In this document: positions 1 to 64,000 of the stretch, in pieces
Layout of the letters: each line of letters opens with the position of its first letter
How positions within the stretch are numbered: the first letter of the stretch is position 1
NCBI GenBank assembly: GCA_950295325.1
Contig: OX485807.1
Coordinates: 36,982,440 to 37,046,439 of the forward strand
DNA length: 64,000 nt
Direction of reading: 5' to 3'
DNA from: Polytrichum commune
Lineage: Eukaryota; Streptophyta; Polytrichopsida; Polytrichales; Polytrichaceae
Program-made: the position numbers and the translations under genes
The notes under the pieces: model-generated
Database searches by the model: none
Told to the model about the DNA's origin: nothing
The model's input: only the letters and a program-made list of their open reading frames with translations

Positions 1-953
1 CAAATCCCATATTGAGTGCACTTCACCTTCCAGGTCCAAAATCCAATGTATATGTTCACTTCCATTGAGTAAATAAGCAATTGACTAGGATTTCATTTTC
101 AAAGTGAAACCGCCAATAAAGCATGTAAATAATTTTGAAGTCAAAAATATTATAAAACCATCATTAGCACCGAGGTTATGATTTTTGTGACTTGCCATTG
201 AAAGGGTCTTTGTCATTCTAAAATGGAACTAAAATTTGTGGTTTAAATTTATTAGGCTATATATTATAATATTTTAGTTAATACCTTATACTTTCACAAA
301 TTTTCCATACGCATTAAAAATTAGTAAGTGTGATTGAATGTATTTAAGTCTAATTAATCCTGATTAATTTTAATCAACCCTAATTAAATGATAAAGCATG
401 CTTACCAAATTAATTAAGCCTAATCAATGATTAAATATACGTACTGGAATACTATTATACTTAATTAATTATCAAACCTTATTAATTATACTCACTGAAA
501 TACTAATTATACTTAATTAATAAGGCTCAATTGATTTCGTAAGCATACTTTCTGATTTAATTGTTTTTAATTAGGATTAATCATAATGGAATAGACTTAA
601 ATACATTCAATCACACTTAATTAGTTTAAATACGTACGAGAACTTTGTGAAAGTAGAAGGTATAAACTAAAAGATTACAATATTTAACATACTAAAAATA
701 AAACAGAAACAAATTATTTCCATTTTAAGAATGACAAAGACCCTTTCAATGGCAAGTCACAAAAATCATAACCTCAGTGCTAGTGAGGGTCTTATAAAAA
801 ATTTTACTTCCAAGTTATTTACATACTTTATTGGCGGTTTTAACTTTGAAAATGAAATCCCAATCAATTGTTTATTTACTCAAAGGAAGTGAACATATAT
901 ATATATATAGGATTTTGGACCTTGAAGGTGAAGTGCACTCAATATGGGATTTG
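1..953. mobile_element. Large foldback (long terminal inverted repeat) element
   Basis: Bases 1 onward are the reverse complement of bases running back from 953, with the symmetry centre near 477. The outer ~30 bp are almost perfect, and similarity continues with substitutions and small indels nearly to the AT-rich centre, so almost the whole element is two arms of about 450 bp. No coding potential is seen. Elements that are nearly all terminal inverted repeat are known as foldback or long-TIR Mutator-like non-autonomous elements; which class this is cannot be told. It may begin before base 1, so no target duplication could be read. Confidence 0.7.
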
Positions 954-1270
954 TGCATAAGTGGCCTCCAAGAATGCAAAGGCAATAATTTTTTCAAAGT
1001 CGGGCGAGCGGGCAACAATTTTCGGTCGGGTCCAAAAACTCTTGAATTTTTGGTTGGCGACTGCCCGTGTCCGAATCTACCTCCCCTATAAGTTCGTGGG
1101 GGGGAACTTTAACGTCCCCCCCGATCTTACAAAGTGTCAAGTTTTTATGTTAAATGGATGAGAGATACACTCATATGCGATGATCTTCTCCCTCCGTTGG
1201 GCCGAGAGTGGGGGTGGGGGACCGCCCTCGACTAGTCAAGGTATGTGGTTTTATTGTGGGCGCTTGGAAC
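954..1270. other. Unassigned interval between foldback and IR1
   Basis: About 317 bp with local G- and C-runs, including a short self-complementary patch near 1080-1125 (a CCCC run, then G7, then C6). No gene or element termini are recognised. Confidence 0.4.
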
Positions 1271-2384
1271 TTCACATAGAAATTTCAATGTCGAAGCGAA
1301 TTGGGAATCGTCTCATCTGGTGAGCAGCAATTGCCGAATCACACAATCTATCATTCCAGTTCCAAAACCAGAGTGCAAATGCGAGTATTGTTGTAACAGG
1401 TCATAATGAATAGTGTCTTTCTTTTTAAAGCGATGACATTAGCCCTCAACATAACACATCTCATTTTGTACTACAAACCCTACAAGTATATACCACTCAA
1501 ATAAAGGTAAAGCATGTCCACTGAATTATGCCCACGTTGAAAATAAGCTAGTTCATTCACACATTGAGGCCCGCCCACATACCTTATGCGATTCTGCATC
1601 GCCCAAGTCTCATGGTGAATCAATCCCACTACATTGTTTATGGTATTTAGTGTCACTTACTATTTGGAGTTACATTGTGCTATATAAAGTTTTTCATTAT
1701 GGCTATAAAAATATGGTCACTACATCTAATTGTAACCTTAATAAAAGAAAAGTGACCCCTACTATAATCATGACACAAATGGATAGGGTTGTCATTGGTG
1801 ATCAATATCACATGACAACAATGGATGATGTGAGTTGGATTAAACCAACACGTCTATTTTCATTCTTTCCTTTTAAACCTCAGGGCCCCCTTTTGTACAT
1901 CCACCTTTACTTCAACTTTATTAATAGCATTTCTAAATGTACAAAGTCAAGAAAACTACTATCTCTCCCTCATAATTATCTATATGATGTACACTAATGC
2001 CTCAAATAATACCCCTTCTTACACTCACGTTGATTCGTACATGGTATGAAGAATCCACCCCTAGGCGCTCAGTGAAATGACCACTTTATACTTTATTCAT
2101 ATAGTACTAAAAAAAACCTTAGACATGCTACGATGTATGTTCGAGATCATCTTTCAACTATGAATAAAATCTAACCAAAATCAAATAAATAATGATAATG
2201 ATAATAACCATGCTCAAGACAATTTTTGATGTATGCTAAACATTTGAGTTAGTGCATCTCGCACTATTTCTCAATGACCCATGTTGGGTGACGCTAAAAG
2301 AAAGTGTCACATGACACTTGATATTGCATGCCGAATCGTGAACGTTAAAGCCCGCTCTAGTTAATTTCATGACACACCACTTTT

Positions 2385-3190
2385 ATTCTATTTTTCATTT
2401 TTGAGACAAAAGGCCAACCGAGCCAATGCCAATGAATTAAAAACCAAGAAAACGCGCCTGCTTGGAGGGGAGGCGGGGCCCCTTGCATGTGAAACACCGC
2501 CACCTAGCACCCGGCCCTACCAAGGACAACCCCCCAGACCCACCGAGCCAAGGACCACCCCCACCCCACCTGCCAAGGATAACCCCCTAACCACAAAGGC
2601 AACCCTTACCGGAGAGTTGGACATCCTACCTACGTTGTTGTTTCCAGTTCCACTCAATATTGTAAATTGTTCCTCCTACAAGGATGGTCCTACCACCCCA
2701 CATTTTATTGGGACCTTGGAGCAAGCCCACATCAGAGAAGCTATTAATCTTGATTTGCTTAATCACCCGTTCCCGTATGTTGCCTTGGCATACATGATTA
2801 GTTCATCCCAAATGCGGTGTTTAACCTTAGACTCGTGCCATTGTTCGAGGTTGAACACTTTATCATTACGTTCAATCATGATGGTCCACAAAGCGATGCG
2901 GCCACAAAGGAGGTGCCAAATTTTAATTTGTATGCAAGATTTCCTCCGTACCATTTCCCCATAAATAGCTTGTTTCCAGTGGAAATTGTTGTAGTTGCCA
3001 ATCCTCACTCCGCACAACTCATGCATGATACACGTGGCCCATCTCCAAGCCCTCTGTGCTTGGTGCAATCCCAAAACTTGTGTTTAACCGACTCACTGGT
3101 GTTAGGGAGGCAAAAAATACATTGTTTGAAAATGGAAGCAAGTGTGATGCAAGCCCTCCAAGCTCCATTCATTAACTAAAACACCACTTT
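2385..3190 (-). pseudogene. L1-type LINE 3' end with zf-RVT domain (left copy)
   Basis: Read on the minus strand, this is the C-terminal end of a plant LINE ORF2. The stretch AWRWATCIMHELCGVRIGNY, then a segment around IWHLLC and ALWTIMIERNDKVF, matches the zf-RVT region that follows the reverse transcriptase in plant L1-like elements. The paired copy at 44214-44747 keeps the zinc-binding residues in one frame. This copy has small indels, so the upstream Cys/His part and the far end (near 2763) fall in other frames. A T-rich stretch near 2385-2405 on the plus strand marks the A-rich LINE tail. It is a truncated, dead copy, carried into both arms of IR1 before duplication. Confidence 0.65.
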
Positions 3191-3691
3191 TAATGCTCTG
3201 ACACTAATTAGATAATTATTGTAAACTACCATAACCCACTTTGACACCCCCCAATGGCAAGGATGCAGTTGGGAAGCCGCAAGCTACCTGATGACTTGAA
3301 AGTGGGCGAGATGAAAATGAAAGAACTTATACTTCTCCTTTCAGATTTACAAGCACCACCAGCCTGTCAAAACATTCTCATTCCAGCATATACAGTATGC
3401 CCGGGAGCCTTGATCAAGTTTCCATGCCAGCTAGGAATGCCATGTCACCAAGGTTGTTGTCCATGTGTATCCCAAGAAGCACCATAGGAGACTATAATTT
3501 CACAACCTTGTAGTTTACGATTCCCAGTGGATGAATGGTTGACTTTCATTTCACATCCTTTTAAACCATGTCCTCTGCCCAAAACTGCGTTATTTCTAAC
3601 TTTTCTCTTGGATAAGATGCCCTCAATAAGGGGTTTGGTAGCTAGGCTGGGAGTAGCTCAATAATCATGATAATTGCTTAGCATTATTAAG

Positions 3692-3872
3692 CAATGAATG
3701 GGGAGAACCGGCCGGTAGTTGCAGATGAACCGGTTGTGTTTGAGAATTTACCTCCTTAGGTCAAGACTTCAGGAAATTTACCCATCACTTTAGAGGATTC
3801 TGCAGAACATACGTCATTAATAAAGAAAACCCAAAAAATCACAACATATAACCGGTTGGACTATTCCATAAA
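3692..3872 (-). mobile_element. Partial hAT-type MITE of the 'CCGGTT' family
   Basis: It starts with CAATGAATGGGGAGAACCGG, the right-hand terminus of the family whose whole copies lie at 11137-11358, 39911-40132, 51932-52157 and 58495-58722. It matches the right-arm copy (39911-40132) in reverse complement until about 3872, where similarity to the family stops. That point is also the inner edge of IR1. The other terminus is missing. Confidence 0.75.
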
Positions 3873-4620
3873 AATGCTAAAGTCTCAAACTTGGTAATTC
3901 TTTTTCTTCAAGAGTTTAAGAGTATTGTGGTGGAAGCCGACACTCGTAAAGTACCACACCATGGAGTGAATGCTACCCAAAATGTTATCAATGCAAAGAA
4001 GTGGCTTGTGAGATCTCTCCTTATTATTTATTTTACTCACAAATACATTAGGAGTATTTGCCAACAATGTTTTGTGTACCTTATGAAGAAAGGTTTGGGC
4101 CCAAGAAAGTGAAAAATATCATTATCATGAGATTATTGGTGTGCCTCCTGATAATTTAGATTGAATATTAAAAGACTTCATTTATGAGCATAAGATTAAT
4201 GTTATTCTTACTTATTATATTATATTTTAATACATTACCACTTACATTTTGTAATTTATTTTGGTATACTAATTATTTATTTTAAATTTATTTACACTTA
4301 TATATTTATATCTTTAAAATACCATATTCATTTGAAACTTGATGATAAATGTATTAACACTACCATCCCTTTTCCTGCAAGAATTGTGTATTGATGTAAC
4401 CGTGGCGGCTATTTTGTTATGAAAAAAATTGGAAAATAGATGCAACTTTAGTGGTTCCACCAAACACACAAAAATGACAACACAACACAACTTAACAAGG
4501 TACATTGGATGTGAGTTTTACACAATAGTTATACATCCAAAAAATACTAACATAATTGTAGATGTATTTTTGCTAACATCATTTACATCCAATATTATTT
4601 TCACATATTTGTAAAAAAAT
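3873..4620. other. AT-rich interval, nothing recognised
   Basis: Short open frames exist on both strands but none resembles a known family. The sequence is AT-rich and simple in places around 4200-4320. Confidence 0.4.
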
Positions 4621-4624
4621 TGTA

Positions 4625-6450
4625 ATGTGTTTTAATATATTTTTATTGTTAATTGTGTCCCTATTTATTTGCATTTTTGGATGTTGTGTTTGCTTTGGAT
4701 TCGATTGCAACTCCATCTTCACAAAGGACACTATGAAGTTTTTCTCAATTCAATGGAGGATGTGTTTTTCTTACATTTGCATCCTTCAGCTATTCATCAT
4801 CTTCAAGAAAATTTGCATAACATGAATAGGGTAAATTCAACAGTTGTGGGAGCTCCAGTAGGGCACCAATTTTGTAGCAATAAGTTGAGCCTCAAAAAAA
4901 TATTTCTAATAGGTTTTTCCAACTTCAAAGAAGTTTCAAATTGGGCTTACACTTTGCAAAAAGGTGGGCCGGTGAAGGATCATGATTGGACCAACATACA
5001 CAATCAACTAGATAGTTAGAAGAGCACATAATTGTTATTTGTTTTTAAGTTACAATCCTAACAATGAAGATCCAAATAATTTTTTTGTGGTAATCATGTA
5101 GTGTGATTGGATGCGAGAGCTTGCCATTCAAATTATACCAAACTCGGCATGGGCGACTAATATCACATTCAAGACTAACCACTATTGATTACTATTGTAT
5201 ATTGCAATGTGTCGTAACAATTGTAGATACGATATGGCCATTTTCCTTATGCTTTGTTTAAAAGATTACCAGAACGGTCATGACACAATAGCGTCGAGGC
5301 TTACTTGAGGATGATGTTTGAGAAAATAAGGTTATTATATCCAATGCAATATTAATTGAAAAAATGTTTAATAGCTTAACGCTCATATGTTAGTGTTCAA
5401 TGATGATCCTATGATGTTGGGCAAATAAATTAATTCTAGGTGGTGAGAAAAATAAATAGAAATTATTGTTGTGTTAGATTTATGTTAAAAAACATGGACG
5501 AGACATCTTATCTCCCATGTCATTCAAAATGAGAGATCCAAACTTTATCATGATATGTGTGGCATTCTAGAATATCTCACAAAGGTCCAATTCAATTCCA
5601 AATATGATGAATTTAAAACCATATGGGCGGCCAAAAGGTTAATTTAGAGGAATGTTGTGGTTGGGTGGGTTCGACACTAGTAATGGCATAGCATGGCCAC
5701 AATTCAACTATCTATACACACATGGATTTGTCAATACAAAAAATCTTGTGAAGACATTGTGACATTTCGTGAAATTTACCTTGCTTGATAAATCAAAAAA
5801 TAAATCAAATAAAAAATTATTTGGCATTTGGATTAATTCATTTGGATACTTGTATGTAGGTTTGATGGTTTGATATTTTTATTCTTATTTTCATGCATAA
5901 AGTATTTATTTATTTATATTATATTTATACAACATCAAATATTGATGTATGTTTCATCATTATATTGCATGTGTAGAGCACTCTATAATAGACATTGATA
6001 GAATACTTCATATGTGAATGCATTGATCAATCCACAAAATTATTCAACACACGGAAAGGATAGATAGTACACAATCCACATGCAAAAAACTAATGCTACA
6101 ATAGAGAAAATAAAACCTTATCCACCAAATTACCTCGATGATATTAATATGGAATTCCTAATTCTTAGCAGCCTAACAATACTTGAGTGTTGGTATTTAA
6201 GCATTGAGTGTTATGAGTGTAAGGATAGAGTATCTATTTGTAAACATCTCTTTCTTGTGAGGAAGTTGGTGGAGGACGAAATTGCATACTTGAAGTGCAT
6301 GTTACGTACTAAGGAAAATAGACTTGTAAACAACTTTGATGATGTGAGAGAAGGTGATGTAGTTAATTTTCTACAGAGCCCTGAACCTATTCTTCTATCA
6401 TTATCCATGGATGATATTATGTTACGAGATGATCCAGTCTTGGTATAGTA
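4625..6450 (+). pseudogene. Decayed Mutator-like (MULE) transposase with SWIM-like motif
   Basis: Plus-strand frames hold broken pieces in the order expected for a MULE-family transposase. Around 5150-5310 one frame reads ITFKTNHY, then, after a stop, MAIFLMLCLKDYQNGHDTIA; this resembles the transposase core with its TN-Y motif and hydrophobic strand. Around 5490-5640 there is a helical stretch with RHLISHVIQNE. At 6080-6448 a 122-aa frame contains ECKDRVSICKHLFLVRKLVE, like a degenerate SWIM zinc finger (CxC...CxH), which usually follows the MULE core. Stops and frameshifts separate the pieces, so it is inactive. The assignment rests on motif resemblance only; a domesticated FAR1-like gene relic is the alternative. 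Confidence 0.45.
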
Positions 6451-7401
6451 CACATGCATGCATCAAAGGTTGAGGATCCTTCTTGAAATCCAAGATTGAT
6501 TGGCAAATAAAATGAGATACATACTGAGTTGAGTTGAGATTTCTTCACAATAAATAAAATGAAAATTGTAGGTGATGAATATATAGAAGATGCAATTAAG
6601 AGATTGTATGCCATAAAAAAAAGCTCTAATTTGCCTTCAAACCTCAATAAGATCTTGGATGTATTTTTTTACCTCACGCCGGTAGAAGTATTACACCAAT
6701 TCAAGCAAACATGTTGAGGTCAAGGTTTGAACAGGGGAGGGCCATGGAATCCCAAAAACAAAGATATGACTAGTTCAAGTGTGGGCATAAGTATGTCACA
6801 AGCATCAGGTGTTTTCATAATACGCTATGATATATTGAAATTCATACCAATCAAAATGGAAATTATTATTTAATAACATGTTCTTAATTTATCTAATTCT
6901 ATGGTATGTAAGATCACCAATAATCGGGAGCATGGCATTGGCACGACCTAAAACAACAATGGAGGCTAGGTGATAACAATCACTAGCTCAAAAGTAGAAA
7001 TGGATGTAATTTCCAAATTTATATAAGCATAAATGTTGTGTTTATGGAGATCACAACATGTTGTGTAAGAGGAGCAAACCAAAGAATGTCATAATAATTG
7101 TGGGAATGCAATTATATGGGGTGAGCCTCAAATTAGTTCAATTGGTATGGATGCTTCTCATGTTGGTAAGATGGTGGAGCTTTACAATGAGAACACAAAT
7201 ATATGGCAAATTGGATAAACTAGTCAACTATAACTTCTCAAAAGATGGAAAAGATGCACCACTTTAATTCAACACAATGGTGATTCCATCTTTAGGATAA
7301 CCTTACCTAATGAATATGTTAGATTTTCTTGACACTATAGTGGCAATTTAATCCATTTATTTAATATAAATTAATAGAATCATGTACTTGAATATGCTTT
7401 A
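6451..7401 (+). pseudogene. Downstream part of the decayed transposase region
   Basis: Short plus-strand frames continue here: a FKCGHKYVTSIRCFH stretch near 6775-6820, and a frame near 7075-7200 with CGNAIIWGEPQISSIGMDAS. The frame at 7058-7267 overlaps it in another phase. I recognise no family; the Cys/His patches suggest zinc binding. The Harbinger-type element at 7402 appears to have cut this sequence, because a Cys-rich frame resumes at 8522. It could instead be an unrelated relic. Confidence 0.25.
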
Positions 7402-8518
7402 GGGCCAGTTTACACTATGGACCATGGCTCTGCAAGACAACTGATTGGCTGCTAAAGTTCTCGTGGGACAACTTCGGTTTACACTTGGAAAAAAAATGTC
7501 AGAGGGACCATAAAGGTGGAGGTCCCCAAAATATAAATTTTAAGACCTAATAAATGCATTGACATGGTCCAACGGGTTCTGCGGTGAGAGAGGCAAGAGA
7601 GGTGGTCTTGTAGGAAAAGGCAAGGGCCCATGGCAGAGAAATGCCATTGCAATAAATTTTTAATGAATCTACCCTCTATATGCCTTAATCATATCATTGC
7701 CCATGAGACATACAATTACTACCTTGCCCTACCCCTTAAACCAGCTCCCACATGTTTCACCAAACAACGTGGGACATCTAAAACTCAAGAATTTGAGTGC
7801 AAATTTGTTTTTTTTCTCTACCAACTGGAATTTTTGGAATTTTTGGGCTTATAATATACCGTTGGAAAGGTCTTGAAAATACCTTTCCAACGGTGTATTA
7901 CACGCCCCAAGAGAATGTAAAATTACAGTTGAAAAAAGAAAAAGAAACATTTGTAGTCATTTAGTGACAATAGATCAGGGTGGTCAAAAGAACTGCAATG
8001 GGAAATCTTCTAACACTAATCATCAAAGAATTGAACTTTAGTGTTGAGCAAGGTATGGTGGTAACAACATTAAATATAATCAAACACTAAATATTCTATT
8101 TAGTGTAGTGTCAACACAAGGTACATGTCACATGTAAATTACAATGAATATGTACAAATTAAATCGCCCATTTTTTGGTAAAAGTTGTTGTGAGAAGATT
8201 TGCAAGCCACATCTTCGACACATTTAACAAGAAGTGAAGACAAGTGAAGCCCAAGAAAAAGACAAGAGAATGGTCAAACTTGAATTTCTTTCCAAACTCA
8301 CCTTTTGAGGCATGTAGTAAAAAAAATCAGCACCTTCGCATTTGGGTGTATGGTCATTCTTCTTGGTCCACATTCGGTTTACACCTAGTGAGGGGCCCAC
8401 GGCTCTTAAAACTAATTTTTTATGAAGTCAGACCATGAAAGTTGGACCATGAACTCAAACCATTTACAAAGGCCATCTTCCATGGTCCGACTTCGTGGTC
8501 CATAGTGTAAACTGGCCC
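7402..8518. mobile_element. Non-autonomous PIF/Harbinger-type element (copy 1)
   Basis: The ends are GGGCCAGTTTACACTATGGA and its inverse TCCATAGTGTAAACTGGCCC, flanked by TTA at 7399-7401 and 8519-8521. A 3-bp TTA duplication with a GG(G/C)-starting TIR is the PIF/Harbinger signature. At 1117 bp it holds no plausible transposase. It shares TIRs and interior with 11366-12575, including the hairpin at about 7852-7906 (stem ACCGTTGGAAAGGT, with the outer stem mismatched here) and a palindromic CACTAAATATTCTATTTAGTG motif near 8085. Confidence 0.85.
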
Positions 8519-8521
8519 TTA

Positions 8522-8718
8522 GATATGCATTCTTCAAATTGTGAGGGACAACCTTGTAAGCCCATGATTGCACTAACTCGCATCCAATGTAAACAACCCT
8601 TTTTCAGTAATTTGCTTATTAGGACACCTATATTCAAGTGGTATGTGGTTTGGTGTGGCTCCAAGAATGAACATGACAGTGAAACGTGTTTCAAGAAAAT
8701 GGATGTACCATGTGTTTA
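8522..8718 (+). pseudogene. Cys-rich fragment resuming after copy 1 insertion
   Basis: A 66-residue open stretch includes RIQCKQPFF and, further on, FKWYVVWCGSKNEHDSETCF. The Cys/His spacing suggests a zinc-binding patch. It lies directly after the Harbinger-type insertion and probably continues the relic upstream of it. Family unknown. Confidence 0.25.
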
Positions 8719-11128
8719 AATAATAATAACCACACTAGGCTCAATAGTCAACATATCTTCAATAGACAACATAATTCTAGGACGGGGGGTATATGACCAT
8801 CTAATAGAAAGGAGAGTCCTCACTTTGACAATGCATGAAATATGAGTAAGAGTTCTGACAATTATGAAGAAAGTTGCTTCAACTTTGTAGTTTGGATTAT
8901 GGTATTGACAAACACCCAGTAAAATACTCGGGGAAGATTTAAAAGGTGATTTTGGTTATGTCTAGGGGTCTCAAATAAGTTCATTTAGGGAAAACATAGG
9001 GTTATTTCATGTTATTTTGGGTTTGGACTGACACTTAGGTGATGTTTCATGAATTAAAGACTTCAAAATCTCTCAATGTCAGTACATGCAATTATGACAG
9101 TCACTCAATTTCACATTATTTACATAAGCAATAGTTTGGCAGTCAATTCATTTTAATTGGACCAAATGTTATGCGCAAGAATAGGCACAACCATAGTCAA
9201 TAGTCTTGCATTTGGTAGCCCATTTGAGTCTCTTCACCAAAGCCAAGGACATTGTGATGTAATCAATTGTCTCATGTTAGTTAAACCCTTTTAATTTAAC
9301 TTGAAAGGTCTCTACAATCACTAGATTTAGAGTTGTTGTATTCTTTAATCAATCCTTTAATTGTGAAGTACTATGAGACAATGGTCTTTTGTTGAGGTGC
9401 CATCATAGCATCCAATTTGTATTCCAAGAATCACTAGAACCAATGTACCAAGTTGATTAAAAGACCAAGAATTTGTTTTCTATTTATCCCTCTTTAATTT
9501 TAGACTTAAGTTAGGATTTCATTTTAACTACATTATATGTCATGCGTTCATCTCATTTATTTAAATTCCAAGCTTATTGTCTAAGTTATTTAATTATCTC
9601 ATCACAATAAATCAAATTAAACTCCGGTTCTGCCAACAAAACATCAAGAACATACAAGGTATCCAGCAAATACATGATTTTGGCCTTTTGAATTCCAAGG
9701 CACTCATTTTCTCAAAATCCACTTAATTTTGCATTTTAAAAAAATCATTGAGATACTACAATGATATTTTCTATCAAATGAGATCATGTGACTCCCAATC
9801 ATGGTAAGATGATAGTATTTCCTGAAGATTTACTTTCACTCATTCAACAAACTCGATTCAATAATGCACTAGTACCTAAGATAGCACTCAAAATCTAATC
9901 TTGCAGATAATTGAGTTCAATAAGATCCTCATCATTCATGACAATTATCAAAAGACTCTTCTAATTAAGAGGTAGTTCCTCTTTTAAATCTCCGAGTCTC
10001 TCCTACAACATAGTGTAGAACTATTTCAATCCACAAACAATTGTGTGTTACTTTTGAGATTGTTGTGGCCTCAAAGGTCAAGAAACTCTAAGAAATCCTT
10101 CCTCATAAGGACCTTAAATTGTCCTACATTTGATGCACACGCCCTAGTGCTAATTCCTACCAAATTATTGCCTAGCATATTAAGACTCGGCGATTGATAA
10201 CTTACTTCACCAACTTATCTTTATTCAATCCTTAATACAATAGAGACTATTGACTCGTATTAAATCTCACACAAGATATCTACAACACTTGGTGAATCAC
10301 ACGCAACTTAGGCAAGACAATTGACTAACCAACACAACCTCTTTGGTTGTCACCTCTGTAATCATTCAATAGTCCATTGACTCTTTCACTTCAATTGCTT
10401 GCAACCACTCCTTTAATAGTTAACAATTAGTCTCATAGACCACACACAAACATTCTACCTAAAATCAATCACACTCCTAGTTTGTCTCAACCTCTCAAAA
10501 CATAAATGAATTAAGTTCACAAGATGATTTGAAGACTATCAACTTGCACATATTAGGAGTTGTTACATAGACTGAACAAGTTTACTTCAAATAACAGTTC
10601 TCAATCATACACAAAATGGTTAGAAGACCATGGACTGAAGAATTACTCTTCATCCACAAACCCACTAGCATTCACATGCTAGGGTGAACATTGTTCACAA
10701 AAGGGATTACTCTCTAATCCGCAATAAGCACAATGTCTTTCACAAGTCAATTGCCAAACTGACCAAATTTCAATGTGGGAAAGTTAATGGACTTAAACCA
10801 GTTCTCGAGGAAGCTATAAATAGCAACATTTAAGCATGTGTTGATTTCCTACGGTTATGACTACTCCTATCAGACCATAGCCTTCCATGATCTCACTTTC
10901 TACATCTCCTAGCTTATGGCCTAATTTGTCACATATTAATTGAATGACTAGTTTATTTTACCTATTTTCACATTATTTTTCTGATTGAACAAAAAATTCC
11001 AAAAAAGTGACTCCACGGCCCTCAATATAGATTTGCTGAGAGTCTCATGCTAATCACATGTTTCATATTCTAGGAGAAATAGGCTAGTTGGAATTATTTA
11101 AGACCCATCTATTAAACCTAGGAGCCTA
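8719..11128. other. AT-rich interval without recognisable features
   Basis: About 2.4 kb with no long open frame on either strand and no terminal repeats or tandem arrays that I could find. It is probably old, decayed repeat sequence. Confidence 0.4.
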
Positions 11129-11136
11129 GTACTTAA

Positions 11137-11358
11137 CAATGAACAGGAAGAACCGATCGCTAGTTCCAATGAACCAAGTGAGTTTAAGAAATAACCAGTT
11201 GAAGTTCCAGATCTCAGGAAAATTGCCAAACATTCTAGAGGAATCCATGAAACATGTCCCAAATTGATGAAGCTAAGACAAAACATAATCTGTAACCAGT
11301 TGGGCTTGGTAACACTAGGATTTCGACTGATTATGCCCAAAAATCTCCCCGGACACTG
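11137..11358 (-). mobile_element. hAT-type MITE, 'CCGGTT' family (whole)
   Basis: The ends are CAATGAACAGGAAGAACC at 11137 and GGGGAGATTTTT read inward from CCGGACACTG at 11358, giving TIRs of the form CARTG-N2-CGGGGAGA. The flanks GTACTTAA (11129-11136) and GTACTTAG (11359-11366) are a 7/8 match, consistent with the 8-bp duplication of hAT elements. It is 222 bp and non-coding. Its right flank was later hit by the Harbinger-type element at 11366. Confidence 0.8.
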
Positions 11359-11365
11359 GTACTTA

Positions 11366-12575
11366 GGGGCGGTTTACACTACGGACCATGAAATTAGACC
11401 AGGGCTCTGCAAGGCAACTGATTGGCTCTTCAAGTTGTCCTGGGACAACTTCGGTTTACACTAAGGAAAAAATGGCAGAGGGACCATATAGGTTGAGGTC
11501 CCCAAAATATATTTTTTAAGGCCTAATAAATGCACTGACATGGTCCAACGGGTTTTGCGGTGAAAGAGGCAAGAGAGGTGGTTTGGTAGGAAAAGGCAAG
11601 GGCCAAAGTCAGAGAAATGCCATTTCAAGAATGTTTTAATGAATCTACCTTTTATGTGCCTTAATTATATTATAGCCCATGAGACATACCAACACTACCT
11701 TGCCCTTCCTTACCCTTAAACCGGCTTACACGTGTTTCATCAAACAACGCGGGACATCTAGAACTGAAGAATTCAAGTGCAAATTTGTTTTTTTGGTCTA
11801 CCAGCTGCAATGTTTGGAATGTTGAGGCGTGTAATATACCGTTGGAAAGGTCTTGAAAATACCTTTCCAACGGTATATTACACGCCCCAAAATGTTTAAA
11901 AAATACAGTTGCAAAAGAAAAAAGAAAAATATGTAGTCGTTTAGTGACTGTAGATCAGGGTGGTCAAAAGAAGCGCAATGGGAAATCTTCTAACATTAAT
12001 TATCAAAGAATTGAAATTTAGTGTTGAGCAAGGTTGGGTGGTAACAACATTAGATATAATCAAACACTAAATATCCTATTTAGTGTAGTAACAACACAAG
12101 GTACATGTCACATGTACAAATTGAATCGCTCATTTTTTTTTGTAAAAATTGTTGTGAGAAGATTTGCAAGCCACATCTTTGACACATTTAACAAGAAGTG
12201 ATGACAGTTGAAGCCCAAGAGATGACAAGAGAATGATCAAACTTTAAGGCGAAAAGAAGAAAAAACCAAGTGACAAGATAAGTGAAGGCATGTGTAGGCA
12301 AGTGAAGGCAAATTGAAGTCAACAAAATGGTCAAACTTCATTTTTTCCCAAAACTGTCCTTTTTGGGCTTATATTAAAAAAATCAGCACATCCACTTCTT
12401 GCCGCATGGTCATTCCTCTTGGTCCACATTCGGTTTACACCTAGTGAGGGGCCCAACGGCTTTGTAAATCAAAATTTTAAGAACTTGGACCATGAAATGT
12501 AGACCATGAACTCGTACCGCATAATAAGGCATCTTCCGTGGGACGAGTTCATGGTCTATGGTGTAAACCGCCCCT
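11366..12575. mobile_element. Non-autonomous PIF/Harbinger-type element (copy 2)
   Basis: The ends are GGGGCGGTTTACACTACGGA and the inverted TCTATGGTGTAAACCGCCCC, with TTA at 11363-11365 and at 12576-12578. It is 1210 bp, with no credible coding sequence. Interior blocks match copy 1 (7402-8518): the CTGCAAGGCAACTGATTGGC block near the left end, the GTCTACCAGCTG region, the hairpin, and the CACTAAATATCCTATTTAGTG motif near 12066. Copy 2 has an extra stretch around 12240-12330. Confidence 0.85.
11826..11886. repeat. Perfect 26-bp hairpin inside Harbinger-type copy 2
   Basis: The arms at 11826-11851 and 11861-11886 are exact reverse complements, separated by the 9-nt loop CTTGAAAAT. The core is ACCGTTGGAAAGGT. 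The same hairpin, mismatched only in its outer stem, is at about 7846-7906 in copy 1. Confidence 0.9.
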
Positions 12576-12578
12576 TTA

Positions 12579-13221
12579 GGCCCTTCCCAGCTTGCTTTCA
12601 TATCCAACTAAATATGTAACTTATGCCCCTTTCCCACTTGATTTTAGCTAAGCCTAAAAGTTGGTTCTTAAAACACATCCTTCACACCATCAACAATATC
12701 TAGTCCCGAACCTAGTTGGTAAATGATGTGTCATGGTTTGAAAGTGAAGGTTTTAAGCTTCAAGCACTGACCTTCCCATTGGTACCTAGACATGAGGCAA
12801 GAATGTAGGACCTTTAAAAGTGTCGACTCTGTCCTTGTGATTAGTTTTAGTCTTAGCTATGAGGGCACAAGGAGCTTCATTAACAAGAACCGATGGTAAG
12901 ATAGATGAATAGTAAAGCATTTGGGGATGGGACAAAAATTATCCAACATTCATTGCTTGGTAAATTATACAATGAACATGTGTGAAAACTACTTAACTAA
13001 AAGCTACTTGACAATCTCCGGAGCAAGTTCTTGTAGGTGCATTGGGATAGCTGGATGCCTCTGCTATAACCGAGAGAGCTTTACATGGTTTTTAGGAAAG
13101 ACTTTGGTTATTTGGTAAAGTCAGGTGGGAAGGGGGCATTAGGCAAATAAGGTGTACAATAACCTAGGGCACTGAAAAGAAAGGCCGACTACCCCACATG
13201 CTCGTCCCTCCAACAAGTTTG
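12579..13221. other. Interval without recognised features
   Basis: No gene, terminal repeat or tandem array was identified; the short open frames have no recognisable family. Confidence 0.35.
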
Positions 13222-13224
13222 TTA

Positions 13225-13618
13225 GGGCATCTGTAGTGGATCTAGGTAAAGCTCACTGCAAACCAAAACCTATCTTTTGACTGACCTAAAATTAGAAACT
13301 GAAATTACCATCATTAGAAGCACACCTAAATAAACGTGAGATATTTCTCAAGAAAAAAGAATTGTAAAAATTTGACGTAGGTGAAATCCCTCATTGAAAA
13401 CACCACATTTTCAAAATTTAGAGGGAGTGCACCAAATCTTGCTTTAAAATGGAAAGATCCTCCCACACTCCCTCAAAATTTTGACATTTAGAGGGAGTGT
13501 GGGAGGATCTGTCCATTTTTAAGCAAGATTTGGTGCACTCCCTCTAAATTTTGAGCAATTTTAAGCAAGATAGGTCTTGGTTTGCAGTGAGCTTTACCTA
13601 GTTGCATTGCTGATGCTC
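13225..13618. mobile_element. Tourist-like MITE with self-complementary core
   Basis: Termini are GGGCATCTGTAGTGG and the inverse of GAGCATCAGCAATG, flanked by TTA at 13222-13224 and 13619-13621. The 394-bp element folds back on itself almost completely: CTAGGTAAAGCTCACTGCAA near the left end, and a block around AGAGGGAGTGCACCAAATCT at 13420 which is mirrored near 13523-13555. No coding. TIR and duplication fit PIF/Harbinger-derived Tourist MITEs, and the termini resemble those of the 40498-44052 element. Confidence 0.85.
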
Positions 13619-13621
13619 TTA

Positions 13622-15088
13622 GGCTTGTAGCCAAGCACCCCTTGTCCGCAGCTGGGCCGCAACTGCTCGGCCCGCCCCCTCCATTATTGATTTGTCAAGG
13701 CACCCGCATGATCCAAATTCCATTTGCGCTTGGGCCAATGTCCGGGGAGAACCGGTATTTAGTGTAGTGGCAGTCGGTTGGGTTTGTGAAAAGTCGGTTG
13801 AATTGGGAAAGGTGGAGGATGTGAAACTGGTGCTTAAAAAAAAAAAAAAAAAAAAAAAAAATCGGATTTCAACCGGCAACCATTTTGAGGAGGACGATTT
13901 TTACCCGGATGAATTGTGAAATAGGCGGGTTTCATTTGGTTTGATTCATTTAGGGCCGGATATCATATGGTTCTAGGGTTTAGGTTATGTGTTCGTTGTA
14001 GGCTTGTAGCGATTCGGTGAATGGCGGATAGGCAAAGTTTTTGCTTCATTATTGCATTTCATTATTGCCGGCTAGTGTTTAGAATGTATTATGCGTGTGT
14101 CTATGAAAGATCTTCGTGGTGATCTTGATAACGTACTAATGGACGCCTTAGCTTTATGAAGGAACTTTGCCAAGTTTAGATGGTTGTTTTCACATCCACT
14201 GAGATACCTTTCAGGGCGTTTTCCTCTTGAAGGTGAAGATGATAATGTTGATTTTGACTCTAACAGTTGATGAATCTCATTTTTGTATATAGCATGGTAT
14301 GCGTGCGTGTGTGTGTGAGAGAGAGGGAGAGAGATGGATTGATTGATTGAGTGGGAGATTCTCAGAGCCAACGCTTCGGGAGCGTCTTGGATGGGGTCCA
14401 AAATGTTAGATAGTAGATTTGCCTTGTTGTCCAACATAGAAATTGGAATGTGGTGTGCCCCCGCACTATGTTAGGTTACTCTTTTATCATGTTGTGGCCT
14501 CAAATCTAATATGAGGTTTCAAGACCTAGGTATGATAGAAGAGTAAATCCATGGCCATCAACCGGTTGATGGGTTATTTCAGGTTCAACTCCTACTATGC
14601 ATAAATTGTTGATCATTGTTGTTGTTCTTGTATGTAATGAATTGTCGATCATTATTGTTGGATGTTGATATCATTACATCTTATTGTTGTATGTTGATAT
14701 GTTCTTTGGACGTTGTTGTTGAATGGTGTATGTTGTTTGTAGATATAATTTTGCTACATTGGAAATTGGCTTACTTATCAATGCCCAAGTTTTTGGCCGG
14801 TTGTCATTATAATGAAGAAGAAATTAGCCGGCACTTGAAAAAAAATATAGGATATTGACCGGTCCAAATTAATGACAACAAGTTTACAACCGATAAATCT
14901 TGAATAAATTGGTAAAAGTTGTGAAGGGGCGGATTTTAGCTGGTTGAACTCAAAAATCTCCCGAACCCTGGCTTGGGCTTATGGGACGTCCTAGTGACAC
15001 GTCCACCCACATGGCAGTTGTAATCGGGGATGTCAAGTTGTCAACTACATTAGTCAACCTAGCTTGGACATACAATAAAAGTTTTCCA
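13622..15088. other. Interval with poly-A tract and simple repeats, no gene
   Basis: It contains a run of 26 A at 13836-13861, a GT/GA-rich microsatellite at about 14298-14350, and TTGTTG-rich sequence at 14600-14730. Open frames here (for example 13692-13919) lack any family resemblance. A degenerate patch near 14930-14985 recalls the termini of the CCGGTT MITE family but is too weak to call. Confidence 0.35.
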
Positions 15089-15151
15089 TCACACTACAAG
15101 GAAAGGGGGTCTCTTCGACACGAAGTTTTGACACAAAAAGCTTTTGTGTGG

Positions 15152-15265
15152 GAGTTTTAAGCTTTTGCTCGATTTTTGAGCTCCGCAACACAATTCTTAC
15201 ATGCATGTAATTACATGTAAGAATTGTGTTGCGGAGCTCAAAAATCGAGCAAAAGCTTAAAACTC
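15152..15265. repeat. Perfect 52-bp hairpin in the CACTA element
   Basis: 15152-15203 and 15214-15265 are exact reverse complements with a 10-nt loop. A second short palindrome, TTACACATATGTGTAA, follows near 15266-15281. Confidence 0.92.
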
Positions 15266-15567
15266 TTACACATATGTGTAAGAGTTGTGTCACTTTAATG
15301 TCATGCAAGAAGTCCGTGAAAGAATGTTTTATCTTTAATTAGGTAGGTGACTTCCTCCTAGGTCTAGATCTAGCTAGAAGGGAGTCACCTACCTAATTAA
15401 CTACTAATTAAGGTAGAAGAGAGACATTACATGCATTCATCCAACATAAATGCACTAAAATAGTAAATACTCAATGGCAAGGAAGTCCGTGAAAGAATGT
15501 TCTATCTTTAATTAGGTAGGTGACTTCCTTCTAGATCTAGATCTAGCTAGAAGATCTACAAAAGTGA

Positions 15568-15910
15568 ACAATAAATAAAAACAGTAAATAAAAATAGTAA
15601 GTTAAAACAGTAAATAAAAACAGTAAATAAAAACAGTAAATAATAGACAGTAAATAATAAATAGTAGACAATAAACAATAAATAAAAGACAGTAAATAGT
15701 AGACAGTAAATAATGGACTGTAAATAGTAGACAGTAACTAATGGGCAGTAAATAATAGACAGTAAATAATGGACTGTAAATAGTAGACAGTAACTAATGG
15801 GCAGTAAATAATAGACAGTAAATAATGGACTGTAAATAGTAGACAGTAACTAATGGGCAGTAAATAATAGACAGTAAATAATAGACAGTAACTAATGGAC
15901 AGTAAATAGT
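15568..15910. repeat. Minisatellite of GACAGTAAATA units in the CACTA element
   Basis: An 11- to 12-bp motif (AGACAGTAAATA with variants) forms a higher-order unit of about 57 bp, repeated about three times nearly exactly between 15700 and 15885. Non-coding. Confidence 0.85.
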
Positions 15911-15974
15911 AGAAGTATAGAGCGAATAGAGGCCCCCATATACAAAGGCTTGAAGCATTCCTTCTATATCATAA

Positions 15975-16060
15975 GATGTTGAATGGCTTGGTGGCTTAGG
16001 CCTCCAAGTGGGAACCATGAGGTACATGGTTCGAATCTCTTGGCCTTCCGTCTTATGCTT
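15975..16060 (+). other. tRNA-like (SINE-head-like) patch
   Basis: A segment with an A-box-like TGGCTTGGTGGCTTAGGC and, about 40 bp on, a B-box-like GGTTCGAATC. This arrangement is that of a pol III internal promoter in a tRNA relic or SINE head. No cloverleaf could be built with confidence, so it is not called as a tRNA gene. Confidence 0.3.
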
Positions 16061-16425
16061 GGCTTTGAGGATGGGTAGTCACCCATTAAAGGTAGGTGGT
16101 AGGTTTGTAGGTGGGCCTGTAGGCCTCCACCGGAGGTAGGCACCTACCTAAATACAATTCATATTTAATGAGATATGTACTAATTAACATTTAAATAAAT
16201 TACTCATAATAAAAAAAATTACCGCCGATCGAGGTCAAAGTCTATACTTGCTAATTAAAACCACAACACGATTCTGACATCTCATGCGTCAAAAGATAGG
16301 ACTGGTCCAAGAAGACACATTCTTTACAGTGGCTGCAAATACCACGACATGTGTCATGGTCCTTGAAAAGTGTTAATTTTGTGTCTTTTTTGTGTCTGAA
16401 AGGACCCCCTTTCCTAGTAGTGTCA

Positions 16426-17599
16426 AGATGGGTGGAAGAATTCTATGTAGATTCGTAGACCCATAGAGTAACATATAGCTACTGAGTAGTGTTGAGATCA
16501 ATTTATTAAATATATATAATATATATAAGAAATTATGTATATTGATTGGTCTCCTTTGAGCAGTGCTCCTTTTGGAATCCCAATGCCTTGGGTCGTGTTT
16601 GTGTTTCTTGATGTAACGGATATCTGTCCTTTTTGAAACTAAAGTAATAAAAAATAAAAAATCCAACAGTCCAAAATCATAAAGCTGGGACTACTGTTAC
16701 AATAGATCCATTGAACACAGCAACCTGTGCTATTTTTATGCCTCTTAGAGTTCCAGTGCAACCATAAAAAAAAATTCTCAGACAACTGTTTGTTGGTCCT
16801 GTTACAATGATAAGCGGGCGGAGTCATGGCCATTTGTGTTTGATGACTCAACAACGAGTCTTCAATTCCTCAACACGCCAACAGTAAAATAGAAGAGAAA
16901 CTTTAATTGTGGGTTCCTTGTAAGTTAAGCTCCCAACAGCTACGCCCTTGAAGTGGCACAAAAATAAATAGATAAATTGGGAACTCGGAAGGTGCGTGCC
17001 TCATGTGCCCAGGATAGGGTTGCGGAAAGTGAACTACATCCATTTACATGCAGCATCCAAAATAGCCTTCAGGTTCATGTGAACGGAATTCGTGAGGATG
17101 ATACGCATTCATCCAAATATATGCAACCATATTTTAAATGGTTTCTTACCATGTTTATCTAAATGGGAATCTGGATATTCTAGCTAAATGCCATTTGAGC
17201 ACATTATACTCCAGTTTTAGAAAGTGTTTAAACCTCCTAATTTAGCCACCTTTGTGATTTTTAATTTTTGATTTTCCCGACGGAACAATAATTTGATTGC
17301 GAGGGACCAAGCACGGTCAAGTATGCGGAAAGAGTGCTCTAGTGTATAAAAAAATCATTAATTTTCTGGTCAAACACCTAAAAAGTAGTAGCAAAGTGTT
17401 CTTTAAATTGGAATTTTTTTCATGATGCCCTCTATTATTGTGTTAGGTACTCAAATATAGGATATCCAGATAAGATCTCCAAAACCTATCATTAAAAGCA
17501 TTTCGCAATAGGTAATGCCTCGATTAGATTTCATGACCTTAAACATTTTTAAGTTCGATTTCTTTCATATTCCTTGAACTCGTAATAAAATTGAGGCAT
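16426..17599. other. Interval without recognised features
   Basis: AT-rich sequence between the CACTA element and the LTR array. A TA-rich microsatellite lies near 16509-16530. No gene identified. Confidence 0.35.
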
Positions 17600-17604
17600 C
17601 CTTA

Positions 17605-19212
17605 TGTGAGCCCAAAAGGGTGCCCACATTTAGTCTTAGACCCTTGAAACGTTAGTTGATGCACTTTGAAGTAGCATGTTACTTCACAAAAATATAAAAA
17701 GAGTGAAATGTTAGTCTTAGAAGTACCATGTTGTAAGAGGCTAGGATGTGAGTTGTTATTGTGTTTTTACCTTCGGAAGGATTTGAGTGAATGAGGATAG
17801 GTAAGGAGAACTTGGATTGAGTAATTAGTGAGTAGGCTAGTACAAATGGATGGAGACAACCAAAGTGACTCAAGAGGCAAGTGCATTCGAATTGGGATGA
17901 ATGGAGGATCACATGGAGCGCACAAGTGGACCACCTCATCATGGCCACTTAATGGGGAAGGCCCAAGGAAGAATGCAAGGTGGAGGATAAGCAAATTCTC
18001 AAAGCACCAATCAAATCACGAGTTAAGCATCGTGGTTTGAATTAAGTGGTGAGCGACGATTTGGGAAAGTAAGGGGAGAAAGTTATGGCGGCGGAAAGCG
18101 AAGGAGGCTAAGTTTGGATTGAAGCATCCCAAGTTTGGTAAAGTGTGGTAGGTAGAAAGCCAAGGCTAGTTAAATGTTCGAATTAGGATCCTTGTTGATC
18201 ATTTGAGGGAGGAAGGCTTAGAAGATAGGATTGGCGCCTACTAAGTAGGAGGAAATCTCAAGGGCTTATCGTGAGCCTTGAGGGTGCTCACCCCCTCAAG
18301 CTTACTATATAATCCCTCATTCTTCCCTCACTCATCATCTCTTTCCTTTGTGCTCCAAGGCACCCCACGAGTTATAAGTGTGGGTGTGGGAAGCCATATT
18401 GGAGCACATGTGTGTGCTTAGTTTTTAGTTTGAGAGCCAAAGCTTGTTAGCCTTGAAGAGGGCTTGACCTCTTGGTAGAATTAGTGTTGACGTGAAGGAT
18501 TTTAAAGTTAATTCATGATTCCAATTTGTGGTACTTAAAGTTCATGTTTTGAATACACGTGGTTGCAAGTTCCATGTTTAAGAGTTGAGCACTTGATGTT
18601 GTGATGAGTGCAAAAATATACTTGTGTGGATTAGTTAGTCTTAGTGAAGTTAGGAAATTCTCTCTCCCCCTCTCCTCTCTAGGATTTTAGGATTTTAGGA
18701 TTAGAGAAGAATTGTGTGATTAGAAAGGGGTTGTTAGTAGAATTAGGGAAATTAGGTAGGAAGATTAGTTAAGGGCTTGAATAATTAGTGAGGTAGTTGG
18801 GGATTACAACTACAAAGTTGTGGGTTCATGAAGGAGCTGGGTTTGTTTAGTTAGAAAGTAAAGAGCTGGGTTTATGAAGGACCTGGGTTTGTTTAGTTAG
18901 AAGCTAAGGAGCTGGGTTCATGAAGGAGCTGGATTTATGAAGGACCTGGGTTTGTTTAGTTAGAAGCTAAGGAGCTGGGTTCATGAAGGAGCTGGGTTTA
19001 TGAAGGAGCTGGGTTTGTTTAGTTAGAAGCTAAGAAGCTGGGTTTATGAAGGAGCTGGGTTTATGAAGGAGCTAGTTAAATCCAAGACCACTTGAAGGGT
19101 GAACCTTGCACTATGGACTCATCCAAGTCCAAATCCAATACCGCGGAGGAATGTGAGCCCAAACCCACTACTCGGACTACGGACGCTTAAGGGTGGGGGG
19201 TTTGGCCTCACA
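17605..19212 (+). repeat. LTR 1 of the Ty3/gypsy array
   Basis: 1608 bp, starting TGTGAGCCCAAAAGGGTGCC and ending GGTTTGGCCTCACA. The target duplication CCTTA lies directly to its left. A TATATAA box at 18306-18312 is a likely LTR promoter. A repeated GAGCTGGGTTTATGAAGG motif occupies about 18830-19075. It matches LTR 3 in length and nearly in sequence. Confidence 0.93.
18306..18312 (+). promoter_or_regulatory. Candidate TATA box of LTR 1
   Basis: TATATAA followed by a C/T-rich stretch (TCCCTCATTCTTCCCTCACTC), the usual look of a plant pol II start region. The same box is at 27125-27131 (LTR 2) and 36247-36253 (LTR 3). Confidence 0.5.
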
Positions 19213-19216
19213 TAAT

Positions 19217-19236
19217 TGGTGCGTCCGCCGGGAGCG
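19217..19236 (+). other. Primer-binding site of unit 1
   Basis: TGGTGCGTCCGCCGGGAG begins 4 bp after the end of LTR 1. Starting with TGG, it is complementary to a CCA-ending tRNA 3' terminus, as expected for minus-strand priming. I could not assign the tRNA with confidence. The same site is at 28339-28358. Confidence 0.7.
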
Positions 19237-20122
19237 AAGCGGAAGGTAGTTACAAGACTTGGAGGCGACTAGGATACTTGGAGGCAACTAGGAAAAATTG
19301 GAGACACAAACTTGAGAGAAGGGAAGGAGCACCCGAAACTCGGTAAGTATTCTCTCTTTGGGTTACATTTGAATTCATTGTATTTCAACTATTCTTTGGA
19401 ATGAATTGCATTGTCAATTACGCAAATTCATTTTTGAGGAAGGAGCGCGGCGAAGGTACGTCCTCAACCTTTTTGGGGATTTGCTAAGAACTTAAAAGGA
19501 ACCTATAACCGAGTAGCTCATTAAAACATTAGAGGGTAAATTCACCTTAGGACATTGAACTTTGACACTCACCTCGGGGTGAGTCTCAAAGTTTTGGGAG
19601 TTGTCATTTCATGCTCTAGATTAAATTAATATTTCTCAAAGTTTATGGTGTTGTTACATTGAGTCACGATTGAGGGGAGTGCTAACTCACAGGGGGATGC
19701 GATTGCTCAAGGTATGTTTATTTCTTCAAAGTGAACTCATTAACTAATTAAGGAATGCCTTTTGTACTCGTGATTGTTGTTATCCGTTGTAGAGGGTAAT
19801 TCCCGAATTGTGGATGGTGTGAGAAGTTGAAGGGTGAAGCCTCGACTTTTAACATAATCTACTCGGAAGGTCACCCCCTCACAATCGGTATTGTGGTGAG
19901 TGTTAATTTGCGGGAAGGTGCGGAGGTGATGCTCCGACTTAACCAAAAAATTAACATGAACATGCCTATCCCCTATTGGGATTCTTTCACCTAAGTGGGC
20001 TTGCAGGTTCTTTTCCTCACCTCCTAAAAAAAATTATAACCACACCAAGACAAGTGAAAATATTAAGAGGGGAATTGCTAGGATTATGTGTGGTCAAGTG
20101 AGGGTCGATCGATTCTTATGGA

Positions 20123-23100
20123 ATGCAAGGTAGGACTCGCTCACAAAAACCAAGTTTGATAGTAGGACTAGAGAAATCTACTCGAAAGAGGCGGTCCTCT
20201 AAAATCAGTGATAGATTAGAACAAGATAATGTTAGAATAGAGAGTTGTTTGAACGTCGAACCTAGGACTAGGTCAATTCTAGACACCTTAGAACTTGGAG
20301 CTCAACTTGAAGAGGAGATCACTCCCTCCAAATTGAGTGGTGAAACTTCTTCGGAAAATTACACACTTAGAGAAGAATTCCCGGTAGAAGTTGATAGGGG
20401 ATTGTTGAATAGTTCACCGGTCACCATGGCCGAGGAACGGGGGATGGATCCACCACCCATACCCCCAATTCCGCCCATACCTCCTATACCTCCAATAGAC
20501 CCATTGGTTAGGCCAAGAGGCCTACCAATTGTGGTTCCACAAAATTTAGCGGCGATGGATATGCCATCTCATCTCCCTAAATTTTATGGGACCAAGGATG
20601 AGGACCCCTCTCGGCACATGGAACGGTATATCGAACGGTTGGCTAGCTCCCTCATAACCGACCCGGGTTATTGGTTAGTGTGGTTTCCTACCACTCTAGA
20701 GGGGGAAGCCTATGAATGGTATCGGGATCATGCCGAGGGACATTTTAGGGGATGGGAACAATTACAAAGGGAGTTTCTTAACGAATTTAGGCCGGAAGTG
20801 GGTCAAAGTACCGCATTAAGGGCATTGTCGTCATTGAAGCAAGGAAGGGAGGAAGAAATTTCGGCTTACATTAGGAGGTTTGATTTAGTGTGCACTAGAT
20901 TCGTGGGTACCATGCTCAACGACGACACGCTAAAGCAATTTTTCATTCAAGGGTTTTTTAAGTCCGGAACTATTAGGGGTGTTCTAGAAAGGAATCCCTT
21001 GACCTTGGCGGATGCCAAGCGTGCGGCTAGAGATATTGAAAACTTGGATAAAGATCACGAAAGGCTATGGAGAAGGGAGGATGAATTGATCCCACAATTC
21101 ATCCCCATACGCCCTAGGGTGGTAGCGGTAGAACCCGCTAAGTATGAGAACCAAATTCCATATGCCATTGTGGACACCGGTCCCCGACCTTTAGCGGTTA
21201 GGGAACCGGCACCTCTTTTGGCACTACCGGGCCCTAGAACGGATCCACACTTGGAGGAGGTTGAGAGAAGACTAGGTGCTAGCCAACTAGGATTCCAAGA
21301 GGCTATGATAAAACAAATGCAAAGCCTCACGGATCAAATGTCATTAATGATCCGGAGTCAACAACCGGGGCCTCCACCCCCGGTTGAGTCGGGTAGGCAT
21401 TCTTCCGGATTATGGTGTGTCCAATGTGGCCAACCGGGCCACACGCGTCAATTTTGTAGAAGTGGACAAAACCGTGACCAAAGAGGAAACGGTAACCCAC
21501 CTCAACAAAATCAACGAGGTCAAGCGCCACCTCACTATGGAAATGGAAGCAATAGAGGACCACAACCTAGAGGGCAAGGTGGCCAAAATTTAGAGAAGAA
21601 GGAATTTCATCCCTTTTGTGGAAGGTGGCACGCTCAAGGACAATGTTGGTCCGAAGGTCAAGAGTTTAATTGTAGCAATTGTGGAGGAAGTCATCCCTCG
21701 GATACGTGTCGCCAACCGGACAAAATAATTAATGTCCCTTACCCGGTGGCTAATCCACAACAACAAGCAAGGGATAATATGCGAGGTGCTAGGCCACAAG
21801 GAGTACCGGCCAATGAACTTAGGCCACCTAACTTATACTATGACCATAGTAATGCTAGGCAAACTTTTCATCCACCGGCGGGCTTGCAAACTACAACCGG
21901 TTACATTCCAATACAAAATAGACAAGGAGTTCCACCTAATGGTAGTAACGGGAGACAAGCGCCTCCAACGGATCCGGGACCATCTAACTCCCAAGATGTT
22001 AGGTTCATGGATGGAGTGTTGGAGGCCACATGTGATGACATGCTTCCTCTCCCAACGAGAATTGGAGAGGAGCAAAGTCAATGGCCTCCTCACACCAATG
22101 CTATTACATATGAGTTAGTGAAGGGTAAGGGTGTGGTTGAAGAAGCACCTGCACTAGCGGTAACTACTAGGGCTAGGAGAGGGGATGCCCCGTTGGAGGT
22201 AGGAATAGGAGAGCAAGGAAATTACTCTTCGGATGAAGAGATTAATCTCTCCGAGTTGGATAGGGTAGCTAGAAGAGCTACTAAGGATGTGGAGAGGGAA
22301 AATATAATTTTACAAGATAGGGAGAGGACTAATGCGGTACATGACTTGGATAATAGCGATGTGGGTGAATGGGAAGGACCGGGGGTTCCCGTAGACGAAT
22401 TCGACGTAGTGGGTAATTCTAAGGTGGAAAGATCTACCGGGTACGACTTGTGGGCGGACCTTAGTACACTCAAGGCGGATATTACTTTCGGCCAACTATT
22501 GGAAATTTCACCCACGGCAAGGAAAACATTAAAGGAGGGAATGCCGGTACACAAGAGGATGAGGAAGGTGAAAGCTAAAATAGCCGCTAGGATCCAATCA
22601 CAAGGTGGAAGAGACGTGAAAGCTATAGAAATAGAAGTTGTTATAGTAGATAAGGTGGTTCCTAATGTGCTAGTCGACGGAGGGAGTAGTCTAAATATAC
22701 TACCGGAGGATACTATGAAAAAATTGGGACTTGGACTCACGGGGCCTTCACCTTTGGTCATAAATATGGCAAATCAAAGTTCGACTACGCCTTTGGGGAT
22801 GATCAAGGATTGTAGAATGACTACGGGAGGTGAGGAGTACTTGGTCACCTTCCATGTCATTAAAATGCACTCCAACAAGGACACCTTCCCCATTTTGCTA
22901 GGTAGGCCTTGGTTGCGGATGGCGAATGCTATGGTCAATTGGGGTGGACCTAAACCATCCATCACTTATGGTCCGGAGGGTAATAGGGTCATAGTGTCCA
23001 TTGGTTCATTAGAAGGATGGATGAAGAAGGAGATGTATTTGCCATTGGAGAAGGAAATTGATGACTTAAACGAGAATGAGATTGGCAAGGCATTGGTGGG

Positions 23101-26100
23101 AGTCGTCCATCCCGAAGGTCAAAGGGTTGTTATAGATTCGGGCTCGGGAAGTCTAGGTCCTAATTTTTACAATTATGGGGATAATGGGGATTATGCCCAA
23201 TGGCTAAGGGAGTACCCCGAGTCCGAGGTTGATGTAATGGTTACATTTCACCAAGTAGGCTTAGGGAGTGAATTTCCTAGTGTTAGTTTAGGAGAGGGCT
23301 CATTGTTGGAGCCATGTGAGGTGCTGACCGAGGAAGAGTGGGTTAGCGGTGGGTTAACACCTTGGGTAGATGACGTGGAAGAGGGTGAGGTTAGTTTAAT
23401 TCATGTAGATGGGACTCAAGAGGAGGATGTGATTATTGAGTCATCGAAATTGGAGGAGCCTTTACATTTCAAGACCACGTCTACGGGGATAGTTGTAGGT
23501 CAAGATGTGAAAGATTACCCCAATGTGCCTTCCGATTGGTATCGGAACAAAGAGGAACAAGCACATGTGTCGGAAGCGGATTGGCGGTACGTGGATGTGA
23601 AATTAAAGAATGGAAAAACCCGACAAATGAAGATGGGCTCCAAATTGGGGGAGAAAGAGGTTAGGGAGTATAGCAATTTGGTGGATGAGTTTAGTGATAC
23701 TTTTGCATGGTCCTACGATGAGCTTAAGGGAATTCCTAGGGAAATGGTAGAGCACCGGATTCCTTTAATTCCGGGGGCGAGGCCAATTAGACAAAAGGAG
23801 AGGAGGATGAATCCTCAATTGCAATTGTTGGTGAAAGCGGAATTGGAAAGGTTATTGAAGGCCGGGTTTATCAAGCCGGTGGAAATCACGGATTGGGTTT
23901 CTCCTATGGTCTTAGTAAAGAAAAAAAATGGGAAATTAAGGGTTTGTGTCGACTATAGGAAATTGAATTCGTGCACACAAAAGGATCACTTCCCCTTACC
24001 TTTTATCACCTTGTTGCTTGAGGAGGTTGGAGGTCATTCGCGATATACCTTTATGGATGGGTATGCGGGTTATAATCAAATTTCCATAGCCCTCCAAGAT
24101 ATCCATAAAACGGCTTTTACTACACCTTGGGGTACTTTTGTGTGGGTAGTGATGCCATTTGGGTTATGTAATGCCCCGGCTACTTTCCAACGATTAGTAA
24201 TGTATATCTTCACCGACTTGTTGTTCAAATCCATGACCGTCTTTGTGGACGATTTTAGCACACAAAGTAATGTGGATGATCACCTACATTGTGTTAGGGA
24301 GGCATTGGTTAGGTGTAGGAAGATGAGGTTAGCATTGAACCCGGATAAGACATTTTTGGGAGTGAATAAGGGAGTGTTGTTGGGTTATGTTGTTAGTGAG
24401 AAAGGTAGAGAACCCGATCCGGATAAGATTACGGCCATAAGCGACTTGGCAACTCCAACCAATTCCAAGGGGATCTCTAAGTTGTTAGGACATGTGGGAT
24501 GGTACCGGGAACTTATTCCTAATTTTTCAAAGATAGCGGTGCCCATTACCCATTTGCTCAAAAAGGATGTCAAATTCGAGTGGACGGATGCTTGTCAAAA
24601 AGCCTTTGAGGAATTGCGGGATAGGTTGAGCACCTATCCGGTGTTGATACCACCCAATTGGGGTAAACCTTTTCACGTCTATTGTGATGCTAGTAATGTG
24701 GCAATAGGGAGTGCGCTTTGTCAAGCAACGGGAGAAAAAAAGAAGGATCAACCTATAGCTTATGCGAGTAAGCAATTGACCCCCGCCGAAAGAAACTACT
24801 CTACAACGGAGAGGGAGTGCCTAGCCATGGTGTTTTCCGTTAAAAAGTTTAGGCATTACCTCATGTGCAACCCGGTTGTATTTTTTGTTGACCACATGGC
24901 TATCAAGTATCTAATTAACAAGGCGGAGTTAAGTGGTAGGTTAGCTAGGTGGGTTTTGTTATTAGAAGAATTCGACTACACGGTGGAATATAAACCGGGT
25001 CGTATGCATTTACAAGCGGACCACTTGTCTAGGTTGTCGGAGGAGATAGGAAAAAATCCGGTAAATGATATGTTAGTAGATGATAGCCTCTTTGTGGTCA
25101 CTTCTACACCGGCGTGGTATGCGGGCATAGTGGAATTTCTAACAACCCACAAGTTGCCCAAAGAGTGGACAAAAGAAGAGAGAAGGAAGGTGAGGGTAAA
25201 TAGTAGGCAATTTGTTGTAGTGGGCCATAGGTTGTTTAGAAGGGGGTCCGATGGTATTTTATGACGATGCGTGTCAAAAACGGAGGTTGAAGCGATTTTA
25301 ATCGCTTGCCACGATAGCGCTTGCGGCGGTCACTTCTCGGGTCAACTCACCGGGCAAAAAATACTTAGAGCGGGCTACTTTTGGCCTACACTATTTAAGG
25401 ACGCCCATGACTATGTAAGGAAATGCGACGCTTGCCAACGGTATGCCCGAGACGACCTTAGAATGGAGATGCCTTTACATGTATCATTACCCTTAATTCC
25501 TTTCGAAAAATGGGGCATCGACTATGTGGGTGAGGTCCATCCCCAATCTTCAAAAGGAATGAAATATATTGTGGTGGCAACCGAGTACCTCACCAAGTGG
25601 GCGGAAGCCAAAGCGGTGAAGACCGACACGGCGGAACACGCGGCAACATTTATGTACGAAAACATAATTTCGCGGTTCGGGGTGCCGAAGATCCTAGTAA
25701 GCGATAGGGGTACTCACTTTTTGAATGACTTGATTCGAGAGATGACAGAGAAATTTAAAATTGATCACCGGAAGACTACTCCCTACCACCCACAAACCAA
25801 TGGACAAACGGAAAGGGTTAACGGAATTTTGGTGAGTATACTACGCAAGACGGTTATAGACTCGAAGCGGGATTGGGATACGAAACTAACGGCGGCACTT
25901 TGGGCATACCGTACAACCTATAAGGTAACTACGCGTGCTACACCATTTTCCTTAGTCTATGGTCTTGAAGCGACACTACCAATCGAATATGAAGTCGAGT
26001 CACTTAGGGTGGCCGTGAGTACGAGACTTACCGAAAGTCAATCCTTACGAAATCGACTAACCGATTTGGAAGCACTTGACGAAGGGAGGAGAATGGCGGC

Positions 26101-26362
26101 TCAACATATTGAGGCAATCCAAAGAAGGAGAAAGATTACTTTCGACAAACGACATAAGAGAAGGGCCCTAACACCGGGAATGATGGTCATGATTCAAGAC
26201 GCACGAAAGCTTGAATTTCCGGCGAAATTCAATGCGGTATGGTTAGGACCTTACCTTGTCTATGAGGTCTTTCCTAATAATTCAATTCAATTGGAAACGT
26301 TGAATGGTGAGCTCTTTCCTACCCGTACATCGGGAAGTAGATGTAAGGAGTACCGAGCTTGA
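20123..26362 (+). pseudogene. gag-pol: gag-pol of unit 1 (broken)
   Basis: Same gag-pol as in unit 2: gag domain, two CCHC-type knuckles, aspartic protease, reverse transcriptase, RNase H and integrase. It appears nearly identical to unit 2 over the full length but is broken about once. It is a recent fossil rather than an ancient one. See the unit 2 entry for the domain order. Confidence 0.9.
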
Positions 26363-26423
26363 CTAGGCAACTTACCCTCGGAGCAAGAGATGTTTGGATT
26401 CATCCCCCGATGGTCGCCAATTA

Positions 26424-28334
26424 TGTGAGCCCAAAAGGGTGCCCACATTTAGTCTTAGACCCTTGAAACGTTAGTTGATGCACTTTGAAGTAGCATGTTA
26501 CTTCACAAAAATATAAAAAGAGTGAAATGTTAGTCTTAGAAGTACCATGTTGTAAGAGGCTAGGATGTGAGTTGTTATTGTGTTTTTACCTTCGGAAGGA
26601 TTTGAGTGAATGAGGATAGGTAAGGAGAACTTGGATTGAGTAATTAGTGAGTAGGCTAGTACAAATGGATGGAGACAACCAAAGTGACTCAAGAGGCAAG
26701 TGCATTCGAATTGGGATGAATGGAGGATCACATGGAGCGCACAAGTGGACCACCTCATCATGGCCACTTAATGGGGAAGGCCCAAGGAAGAATGCAAGGT
26801 GGAGGATAAGCAAATTCTCAAAGCACCAATCAAATCACGAGTTAAGCATCGTGGTTTGAATTAAGTGGTGAGCGACGATTTGGGAAAGTAAGGGGAGAAA
26901 GTTATGGCGGCGGAAAGCGAAGGAGGCTAAGTTTGGGTTGAAGCATCCCAAGTTTGGTAAAGTGTGGTAGGTAGAAAGCCAAGGCTAGTTAAATGTTCGA
27001 ATTAGGATCCTTGTTGATCATTTGAGGGAGGAAGGCTTAGAAGATAGGATTGGCGCCTACTAAGTAGGAGGAAATCTCAAGGGCTTATCGTGAGCCTTGA
27101 GGGTGCTCACCCCCTCAAGCTTACTATATAATCCCTCATTCTTCCCTCACTCATCCTCTCTTTCCTTTGTGCTCCAAGGCACCCCACGAGTTATAAGTGT
27201 GGGTGTGGGAAGCCATATTGGAGCACATGTGTGTGCTTAGTTTTTAGTTTGAGAGCCAAGGCTTGTTAGCCTTGAAGAGGGCTTGACCTCTTGGTAGAAT
27301 TAGTGTTGACGTGAAGGATTTTAAAGTTAATTCATGATTCCAATTTGTGGTACTTAAAGTTCATGTTTTGAATACACGTGGTTGCAAGTTCCATGTTTAA
27401 GAGTTGAGCACTTGATGTTGTGATGAGTGCAAAAATATACTTGTGTGAATTAGTTAGTCTTAGTGAAGTTAGGAAATTCTCTCTCTCCCTCTCTTCTCTA
27501 GGAAGTTGAGCTCTTAGAGCTCGGGAAAAAATGTGGAATTAGGTAGGGGACTTAGTGGGATTAGTGGAATTAGGTAGGTGAATTAGGGGGAGGCCTTGGA
27601 GAAGCTCTCTTTTGTTCATTTTCTGGTTTTTGTGGTTGAGGGTGGAGAAACTTAGTTAGAAGTAGCCGCAGCTAAGGAGCTGGGTTTATGAAGGAGCTGG
27701 GTTTATTTAATTAGAAGTAAGGAGCTGGGTTTATTTAGTTAGAAGTAAGGAGCTGGGTTTGTTTAGTTAGAAAGTAAAGAGCTGGGTTTATGAAGGACCT
27801 GGGTTTGTTTAGTTAGAAGCTAAGGAGCTGGGTTCATGAAGGAGCTGGGTTTATGAAGGAGCTGGGTTTGTTTAGTTAGAAGCTAAGAAGCTGGGTTTAT
27901 GAAGGAGCTGGGTTTATGAAGGAGCTAGGTTTATGTAATTAGAAAGTAAAGAGATGGGTTCATGAAGGAGCTTAGTAGATAGCCTACCTAATTAGCTCAT
28001 AGACAAGTAGTTAGTTACATTATGCTAGTTAGTGTTATGTGTGGCTTTCACAAGTAAATGTATTTGAGATTGACTATAGAGAATAGTATTTTTTTTTAAC
28101 ACTTGCATCCTCTCTTTAAAAATAAACCACGTGCACAACTTAATGGAGAATGTGGAGCACTCTCGCGATGGCAAGACAAAGGAAGCAAAGACCAAAGTTA
28201 AATCCAAGACCACTTGAAGGGTGAACCTTGTACTATGGACTCATCCAAGTCCAAATCCAATACCGCGGAGGAATGTGAGCCCAAACCCACTACTCGGACT
28301 ACGGACGCTTAAGGGTGGGGGGTTTGGCCTCACA
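26424..28334 (+). repeat. LTR 2 (shared middle LTR)
   Basis: 1911 bp, same termini and U3 as the outer LTRs but about 300 bp longer, the difference lying in the repeat-rich downstream part. It serves as 3' LTR of unit 1 and 5' LTR of unit 2. A part of its extra sequence near 28080-28200 resembles 42725-42840 in the solo LTR, so it looks like a family variant rather than random sequence. Confidence 0.92.
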
Positions 28335-28338
28335 TAAT

Positions 28339-28358
28339 TGGTGCGTCCGCCGGGAGCG
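28339..28358 (+). other. Primer-binding site of unit 2
   Basis: Identical to the site at 19217-19236, 4 bp after the end of LTR 2. Confidence 0.7.
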
Positions 28359-29244
28359 AAGCGGAAGGTAGTTACAAGACTTGGAGGCGACTAGGATACT
28401 TGGAGGCAACTAGGAAAAATTGGAGACACAAACTTGAGAGAAGGGAAGGAGCACCCGAAACTCGGTAAGTATTCTCTCTTTGGGTTACATTTGAATTCAT
28501 TGTATTTCAACTATTCTTTGGAATGAATTGCATTGTCAATTACGCAAATTCATTTTTGAGGAAGGAGCGCGGCGAAGGTACGTCCTCAACCTTTTTGGGG
28601 ATTTGCTAAGAACTTAAAAGGAACCTATAACCGAGTAGCTCATTAAAACATTAGAGGGTAAATTCACCTTAGGACATTGAACTTTGACACTCACCTCGGG
28701 GTGAGTCTCAAAGTTTTGGGAGTTGTCATTTCATGCTCTAGATTAAATTAATATTTCTCAAAGTTTATGGTGTTGTTACATTGAGTCACGATTGAGGGGA
28801 GTGCTAACTCACAGGGGGATGCGATTGCTCAAGGTATGTTTATTTCTTCAAAGTGAACTCATTAACTAATTAAGGAATGCCTTTTGTACTCGTGATTGTT
28901 GTTATCCGTTGTAGAGGGTAATTCCCGAATTGTGGATGGTGTGAGAAGTTGAAGGGTGAAGCCTCGACTTTTAACATAATCTACTCGGAAGGTCACCCCC
29001 TCACAATCGGTATTGTGGTGAGTGTTAATTTGCGGGAAGGTGCGGAGGTGATGCTCCGACTTAACCAAAAAATTAACATGAACATGCCTATCCCCTATTG
29101 GGATTCTTTCACCTAAGTGGGCTTGCAGGTTCTTTTCCTCACCTCCTAAAAAAAATTATAACCACACCAAGACAAGTGAAAATATTAAGAGGGGAATTGC
29201 TAGGATTATGTGTGGTCAAGTGAGGGTCGATCGATTCTTATGGA

Positions 29245-32200
29245 ATGCAAGGTAGGACTCGCTCACAAAAACCAAGTTTGATAGTAGGACTAGAGAAATC
29301 TACTCGAAAGAGGCGGTCCTCTAAAATCAGTGATAGATTAGAACAAGATAATGTTAGAATAGAGAGTTGTTTGAACGTCGAACCTAGGACTAGGTCAATT
29401 CTAGACACCTTAGAACTTGGAGCTCAACTTGAAGAGGAGATCACTCCCTCCAAATTGAGTGGTGAAACTTCTTCGGAAAATTACACACTTAGAGAAGAAT
29501 TCCCGGTAGAAGTTGATAGGGGATTGTTGAATAGTTCACCGGTCACCATGGCCGAGGAACGGGGGATGGATCCACCACCCATACCCCCAATTCCGCCCAT
29601 ACCTCCTATACCTCCAATAGACCCATTGGTTAGGCCAAGAGGCCTACCAATTGTGGTTCCACAAAATTTAGCGGCGATGGATATGCCATCTCATCTCCCT
29701 AAATTTTATGGGACCAAGGATGAGGACCCCTCTCGGCACATGGAACGGTATATCGAACGGTTGGCTAGCTCCCTCATAACCGACCCGGGTTATTGGTTAG
29801 TGTGGTTTCCTACCACTCTAGAGGGGGAAGCCTATGAATGGTATCGGGATCATGCCGAGGGACATTTTAGGGGATGGGAACAATTACAAAGGGAGTTTCT
29901 TAACGAATTTAGGCCGGAAGTGGGTCAAAGTACCGCATTAAGGGCATTGTCGTCATTGAAGCAAGGAAGGGAGGAAGAAATTTCGGCTTACATTAGGAGG
30001 TTTGATTTAGTGTGCACTAGATTCGTGGGTACCATGCTCAACGACGACACGCTAAAGCAATTTTTCATTCAAGGGTTTTTTAAGTCCGGAACTATTAGGG
30101 GTGTTCTAGAAAGGAATCCCTTGACCTTGGCGGATGCCAAGCGTGCGGCTAGAGATATTGAAAACTTGGATAAAGATCACGAAAGGCTATGGAGAAGGGA
30201 GGATGAATTGATCCCACAATTCATCCCCATACGCCCTAGGGTGGTAGCGGTAGAACCCGCTAAGTATGAGAACCAAATTCCATATGCCATTGTGGACACC
30301 GGTCCCCGACCTTTAGCGGTTAGGGAACCGGCACCTCTTTTGGCACTACCGGGCCCTAGAACGGATCCACACTTGGAGGAGGTTGAGAGAAGACTAGGTG
30401 CTAGCCAACTAGGATTCCAAGAGGCTATGATAAAACAAATGCAAAGCCTCACGGATCAAATGTCATTAATGATCCGGAGTCAACAACCGGGGCCTCCACC
30501 CCCGGTTGAGTCGGGTAGGCATTCTTCCGGATTATGGTGTGTCCAATGTGGCCAACCGGGCCACACGCGTCAATTTTGTAGAAGTGGACAAAACCGTGAC
30601 CAAAGAGGAAACGGTAACCCACCTCAACAAAATCAACGAGGTCAAGCGCCACCTCACTATGGAAATGGAAGCAATAGAGGACCACAACCTAGAGGGCAAG
30701 GTGGCCAAAATTTAGAGAAGAAGGAATTTCATCCCTTTTGTGGAAGGTGGCACGCTCAAGGACAATGTTGGTCCGAAGGTCAAGAGTTTAATTGTAGCAA
30801 TTGTGGAGGAAGTCATCCCTCGGATACGTGTCGCCAACCGGACAAAATAATTAATGTCCCTTACCCGGTGGCTAATCCACAACAACAAGCAAGGGATAAT
30901 ATGCGAGGTGCTAGGCCACAAGGAGTACCGGCCAATGAACTTAGGCCACCTAACTTATACTATGACCATAGTAATGCTAGGCAAACTTTTCATCCACCGG
31001 CGGGCTTGCAAACTACAACCGGTTACATTCCAATACAAAATAGACAAGGAGTTCCACCTAATGGTAGTAACGGGAGACAAGCGCCTCCAACGGATCCGGG
31101 ACCATCTAACTCCCAAGATGTTAGGTTCATGGATGGAGTGTTGGAGGCCACATGTGATGACATGCTTCCTCTCCCAACGAGAATTGGAGAGGAGCAAAGT
31201 CAATGGCCTCCTCACACCAATGCTATTACATATGAGTTAGTGAAGGGTAAGGGTGTGGTTGAAGAAGCACCTGCACTAGCGGTAACTACTAGGGCTAGGA
31301 GAGGGGATGCCCCGTTGGAGGTAGGAATAGGAGAGCAAGGAAATTACTCTTCGGATGAAGAGATTAATCTCTCCGAGTTGGATAGGGTAGCTAGAAGAGC
31401 TACTAAGGATGTGGAGAGGGAAAATATAATTTTACAAGATAGGGAGAGGACTAATGCGGTACATGACTTGGATAATAGCGATGTGGGTGAATGGGAAGGA
31501 CCGGGGGTTCCCGTAGACGAATTCGACGTAGTGGGTAATTCTAAGGTGGAAAGATCTACCGGGTACGACTTGTGGGCGGACCTTAGTACACTCAAGGCGG
31601 ATATTACTTTCGGCCAACTATTGGAAATTTCACCCACGGCAAGGAAAACATTAAAGGAGGGAATGCCGGTACACAAGAGGATGAGGAAGGTGAAAGCTAA
31701 AATAGCCGCTAGGATCCAATCACAAGGTGGAAGAGACGTGAAAGCTATAGAAATAGAAGTTGTTATAGTAGATAAGGTGGTTCCTAATGTGCTAGTCGAC
31801 GGAGGGAGTAGTCTAAATATACTACCGGAGGATACTATGAAAAAATTGGGACTTGGACTCACGGGGCCTTCACCTTTGGTCATAAATATGGCAAATCAAA
31901 GTTCGACTACGCCTTTGGGGATGATCAAGGATTGTAGAATGACTACGGGAGGTGAGGAGTACTTGGTCACCTTCCATGTCATTAAAATGCACTCCAACAA
32001 GGACACCTTCCCCATTTTGCTAGGTAGGCCTTGGTTGCGGATGGCGAATGCTATGGTCAATTGGGGTGGACCTAAACCATCCATCACTTATGGTCCGGAG
32101 GGTAATAGGGTCATAGTGTCCATTGGTTCATTAGAAGGATGGATGAAGAAGGAGATGTATTTGCCATTGGAGAAGGAAATTGATGACTTAAACGAGAATG

Positions 32201-35200
32201 AGATTGGCAAGGCATTGGTGGGAGTCGTCCATCCCGAAGGTCAAAGGGTTGTTATAGATTCGGGCTCGGGAAGTCTAGGTCCTAATTTTTACAATTATGG
32301 GGATAATGGGGATTATGCCCAATGGCTAAGGGAGTACCCCGAGTCCGAGGTTGATGTAATGGTTACATTTCACCAAGTAGGCTTAGGGAGTGAATTTCCT
32401 AGTGTTAGTTTAGGAGAGGGCTCATTGTTGGAGCCATGTGAGGTGCTGACCGAGGAAGAGTGGGTTAGCGGTGGGTTAACACCTTGGGTAGATGACGTGG
32501 AAGAGGGTGAGGTTAGTTTAATTCATGTAGATGGGACTCAAGAGGAGGATGTGATTATTGAGTCATCGAAATTGGAGGAGCCTTTACATTTCAAGACCAC
32601 GTCTACGGGGATAGTTGTAGGTCAAGATGTGAAAGATTACCCCAATGTGCCTTCCGATTGGTATCGGAACAAAGAGGAACAAGCACATGTGTCGGAAGCG
32701 GATTGGCGGTACGTGGATGTGAAATTAAAGAATGGAAAAACCCGACAAATGAAGATGGGCTCCAAATTGGGGGAGAAAGAGGTTAGGGAGTATAGCAATT
32801 TGGTGGATGAGTTTAGTGATACTTTTGCATGGTCCTACGATGAGCTTAAGGGAATTCCTAGGGAAATGGTAGAGCACCGGATTCCTTTAATTCCGGGGGC
32901 GAGGCCAATTAGACAAAAGGAGAGGAGGATGAATCCTCAATTGCAATTGTTGGTGAAAGCGGAATTGGAAAGGTTATTGAAGGCCGGGTTTATCAAGCCG
33001 GTGGAAATCACGGATTGGGTTTCTCCTATGGTCTTAGTAAAGAAAAAAAATGGGAAATTAAGGGTTTGTGTCGACTATAGGAAATTGAATTCGTGCACAC
33101 AAAAGGATCACTTCCCCTTACCTTTTATCACCTTGTTGCTTGAGGAGGTTGGAGGTCATTCGCGATATACCTTTATGGATGGGTATGCGGGTTATAATCA
33201 AATTTCCATAGCCCTCCAAGATATCCATAAAACGGCTTTTACTACACCTTGGGGTACTTTTGTGTGGGTAGTGATGCCATTTGGGTTATGTAATGCCCCG
33301 GCTACTTTCCAACGATTAGTAATGTATATCTTCACCGACTTGTTGTTCAAATCCATGACCGTCTTTGTGGACGATTTTAGCACACAAAGTAATGTGGATG
33401 ATCACCTACATTGTGTTAGGGAGGCATTGGTTAGGTGTAGGAAGATGAGGTTAGCATTGAACCCGGATAAGACATTTTTGGGAGTGAATAAGGGAGTGTT
33501 GTTGGGTTATGTTGTTAGTGAGAAAGGTAGAGAACCCGATCCGGATAAGATTACGGCCATAAGCGACTTGGCAACTCCAACCAATTCCAAGGGGATCTCT
33601 AAGTTGTTAGGACATGTGGGATGGTACCGGGAACTTATTCCTAATTTTTCAAAGATAGCGGTGCCCATTACCCATTTGCTCAAAAAGGATGTCAAATTCG
33701 AGTGGACGGATGCTTGTCAAAAAGCCTTTGAGGAATTGCGGGATAGGTTGAGCACCTATCCGGTGTTGATACCACCCAATTGGGGTAAACCTTTTCACGT
33801 CTATTGTGATGCTAGTAATGTGGCAATAGGGAGTGCGCTTTGTCAAGCAACGGGAGAAAAAAAGAAGGATCAACCTATAGCTTATGCGAGTAAGCAATTG
33901 ACCCCCGCCGAAAGAAACTACTCTACAACGGAGAGGGAGTGCCTAGCCATGGTGTTTTCCGTTAAAAAGTTTAGGCATTACCTCATGTGCAACCCGGTTG
34001 TATTTTTTGTTGACCACATGGCTATCAAGTATCTAATTAACAAGGCGGAGTTAAGTGGTAGGTTAGCTAGGTGGGTTTTGTTATTAGAAGAATTCGACTA
34101 CACGGTGGAATATAAACCGGGTCGTATGCATTTACAAGCGGACCACTTGTCTAGGTTGTCGGAGGAGATAGGAAAAAATCCGGTAAATGATATGTTAGTA
34201 GATGATAGCCTCTTTGTGGTCACTTCTACACCGGCGTGGTATGCGGGCATAGTGGAATTTCTAACAACCCACAAGTTGCCCAAAGAGTGGACAAAAGAAG
34301 AGAGAAGGAAGGTGAGGGTAAATAGTAGGCAATTTGTTGTAGTGGGCCATAGGTTGTTTAGAAGGGGGTCCGATGGTATTTTACGACGATGCGTGTCAAA
34401 AACGGAGGTTGAAGCGATTTTAATCGCTTGCCACGATAGCGCTTGCGGCGGTCACTTCTCGGGTCAACTCACCGGGCAAAAAATACTTAGAGCGGGCTAC
34501 TTTTGGCCTACACTATTTAAGGACGCCCATGACTATGTAAGGAAATGCGACGCTTGCCAACGGTATGCCCGAGACGACCTTAGAATGGAGATGCCTTTAC
34601 ATGTATCATTACCCTTAATTCCTTTCGAAAAATGGGGCATCGACTATGTGGGTGAGGTCCATCCCCAATCTTCAAAAGGAATGAAATATATTGTGGTGGC
34701 AACCGAGTACCTCACCAAGTGGGCGGAAGCCAAAGCGGTGAAGACCGACACGGCGGAACACGCGGCAACATTTATGTACGAAAACATAATTTCGCGGTTC
34801 GGGGTGCCGAAGATCCTAGTAAGCGATAGGGGTACTCACTTTTTGAATGACTTGATTCGAGAGATGACAGAGAAATTTAAAATTGATCACCGGAAGACTA
34901 CTCCCTACCACCCACAAACCAATGGACAAACGGAAAGGGTTAACGGAATTTTGGTGAGTATACTACGCAAGACGGTTATAGACTCGAAGCGGGATTGGGA
35001 TACGAAACTAACGGCGGCACTTTGGGCATACCGTACAACCTATAAGGTAACTACGCGTGCTACACCATTTTCCTTAGTCTATGGTCTTGAAGCGACACTA
35101 CCAATCGAATATGAAGTCGAGTCACTTAGGGTGGCCGTGAGTACGAGACTTACCGAAAGTCAATCCTTACGAAATCGACTAACCGATTTGGAAGCACTTG

Positions 35201-35484
35201 ACGAAGGGAGGAGAATGGCGGCTCAACATATTGAGGCAATCCAAAGAAGGAGAAAGATTACTTTCGACAAACGACATAAGAGAAGGGCCCTAACACCGGG
35301 AATGATGGTCATGATTCAAGACGCACGAAAGCTTGAATTTCCGGCGAAATTCAATGCGGTATGGTTAGGACCTTACCTTGTCTATGAGGTCTTTCCTAAT
35401 AATTCAATTCAATTGGAAACGTTGAATGGTGAGCTCTTTCCTACCCGTACATCGGGAAGTAGATGTAAGGAGTACCGAGCTTGA
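29245..35484 (+). CDS. gag-pol: Ty3/gypsy Gag-Pol polyprotein, unit 2 (looks whole)
   Basis: A single 2079-residue frame encodes a fused Gag-Pol. In order: a charged N-terminus with a proline-rich IPPIPPIPPIPPIDPL stretch (~112-127); a retrotransposon gag domain (~148-310); a CCHC knuckle CVQCGQPGHTRQFC (432-445) and a second Cys/His patch (~517-529); an aspartic protease with VDGGSS (~851-856) and ILLGRPWL (~924-931); reverse transcriptase (~1230-1410) with FVDDF at 1374-1378; RNase H starting near YCDAS (1520-1524); integrase with an HHCC zinc site (H1730, H1737, C1768, C1771) and D1800, D1861, E1897 in D-D35-E spacing. No chromodomain follows. Gag and Pol share one frame with no frameshift between them. 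The start was chosen as the first Met of the frame; it lies 910 bp after LTR 2. Confidence 0.93.
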   Translation: MQGRTRSQKPSLIVGLEKSTRKRRSSKISDRLEQDNVRIESCLNVEPRTRSILDTLELGAQLEEEITPSKLSGETSSENYTLREEFPVEVDRGLLNSSPVTMAEERGMDPPPIPPIPPIPPIPPIDPLVRPRGLPIVVPQNLAAMDMPSHLPKFYGTKDEDPSRHMERYIERLASSLITDPGYWLVWFPTTLEGEAYEWYRDHAEGHFRGWEQLQREFLNEFRPEVGQSTALRALSSLKQGREEEISAYIRRFDLVCTRFVGTMLNDDTLKQFFIQGFFKSGTIRGVLERNPLTLADAKRAARDIENLDKDHERLWRREDELIPQFIPIRPRVVAVEPAKYENQIPYAIVDTGPRPLAVREPAPLLALPGPRTDPHLEEVERRLGASQLGFQEAMIKQMQSLTDQMSLMIRSQQPGPPPPVESGRHSSGLWCVQCGQPGHTRQFCRSGQNRDQRGNGNPPQQNQRGQAPPHYGNGSNRGPQPRGQGGQNLEKKEFHPFCGRWHAQGQCWSEGQEFNCSNCGGSHPSDTCRQPDKIINVPYPVANPQQQARDNMRGARPQGVPANELRPPNLYYDHSNARQTFHPPAGLQTTTGYIPIQNRQGVPPNGSNGRQAPPTDPGPSNSQDVRFMDGVLEATCDDMLPLPTRIGEEQSQWPPHTNAITYELVKGKGVVEEAPALAVTTRARRGDAPLEVGIGEQGNYSSDEEINLSELDRVARRATKDVERENIILQDRERTNAVHDLDNSDVGEWEGPGVPVDEFDVVGNSKVERSTGYDLWADLSTLKADITFGQLLEISPTARKTLKEGMPVHKRMRKVKAKIAARIQSQGGRDVKAIEIEVVIVDKVVPNVLVDGGSSLNILPEDTMKKLGLGLTGPSPLVINMANQSSTTPLGMIKDCRMTTGGEEYLVTFHVIKMHSNKDTFPILLGRPWLRMANAMVNWGGPKPSITYGPEGNRVIVSIGSLEGWMKKEMYLPLEKEIDDLNENEIGKALVGVVHPEGQRVVIDSGSGSLGPNFYNYGDNGDYAQWLREYPESEVDVMVTFHQVGLGSEFPSVSLGEGSLLEPCEVLTEEEWVSGGLTPWVDDVEEGEVSLIHVDGTQEEDVIIESSKLEEPLHFKTTSTGIVVGQDVKDYPNVPSDWYRNKEEQAHVSEADWRYVDVKLKNGKTRQMKMGSKLGEKEVREYSNLVDEFSDTFAWSYDELKGIPREMVEHRIPLIPGARPIRQKERRMNPQLQLLVKAELERLLKAGFIKPVEITDWVSPMVLVKKKNGKLRVCVDYRKLNSCTQKDHFPLPFITLLLEEVGGHSRYTFMDGYAGYNQISIALQDIHKTAFTTPWGTFVWVVMPFGLCNAPATFQRLVMYIFTDLLFKSMTVFVDDFSTQSNVDDHLHCVREALVRCRKMRLALNPDKTFLGVNKGVLLGYVVSEKGREPDPDKITAISDLATPTNSKGISKLLGHVGWYRELIPNFSKIAVPITHLLKKDVKFEWTDACQKAFEELRDRLSTYPVLIPPNWGKPFHVYCDASNVAIGSALCQATGEKKKDQPIAYASKQLTPAERNYSTTERECLAMVFSVKKFRHYLMCNPVVFFVDHMAIKYLINKAELSGRLARWVLLLEEFDYTVEYKPGRMHLQADHLSRLSEEIGKNPVNDMLVDDSLFVVTSTPAWYAGIVEFLTTHKLPKEWTKEERRKVRVNSRQFVVVGHRLFRRGSDGILRRCVSKTEVEAILIACHDSACGGHFSGQLTGQKILRAGYFWPTLFKDAHDYVRKCDACQRYARDDLRMEMPLHVSLPLIPFEKWGIDYVGEVHPQSSKGMKYIVVATEYLTKWAEAKAVKTDTAEHAATFMYENIISRFGVPKILVSDRGTHFLNDLIREMTEKFKIDHRKTTPYHPQTNGQTERVNGILVSILRKTVIDSKRDWDTKLTAALWAYRTTYKVTTRATPFSLVYGLEATLPIEYEVESLRVAVSTRLTESQSLRNRLTDLEALDEGRRMAAQHIEAIQRRRKITFDKRHKRRALTPGMMVMIQDARKLEFPAKFNAVWLGPYLVYEVFPNNSIQLETLNGELFPTRTSGSRCKEYRA

Positions 35485-35545
35485 CTAGGCAACTTACCCT
35501 CGGAGCAAGAGATGTTTGGATTCATCCCCCGATGGTCGCCAATTA

Positions 35546-37153
35546 TGTGAGCCCAAAAGGGTGCCCACATTTAGTCTTAGACCCTTGAAACGTTAGTTGA
35601 TGCACTTTGAAGTAGCATGTTACTTCACAAAAATATAAAAAGAGTGAAATGTTAGTCTTAGAAGTACCATGTTGTAAGAGGCTAGGATGTGAGTTGTTAT
35701 TGTGTTTTTACCTTCGGAAGGATTTGAGTGAATGAGGATAGGTAAGGAGAACTTGGATTGAGTAATTAGTGAGTAGGCTAGTACAAATGGATGGAGACAA
35801 CCAAAGTGACTCAAGAGGCAAGTGCATTCGAATTGGGATGAATGGAGGATCACATGGAGCGCACAAGTGGACCACCTCATCATGGCCACTTAATGGGGAA
35901 GGCCCAAGGAAGAATGCAAGGTGGAGGATAAGCAAATTCTCAAAGCACCAATCAAATCACGAGTTAAGCATCGTGGTTTGAATTAAGTGGTGAGCGACGA
36001 TTTGGGAAAGTAAGGGGAGAAAGTTATGGCGGCGGAAAGCGAAGGAGGCTAAGTTTGGGTTGAAGCATCCCAAGTTTGGTAAAGTGTGGTAGGTAGAAAG
36101 CCAAGGCTAGTTAAATGTTCGAATTAGGATCCTTGTTGATCATTTGAGGGAGGAAGGCTTAGAAGATAGGATTGGCGCCTACTAAGTAGGAGGAAATCTC
36201 AAGGGCTTATCGTGAGCCTTGAGGGTGCTCACCCCCTCAAGCTTACTATATAATCCCTCATTCTTCCCTCACTCATCCTCTCTTTCCTTTGTGCTCCAAG
36301 GCACCCCACGAGTTATAAGTGTGGGTGTGGGAAGCCATATTGGAGCACATGTGTGTGCTTAGTTTTTAGTTTGAGAGCCAAAGCTTGTTAGCCTTGAAGA
36401 GGGCTTGACCTCTTGGTAGAATTAGTGTTGACGTGAAGGATTTTAAAGTTAATTCATGATTCCAATTTGTGGTACTTAAAGTTCATGTTTTGAATACACG
36501 TGGTTGCAAGTTCCATGTTTAAGAGTTGAGCACTTGATGTTGTGATGAGTGCAAAAATATACTTGTGTGGATTAGTTAGTCTTAGTGAAGTTAGGAAATT
36601 CTCTCTCCCCCTCTCCTCTCTAGGATTTTAGGATTTTAGGATTAGAGAAGAATTGTGTGATTAGAAAGGGGTTGTTAGTAGAATTAGGGAAATTAGGTAG
36701 GAAGATTAGTTAAGGGCTTGAATAATTAGTGAGGTAGTTGGGGATTACAACTACAAAGTTGTGGGTTCATGAAGGAGCTGGGTTTGTTTAGTTAGAAAGT
36801 AAAGAGCTGGGTTTATGAAGGACCTGGGTTTGTTTAGTTAGAAGCTAAGGAGCTGGGTTCATGAAGGAGCTGGATTTATGAAGGACCTGGGTTTGTTTAG
36901 TTAGAAGCTAAGGAGCTGGGTTCATGAAGGAGCTGGGTTTATGAAGGAGCTGGGTTTGTTTAGTTAGAAGCTAAGAAGCTGGGTTTATGAAGGAGCTGGG
37001 TTTATGAAGGAGCTAGTTAAATCCAAGACCACTTGAAGGGTGAACCTTGCACTATGGACTCATCCAAGTCCAAATCCAATACCGCGGAGGAATGTGAGCC
37101 CAAACCCACTACTCGGACTACGGACGCTTAAGGGTGGGGGGTTTGGCCTCACA
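35546..37153 (+). repeat. LTR 3 of the Ty3/gypsy array
   Basis: 1608 bp, same termini, followed directly by the target duplication CCTTA (37154-37158). Its upstream part shares rare variants with LTR 2, its downstream part with LTR 1. No clear polypurine tract precedes it. Confidence 0.93.
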
Positions 37154-37158
37154 CCTTA

Positions 37159-38840
37159 CAAAAATTTGTAGAAAAACATGAATTTTATGTTATTTTATCA
37201 CGTTTTAGTGAAATTCAAGACAACTACGTGTTCAATATATTCACTTGCACAGTACTTGCATCATCTTCTAAAATCTTTTCTTGATTTTTTCTAGACAACA
37301 TAGATTGCTTAGCTTTGTAGATCAATATGTTTTTTCACATGTTTATGATTTTTTCCTTCAGAGGATTTAAAGTAGTATATATTTTTTACTCACTTTCACT
37401 TAAACCTATGCAACGTAATGGACTTGTGTACTTGACCGCACTTGCGTCCACCAAGGGAGTAAAATTATAACCATGCCCACACTTGGACCCAAACTCCAAA
37501 GGAGGAATCCGCAAAAAGTAAAGAGGCGGAGGGTGAGAGAAAGCAATTTAGAGAAATATTAGAGACCTCCACCAACATTGTCAAGGTACAAACCTTAAAT
37601 ATGTCATGAGTTTGCCTAAATAAGTCAAGAAGTTAGTGTGGTGTGGCTAACCGTTAAAGAACCCCATAAAAGTACAGCCTTAAAGATGGAATGTGGTACA
37701 GAAGATCACATGTTCTTTGTAATTTTCATGGAATATAATTCATTGATTATCCCAATTAGTGTGTGTTATTATTTGGAGTTACGCAATGCAATAATGTCTT
37801 ACTCAAGAGTTCAATGTTTACTAATGAAGTTCAAATAGGTTGTTCAAATGTTAAAGAACATAAATGACTTTGCTTTGTTGATTTCTTTTACATTATAATT
37901 TTTTTTCCAGTCCCTTCTTACTTAGTTGGTTTCATTATGTTTTATTTTTTCTTCCACAAGTGTTAGCTCTTAAATCAAACTACAACTTTGATTAGTGCCC
38001 ATAATCAAAGGTTTCAACCGGTTTGGTTATTATGTAAAAATAAAAATAAATTCATTCTCAAAGAATACATGACTGACATGAAGGCTAATGAAGTTTCAAA
38101 GAACCAATAGGAAACAAGAATGCATGTGGTTTAAAGAAATTGATGAATGACATGGCAACAAGGCAAATGTGCACAACCAACTTTCTCCAAGTGCTATAGA
38201 ATTATACGAAGAAGATATTGTTCCATCTACACCTACTTTATATCAAGCAACTACAACTACACTACCAATTGTTACAACCATCAACTACTAGAGCATAAGA
38301 GAAGAGAAAAAAATACTCATGAAAAAATTAAAAGTTTGTTAAGACAAATTGTTGATGATTCTAGAGCTCTTCTAGCATCTATCCATGAATCTATACACTT
38401 GTTGAAGAACATAAATACAAATTTTGTTACTCATCTAGAAAATTTATATTTTCTTCTTCTATTGAATATGTCTCATTGTAACATAAACTAATGTAACAAA
38501 TATAAGACAACATAAGAATTAAGTAGCCTAAAAGGATAGCCTTTATATTCATTATAATGCATGCATAAATTTCTAAGGCTACACCTTCTCCAATCAAACC
38601 ATAGACCTTTCAATTTCTTCTCATTTCTAATCACCTCAACTATGGTCTTCCTTATCAAATGTCATTTGAATATCTAGCTCTAATTGAGCTCATTCTACAC
38701 TATTCTCTTAATTAAAGGAATTTTTATTGTATGAGCACCGTTTTTAAGGTTGTCTGTCCTACACAAGAAAAAATCCGTACACCAAATAAGTTATGATTGG
38801 TGCAACAGTCATACAACACCCTACAACCACGGACATACAA
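37159..38840. other. AT-rich interval without recognised features
   Basis: The left part, together with the sequence left of 17600, is the uninterrupted target of the LTR array. Open frames at 37638-37838 and 38147-38491 show no family resemblance; the second is Asn/Tyr-rich and probably not coding. Confidence 0.35.
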
Positions 38841-38849
38841 TCCCCATTG

Positions 38850-39060
38850 CATGAGCAAACTCACATGAGCCTGCTCATGTTCTAGCATTTTCCCAAAGTC
38901 TATCATATCCTCAAAGGTCTCTATGGCCTCAAGCAATACTTGAGGATGGAACAAGGCTTTTGTAGACTTCTTAAAGGAGTATGATCTCATCCAAGGCACT
39001 GGTGATCCGTGTATTTTTTACAATACTAAATCCCCTTGGCTAATTCTCGCATTTTAGGTA
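38850..39060 (+). mobile_element. Ty1/copia reverse transcriptase fragment (fossil)
   Basis: One plus-strand frame reads WNKAFVDFLKEYDLIQGTGD at about 38947-39006, with a further CIFYN; this is the copia-type reverse transcriptase stretch that follows the LYGLKQ region. It is a short, strongly decayed remnant with many breaks. No LTRs were found near it. Confidence 0.55.
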
Positions 39061-39902
39061 AATTATTGTCTCCTAATGTGTGGAGATCAATCTCTCCTTC
39101 ACAAAATGGTTTCTTACTTGAAAGCCAATTTCAAAGTGACAGCGGGAGATGCGTGTCTTCAACTTTTATTGATTAGATTCACGTCTTCAAATTTATGATG
39201 CATAAGTAGCAATTCTATGTTGAAACATCAACAAAAACCAAATTGAAAATTGGACCTCTCCTAATTTGGATATGATTACTTGAAATGCATGTTTGTTAAT
39301 GCCTTGATTGAATACATAGATCCTTCCAATTGTGTTCACTATTGAATGTGGAGTAGTTAATAGATTTCGAATACATACTCTTATATTTGCTAAACATGTG
39401 TCTTCATGGTGCTTGCTCTTTGTTCCTCACCCAACCACGAACCAATCAAATATAGAACATGCCCAATTAAGATAAGTAATTAAATAGCACCTACATACCT
39501 TAAGCTTTCATCAAATACAAAGCAAGTGCTAGCATGTTTAGAGAGATAAGGTAGGTGACCCTAATTTGTTTTATGATATTATATGGAATTCCTATATTGA
39601 TTGGTGTATGATTGAGTGCGGGTCTAAAAATAAACACCAAAAATACATATGTTGGGAAGAAATTAGACTACATGCTCGAAATTTGCTAACCATTCTAGAT
39701 GTAAATGTCAACATGATTGAGGAAACCTAAATGATCTTTTAATAACTAAGAGAATCTTCACTCCAACAATGAGTATGTCCATATTCATAACAACTTTAAA
39801 AAGTTATGAGGATATGCTAAATCACCTCGCACTATAATTATGTGTCCATATCATATGAGAAGTGGGTGCAGAGAGAAAAGTGCCCATGTAAGACCCGCAT
39901 AC
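39061..39902. other. Interval, probably more decayed copia sequence
   Basis: No clear frame or terminal repeat. Its position downstream of the reverse transcriptase fragment makes a copia origin possible but unproven. Confidence 0.25.
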
Positions 39903-39910
39903 CATAATAA

Positions 39911-40132
39911 CAGTGTCCGAAGAAATTTTAGGGCATCATCATCGAGATCCTAGTATTTCTAAGTCCAACCGGTTATATGTAGTGATTTTTCGGATTTTCT
40001 TTATTTATGAGGTAATTTCTACCGAATCCTCTAAAACGATGGGTAAATTTCCTGAAGTCTTGACCTAAGGAGGTAAATTCTCAAACTCAACCGGTTCATC
40101 TGCAACTAGCGGCCGGTTCTCCCCATTCATTG
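39911..40132 (+). mobile_element. hAT-type MITE, 'CCGGTT' family (whole)
   Basis: It begins CAGTGTCCGAAGAAATTTTA and ends CCGGTTCTCCCCATTCATTG. The flanks CATAATAA (39903-39910) and CTTAATAA (40133-40140) match at 7 of 8. 222 bp, non-coding, with AACCGGTT motifs near each end. Its right part is the IR1 partner of 3692-3872. Confidence 0.82.
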
Positions 40133-40959
40133 CTTAATAATGCTAAGCAATTATCATGATTATTGAGCTACTCCCAGCCTACCATACCCCTTATTGAGGG
40201 CATCTTATCCAAGAGAAGAGTCAGAAATCACGCAGTGTTGGGCAGAGGACATGGTTTAAAGGGATGTGAAATGAAAGTCAACCATTCATCCACTGGGAAT
40301 CGTAAACTACAAGGTTGTGAAATTATAGTCTCCTATGGTGCTTCTTGGGATACACATGGGCAACGACCTTGGTGACATGGCATTCCTAGCTGGCATGGAA
40401 ACTTGATCAAGGCTCCCGGCCGGGCATACTGTATATGCTGGAATGAGAATGTTTTGACAGGCTGGTGGTGCTTGTAAATCTGAAAGGAGAAGTATAAGGC
40501 CATCGCCACCGTTCCCCCCAACGGCCACGCCAACGGCAAGTGGCCGAGGCGGGTCCCGGTACAGCCGTCACCGCCCTCCCGGCAACCCTAAACCCACTGC
40601 CGGTCACGCCATCCCAGTTGCCTTGGACGGCAGCTTGGTGTGCAATTTTTCCACCCTCCAAAACTTGATTTTTTCAGTCTGACACTGTTGGAGGTTTTGT
40701 CAATGGCTGGTCAGAGGGAACAAGGTGGTGGAATGGGATCACCGGAAGGGGGGCCAGCAAAAGGTCCAATAAAAATGTATATTAAATATAAAAGCAATAC
40801 ATTAAAGTAAAAGAACATAAAGTAAAAACATCATATATACAAATGTTAAGTATAACGTAACTCATAGTTATTTAATTTAATATTTTAAATTATTTCAATT
40901 ACTAAATAATTGAACGCTATCATGGTAGTTTTTAAATAACCTCAAATTTAGCTTACATT

Positions 40960-41277
40960 AAGAGAATAATAGAACGGCCAAACACCTATAGGTATGTGTT
41001 GGTTTTTGTCATTGTCAAGATAAGAATGCTTTGCGTGCAATTTTATATAAAATAATATAAAATAATATAATGATGTGACGAATGTAACCAATACCCTACC
41101 GAGGTATTAGTCACATTAGTCACAACGTTATAAAATCTTGCACAACTCTCACACCGTGAGGCTTAACTTTGTTATAATTTTTGGTATAGTTGCCACATTA
41201 GAGAAGGTTCAATTGTGCAAATTTTTACGGTCATTTGATATTGTGACATATTGTAATAAATTTTTAATTTTTTACTT
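40960..41277 (+). repeat. ~355-bp tandem repeat, diverged unit 1
   Basis: It matches the units at 43088-43440 and 43441-43680 through the TGTTGGTTTTTGTCATTGTC block, the imperfect hairpin (41074-41095 / 41103-41124) and the TTTTTACGGTCATTTGATAT block. The solo LTR is inserted at its end. Confidence 0.75.
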
Positions 41278-43082
41278 TGTGAGCCCAAAATGGTGCCCAT
41301 ATGTGGTGATTAACTCTTCGAAACCAATTTTAGTTTGACTTTGATGAGTTATGATTATTCACAAAACATAAAAAGAGTGAAGTGTGGTGTGGATTTAACT
41401 TTAGGCATTAGGTGGTGTTGTGTGATTATTTCAAGGTTTGATTTCAATGAGAGTATGCCTTGATAATGTGAGTAGGGGGTAAGGTGAAGCAAGGTGAGCT
41501 CCGCGGGTTAAATGCCCACTTTTGGATCCACCTTGTTAGTTTAGGAAGAAGGAAGCTTGGTGGTTGGGGATTAGTCCCTACTTTGGAGGAGAAGGTTAAG
41601 GGATTGTGATTGGAGGTGCTAATCCTCTCACCCTATCCTCACCTCTCTCTCCCTCTCTCCCTCTTTGCTACTTAAGGTGTTTTTTCTCTCATTTCCCTCT
41701 CTCTCCATCAAGCGCTCTCAAGGGAGCAAGTTCTTAAGAGCTTGAGCCACGTGTGTGGGTTATTAGTTTTAGTGAAATTAATTAGTTAAGCTCTCTCTCT
41801 CATTATCTCATTATCAAAGGGGGAGAAGCTCTTAGAGCTTGAGACAAGGTGTGTGGATTAAGTAGCTATTAGAGTAGTTGTGTGTTAGATTAGTTCATTA
41901 GCGGGGTAAGTTAGTACACGTAACCAAAGGACAAGGAGAAGTAGTTAAGGTGAGGCTCGACTAGCACCTAGGGTCGGTTAGTGAATGTAGCTCATAGCTG
42001 ACTCAAGGCCGAAGCCACAGTCCATGCCAAAGCAACAGTTTCAGGCTGAAGCCAACGTTCCAGGACAAAGCAACAGTTTTAGGCCGAAGCCACAGTTCCA
42101 GGCCGAAGCCACCGTTCCAGGCCAAAGCAACAGTTTCAGGCCGAAGCCACAGCTCAAGGCCGAAGCCATAGTCCAGGCCAAAGCAACAGTTTCAGGCTGA
42201 AGCCAACGTTCCAGGACAAAGCAACAGTTTCAGGCCGAAGCCACAGTTCCAGGCCGAAGCCACAGTCCAGGCCAAAGCAACAGTTTCAGGCTGAAGCCAA
42301 CGTTCCAGGACAAAGCAACAGTTTCAGGCCGAAGCCACAGTTCCAGGCCGAAGCCACAATCAAGGCCGAAGCCACCGTTCCAGGCCAAAGCAACAGTTTC
42401 AGGCCGAAGCCATAGTCCAGGCCAAAGCAACAGTTTCAGGCCGAAGCCATAGTCCAGGCCAAAGCAACAGTTTCAGGCCAAAGCCACAGTTCCAGGCCGA
42501 AGCCACAATTTCAAGCTGCAGCCGAAGCCAACACAAGGGCCAACCGATCCGGCGGGAGTGCAAGCAATTAACAAGGCCTAGCAACTTAGTTGTTTAGCCC
42601 GAAGACTAATCTAAATCACACTAGGCTATGGTAGGTCATCCTAGATCTTGAGTAAGGGTTGGGATTTATTAGACTAGGTAGGGTTGTATGCGACTCTTTG
42701 AATGTATTAATGATGGATCATGGAGATGAGTGTTTTTAAACACTTGCAATCTCTTTGTCAAAATAAGATCACGTGTGCCACGAATGGAGAATGTGGAGGA
42801 CCTTGGCAAGGTCAATACAAGGGGAGTAAAGATCAAGGGTGCTAGGGGACTCTCTTTAAGGGCGTGCGTGGCCAAGGCCGCGGGGTGGACCCTTGAGAAA
42901 TCACATTCCACCACACGCCAAGAGACTCAAAATAATGTAACAAGTTAAGTTAAGATAAAGTGAGTACCTTGGGCATGAGAGCCACATAGCGATTCACATT
43001 ATAATGATGTTACGAAGTGAATGTGATTCTCAAAACCATCACCCGGACTAGGACGCCTAAGGGTGGTGGGTTTGGCCTCACA
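41278..43082 (+). mobile_element. Solo LTR related to the Ty3/gypsy array
   Basis: 1805 bp, with termini TGTGAGCCCAAAATGGTGCC and GGTTTGGCCTCACA like the array LTRs, and TACTT on both sides (41273-41277, 43083-43087). No internal region is present, so it is a solo LTR left by LTR-LTR recombination. It is much diverged from the array LTRs over most of its length but shares the block 42725-42840 with LTR 2 (28080-28200). It carries its own minisatellite. A related but distinct and older subfamily. Confidence 0.9.
42001..42540. repeat. GCCGAAGCCACAGT minisatellite in the solo LTR
   Basis: Units built on CAGGCCGAAGCCACAGTT and CAGGCCAAAGCAACAGTTTC alternate in a higher-order array of about 540 bp. 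Open frames on the minus strand (42230-42584) are repeat translations and not genes. Confidence 0.9.
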
Positions 43083-43087
43083 TACTT

Positions 43088-43680
43088 GCTTTAAATTGAA
43101 TTTCAAATTGAAATTGAGAAATCGTTAAAATGGTCTAGTACATGTTGGAGTGTGTTGGTTTTGGTCATGGTAATGATAGGAATGTTTCACATGCAAATTC
43201 ATATACAATACAATAAGATTAGAGATGATTGTATAATGATGTGACTAATGTGACTCATACCCTGCCGAGGTATCAGACACATTAGTCACAACATTATAAA
43301 ATCTTGCACAACTCTCATACCTCGAGGCCTAAGTTTGTGATAATTTTTTGTATAGTTGGTACATCAAGGAAGTTTGGATTTTGGAAGTTTTTACGGTCAT
43401 TTGATATTGTGACATATTGTTTTTTTTTTATTTTATTCTCTTTAAATTCAATTTCAAATTGAGAAATCGTTAAAATGGTCTAGTACATGTTGGAGTGTGT
43501 TGGTTTTGGTCATGGTTATGATAGGAATTTCTTCACATGCAAATTCATATACAATAAAATGAAATTATAGACGATTGTATAAGGATGTGACTAATGTGAC
43601 TAATACCCTGCCGAGGTATTAGTCACATTAGTCACAACATTATAAAATGTTGCACGACTCTCATATCTCGAGGCCTAAAT
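43088..43680 (+). repeat. ~355-bp tandem repeat, units 2 and 3, with hairpins
   Basis: Unit 2 (43088-~43435) and unit 3 (~43440-43680) share TCAAATTGAGAAATCGTTAA, GTACATGTTGGAGTGTGTTG, and a hairpin followed by ACATTATAAAAT. In unit 3 the hairpin is perfect: 43586-43607 pairs with 43615-43636 (22 bp, loop CTGCCGA). In unit 2 (43240-43261 / 43269-43290) two pairs are mismatched. Non-coding. Confidence 0.88.
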
Positions 43681-44199
43681 ATATGCTAAAGATGTTTTGA
43701 AATTTATGGCTAGCCAAGGTTCCCAGATTTTCGATACTCAGGTTTTGTTAGGAATGGGAAAAATCCATGACAAACTCATGGGAATTGGTGTTGGACATTT
43801 AACATCACTAAAACAATGTGACATTAGAAGGGGCGGAGAGGAAGGTGTAGGGAAGGGGGTGGAGGATGGTGGAAAGCACAAGGAAGGGGGCCTTGTCAGT
43901 GACCCCCCTCCGCAGTCCGCCACATGTGTGGTTGGCGGGCCACTGCCCGGGCCCGCTGGCAAAGACCACGGGAGCTGCCCCGACACAGTGGCCGGCCCAC
44001 GCCATCCAGACCCTCCCCCCATTGGCGTTGGGGGGAATGGGTGGAGATGCCCTAAGTTCTTTCATTTTCGTCTCGCCCACTTTCAAGTCATCAGGTAGCT
44101 TGCGGCTTCCCAACTGCATCCTTGCCATTGGGGGGTGTCAAAGTGGGTTATGGTAGTTTACAATAATTATCTAATTAGTGTCAGAGCATTAAAAGTCGT

Positions 44200-44998
44200 G
44201 TTCAAGTCCATGAATGGAGGGGGCTCGCATCACACCTGCTTCCATTTTCACACAATGTATCTTTTGCCTCCCCAATACCAGTGAGTCGGTTAAACATAAG
44301 TTCTGGGATTGCATCCAAGCGCGGAGGGCTTGGAGATGGGCCACGTGTATCATGCATGAGTTGTGCGGAGTGAGGATTGGCAACTACGACAGTTTTCACT
44401 CAAAACAAGCTATTTATGGGGAAACAATACAAAAGAAATTTTGCAAACAAATTAAAATTTGGCACCTCCTTTGTGGCATCGCTTTGTGGAGCATCAGGAT
44501 TGAACGTAATGATAAAGTGTTCAACCTCGAACAATGGCACGAGTCTAAGGTCAAACACCGCATTTGGGATGAACTAGTCATGTATGCCGAGGCAACATGG
44601 GAACGGGTGATTAAGCAAATCAAGATTAAAAGCTTCTCCGCTATGGCCTTGCTCCAAGGTCCCCACAAAACGTGGGCTGCTAGGACCATCCTTTGTAGGA
44701 GGAACAATTTACATATTGAGTGGAACTCGAAACAACAACGTAGGTAGGATGTCCAACTCTCTGGTGAGGGTTGCCTTTGTGGTTAGGGGTTGTCCTTGGC
44801 AGGTGGAGTGGGGTTGGTCCTTGGCTTGGTGGGTCCGGGGGGTTCTCCTTAGTAGGGCGGGGTGCTGGTTCTCTTTACGTGGCGGTGTTTCACGTGAAGG
44901 GGCCCCGCATCCCCTCGAAGCGGCCGCATTTTCTTGGTTTTTATTTCATTAACGTTGGCTCGGTTGGCCTTATGTCTCAAAAATAAAAATAGCAAATA
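44200..44998 (+). pseudogene. L1-type LINE 3' end with zf-RVT domain (right copy)
   Basis: An open stretch at 44214-44747 reads CIFC, then ESVKHKFWDC (C-x2-C ... H-x4-C), then RRAWRWATC, then IWHLLCGIALWSIRIERNDKVF: the zf-RVT zinc-binding domain and following helix at the C-terminus of plant L1-like ORF2. The stop is followed by about 250 bp ending in an A-rich tail (GTCTCAAAAATAAAAATAG, 44974-44992). Everything upstream (endonuclease, reverse transcriptase) is missing, so it is a 5'-truncated, inactive insertion. It is the IR1 partner of 2385-3190 and the better preserved of the two. Confidence 0.75.
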
Positions 44999-45673
44999 AA
45001 AGTGGTGTGCCATGACATTAACTAGAGTGGGCATTAACGTTCATGATTCGGCATGCAATATCAAGTGTCATGTGACACTTTCTTTTAGCGTCACCCAACA
45101 TGGGTCATTGAGAAATAGTGGGAGATGCACTAATTCAAATGTTTAGCATACATCAAAACTTGTCTTGAGCATAGTTATTATCATTATCATTATTTATTTG
45201 ATTTTGGTTAGATTTTATTCATTGTTGAAAGATGATCTTGAACATACATCGTAGCACGTCCAAGGTTTCTTTAGTACTATATGAATAAAGTGTAAAGTGG
45301 TCATTACACAGAGCGCCTAGGGGTGGATTCTTCATACCATGTACGAATTAATGTGAGTGTAAGAAGGGGTATTATTTGAGGCGATTGTGTACATCACATA
45401 GATAATTATGAGGGAGAGGTAGTATTTTTCTTTACTTTGTACATTTAAAAAGGCTATTAATAAATCTGAAGTAAAAGTGGATGTACAAAAAGGGGGCCCT
45501 AAGGTTTAAAGAGAAAAAATGAAAAAAGATGTGTTGGTGTAATCCAATTCACGTCATCCATTGTTGTCATATGGTATTAATCATCAATGACAACTCTATC
45601 CATTCGTACGAGGGTTATAGTAAGGGTCATTTTTCTTTTGTTGAGGTTACAATTAGATGTAGCGACCATATTT

Positions 45674-46401
45674 GTTACCTATGTTTTAGAATGAATGTGA
45701 GGTAGCCAACGGGAACACACGAGCTCATTCTTGAAGATAATGAATGATTGACTTGTTACTTAAAATCGAGAATGTACCCTAAGCTTGCTTGCATTGAATC
45801 CCAAGGAGATGTGCTCGCTTCAAATGTTTTACCACGCATGTATGTGGAAGACTTGTGAGTGGCTGAGCAACAAGAGAATTCAATTTGGTGAGTGATACCC
45901 ATGCATAGAGCAAAACCTTGCTCGACCAAGGTGAAGCCGCCAAAACCAAGTTGACTTTAGGAGAGGTTTCGGACCACTACACAATTTAAGATGATAATTA
46001 GTGCCACCTACTGTTCGCAGTTACATAGTGCTATAACCATCTTCTAAGATTGTAATATATTACCAAGATAAATCAGTGTGATCTATAATGACCGAACAAC
46101 CTATTCAACCTTTGCTAATAAAAAATGAATTCTAGAATGATGAATACTTTAGTACTTAATGATTATAAATAGTAAGTGACACTAAATACCATAAATGGCA
46201 TGTTAGTGAATCATTCTTGAAAGCGGGATTCTAGTGTTGACGTCTACCGAACCATTTATGGTATTAAACGTCACTTACTATTCGGAAATTGCGCATTGTT
46301 ATAACATTTTATTGTTAATGAATTTTTTTCACCAGATAAAGATGTTAATGTTATATAGTGTGTAGACAACCGATTTGACCTTTTTGGTAAGAAACGAGAG
46401 C
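45674..46401. repeat. Right-arm-specific segment of IR1 with inverted sub-repeats
   Basis: The left arm has continuous sequence at the matching place (about 1700-1720), so this ~730 bp is extra here or replaced there. It contains TAGTAAGTGACACTAAATAC at about 46169 and its near-inverse at 46255-46283, and another variant at 46006-46040. These resemble the flanking IR1 sequence at 46437-46465, as if a short MITE-like repeat had multiplied locally. Clean termini were not found. Confidence 0.5.
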
Positions 46402-46852
46402 CATAATGAAATTCTTTATATAGCACAATGTAACTCCAAATAGTAAGTGACACTAAATACCATAAACAATGTAGTGGGATTGATTCAGGATGAGATGAGA
46501 CTTGGGCGATGCAGAATCACATATTAAGGTATGTGGGCGGGCCTCAATGTGTGAATGAACTAGTTTATCTTCAAGATGGGCATAATTCAGTACATAAGTG
46601 GACATGCTTTACCTTTGTTTGAGTGGTATATACTTGTAGGGTTTGTAGTACAAAATGAGATGTGTAATGTTGAGGGCTAATGTCATCGCTTTAAAAAGAA
46701 AGACGGTCTTCATTATGACCTGCTACAACAATACTCGCATTTGAACTCTGGTTTTGGAACTGGAAACGATAGATTGTGTGATTCGGCAATTGCTACTCAC
46801 CAGACGAGACGATTCCCAATTTGCTTCGACACTCAAATTTCTATGTGAAGTT

Positions 46853-47006
46853 GACATCCTTCAGTTTTCTTTGATAAGAGCGGGGTTTATTCTATGAATT
46901 CCTCCAAAATGACGGGTAATTTTCCTGGAGTCTTGAGCTTCAACCGATTATTTCTCCAACTCAACCGATTCATCTGCAAGTAGCAGCCGGTTCTCCCCGT
47001 TCATCG
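46853..47006 (+). mobile_element. Partial hAT-type MITE, 'CCGGTT' family
   Basis: It matches the right two-thirds of the family (compare 52005-52157) and ends CCGGTTCTCCCCGTTCATCG. The left third is absent: similarity begins exactly where IR1 ends. Confidence 0.75.
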
Positions 47007-47651
47007 ATCCCCCTCCCCCAACGGGCAGTAAAGAGTGGAAGCACGGCCTGGTGACCTGGGCACAAGTCTACCTCCCTGCGTTCTGCTAACAATAGAAATT
47101 TGAGAACGATTACGTGCAAAACCGACTCGGTCATCAGTGGTCGGGGGTGCACATTCATTTCTTTAAGTTGCAGACGCGCGGTTTTCCGATGAATCCAAGG
47201 GGATCGTCAATGAGTGAAATTCCCTACCTGTTCACGACACGAGGAGTGCTGACTAGGCGACCCCGCCTCCCATCGCGTATTTATAACCTCGGCAAGACGA
47301 CGAGCATTGCAGTTGTGGATCGCACAGCTTTGGTTTACAACTCCGCCATCCGAAGCGAAGCACCGTTGTACATTTGAAGCGGAAAAGTGTTTTGGCTCTA
47401 GAGAAGGCGACAGACATTTATTGGTGACGTGTCTGGATGCTCTGGCATAGCCTGTGCAAAGTTGGAGCAGCAGAGACAACGATCGACATTAGTTAAGTTC
47501 ACATGTGATCAGGCCGAGTTGAGTCGAGGTGTTAGAGTTGAGCAAGTGGATGCATCGAGTTGTTTGATTTCGGAGCTGCTGGAGTAGTGGCAAACTCAGA
47601 GTCTGGAGGCCTTGATCTCTGATTCTGAGAAGGTGTAGATTAAGCACCGAA
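47007..47651 (+). promoter_or_regulatory. Upstream region of GLOX copy 1
   Basis: GC content rises here. A TATTTATAA element at 47277-47285 could be a TATA box, which would give a 5' leader of about 340 nt before the ATG at 47652. Open frames at 47114-47377 and 47207-47479 show no family resemblance. From 47622 on, the sequence is part of the IR2 arm; how far left the repeat goes cannot be seen because its partner leaves the window. Confidence 0.35.
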
Positions 47652-49611
47652 ATGATGAGGATGGGTGGGGGTAAGAAGACCCTGGTAGGCTTACTCGCAC
47701 TCGTGCAGTGGTTCATGTGGACTGTGGTTGTGGTGAGAGGGCAGGGCACATGGCAAGTCCTGATCAACAATGCTGGTATTGCTGCCATGCATTGTGCTCT
47801 CACTCACTACGACACGGCCATCATGCTCGACCGGACCAACATTGGGCCGTCGCAAATCGCATTGCCGGGGGGGAGATGCCGCAACAATCCTCAGGACCTC
47901 GTGCTCAAGCACGATTGCACCGCTCACTCGGTCATGTTCACACCCGGGCGCAACACCGTTCGCGCTTTGTTCATCAACACAGATACTTGGTGCTCCTCGG
48001 GGCAGTTCATGGCCGATGGCACCATGGTGCAGACCGGAGGCTGGAGAGATGGCAACTTCAAGATCAGGACGCTAGCTCCCTGCCCGAGTGGGGGAAATTG
48101 CGACTGGGTGGAGACGAATGTGCCGTTGGCGAAAGGAAGGTGGTACGCCTCCAACCATGTTCTTCCCGGAGGCAACCGGCAAATTGTGGTGGGCGGCATA
48201 GGCGAGGCAAATTACGAGTTCGTGCCCAAGAGGGCAGGGGGAGAGGGGGCGTTCGGGTTGGGGATGCTGAACGGGGCCGACAATCTGTACCCCTTCGTGT
48301 ACCTTTTGCCCACAGGAGAACTTTTTATCTTCTCGAATAGGAACGCCGTTGCCCTGAACTACAACAGCGGCGCGGTGACGAGGAATTACCCTGCCATCCC
48401 CGGCAACCCCCGAAACTACCCGTCCGCAGGGTCTGCCGCCATGCTCCCACTGACATGGCAGACGGGATTCGGGAGAGCAGAGATCATGGTGTGCGGAGGG
48501 GCGACGGCCCATAACCCAGGGGCAGCCGCGTCCGCGAGCTGCGGGAGACTCGTGGCGACCGGGGGCGGGGGAGGTTGGGCGATGGAGAACATGCCCATCC
48601 GTCGAAATATGGGAGAAATGCTCAACACACCCGACGGCAACATCATGATCATCAACGGAGCGCAAAACGGGTACCAAGGATGGGGATTGGCCAATAATCC
48701 TGCTCTCAACCCGGTGAAGTACGCCCCAGGCGCGGCTGCTGGAACGCGGTTCCAGGTGCTCGCGGGGACCGGCATTGCGAGGATGTACCACTCCACCGCC
48801 AATCTGCTGACCGACGGGCGGATCATGGTGGCCGGAAGCAACACCCACCAATTCTACACTTTCAGCGGTCCATTCCCTACGCAGCTCCGAGTGGAAGCCT
48901 TCTCGCCACCCTACCTTGGTGCCAAGTAAGTGGTTTGTAAAATTTGCAATTCGGATAGAGTCCCGGGATCCGCCATGGTCTACTACGTTCTGAGAGGACC
49001 ACCTCGAGGAGGCAGAATTCATCAGTACACCCAATCGTCGTAGAAACATGGATTTATTCTTTTCCAGATGAAAGCAGTCTACATCTCGAAGAATGTCTGG
49101 TTCGCGAGTAGTTGATATGAAATACGGCCTTGTAGTTTACACGGGGTTCGTGTAGTGACTTGGATAATAACAGATTCGGACACAACTGTGCGTGCTAGTA
49201 ATGTTTAGGAGGTGCCATCGATTATAGATTCGGCACTCTGTTTTGGATCGCTTGTACTGACCCGGTTGTCATGGAACGTTCCTTTGCAGTTTCAACAACG
49301 TGAGACCCAGAATCACTGGCGTGCCCGGGCGGTTCGGATACAATCAGGTGTTCACCGTGACGTTCGTGGTGGGCGCCAGAGTGGGCGGCGTGGGAGTGAA
49401 CATGAATAGCGCGCCTTACTCCACACATTCCTTCTCGCAAGGCCAAAGGCAACTCAGTCTCAAGACTTCGGTGCCTGTGAAGGCGGGCGGAGGGTGGTCG
49501 TGCCAGGTCACGGCTCCTCCCAATGCCAACGTCGCTCCTCAACAATACTACATCCTCTTCCTGGTGCAGAACGGCATTCCTGCAAAGGGCGCCTGGGTGC
49601 ACATGGGCTAA
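47652..49611 (+). CDS. GLOX: Glyoxal/galactose-oxidase-like secreted copper-radical oxidase, copy 1
   Basis: Two exons, 47652-48925 and 49290-49611, joined by a 364-bp GT-AG intron (donor GTAAGT; acceptor TTTGCAG), give 531 residues, a usual length for plant GLOX. Residues ~10-29 form a hydrophobic signal peptide, so the enzyme is probably extracellular. The body is a seven-bladed beta-propeller (glyoxal oxidase N-terminal domain) and the C-terminus the DUF1929 immunoglobulin-like domain. Expected copper and radical residues are present: Cys114 in WCSSGQ, Tyr165 in RWYASN, Tyr379-His380 in ARMYHSTANLL, and His471 in THSFSQGQR. Such enzymes oxidise aldehydes (or galactose-type alcohols) to acids and release H2O2, acting in cell walls; the substrate here is unknown. 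The first of two nearby Mets was taken as start. Confidence 0.92.
48926..49289 (+). other. GLOX copy 1 intron
   Basis: Splitting the codon after its second base (AA|T) restores the reading frame from ...SPPYLGA to NFNNVRPRITGVPGRF, which matches the GLOX family across the junction. Without splicing the frame ends two codons on. The intron is AT-richer than the exons. Confidence 0.88.
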
Positions 49612-51024
49612 ACCCCTAGGCCACCCAAGTTATATGGATCTGTACAATATATAGCAATCTTAGGATCCGAAGAGTTGGGGATGCGACAACAGCATTATCA
49701 AGATCCTTGGGTTGTTGTACTCCCAGTCTCCACCGTTAAAGGTTCGCCTACCACGTGGTGGGATTGGGGCTCAAGAATTTAATGTGCGCACTGCATTGAA
49801 CATTGAAAATTCGATGCAAGTACGCATTTTCGTTCCAGGGAAGACGCAGTGCAGGGCTTAGTATGCTTTCTTGGGTTGAAAACAGATGTACAACGGACAG
49901 GATCGACCGAGGGGACTTTGTAATGGAGGCGGGAGGTCAACTATATCCAAACTGGGTTAATTCAGTGGGCTTATTGAGGGGACTTTCATGCAACCATTGA
50001 ACGATGTACACATGAGCGGCTACTCAATGCCGTATGTAGAGTACTTACTATTGGATGTAGAGGCAATGCGGCTAGTGCTAAAGATATGTATGTTCTATCA
50101 ACGGCTACATTGTAAGCCAGAGTAGCAGTAGGTTTGGTGGGTGAGCGAGCAGCTTGTAAATTCAATGGATAGAGGATGCTAAAAGCGTAGGTAAAGCGTA
50201 GATGGGTTCTAGAGACTCGTCTTAATTAAATGAATAAAGGATAGCTTGCCCCTCTTGTGTTTCTGCCAAAATGGTTTATGAATAAAGGCAGATTTTGTCT
50301 CAAAAATCCTGACTCGCGGTTTTGATGAGAGTGCCTGTGGGAATTCCGAAGCCGGGTTCGTGCACCCATGACAATGCAGTCTGGCCTGTAATCCGGGAAA
50401 GTTGTCAGTTATTGAAGCATGTGCAAGTGCAGACTCCCAAAGGAATGGTTCCTCTTGTCAAAGCACAGAATCTGGTCGTGGTCCACACCCCAGTGGATTC
50501 GGATGCTCAAAACTTGAATGATGACTTATAAAAGTTGGTCATAGGATTGCTTGTCAAACTCTGTACTAAGTTACAAGGCTACGTAAGGTGGCTAACCCTT
50601 GGCCGGAAAATATTCAGCTCACAACAACCCTGATATAAGCTAACTTTGCGATCCAAGTGAAACAGACGAAGCTTGGATTTGAGCAGCATGGCTACCTCAC
50701 CTACACAACAAACATATGGAATGGTAATAGATGCTAGCTTTTGAGAGGAATGTGCTCAAGCATGCATTACTGATGAAGGGTTCACTTAACCCTTAAATGC
50801 CCCGAGGTGCAAGCTTACATCATGAAATCTCTTGAGGGCTTTGTGCAGCCTACCCCAGAACCAGAAATAAACCTCAGATTTGGTTTCAAGAGAGGAACTG
50901 TGAAAAAAGCAAAATCATTTCAAAGAAAGGATTGGGAAATCGACTGACGAGTCACAAGTGTTGCGAATGACCTCAAATTTAAATGTCCAGAAATTGCTTA
51001 AGAATTTGTTTGTAGGCACACAAG
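49612..51024 (+). other. GLOX copy 1 3' region and flank
   Basis: AATAAA signals at 50231-50236 and 50281-50286 are candidate polyadenylation signals, giving a 3' UTR of about 0.65 kb. An open frame at 50322-50531 (69 aa, MMRVPVGIPKPGSCTHDNAV at its start) lies just past them and is preserved identically in the other arm (61091-61300). I do not recognise it, and because the whole arm is identical its preservation is no evidence of coding. It could be a relic exon. Confidence 0.4.
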
Positions 51025-51399
51025 TACACTACATATGATATTTCGTGTCATGTGGTATTTAATTTCACTATGGTAACTTTTCAGATAGCACTTCTCACAA
51101 ATAAGTGAACAAATACTGTCATGGATGAGGGATGAGTTCATCCATTGGCAAAGCCCTACCTTCTCTTGTCCGCAATGTGTGATGAAATACTGTCATGGAT
51201 GATTGAAAGTTGATCGAAAAATCATTTTATAAGTGACAGTAAATGCAACATTGTAATTCTTGAATCTCCTAAATTTTTTACAAGGAATGAAAAATAATGT
51301 TGGATTAACATTTAGCGTTGGTGACAATATACCGCGGTTCAAAATCAGTACTGACCAAGACAATCAGAATTGGTGACACTAAATATCATATTTAGTGTA
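51025..51399. mobile_element. MITE with palindromic ends (family P), copy A
   Basis: The left end TACACTACATATGATATTTC(GTGTCA) and the inverse of the right end (TACACTAAATATGATATTTAGTGTCA) agree at 24 of 26 positions. The terminal motif CACTAAATATGATATTTAGTG is itself a palindrome. TA on both sides may be a 2-bp target duplication. 375 bp, non-coding. The IR2 partner is 60337-60597, shorter by the last ~115 bp. Confidence 0.7.
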
Positions 51400-51400
51400 G

Positions 51401-51905
51401 GTTCAGGGCAATGCATGTATTTGAATGGCCTACTTATTTGTTATTGGCACTAATAGTTAGTCAATAGTAGGTTTCAACATTGTAGAAGAATGTTGAAGCT
51501 CATCGCCATCTAGCTATATCTGGAAGATATAGTAAATATGACATTTAGTTTCGTTATATTTAGTGTCATATGGTAACTTTATGGATGACATTCATATGAA
51601 TAACTGAACAAATGTTAGCATGAATGATTGAAATTTGGATAAAAAAATCACTTGGTACATGACAGTATTTGTAACAATGTAAATCTATAATCTCACAATA
51701 TTTTGATTATATTACTTGGGTAGACTAGGTGAAGTTAGTCCAGAAAATACTCCTTGAATTATTGAGGTTGTGAATTGTTTCAATTCAACCAAAAGCTAAA
51801 TCAGTCACTCACCATGTCAGATGTTGGTGAAATACAGGAATGTAACACAGTCAACAGGTAATAACTGAGACCTATTCAGCCTAAATGCCTGTTCACAGGG
51901 GTATA
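51401..51905. repeat. Diverged inner continuation of IR2, left side
   Basis: 51425-51690 matches the complement of about 58920-59180, and 51696-51905 the complement of 58089-58303 (CACTCACCATGTCAGATGTT and GACCTATTCAGCCTAAATGC are shared). Identity is clearly lower than in the outer arms, roughly nine in ten by eye, with small indels. 51531-51700 includes a truncated family P copy. Confidence 0.8.
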
Positions 51906-51923
51906 AGTAATAGGTAAATTGTG

Positions 51924-52415
51924 CACTAAATCAGTGCTCGGGGAGATTTTTGGGCATAACCGGTCGAGATCCTAGTGTTTGCAAGTCCAACCGGTTACAT
52001 GTTGACATCCTTTGGTTTTTCTTTATTAAATTGGGGTATATTCTAAAAATTCCTCTAAAATGATCGGTCATTTTCTTGCAATTTCGAATTTCAACCGGTT
52101 ATTTCTCAAACTGAACCGGTTCATCTATACCTAATTGCCGGTTCTCCCCGATCATAGCACTAAATATGATAATTAGTATCACAAATTCTTTGGTCTTGCT
52201 CAAGACTAATTGTAAACTGTAGTATAGTGTCACCTACACTATACGTTAACCCAAACAATATTTGTCACTCCTTGTAATTTTTTTGGGGGATTATAGATGT
52301 ACGATGTCGCAGTTGCTGTCACTTACGAAGTGATTTTTCAATCAAATTTCAATCATCCATGAAAATATTTCATCACAAGTAAATAATTAGATGACACTCA
52401 ATATCATATTTGGTG
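51924..52415 (+). mobile_element. Family P MITE, copy B, split by a hAT-type MITE
   Basis: It starts CACTAAAT, resumes after the nested element as ATGATAATTAGTATCAC, and ends ATATCATATTTGGTG. The interior matches copy C (58787-59066), for example TTTTTTTGGGGGATTATAGA. About 258 bp without the insertion. Confidence 0.75.
51932..52157 (+). mobile_element. hAT-type MITE, 'CCGGTT' family (whole), nested in copy B
   Basis: It begins CAGTGCTCGGGGAGATTTTT and ends CCGGTTCTCCCCGATCATAG, flanked exactly by the 8-bp duplication CACTAAAT (51924-51931 and 52158-52165). The duplicated bases are the terminal motif of the family P MITE it landed in. 226 bp, non-coding. Confidence 0.9.
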
Positions 52416-52491
52416 TACTTATTGGGCGTTCTATTAATATAGCATATCCCTTTCATAAATATTTTAGGAAAGAAGAACATACGGAGGGACA

Positions 52492-53050
52492 CGGGTAGGT
52501 CACTTAGTGCATTTTAAAAACGACGTGCGGCATAATATAGAGAGGATTAAAATCATTTGAAATAAAAATTATAAAGGAATTCCAAATAACAAAGGGGCCA
52601 TTAAATGTAGACAATCCCATTCTAAGTAAGTTAGATGAACATAAAACGTGGGCCATTATTTTTTTGTAAAATTAATATAGGGGCTGAAGATAAGGATCCT
52701 AGAAGGTATGTTTAGTATGTTTGCTATGGTCTCCTATGTGTTTTCTTCATAACTTTGTTTGAATGATATTATTGTTTGCACCCTTCTTTGTTTCCATGGT
52801 TTCCCTTAACACTCGTCAATGCATTAGGAAGTAGATTAGCTTTTATTACTTAAAAGGAATATAGAGTACAAAAAATTGCAGTGACTTGGACAATATAAGT
52901 AATGGAAGGGTGCAAACAAATGGGCCATTTTTTACATTTAAGTAATTATAGGGAGGCTTTAATTCAACCCTTGAAGGTAAATAGCCCCAAAACAAAAAAC
53001 CCCCAGCCGCACGTGGTGCACAAAAATGCCTTAGAGTGACCTACCCGTGT
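52492..53050. mobile_element. Mutator-type MITE
   Basis: Long imperfect terminal repeats: CGGGTAGGTCACTTAGTGCA to GTGCGGC on the left, and the inverse of ACACGGGTAGGTCACTCTAA to GTGCGGC on the right, about 45 bp. GGAGGGACA occurs at both sides (52483-52491, 53051-53059): a 9-bp duplication, the Mutator hallmark. 559 bp with no transposase. Confidence 0.8.
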
Positions 53051-53059
53051 GGAGGGACA

Positions 53060-55555
53060 TGTCACCAATACCTATTGTGAACCATCCGAACGGTTCATGA
53101 GTCATGGTAAAATAAACACTATGGTATTTGGTGATATTTTCTATATTCCTAATATTTATTTTATGTGTTTTGCCAAATCAAATTATTGAGGTATTTTTGT
53201 AGGATAAGTAGTGGTCAATTAGATGTTTTACCGTGACTTCAATTCTTTGTGTGAATTGCATGAGTTAGTGGTTTCTTGATGATTATCCTTGGTTTTTTTT
53301 CATAGTTTTATGTGAATGAGGTTTTACAATGTGAGAGGTTATGCGGTTACCCTCAACTATAGTTAGAGTGGCATTGAATAGGTGGTAAAAATTAGGGCAG
53401 TTTCAAACCTTGGAGTAGATCTACAACGACCTTGAGTTATCTTAGGTTTGAGTTAGGAATAGTTTGGAGTTAGACTAGAGGAGACATTTAGATGAGCGTT
53501 TTTGGCATATGAAGTTGGGAGGCACAGGATTGAAATCCTTTGTCTTATTGTTTTGATGGTTTTTTTCCCTTTTTCAAGTGGGTAGGAGTGCGAAGCCTTG
53601 AGATTTGGGGGAAGTGTGTGAGAGGAAAGAGTTGGAATTTTATTGATGAGAGTAGGTTTTGAAGAACAAGGGATAAATTATATTTAGGAGGAGATTTAGA
53701 GGATTATGGTTGAGGATTGAGGAAGTAAGGTTGTTGAGGGGGCAAGGGTGAACGGAGGAGCAAGAGCGCGAGCAACAAGAGCAAGAGCATGGCCAAGAGC
53801 AAGGTAGCAAGTGTCCATTGCTGCGAGTGCCATCGCTATCTTTGGCACTTGTCATCGCTCCTCTAAATCCTTGCTCCTCTAAATCCTAGCTATCTTTGAC
53901 ATAATACCTCACATCCTCTTGGTTGCCCTGATTTTTCCCTCTTTGTAGCCATCATGCCTTTGCAATTTGGTGATGTGTGTTGTTTTCTTGTACCTTCTTC
54001 CACATTTCAGCTCGTTATGTGGAAAAATCCTTGTTGCCATGGTCACTTGTTCCCTTCCATCTCAATCTCTCTTACATTTTTGAGGTCTTTGAGACCATGT
54101 GCTTAATTGCTATGGAGGCGCATCGCTCACAATTTGGTGCTTTGTGTTGTTTTCTTGGACATCTTTTGCATTTCAACTGGTTTTGTGAAGAAACCCTCAC
54201 TGACGTGGTCCCTTGATAGCTTCCATCCCATATTCTTCTCTCTTGCATCTCCAAGTTTTTTAAGATCTTTGGGTTGTTGTGTGGGCTGTGGAGGCAAATT
54301 GGTGGGAGCTTGGGAGTTTCGGTGGTAGTTTGGTCGATTTTGGTTGCCATTGTGGTGAAGATTTAGTTGGTTGTGCGCATAATTGAGGGTTTTTGTGGAT
54401 TGGGCGAGATAGTTTGTTGAATCTAGTGGTCAAAGAGCTACTTTAGTTTGGAACTTGTTTCTTGTTTAAAGGGAGCTTGCCCGTTTTTCTTCGCCTTCTT
54501 AGGAGATTTGTGCACAGATTAGGTGTTGGAATTGCTTTTGAGAGGTTGCGGTTCCTTGCATTCAAATCTATGGTTTGATACCTTGGCCTTTGAGGTGCGG
54601 AGGCAAATTTTGTAGGCCATGTTAAGAAGTGCAGAAATTTGGATAGTGGATGTTTTTTTTGGACGGTGGCGGATTTGTATGTGGAATTGATCCTCCCGGT
54701 GCATGGTTTAGTGTGGTAGGGCTGCCATATTTGCACCGGGCTTTGGTCCCAATTGGGTAGAGTTACTCCCGATTAGTAGGCATAGGTATAATCAAAAGCA
54801 GGGTTATGGGCACGACGCAAAAACGTTGTCCAATACTTTTAAGAAATTGCAAATCCAATTGCATTTCATGGCCGAGGTGTAATTGGTTTTGACCCATTAT
54901 GATTATTGGGTATTGATGTGGTGTTAGTTGGTGAAATCAGAATGTGGGAACAACCATTTTGCCCCATCTTATGTGTTGTCATCTTGGTAAAAGGGTGCAA
55001 ATTTCCCTTTTTTGATGATTCATTGACCATTTGGACCATGAATTAAGTGCCCAAGTTACCTAAGGCGATTGTGGTTGAGATCAGAGAGTATTTTGTGATT
55101 TAGTGTTTGGTCTAGGGCCATCTAAGTGTGTTGTCAACTTTTAAGAAAGGCCCGCTTGGCCCCTCGATCAACCCATTGGTGCATTTCATTAGCCTTCTTA
55201 GCCATGGCATCCCTTTGTTATTGTTGTATCCCATTACCTCATAGGTGTCTATTGCTTAGAGGTAACTATCCTGCAAGCCCCTCATCTCAACTATTATGAT
55301 GCTTTGACCGTCCGTGTGGTCAAGTACTCATACCTATTACTTTGAAAAGTAGAAGTAACAAGATCCTTTCACACTTACATGCCTTTTTGAATTGTTAAAC
55401 ATGCAAGATATGGCTAGATTCCCACAACATTATTACAACACAAGCAAACTTTAGACAATGGAAAAACCAGAGCAATCGTGCACAACATTCAAGTAAAATG
55501 GTACCAATTTTTGGCTATGGAAGATGCACATCTACTTCATTTTCCAAATTCGATA
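53060..55555. other. Interval without recognised features
   Basis: About 2.5 kb of mixed composition. Open frames on both strands near 53640-54740 overlap each other and are low in complexity (for example Cys/Ser-rich on the minus strand from the GAGCAAGAGC repeats at 53755-53805). No family resemblance, no terminal repeats found. Confidence 0.35.
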
Positions 55556-55559
55556 CATG

Positions 55560-57480
55560 TGTCAATGGCGCACTCATGAAAACTTCTCTTATGGATCTTG
55601 CTAAGCAGCTCTTATGGGAGAAAAAAGGATAAACAAACCATTATTGCAATTCTTGGCACCCTTGATTTGCTTCATAAACAAGAGGCCATCAACTATTGTG
55701 TATCTCATGCTATGTGGACACCACTTCAAGTTTATCACGACCAACACTCCAAAGTGTACATCATTGGTCTTCAAGAGAATTGCTACAACTGCAGACTCAA
55801 TAAGGGAAGAGTTTATCATTGTGTTTATTGGTTCTTTTGTAGCAATTAGCCACACAATTAAATGCTCTTGGACAAACGATTATTGAACAAAAACTCATCA
55901 TCAACATCATATGCGGCTTGCCTCCTTCATTTGACCCAATCCTACTTGCATGGGACAAAATGTTCCTCTTGGTGATCAAAGCCTTATCACTCTTCAATCT
56001 CAATTCATCAAGTTCCAAAAGAAATTGTGGTATCATGCACAATAGCCAGAGGCACTTCCTTTGACGCCTCTCATTCTTGCTCCTTTGACTATAGAACAAA
56101 CGAAGGAGCATGTTGAAAAGCTTCCCCGACATAAGCGGCATGCACATTGCCGTCAATGTGGCAAGCATGGCCATTTAAAAAAAAGACTATCTCAATGACA
56201 TTAATAGTTTTTTTTGTTGCTAATTCACCAAAACACAAGCACACTACACGTTCTCCCAAATGTCATCTCAACAAACAATCACATAAGAAAAATTAAAAGT
56301 CATGCGGATGTGATCCCGGGTACGCAACTCCCATATTATACGCAAGGGGCATCGTACTTAAAACAGCTTAGACGACGGCTTTTGTAAAAATTATATCAAA
56401 TTATATCAAATTAAAATGATCAAAAATTTGGGTGAAGACCAAATTAAATAAAATGAGATGAAAAAAAAGTTGGGTTGCATATTTATTAAGCCTCCCATTA
56501 AAATTATAATTCATTCACAATGTTAAAATTTTATTAAAAAGTCCAAAAAGTTGGGTAGTTTGACCTATGGTACTTGTATTAAAAAAAATCATATAATTAG
56601 GTTTTTAATGCAATTATATGCTTCAAAATATATTCATTTCCTATATATAATTACATTTTTGGATTCCTTGTTAGAAGGGCTACAAGGGTTTCCTACATTA
56701 AAACAAATTGTATCACTCAATATTGGACTAAAACGCATTATAAGTGATTATAATCAGGACCATATAGTACGGGAGTTGCGTACCCGGGGATGTGATGGCC
56801 AGTTTTATCGAATTACCCACCTTTGTCTCTAGTGAACCGTATTGCATCGTCTCCTCTTCTCAAGATTCTTCCTCCTCTGATGCATAATCATTTTGGTTTG
56901 CAGACTTGGGTGCCACTGAGCACATGACTAATAAACTTAACTAGTTTTCAAACTATCAATCTATTGACGATTATTGTTGGACAATCATAATTGTTGACTA
57001 CCATCTTCTCTATGTCAAAGGCATTGGTGACATTCACGTTCATGCCACAAATGGCATTATCACTCCTCTCAAGCTCAAGAACATTTTATATGTACCTCAA
57101 CTTTGTTGCAACCTTATCGTTACATGACAACTCACTGAAAAGTGTGTTGCTATCGTCCATTTTCGTAACCTCTGCAAAATGATCACAAACAATGGCAATA
57201 GTCATAATCTCACGACTAGCTACAAGTTCCACAATCTATCATGGCGTGTTCATATTATCGCTACCAAGTCTTAGAGTGTAGCCAATCTTTTTATCACCTC
57301 TGCTCCTACTACTACTACTCACATGAATTTTTGCACTTTGCAACAAATGAGTACTCAAGATGTGTTGCAGGTTTACCGGAACCTTCAAGATAGATTTGTT
57401 TCTTTGTGTTGGTTGTACACAATAATAATCATCATGGAGTTTTCCCAAACCTACATAATTTTGTTGTCCAATCTCCAATC
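55560..57480 (+). mobile_element. Ty1/copia gag-pol remnant (fossil)
   Basis: Plus-strand pieces follow copia order: a gag-type stretch with EQKLIINIICGLPPSFDPIL (about 55885-55945), a CCHC knuckle around CRQCGKHGH (about 56150-56180), and a protease-like WFADLGATEHMTN (about 56894-56932), then more decayed sequence toward 57480. No LTRs were found, so the ends are approximate. Old and heavily broken, with many interruptions. A hAT-type MITE is inserted in it at 56315-56788. Confidence 0.7.
56315..56788. mobile_element. hAT-type MITE nested in the copia remnant
   Basis: Inverted termini CCCGGGTACGCAACTCCC and GGGAGTTGCGTACCCGGG are perfect over 18 bp. GATGTGAT on both sides (56307-56314, 56789-56796) is an exact 8-bp duplication. 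474 bp, AT-rich inside, non-coding. Confidence 0.88.
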
Positions 57481-58088
57481 AAGCGACCATTCCATTAACA
57501 TCTACTCTTTGCGTACGTAGATGCCGATAGACTCCACACTTGCCCCATTTAGGCAAGTATTGCAGAAGCTATGGTTGTTCTAACCTCAACAATTTTGGGC
57601 GCCACTCCCAAGTCATTGAGCCCTTGGAGTGTTCGGCATTGTCCCTAGGCAGTGCCCCACTCAAATTGCCATATCTTCTAGCTCACGCCTCCGATTGGGG
57701 AGTTCTTGAGTGTTCTAGAATCTGGACACCGTAAACTACTCAATGCTCATGGCCTTACCCTTGTGACTCCTAGTATCCATGGGTGGGAGACGTTCTCAAC
57801 GCCTGGGCCTTCACCCATACTAGGATCACTTGGGCCCTCTCACCTATGGCGCCACAAGTCCCGGGTGTCACTCCAGGGTCCCACTTGTGCCCATGGTGTT
57901 GCGGGCAGTCCTCATGAAAAGGTGCGCGACATTTCCCCCAACTTCTGCAAACCAAAAACAATAACACACGTTGTATAGTGTTGGTTGGTTCACATCGCTT
58001 GAAATCTAGGTGATTTTTAATCAACTCGCTCCTGTCAATGTTTCCAAGACAAAGTTGTTGTCAATATGTTCCAAGCACTAAGCTGGAA
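57481..58088. other. GC-richer interval, unassigned
   Basis: Between the copia remnant and the inner IR2 repeat. Frames at 57540-57734 and 57706-57978 are Pro/Ser-rich and unrecognised. It may still be decayed copia sequence in its left part. Confidence 0.25.
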
Positions 58089-58303
58089 GGCATTTAGGCT
58101 GAATAGGTCTCACTTATTACTTGTTGACTGTGTTAGACTCCTGTATTTCACCAACATCTGACATGGTGAGTGACTGATTGAGCTTTTGGTTGAATTGAAA
58201 CAGAAACAATTCACAACCTCAATAATTCAAGGAGTATTTGATGTTCTTGTTTTCTGGACTAACTTCACCTAGTCTACCCAAGTAATACAATCAAAATATT
58301 GTG
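58089..58303. repeat. Diverged inner continuation of IR2, right side, part 1
   Basis: Reverse complement of 51696-51905, from AGGCATTTAGGCTGAATAGG to CAATCAAAATATTGTG, with substitutions and short indels. In this arm it is separated from its neighbour part (58920-59180) by sequence that includes the MITEs at 58495 and 58787. Confidence 0.8.
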
Positions 58304-58494
58304 TGCAGCCGAACAAACACTGTGACAAAGGTGCATAAACCTACTGTTAAGCAGAACCTGATAAATTCACATATCAGGCACATCTCATGTGATCAAACTC
58401 CTACTTACTATCTTTGTTGCAGAACATCATCATGTTGCCCACATACTAGAGTCCTATACACAGTAATTGCACTCATCAAGTAACCAGCCCTAAG

Positions 58495-58722
58495 CAGTGT
58501 CTGGGGAGGATTTTAGGCATACTCGGTTTAAAATCCTAGTATTTCCAAGTCCAACCAGTTACATGTTGTGATATTTCGGTAAATTTTTATTAATCTGAGG
58601 TATATTCCATAGGGTCCTCTAAAACGATCAGTAAATTTCCTGTAGTCTTGAAACTTCAACCGATTCCTTCTCAAACTCAACCGGTTCATCCGTACCTAGC
58701 GGTCGGATCCCCCCATTCATAG
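58495..58722 (+). mobile_element. hAT-type MITE, 'CCGGTT' family (whole)
   Basis: It begins CAGTGTCTGGGGAGGATTTT and ends GGTCGGATCCCCCCATTCATAG, with an exact 8-bp duplication GCCCTAAG at 58487-58494 and 58723-58730. 228 bp. The clearest target duplication of the family along with 51932-52157. Confidence 0.9.
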
Positions 58723-58786
58723 GCCCTAAGTACCATAAGAGAGATGCCTACTCACTCTATGAACTTAGTAACCTACGAACTAACTC

Positions 58787-59066
58787 CACTAAATATAATA
58801 TTAATTGTCACTGATTCTAATTGTCTTGCTCAATACCAATTGTGAACCGCAGTGTAGTGTCACAAACACTAAGTATTTACCCAACATTATTTGGAATTCC
58901 TTGTAAATTTTTTTGGGGGATTATAGATTTATAATGTTACAATTACTGTCACGTACCAAGTGATTTTTCATCCAACTTTCAATCATCCATGATAGCATTT
59001 GTTCAGTTATTCATAAGAAATGTCATCCAAAAAGTTACCATATGACACTAAATATCATATTTAGTG
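58787..59066 (+). mobile_element. Family P MITE, copy C
   Basis: It starts CACTAAATATAATATTAATT and ends GACACTAAATATCATATTTAGTG; same orientation and interior as copy B. 280 bp. Its right part is the partner of the truncated copy at 51531-51700. Confidence 0.72.
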
Positions 59067-59180
59067 TATCTTCTAGATGGTTCTAGACGGCGATGAGCTT
59101 CAACTTTCTTCTACAATGCTAAAACCTACCATTGACTAACTATTAGTGCCAATAACAAGTAACTAGGCTGTATATTTGGA
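58920..59180. repeat. Diverged inner continuation of IR2, right side, part 2
   Basis: Reverse complement of about 51425-51690, clearest over 59069-59175 (GGCGATGAGCTTCAACTTTC and TTGACTAACTATTAGTGCCA). The sequence between this part and 60337 is absent from the left arm. Confidence 0.75.
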
Positions 59181-59329
59181 AAGCTTTAACTCAACGGTTA
59201 ATTGTTATTCATGTGACATAATCCAATCTTAGTCAACATATGTATTTTGGTGTATGTTCTTAGATCCACACCTAACTACATCAAACTAATATATGGTTGT
59301 TTAATTAAGATAAGTAACCAAAGTAGGCC

Positions 59330-59510
59330 CACTTAGTTTAGTGGCTAGGGTGTTCATTGACCTTAGCATATGCTATATTATAATGTGTTTTTGCATCCCA
59401 TGGGTCGTAACATTACTCAATGACATGGGCCCGTAGAATATATCGGTGGGATGCTTGGAGTTCAATTTGAATTCGAATCTCCTTGCATAGTTTTTCAAGT
59501 ATCTTACTAT
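59330..59510 (+). other. Possible tRNA-derived SINE-like sequence
   Basis: TTAGTTTAGTGGCTAGGGTG recalls an A box, and GAATTCGAATCTCCTTG about 120 bp on recalls a B box. The spacing is too long for a plain tRNA. Weak evidence; no A-tail or duplication found. Confidence 0.2.
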
Positions 59511-59553
59511 TATTGTATGAGGGCCCATGGAACAAGAGCTAAAAGCTGAGTAA

Positions 59554-60124
59554 CAGGGTTGTCTATCCCGACGTCATGACGGTGTCGTGCCGTCATGACG
59601 TGTCGTGTCGTGACGGACCCCTCCGTCACGACACAATAGGGTCCACATAGGGTCCACCTAGGGGGCAGCTAGTAGGGTGGGTAAAATACTTACCTTCTTG
59701 CCAAGGTGGCGTCCTATGTGGCAGAAAAGGCCAACGTGGACATGGATATGCCTAGCGCCAAGTAAACCATTTTGCCATTCTGTTATCATTCAGTTAAAAT
59801 CAAAGTAGTAAAATATGAATAAGGAGTGTGTGGGGCGGACGGGTGGGGCGGACAGGGGTGGGGCGGACGGGGGGGAACGGGGGCGGACAGGGGCTAGTAA
59901 TTTTTTCCCCACTTTACCTCTACTTTGCTGACATGTCATCACACATGGACATCTTACATCCTACGTGTCCAAAATGGGGTAATGTAATTACACACAGAAT
60001 TCGGTAAAATTCAAGTCCGTCAGGATAAAGACAACATCCGGCATACTGTCGTGACGGATACGTGTCGTGACGGCACGACATTATGCCGAGATTAGCCTCC
60101 GTCACGACACAATAGACAACCCTG
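59554..60124. mobile_element. hAT-type MITE with CGTGACGG repeats
   Basis: Ends CAGGGTTGTCTAT and ATAGACAACCCTG are perfect inverted repeats of the hAT form. CTGAGTAA stands at 59546-59553 and 60125-60132, an exact 8-bp duplication. 571 bp. Subterminal GTCGTGACGG and CCGTCACGAC motifs recur on both sides. A G-rich tract lies inside. Confidence 0.9.
59828..59896 (+). repeat. G-rich tract with quadruplex potential
   Basis: At least eight runs of three or more G in about 69 bp, built on a GGGGCGGACGGG-like unit repeated four times or so. The run spacing fits a G-quadruplex-forming sequence. Confidence 0.75.
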
Positions 60125-60132
60125 CTGAGTAA

Positions 60133-60336
60133 TGTTATGGGCCACGACTGAATATGTACAGGATTAACATACTAATTTCAAACGAATGATTTGCTCTTTG
60201 CTGAATTTCACAGCTTGTTCACTCTCAAATGCAAAGTAGGACCTGTCCACTCGTCAACGTGAATTAGGAGCACTAATATGCATCAATGACCATGTCCGTC
60301 ATGGCTTAAAAGTTTGAATACCAGCACTGCCCTGAA
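60133..60336. other. Short interval between hAT-type MITE and IR2 right arm
   Basis: Continues the target sequence of the hAT-type MITE. Its last bases (CAGCACTGCCCTGAACC) match 51401 onward weakly in reverse complement. No gene. Confidence 0.3.
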
Positions 60337-63300
60337 CCTTGTAAAAAATTTAGGGGATTCAAGATTTACAATGTTGCATTTACTATCACTTATAAAATGA
60401 TTTTTCGATCAACTTTCAATCATCCATGACAGTATTTCATCACACATTGCGGACAAGAGAAGGTAGGGCTTTGCCAATGGATGAACTCATCCCTCATCCA
60501 TGACAGTATTTGTTCACTTATTTGTGAGAAGTGCTATCTGAAAAGTTACCATAGTGAAATTAAATACCACATGACACGAAATATCATATGTAGTGTACTT
60601 GTGTGCCTACAAACAAATTCTTAAGCAATTTCTGGACATTTAAATTTGAGGTCATTCGCAACACTTGTGACTCGTCAGTCGATTTCCCAATCCTTTCTTT
60701 GAAATGATTTTGCTTTTTTCACAGTTCCTCTCTTGAAACCAAATCTGAGGTTTATTTCTGGTTCTGGGGTAGGCTGCACAAAGCCCTCAAGAGATTTCAT
60801 GATGTAAGCTTGCACCTCGGGGCATTTAAGGGTTAAGTGAACCCTTCATCAGTAATGCATGCTTGAGCACATTCCTCTCAAAAGCTAGCATCTATTACCA
60901 TTCCATATGTTTGTTGTGTAGGTGAGGTAGCCATGCTGCTCAAATCCAAGCTTCGTCTGTTTCACTTGGATCGCAAAGTTAGCTTATATCAGGGTTGTTG
61001 TGAGCTGAATATTTTCCGGCCAAGGGTTAGCCACCTTACGTAGCCTTGTAACTTAGTACAGAGTTTGACAAGCAATCCTATGACCAACTTTTATAAGTCA
61101 TCATTCAAGTTTTGAGCATCCGAATCCACTGGGGTGTGGACCACGACCAGATTCTGTGCTTTGACAAGAGGAACCATTCCTTTGGGAGTCTGCACTTGCA
61201 CATGCTTCAATAACTGACAACTTTCCCGGATTACAGGCCAGACTGCATTGTCATGGGTGCACGAACCCGGCTTCGGAATTCCCACAGGCACTCTCATCAA
61301 AACCGCGAGTCAGGATTTTTGAGACAAAATCTGCCTTTATTCATAAACCATTTTGGCAGAAACACAAGAGGGGCAAGCTATCCTTTATTCATTTAATTAA
61401 GACGAGTCTCTAGAACCCATCTACGCTTTACCTACGCTTTTAGCATCCTCTATCCATTGAATTTACAAGCTGCTCGCTCACCCACCAAACCTACTGCTAC
61501 TCTGGCTTACAATGTAGCCGTTGATAGAACATACATATCTTTAGCACTAGCCGCATTGCCTCTACATCCAATAGTAAGTACTCTACATACGGCATTGAGT
61601 AGCCGCTCATGTGTACATCGTTCAATGGTTGCATGAAAGTCCCCTCAATAAGCCCACTGAATTAACCCAGTTTGGATATAGTTGACCTCCCGCCTCCATT
61701 ACAAAGTCCCCTCGGTCGATCCTGTCCGTTGTACATCTGTTTTCAACCCAAGAAAGCATACTAAGCCCTGCACTGCGTCTTCCCTGGAACGAAAATGCGT
61801 ACTTGCATCGAATTTTCAATGTTCAATGCAGTGCGCACATTAAATTCTTGAGCCCCAATCCCACCACGTGGTAGGCGAACCTTTAACGGTGGAGACTGGG
61901 AGTACAACAACCCAAGGATCTTGATAATGCTGTTGTCGCATCCCCAACTCTTCGGATCCTAAGATTGCTATATATTGTACAGATCCATATAACTTGGGTG
62001 GCCTAGGGGTTTAGCCCATGTGCACCCAGGCGCCCTTTGCAGGAATGCCGTTCTGCACCAGGAAGAGGATGTAGTATTGTTGAGGAGCGACGTTGGCATT
62101 GGGAGGAGCCGTGACCTGGCACGACCACCCTCCGCCCGCCGTCACAGGCACCGAAGTCTTGAGACTGAGTTGCCTTTGGCCTTGCGAGAAGGAATGTGTG
62201 GAGTAAGGCGCGCTATTCATGTTCACTCCCACGCCGCCCACTCTGGCGCCCACCACGAACGTCACGGTGAACACCTGATTGTATCCGAACCGCCCGGGCA
62301 CGCCAGTGATTCTGGGTCTCACGTTGTTGAAACTGCAAAGGAACGTTCCATGACAACCGGGTCAGTACAAGCGATCCAAAACAGAGTGCCGAATCTATAA
62401 TCGATGGCACCTCCTAAACATTACTAGCACGCACAGTTGTGTCCGAATCTGTTATTATCCAAGTCACTACACGAACCCCGTGTAAACTACAAGGCCGTAT
62501 TTCATATCAACTACTCGCGAACCAGACATTCTTCGAGATGTAGACTGCTTTCATCTGGAAAAGAATAAATCCATGTTTCTACGACGATTGGGTGTACTGA
62601 TGAATTCTGCCTCCTCGAGGTGGTCCTCTCAGAACGTAGTAGACCATGGCGGATCCCGGGACTCTATCCGAATTGCAAATTTTACAAACCACTTACTTGG
62701 CACCAAGGTAGGGTGGCGAGAAGGCTTCCACTCGGAGCTGCGTAGGGAATGGACCGCTGAAAGTGTAGAATTGGTGGGTGTTGCTTCCGGCCACCATGAT
62801 CCGCCCGTCGGTCAGCAGATTGGCGGTGGAGTGGTACATCCTCGCAATGCCGGTCCCCGCGAGCACCTGGAACCGCGTTCCAGCAGCCGCGCCTGGGGCG
62901 TACTTCACCGGGTTGAGAGCAGGATTATTGGCCAATCCCCATCCTTGGTACCCGTTTTGCGCTCCGTTGATGATCATGATGTTGCCGTCGGGTGTGTTGA
63001 GCATTTCTCCCATATTTCGACGGATGGGCATGTTCTCCATCGCCCAACCTCCCCCGCCCCCGGTCGCCACGAGTCTCCCGCAGCTCGCGGACGCGGCTGC
63101 CCCTGGGTTATGGGCCGTCGCCCCTCCGCACACCATGATCTCTGCTCTCCCGAATCCCGTCTGCCATGTCAGTGGGAGCATGGCGGCAGACCCTGCGGAC
63201 GGGTAGTTTCGGGGGTTGCCGGGGATGGCAGGGTAATTCCTCGTCACCGCGCCGCTGTTGTAGTTCAGGGCAACGGCGTTCCTATTCGAGAAGATAAAAA

Positions 63301-64000
63301 GTTCTCCTGTGGGCAAAAGGTACACGAAGGGGTACAGATTGTCGGCCCCGTTCAGCATCCCCAACCCGAACGCCCCCTCTCCCCCTGCCCTCTTGGGCAC
63401 GAACTCGTAATTTGCCTCGCCTATGCCGCCCACCACAATTTGCCGGTTGCCTCCGGGAAGAACATGGTTGGAGGCGTACCACCTTCCTTTCGCCAACGGC
63501 ACATTCGTCTCCACCCAGTCGCAATTTCCCCCACTCGGGCAGGGAGCTAGCGTCCTGATCTTGAAGTTGCCATCTCTCCAGCCTCCGGTCTGCACCATGG
63601 TGCCATCGGCCATGAACTGCCCCGAGGAGCACCAAGTATCTGTGTTGATGAACAAAGCGCGAACGGTGTTGCGCCCGGGTGTGAACATGACCGAGTGAGC
63701 GGTGCAATCGTGCTTGAGCACGAGGTCCTGAGGATTGTTGCGGCATCTCCCCCCCGGCAATGCGATTTGCGACGGCCCAATGTTGGTCCGGTCGAGCATG
63801 ATGGCCGTGTCGTAGTGAGTGAGAGCACAATGCATGGCAGCAATACCAGCATTGTTGATCAGGACTTGCCATGTGCCCTGCCCTCTCACCACAACCACAG
63901 TCCACATGAACCACTGCACGAGTGCGAGTAAGCCTACCAGGGTCTTCTTACCCCCACCCATCCTCATCATTTCGGTGCTTAATCTACACCTTCTCAGAAT
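60337..64000. repeat. Inverted repeat IR2, right arm (GLOX arm)
   Basis: Reverse complement of 47622-51285, with no indel seen. The window ends inside it. 60337-60597 is the truncated partner of the family P MITE copy A, lacking about 115 bp at its inner end. Confidence 0.95.
62011..63970 (-). CDS. GLOX: Glyoxal/galactose-oxidase-like secreted copper-radical oxidase, copy 2
   Basis: Exon 1 is 63970-62697 and exon 2 is 62332-62011, with the same GT-AG intron (62696-62333). The 531-residue product matches copy 1 except for Thr in place of Lys in exon 2 (VPVTAGGGWSCQ against VPVKAGGGWSCQ, in the C-terminal domain away from the active-site residues). Signal peptide, Cys114, Tyr165, Tyr379-His380 and His471 are all kept, so both copies look functional. 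The gene runs toward copy 1, tail to tail, 12.4 kb between stop codons. Only 30 bp upstream of its ATG lie in the window, so its promoter cannot be compared. Confidence 0.92.

Follow-up and report, generated by a model that had tools for sequence, protein, structure and literature searches.

Two retrotransposon units which share their middle LTR and stand between a single pair of target duplications (TSDs) raise the question of how the second unit came to lie beside the first. Such an array is present in a 64,000-nucleotide stretch of the Polytrichum commune genome, hereafter called the window (C5:36982440-37046439, i.e., contig OX485807.1 of the assembly GCA_950295325.1, which comprises 407.8 Mb in 64 contigs), where it occupies C5:37000044-37019592. 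The left outer, middle and right outer LTRs are referred to as L, M and R, the array's own element as A, and a related element located upstream as B. In window coordinates the array consists of the following parts:

17600 to 17604, no strand: left copy of the TSD, CCTTA, 5 bp
17605 to 19212, plus strand: left outer LTR (L), A-type, 1608 bp, with letters of its own at LTR positions 514 and 733
19213 to 26423, plus strand: internal region of unit 1, 7211 bp, gag-pol frame with a stop
26424 to 28334, plus strand: shared middle LTR (M), 1911 bp, an A/B/A mosaic
27260 to 28231, plus strand: B-like tract in M at its minimum extent, LTR positions 837-1808
about 26644 to 28356, plus strand: B-like tract at its maximum extent, both edges falling where A and B do not differ
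28335 to 35545, plus strand: internal region of unit 2, 7211 bp, with gag, protease, RT, RNase H and integrase in an open frame
35546 to 37153, plus strand: right outer LTR (R), A-type, 1608 bp
37154 to 37158, no strand: right copy of the TSD, CCTTA, 5 bp

LTRs and internal regions alternate (1608, 7211, 1911, 7211 and 1608 bp) in two head-to-tail units, an LTR stands at each end, and CCTTA is found at both outer edges and is absent from the inner junctions, which is the architecture of a tandem LTR retrotransposon with a single outer TSD pair. A preliminary description of this DNA had reported the three LTRs, the two 7,211-bp internal regions and the outer-only CCTTA, and all of this was borne out by the coordinates and a check of the sequence. 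The LTRs start with TG and end with CA and, together with the 5-bp TSD, agree with a Ty3/gypsy element. Unit 2 was compared with Pfam in four pieces, which gave Retrotrans_gag, Asp_protease_2, RVT_1/RT_RNaseH and Integrase_H2C2/rve and hence the domain order gag, protease, RT, RNase H, integrase characteristic of Ty3/gypsy. In unit 1 an in-frame stop lies between the RNase H and the integrase-core parts, the domain places being taken from unit 2. The array is confirmed as a genuine three-LTR tandem of Ty3/gypsy units in this assembly. The internal regions of the two units differ by one substitution in 7211 positions and the outer LTRs by two differences in 1608, and the near-identity that had been described for both is correct. 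What the preliminary description had missed is that M resembles neither of the outer LTRs and is 303 bp longer.

Further repeats were observed elsewhere in the window. An inverted repeat (47622-51285 and 60337-64000) has arms of 3664 nt which are 100% complementary and lie 9051 nt apart. Its second arm meets the end of the window and may continue beyond it, and a frame in the first arm matches the N-terminus of glyoxal oxidase (PF07250, E 1.4e-96). Outside the element there are also a 19/94-nt tandem repeat array (42006-42513) and a 14-nt tandem repeat array (15568-15917).

The outer LTRs form a closely matching pair and M diverges strongly from them across M positions 837-1808; the three LTRs are not copies of one sequence. 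Part of this divergence falls into a short tandem repeat, which is located in the downstream half of the LTR (positions about 1217-1469, e.g., window 18821-19073) and is composed of 17-, 46- and 63-bp units, and the further differences comprise individual substitutions as well as a block lying outside the repeat. For the identification of a donor, window positions 27480-28300 served as query, and the best 40 of 1706 candidates were scored. Among these 40, the 100% block matches were M itself and two further places; the next match reached 98%, and B-like blocks at 97-98% were present elsewhere. The two further places are 9122 bp apart, on the same strand as the array and 108 and 117 kb upstream of it (block to block). 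They are the two LTRs of B, a full-length element (C5:36891374-36902406) whose end is separated from the start of the array by 97.6 kb. B possesses its own TSD (TTTGC), two identical LTRs and flanks unlike those of the array. Its TSD and its two identical LTRs mark B, the putative donor, as an independent insertion, and its internal region differs from that of unit 2 at 5 of 7211 sites. Judged from the 40 of 1706 candidates scored, which represent assembled copies, another donor elsewhere that is identical to B in the tract is unlikely.

An alignment of R with the LTR of B contains 391 differing columns. M agrees with R in one of these (position 220) and with B in the other 390 (837-1808), there is no alternation between A-like and B-like columns, and from position 221 up to its end M is identical to the B LTR over 1691 bp. 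The length of the B-like tract accordingly lies between 972 bp and about 1.7 kb. Left of it, position 220 is the sole column in which M can be recognized as A and not B. A 35-bp pattern with the letter at this position occurs at three places in the whole assembly, namely L, M and R, and a different letter stands there in 39 of the 39 readable among 40 sampled LTR regions (20 elements). Right of the tract, the internal region of unit 2 carries the letters of unit 1, not those of B, at positions 23, 63, 118, 183 and 3340. A 51-bp pattern from the internal start, which covers positions 23 and 63, was found at two places assembly-wide, i.e., in both units. The array's letter at position 63 is private, being absent from all 18 readable elements (20 sampled); at positions 23 and 118 the array letter is that of all 18 readable sampled elements and it is B that differs, and position 183 was unreadable in the 20-element sample.

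A donor-matching tract between recipient markers is a feature expected of ectopic gene conversion, and it is present here with one marker (220) on the left side. With array letters on each side, the B-like tract is bounded by sequence of the resident element, and each of its edges falls into sequence common to A and B, as homologous recombination predicts. The letters at the ends of the tract are not specific for B: the letter at LTR position 837 was read in 38 of the 40 LTR regions sampled, whereas L and R carry the unusual letter, and a 37-bp pattern with the tract-end letter at 1808 occurs at 50 places in the assembly. The match to B therefore rests on the whole tract. The two differences that separate L from R are peculiar to L, as R's letter is found at both sites in all 39 readable sampled LTRs, and this suggests that the inserted element had carried identical A-type LTRs.

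The family comprises about 325 pattern places, with family matches across seven large contigs. The chance that one random place falls within 117 kb of the array is about 5.8e-4, a post hoc figure. Of the 325 copies, 0.19 would be expected within this distance and two, B and D, are actually there, so that the region is crowded. Element D (C5:36922844-36934119, TSD CCCGC), a third family member, lies 20 kb past B. Its LTRs measure 1813 and 2252 bp and differ by two substitutions and two indels (104 and about 335 bp). D as a second case of conversion was not supported, the difference between its LTRs being a change in repeat length. A segmental duplication of the B region was rejected, as the TSD and the flanks of B differ from those of the array. 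An origin of B as a daughter of the array is unlikely, as B is devoid of the array-private letters and B-like blocks of 97-98% occur elsewhere.

As letters private to the array flank the tract on either side, the most plausible view is that unit 2 was copied from unit 1 on the spot and that M received about 1.0-1.7 kb from B. We estimate a probability of roughly three in four that A was doubled in place and that M obtained its tract from B or from a copy identical to B in this part. The preliminary description had proposed that the array was formed at this site, once and recently, and the private letters support this, the one in the LTR occurring at three places and those in the internal region at two places assembly-wide. 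It had further named unequal LTR recombination or recombination of cDNA with a resident copy as possible routes; neither of them alone explains why the tract in M matches the linked element B. Plain unequal exchange between identical LTRs was rejected as the whole story, as M matches neither of the outer LTRs over positions 837-1808. The location of the donor in cis favours chromosomal DNA over cDNA and points to the former as the recombination partner.

The course of events that we prefer is as follows. A single Ty3/gypsy element A probably inserted at CCTTA, and homologous recombination between its two LTRs, located on sister chromatids or on homologues, probably doubled it at this site later on. 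The most economical path would be one repair event, in which a break in the right LTR gave an end that invaded an LTR of B, copied about 1-1.7 kb, released B and then annealed to the sister's left LTR rather than to its right one. Such a repair would yield one extra unit and would leave a patch of B at the junction LTR. The A/B/A mosaic, the private letters flanking the patch, the separate TSD of B and the near-identity of the units are directly visible in the sequence; the order of insertion and doubling and the route via the sister chromatid are inferred. The proposal that doubling and patching took place as one template-switch repair event, in which the linked relative 108 kb away was copied first, is tentative, and we rate its chances at slightly below even.

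The internal regions are less divergent than the outer LTRs, which favours the view that the doubling came after the insertion. In Fisher's test, the divergence between the units against that between L and R gave p 0.088 for the internal regions alone and p 0.072 with the shared LTR parts included, values which are not significant by themselves. The preliminary description had left room for a formation "after, or during" one insertion; "after" agrees with the present data, and "during" has become less likely (1/7211 against 2/1608, Fisher p 0.07-0.09, and the best donor in cis). Substitution rates in plants are 1.3e-8 and 7e-9 per site and year. With these rates the insertion would date to about 48-89 thousand years and the doubling to about 5-10 thousand years ago, the intervals being wide and overlapping.

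Within the joint reading of in-place doubling and a tract from B, the single template-switch event stands beside a sequence of two separate events, its main rival, which we consider unlikely while taking it seriously. Here, unequal LTR-LTR crossing-over would have produced A-int-A-int-A, and a separate ectopic conversion would later have introduced the sequence of B into M. Doubling with matching LTRs does occur in the family, as was evident when the LTR stretches of other arrays were compared; these arrays were met in the searches and do not constitute a census. The array at 25.94 Mb of C7 (C7:25936415-25956513, outer TSD CTTAC) has three LTRs of 1893 bp with one difference between left and middle, one between middle and right and two between left and right, and the array at 23.58 Mb of C1 (C1:23574010-23593919, outer TSD ACCTA) has three identical LTRs of 1830 bp. 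In a further array at C1:73.67 Mb the 5' and the middle LTR, 2209 bp each, differ at one position; its far end lies beyond the stretch examined. A foreign middle LTR was present in one of the three arrays for which all three LTRs were compared, namely the one in the window. As the middle LTR of the other two shows 0-1 differences from each outer LTR, doubling would ordinarily proceed without a second donor. Among 100 of the 325 pattern places (C1, C2 and part of C3), one tandem-spaced pair was recognized by eye (C1:23581638 and 23590678).

Single elements were sampled from the C1 copies, of which the first 20 in map order of 37 intended were inspected. Both LTRs were located in 16 of them and not in the other four, and 14 of the 16 had matching TSDs. 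Ten of these 14 TSD-bounded elements have LTRs of equal length with 0-3 substitutions, three combine a single indel of 46, 63 or 92 bp with at most one substitution, and one shows a block difference. The last one (L046/L047, C1, about 0.93 Mb) has LTRs of 1813 and 1698 bp with the block difference at positions 1407-1674, which may reflect either repeat reshuffling or conversion. In the two elements without a matching TSD (L052/L053 and L068/L069, C1) the LTRs are discordant, which is what recombination between separate elements would produce. A block change in an LTR together with a matching TSD is uncommon, with at most one case in 14. This one case arose without doubling and speaks for two separate events, as does the description of inter-element LTR gene conversion in plants in the accessible text of PMC7251063. 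Against them, two uncommon events in the same LTR and within a short time would be required, and the patch sits in the very LTR which the duplication created.

An origin by cDNA intermediates is improbable. In this case a tandem cDNA or a one-LTR circle and B-type cDNA would have recombined, either in the particle or in the nucleus, and the product would have entered the genome as a tandem insertion or by recombination with the resident element. Recombination of cDNA reportedly yields tandem elements in the case of yeast Ty5. Insertion as a tandem would account for the single outer TSD, and tandem retrotransposition products are discussed for plants in the part of PMC11899658 available to us. 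A B circle would, however, carry the letters of B at internal positions 23, 63, 118 and 183, and unit 2 equals unit 1 at all four of them. The array-private patterns were found nowhere else in the assembly, which makes the entry of a B-type circle or cDNA unlikely, and cDNA offers no reason why the best donor should lie within 117 kb in cis. The variant in which a B-type circle or cDNA entered by one internal crossover (A-int-B-int-A) is likewise unlikely, with the letters of unit 1 in unit 2 at 23, 63, 118, 183 and also 3340.

Least credible is an assembly artefact, in which sequence of B would have been put in the wrong place, either as the second unit or as the B-like block: B is nearby, with an internal region only 5 of 7211 sites away from that of unit 2, and the array is known from one assembly, but the misplacement would need two joins that exist in neither A nor B (A-private letter to B block, and B block to unit 1 letters within about 127 bp), the same CCTTA stands at both flanks, two further arrays of like shape are present in the assembly, and for one rice tandem an error of assembly was ruled out according to the accessible part of PMC11899658.

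According to the accessible part of PMC11899658, tandem LTR retrotransposons whose units share inner LTRs within a single outer TSD pair are common and polymorphic in plants. Like TLI1, TLI2 and the IDENTAM set described there, the array of P. commune has alternating parts, a shared inner LTR and an outer TSD pair; gypsy elements are common among these tandems and many of them are young. The LTRs of TLI1 are 85-89% identical, compared with 94% for its internal regions, as stated in the same part of this source. Unlike LTRs inside a tandem are therefore not new, and LTR identity is perhaps not a strict criterion. What distinguishes M from the tandems in the portion of PMC11899658 at hand is its tract matching an identified linked donor, with private letters on both sides, for which that portion contains no counterpart. 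As in inter-element LTR conversion, an LTR tract would have been replaced by the sequence of another family member; such tracts are most often 100-1000 bp long, and this conversion is rarer than conversion within elements (PMC7251063, accessible text). In contrast to the cases in that text, the tract of the array reaches or exceeds the usual 100-1000 bp and is located in an LTR shared by a tandem pair. The Cassandra arrays, as far as the accessible text of PMC7215508 goes, resemble the present one in their LTR-internal repeats and in a proposed origin via recombination or during reverse transcription, and differ from it in that the window's array consists of gag-pol units, two only. Within the open-licence literature, which was covered in part, no precedent was found for a tandem with a junction-LTR tract from an identified linked donor. 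The new detail is the donor-marked junction LTR, plant tandem LTR retrotransposons as such being already known.

The array bears on the origin of tandem LTR retrotransposons in plants, a question stated as open in the accessible part of PMC11899658, where complex insertion and illegitimate recombination are left undecided. Inter-element tracts and a length-variable repeat in the LTR can upset LTR-based dating. If the single event is true, the patched junction LTR would be a fossil of tandem formation, and the junction LTRs of such arrays could be screened for this mark throughout the genome. A comparison of junction with outer LTRs across all tandem arrays is suggested as a test.
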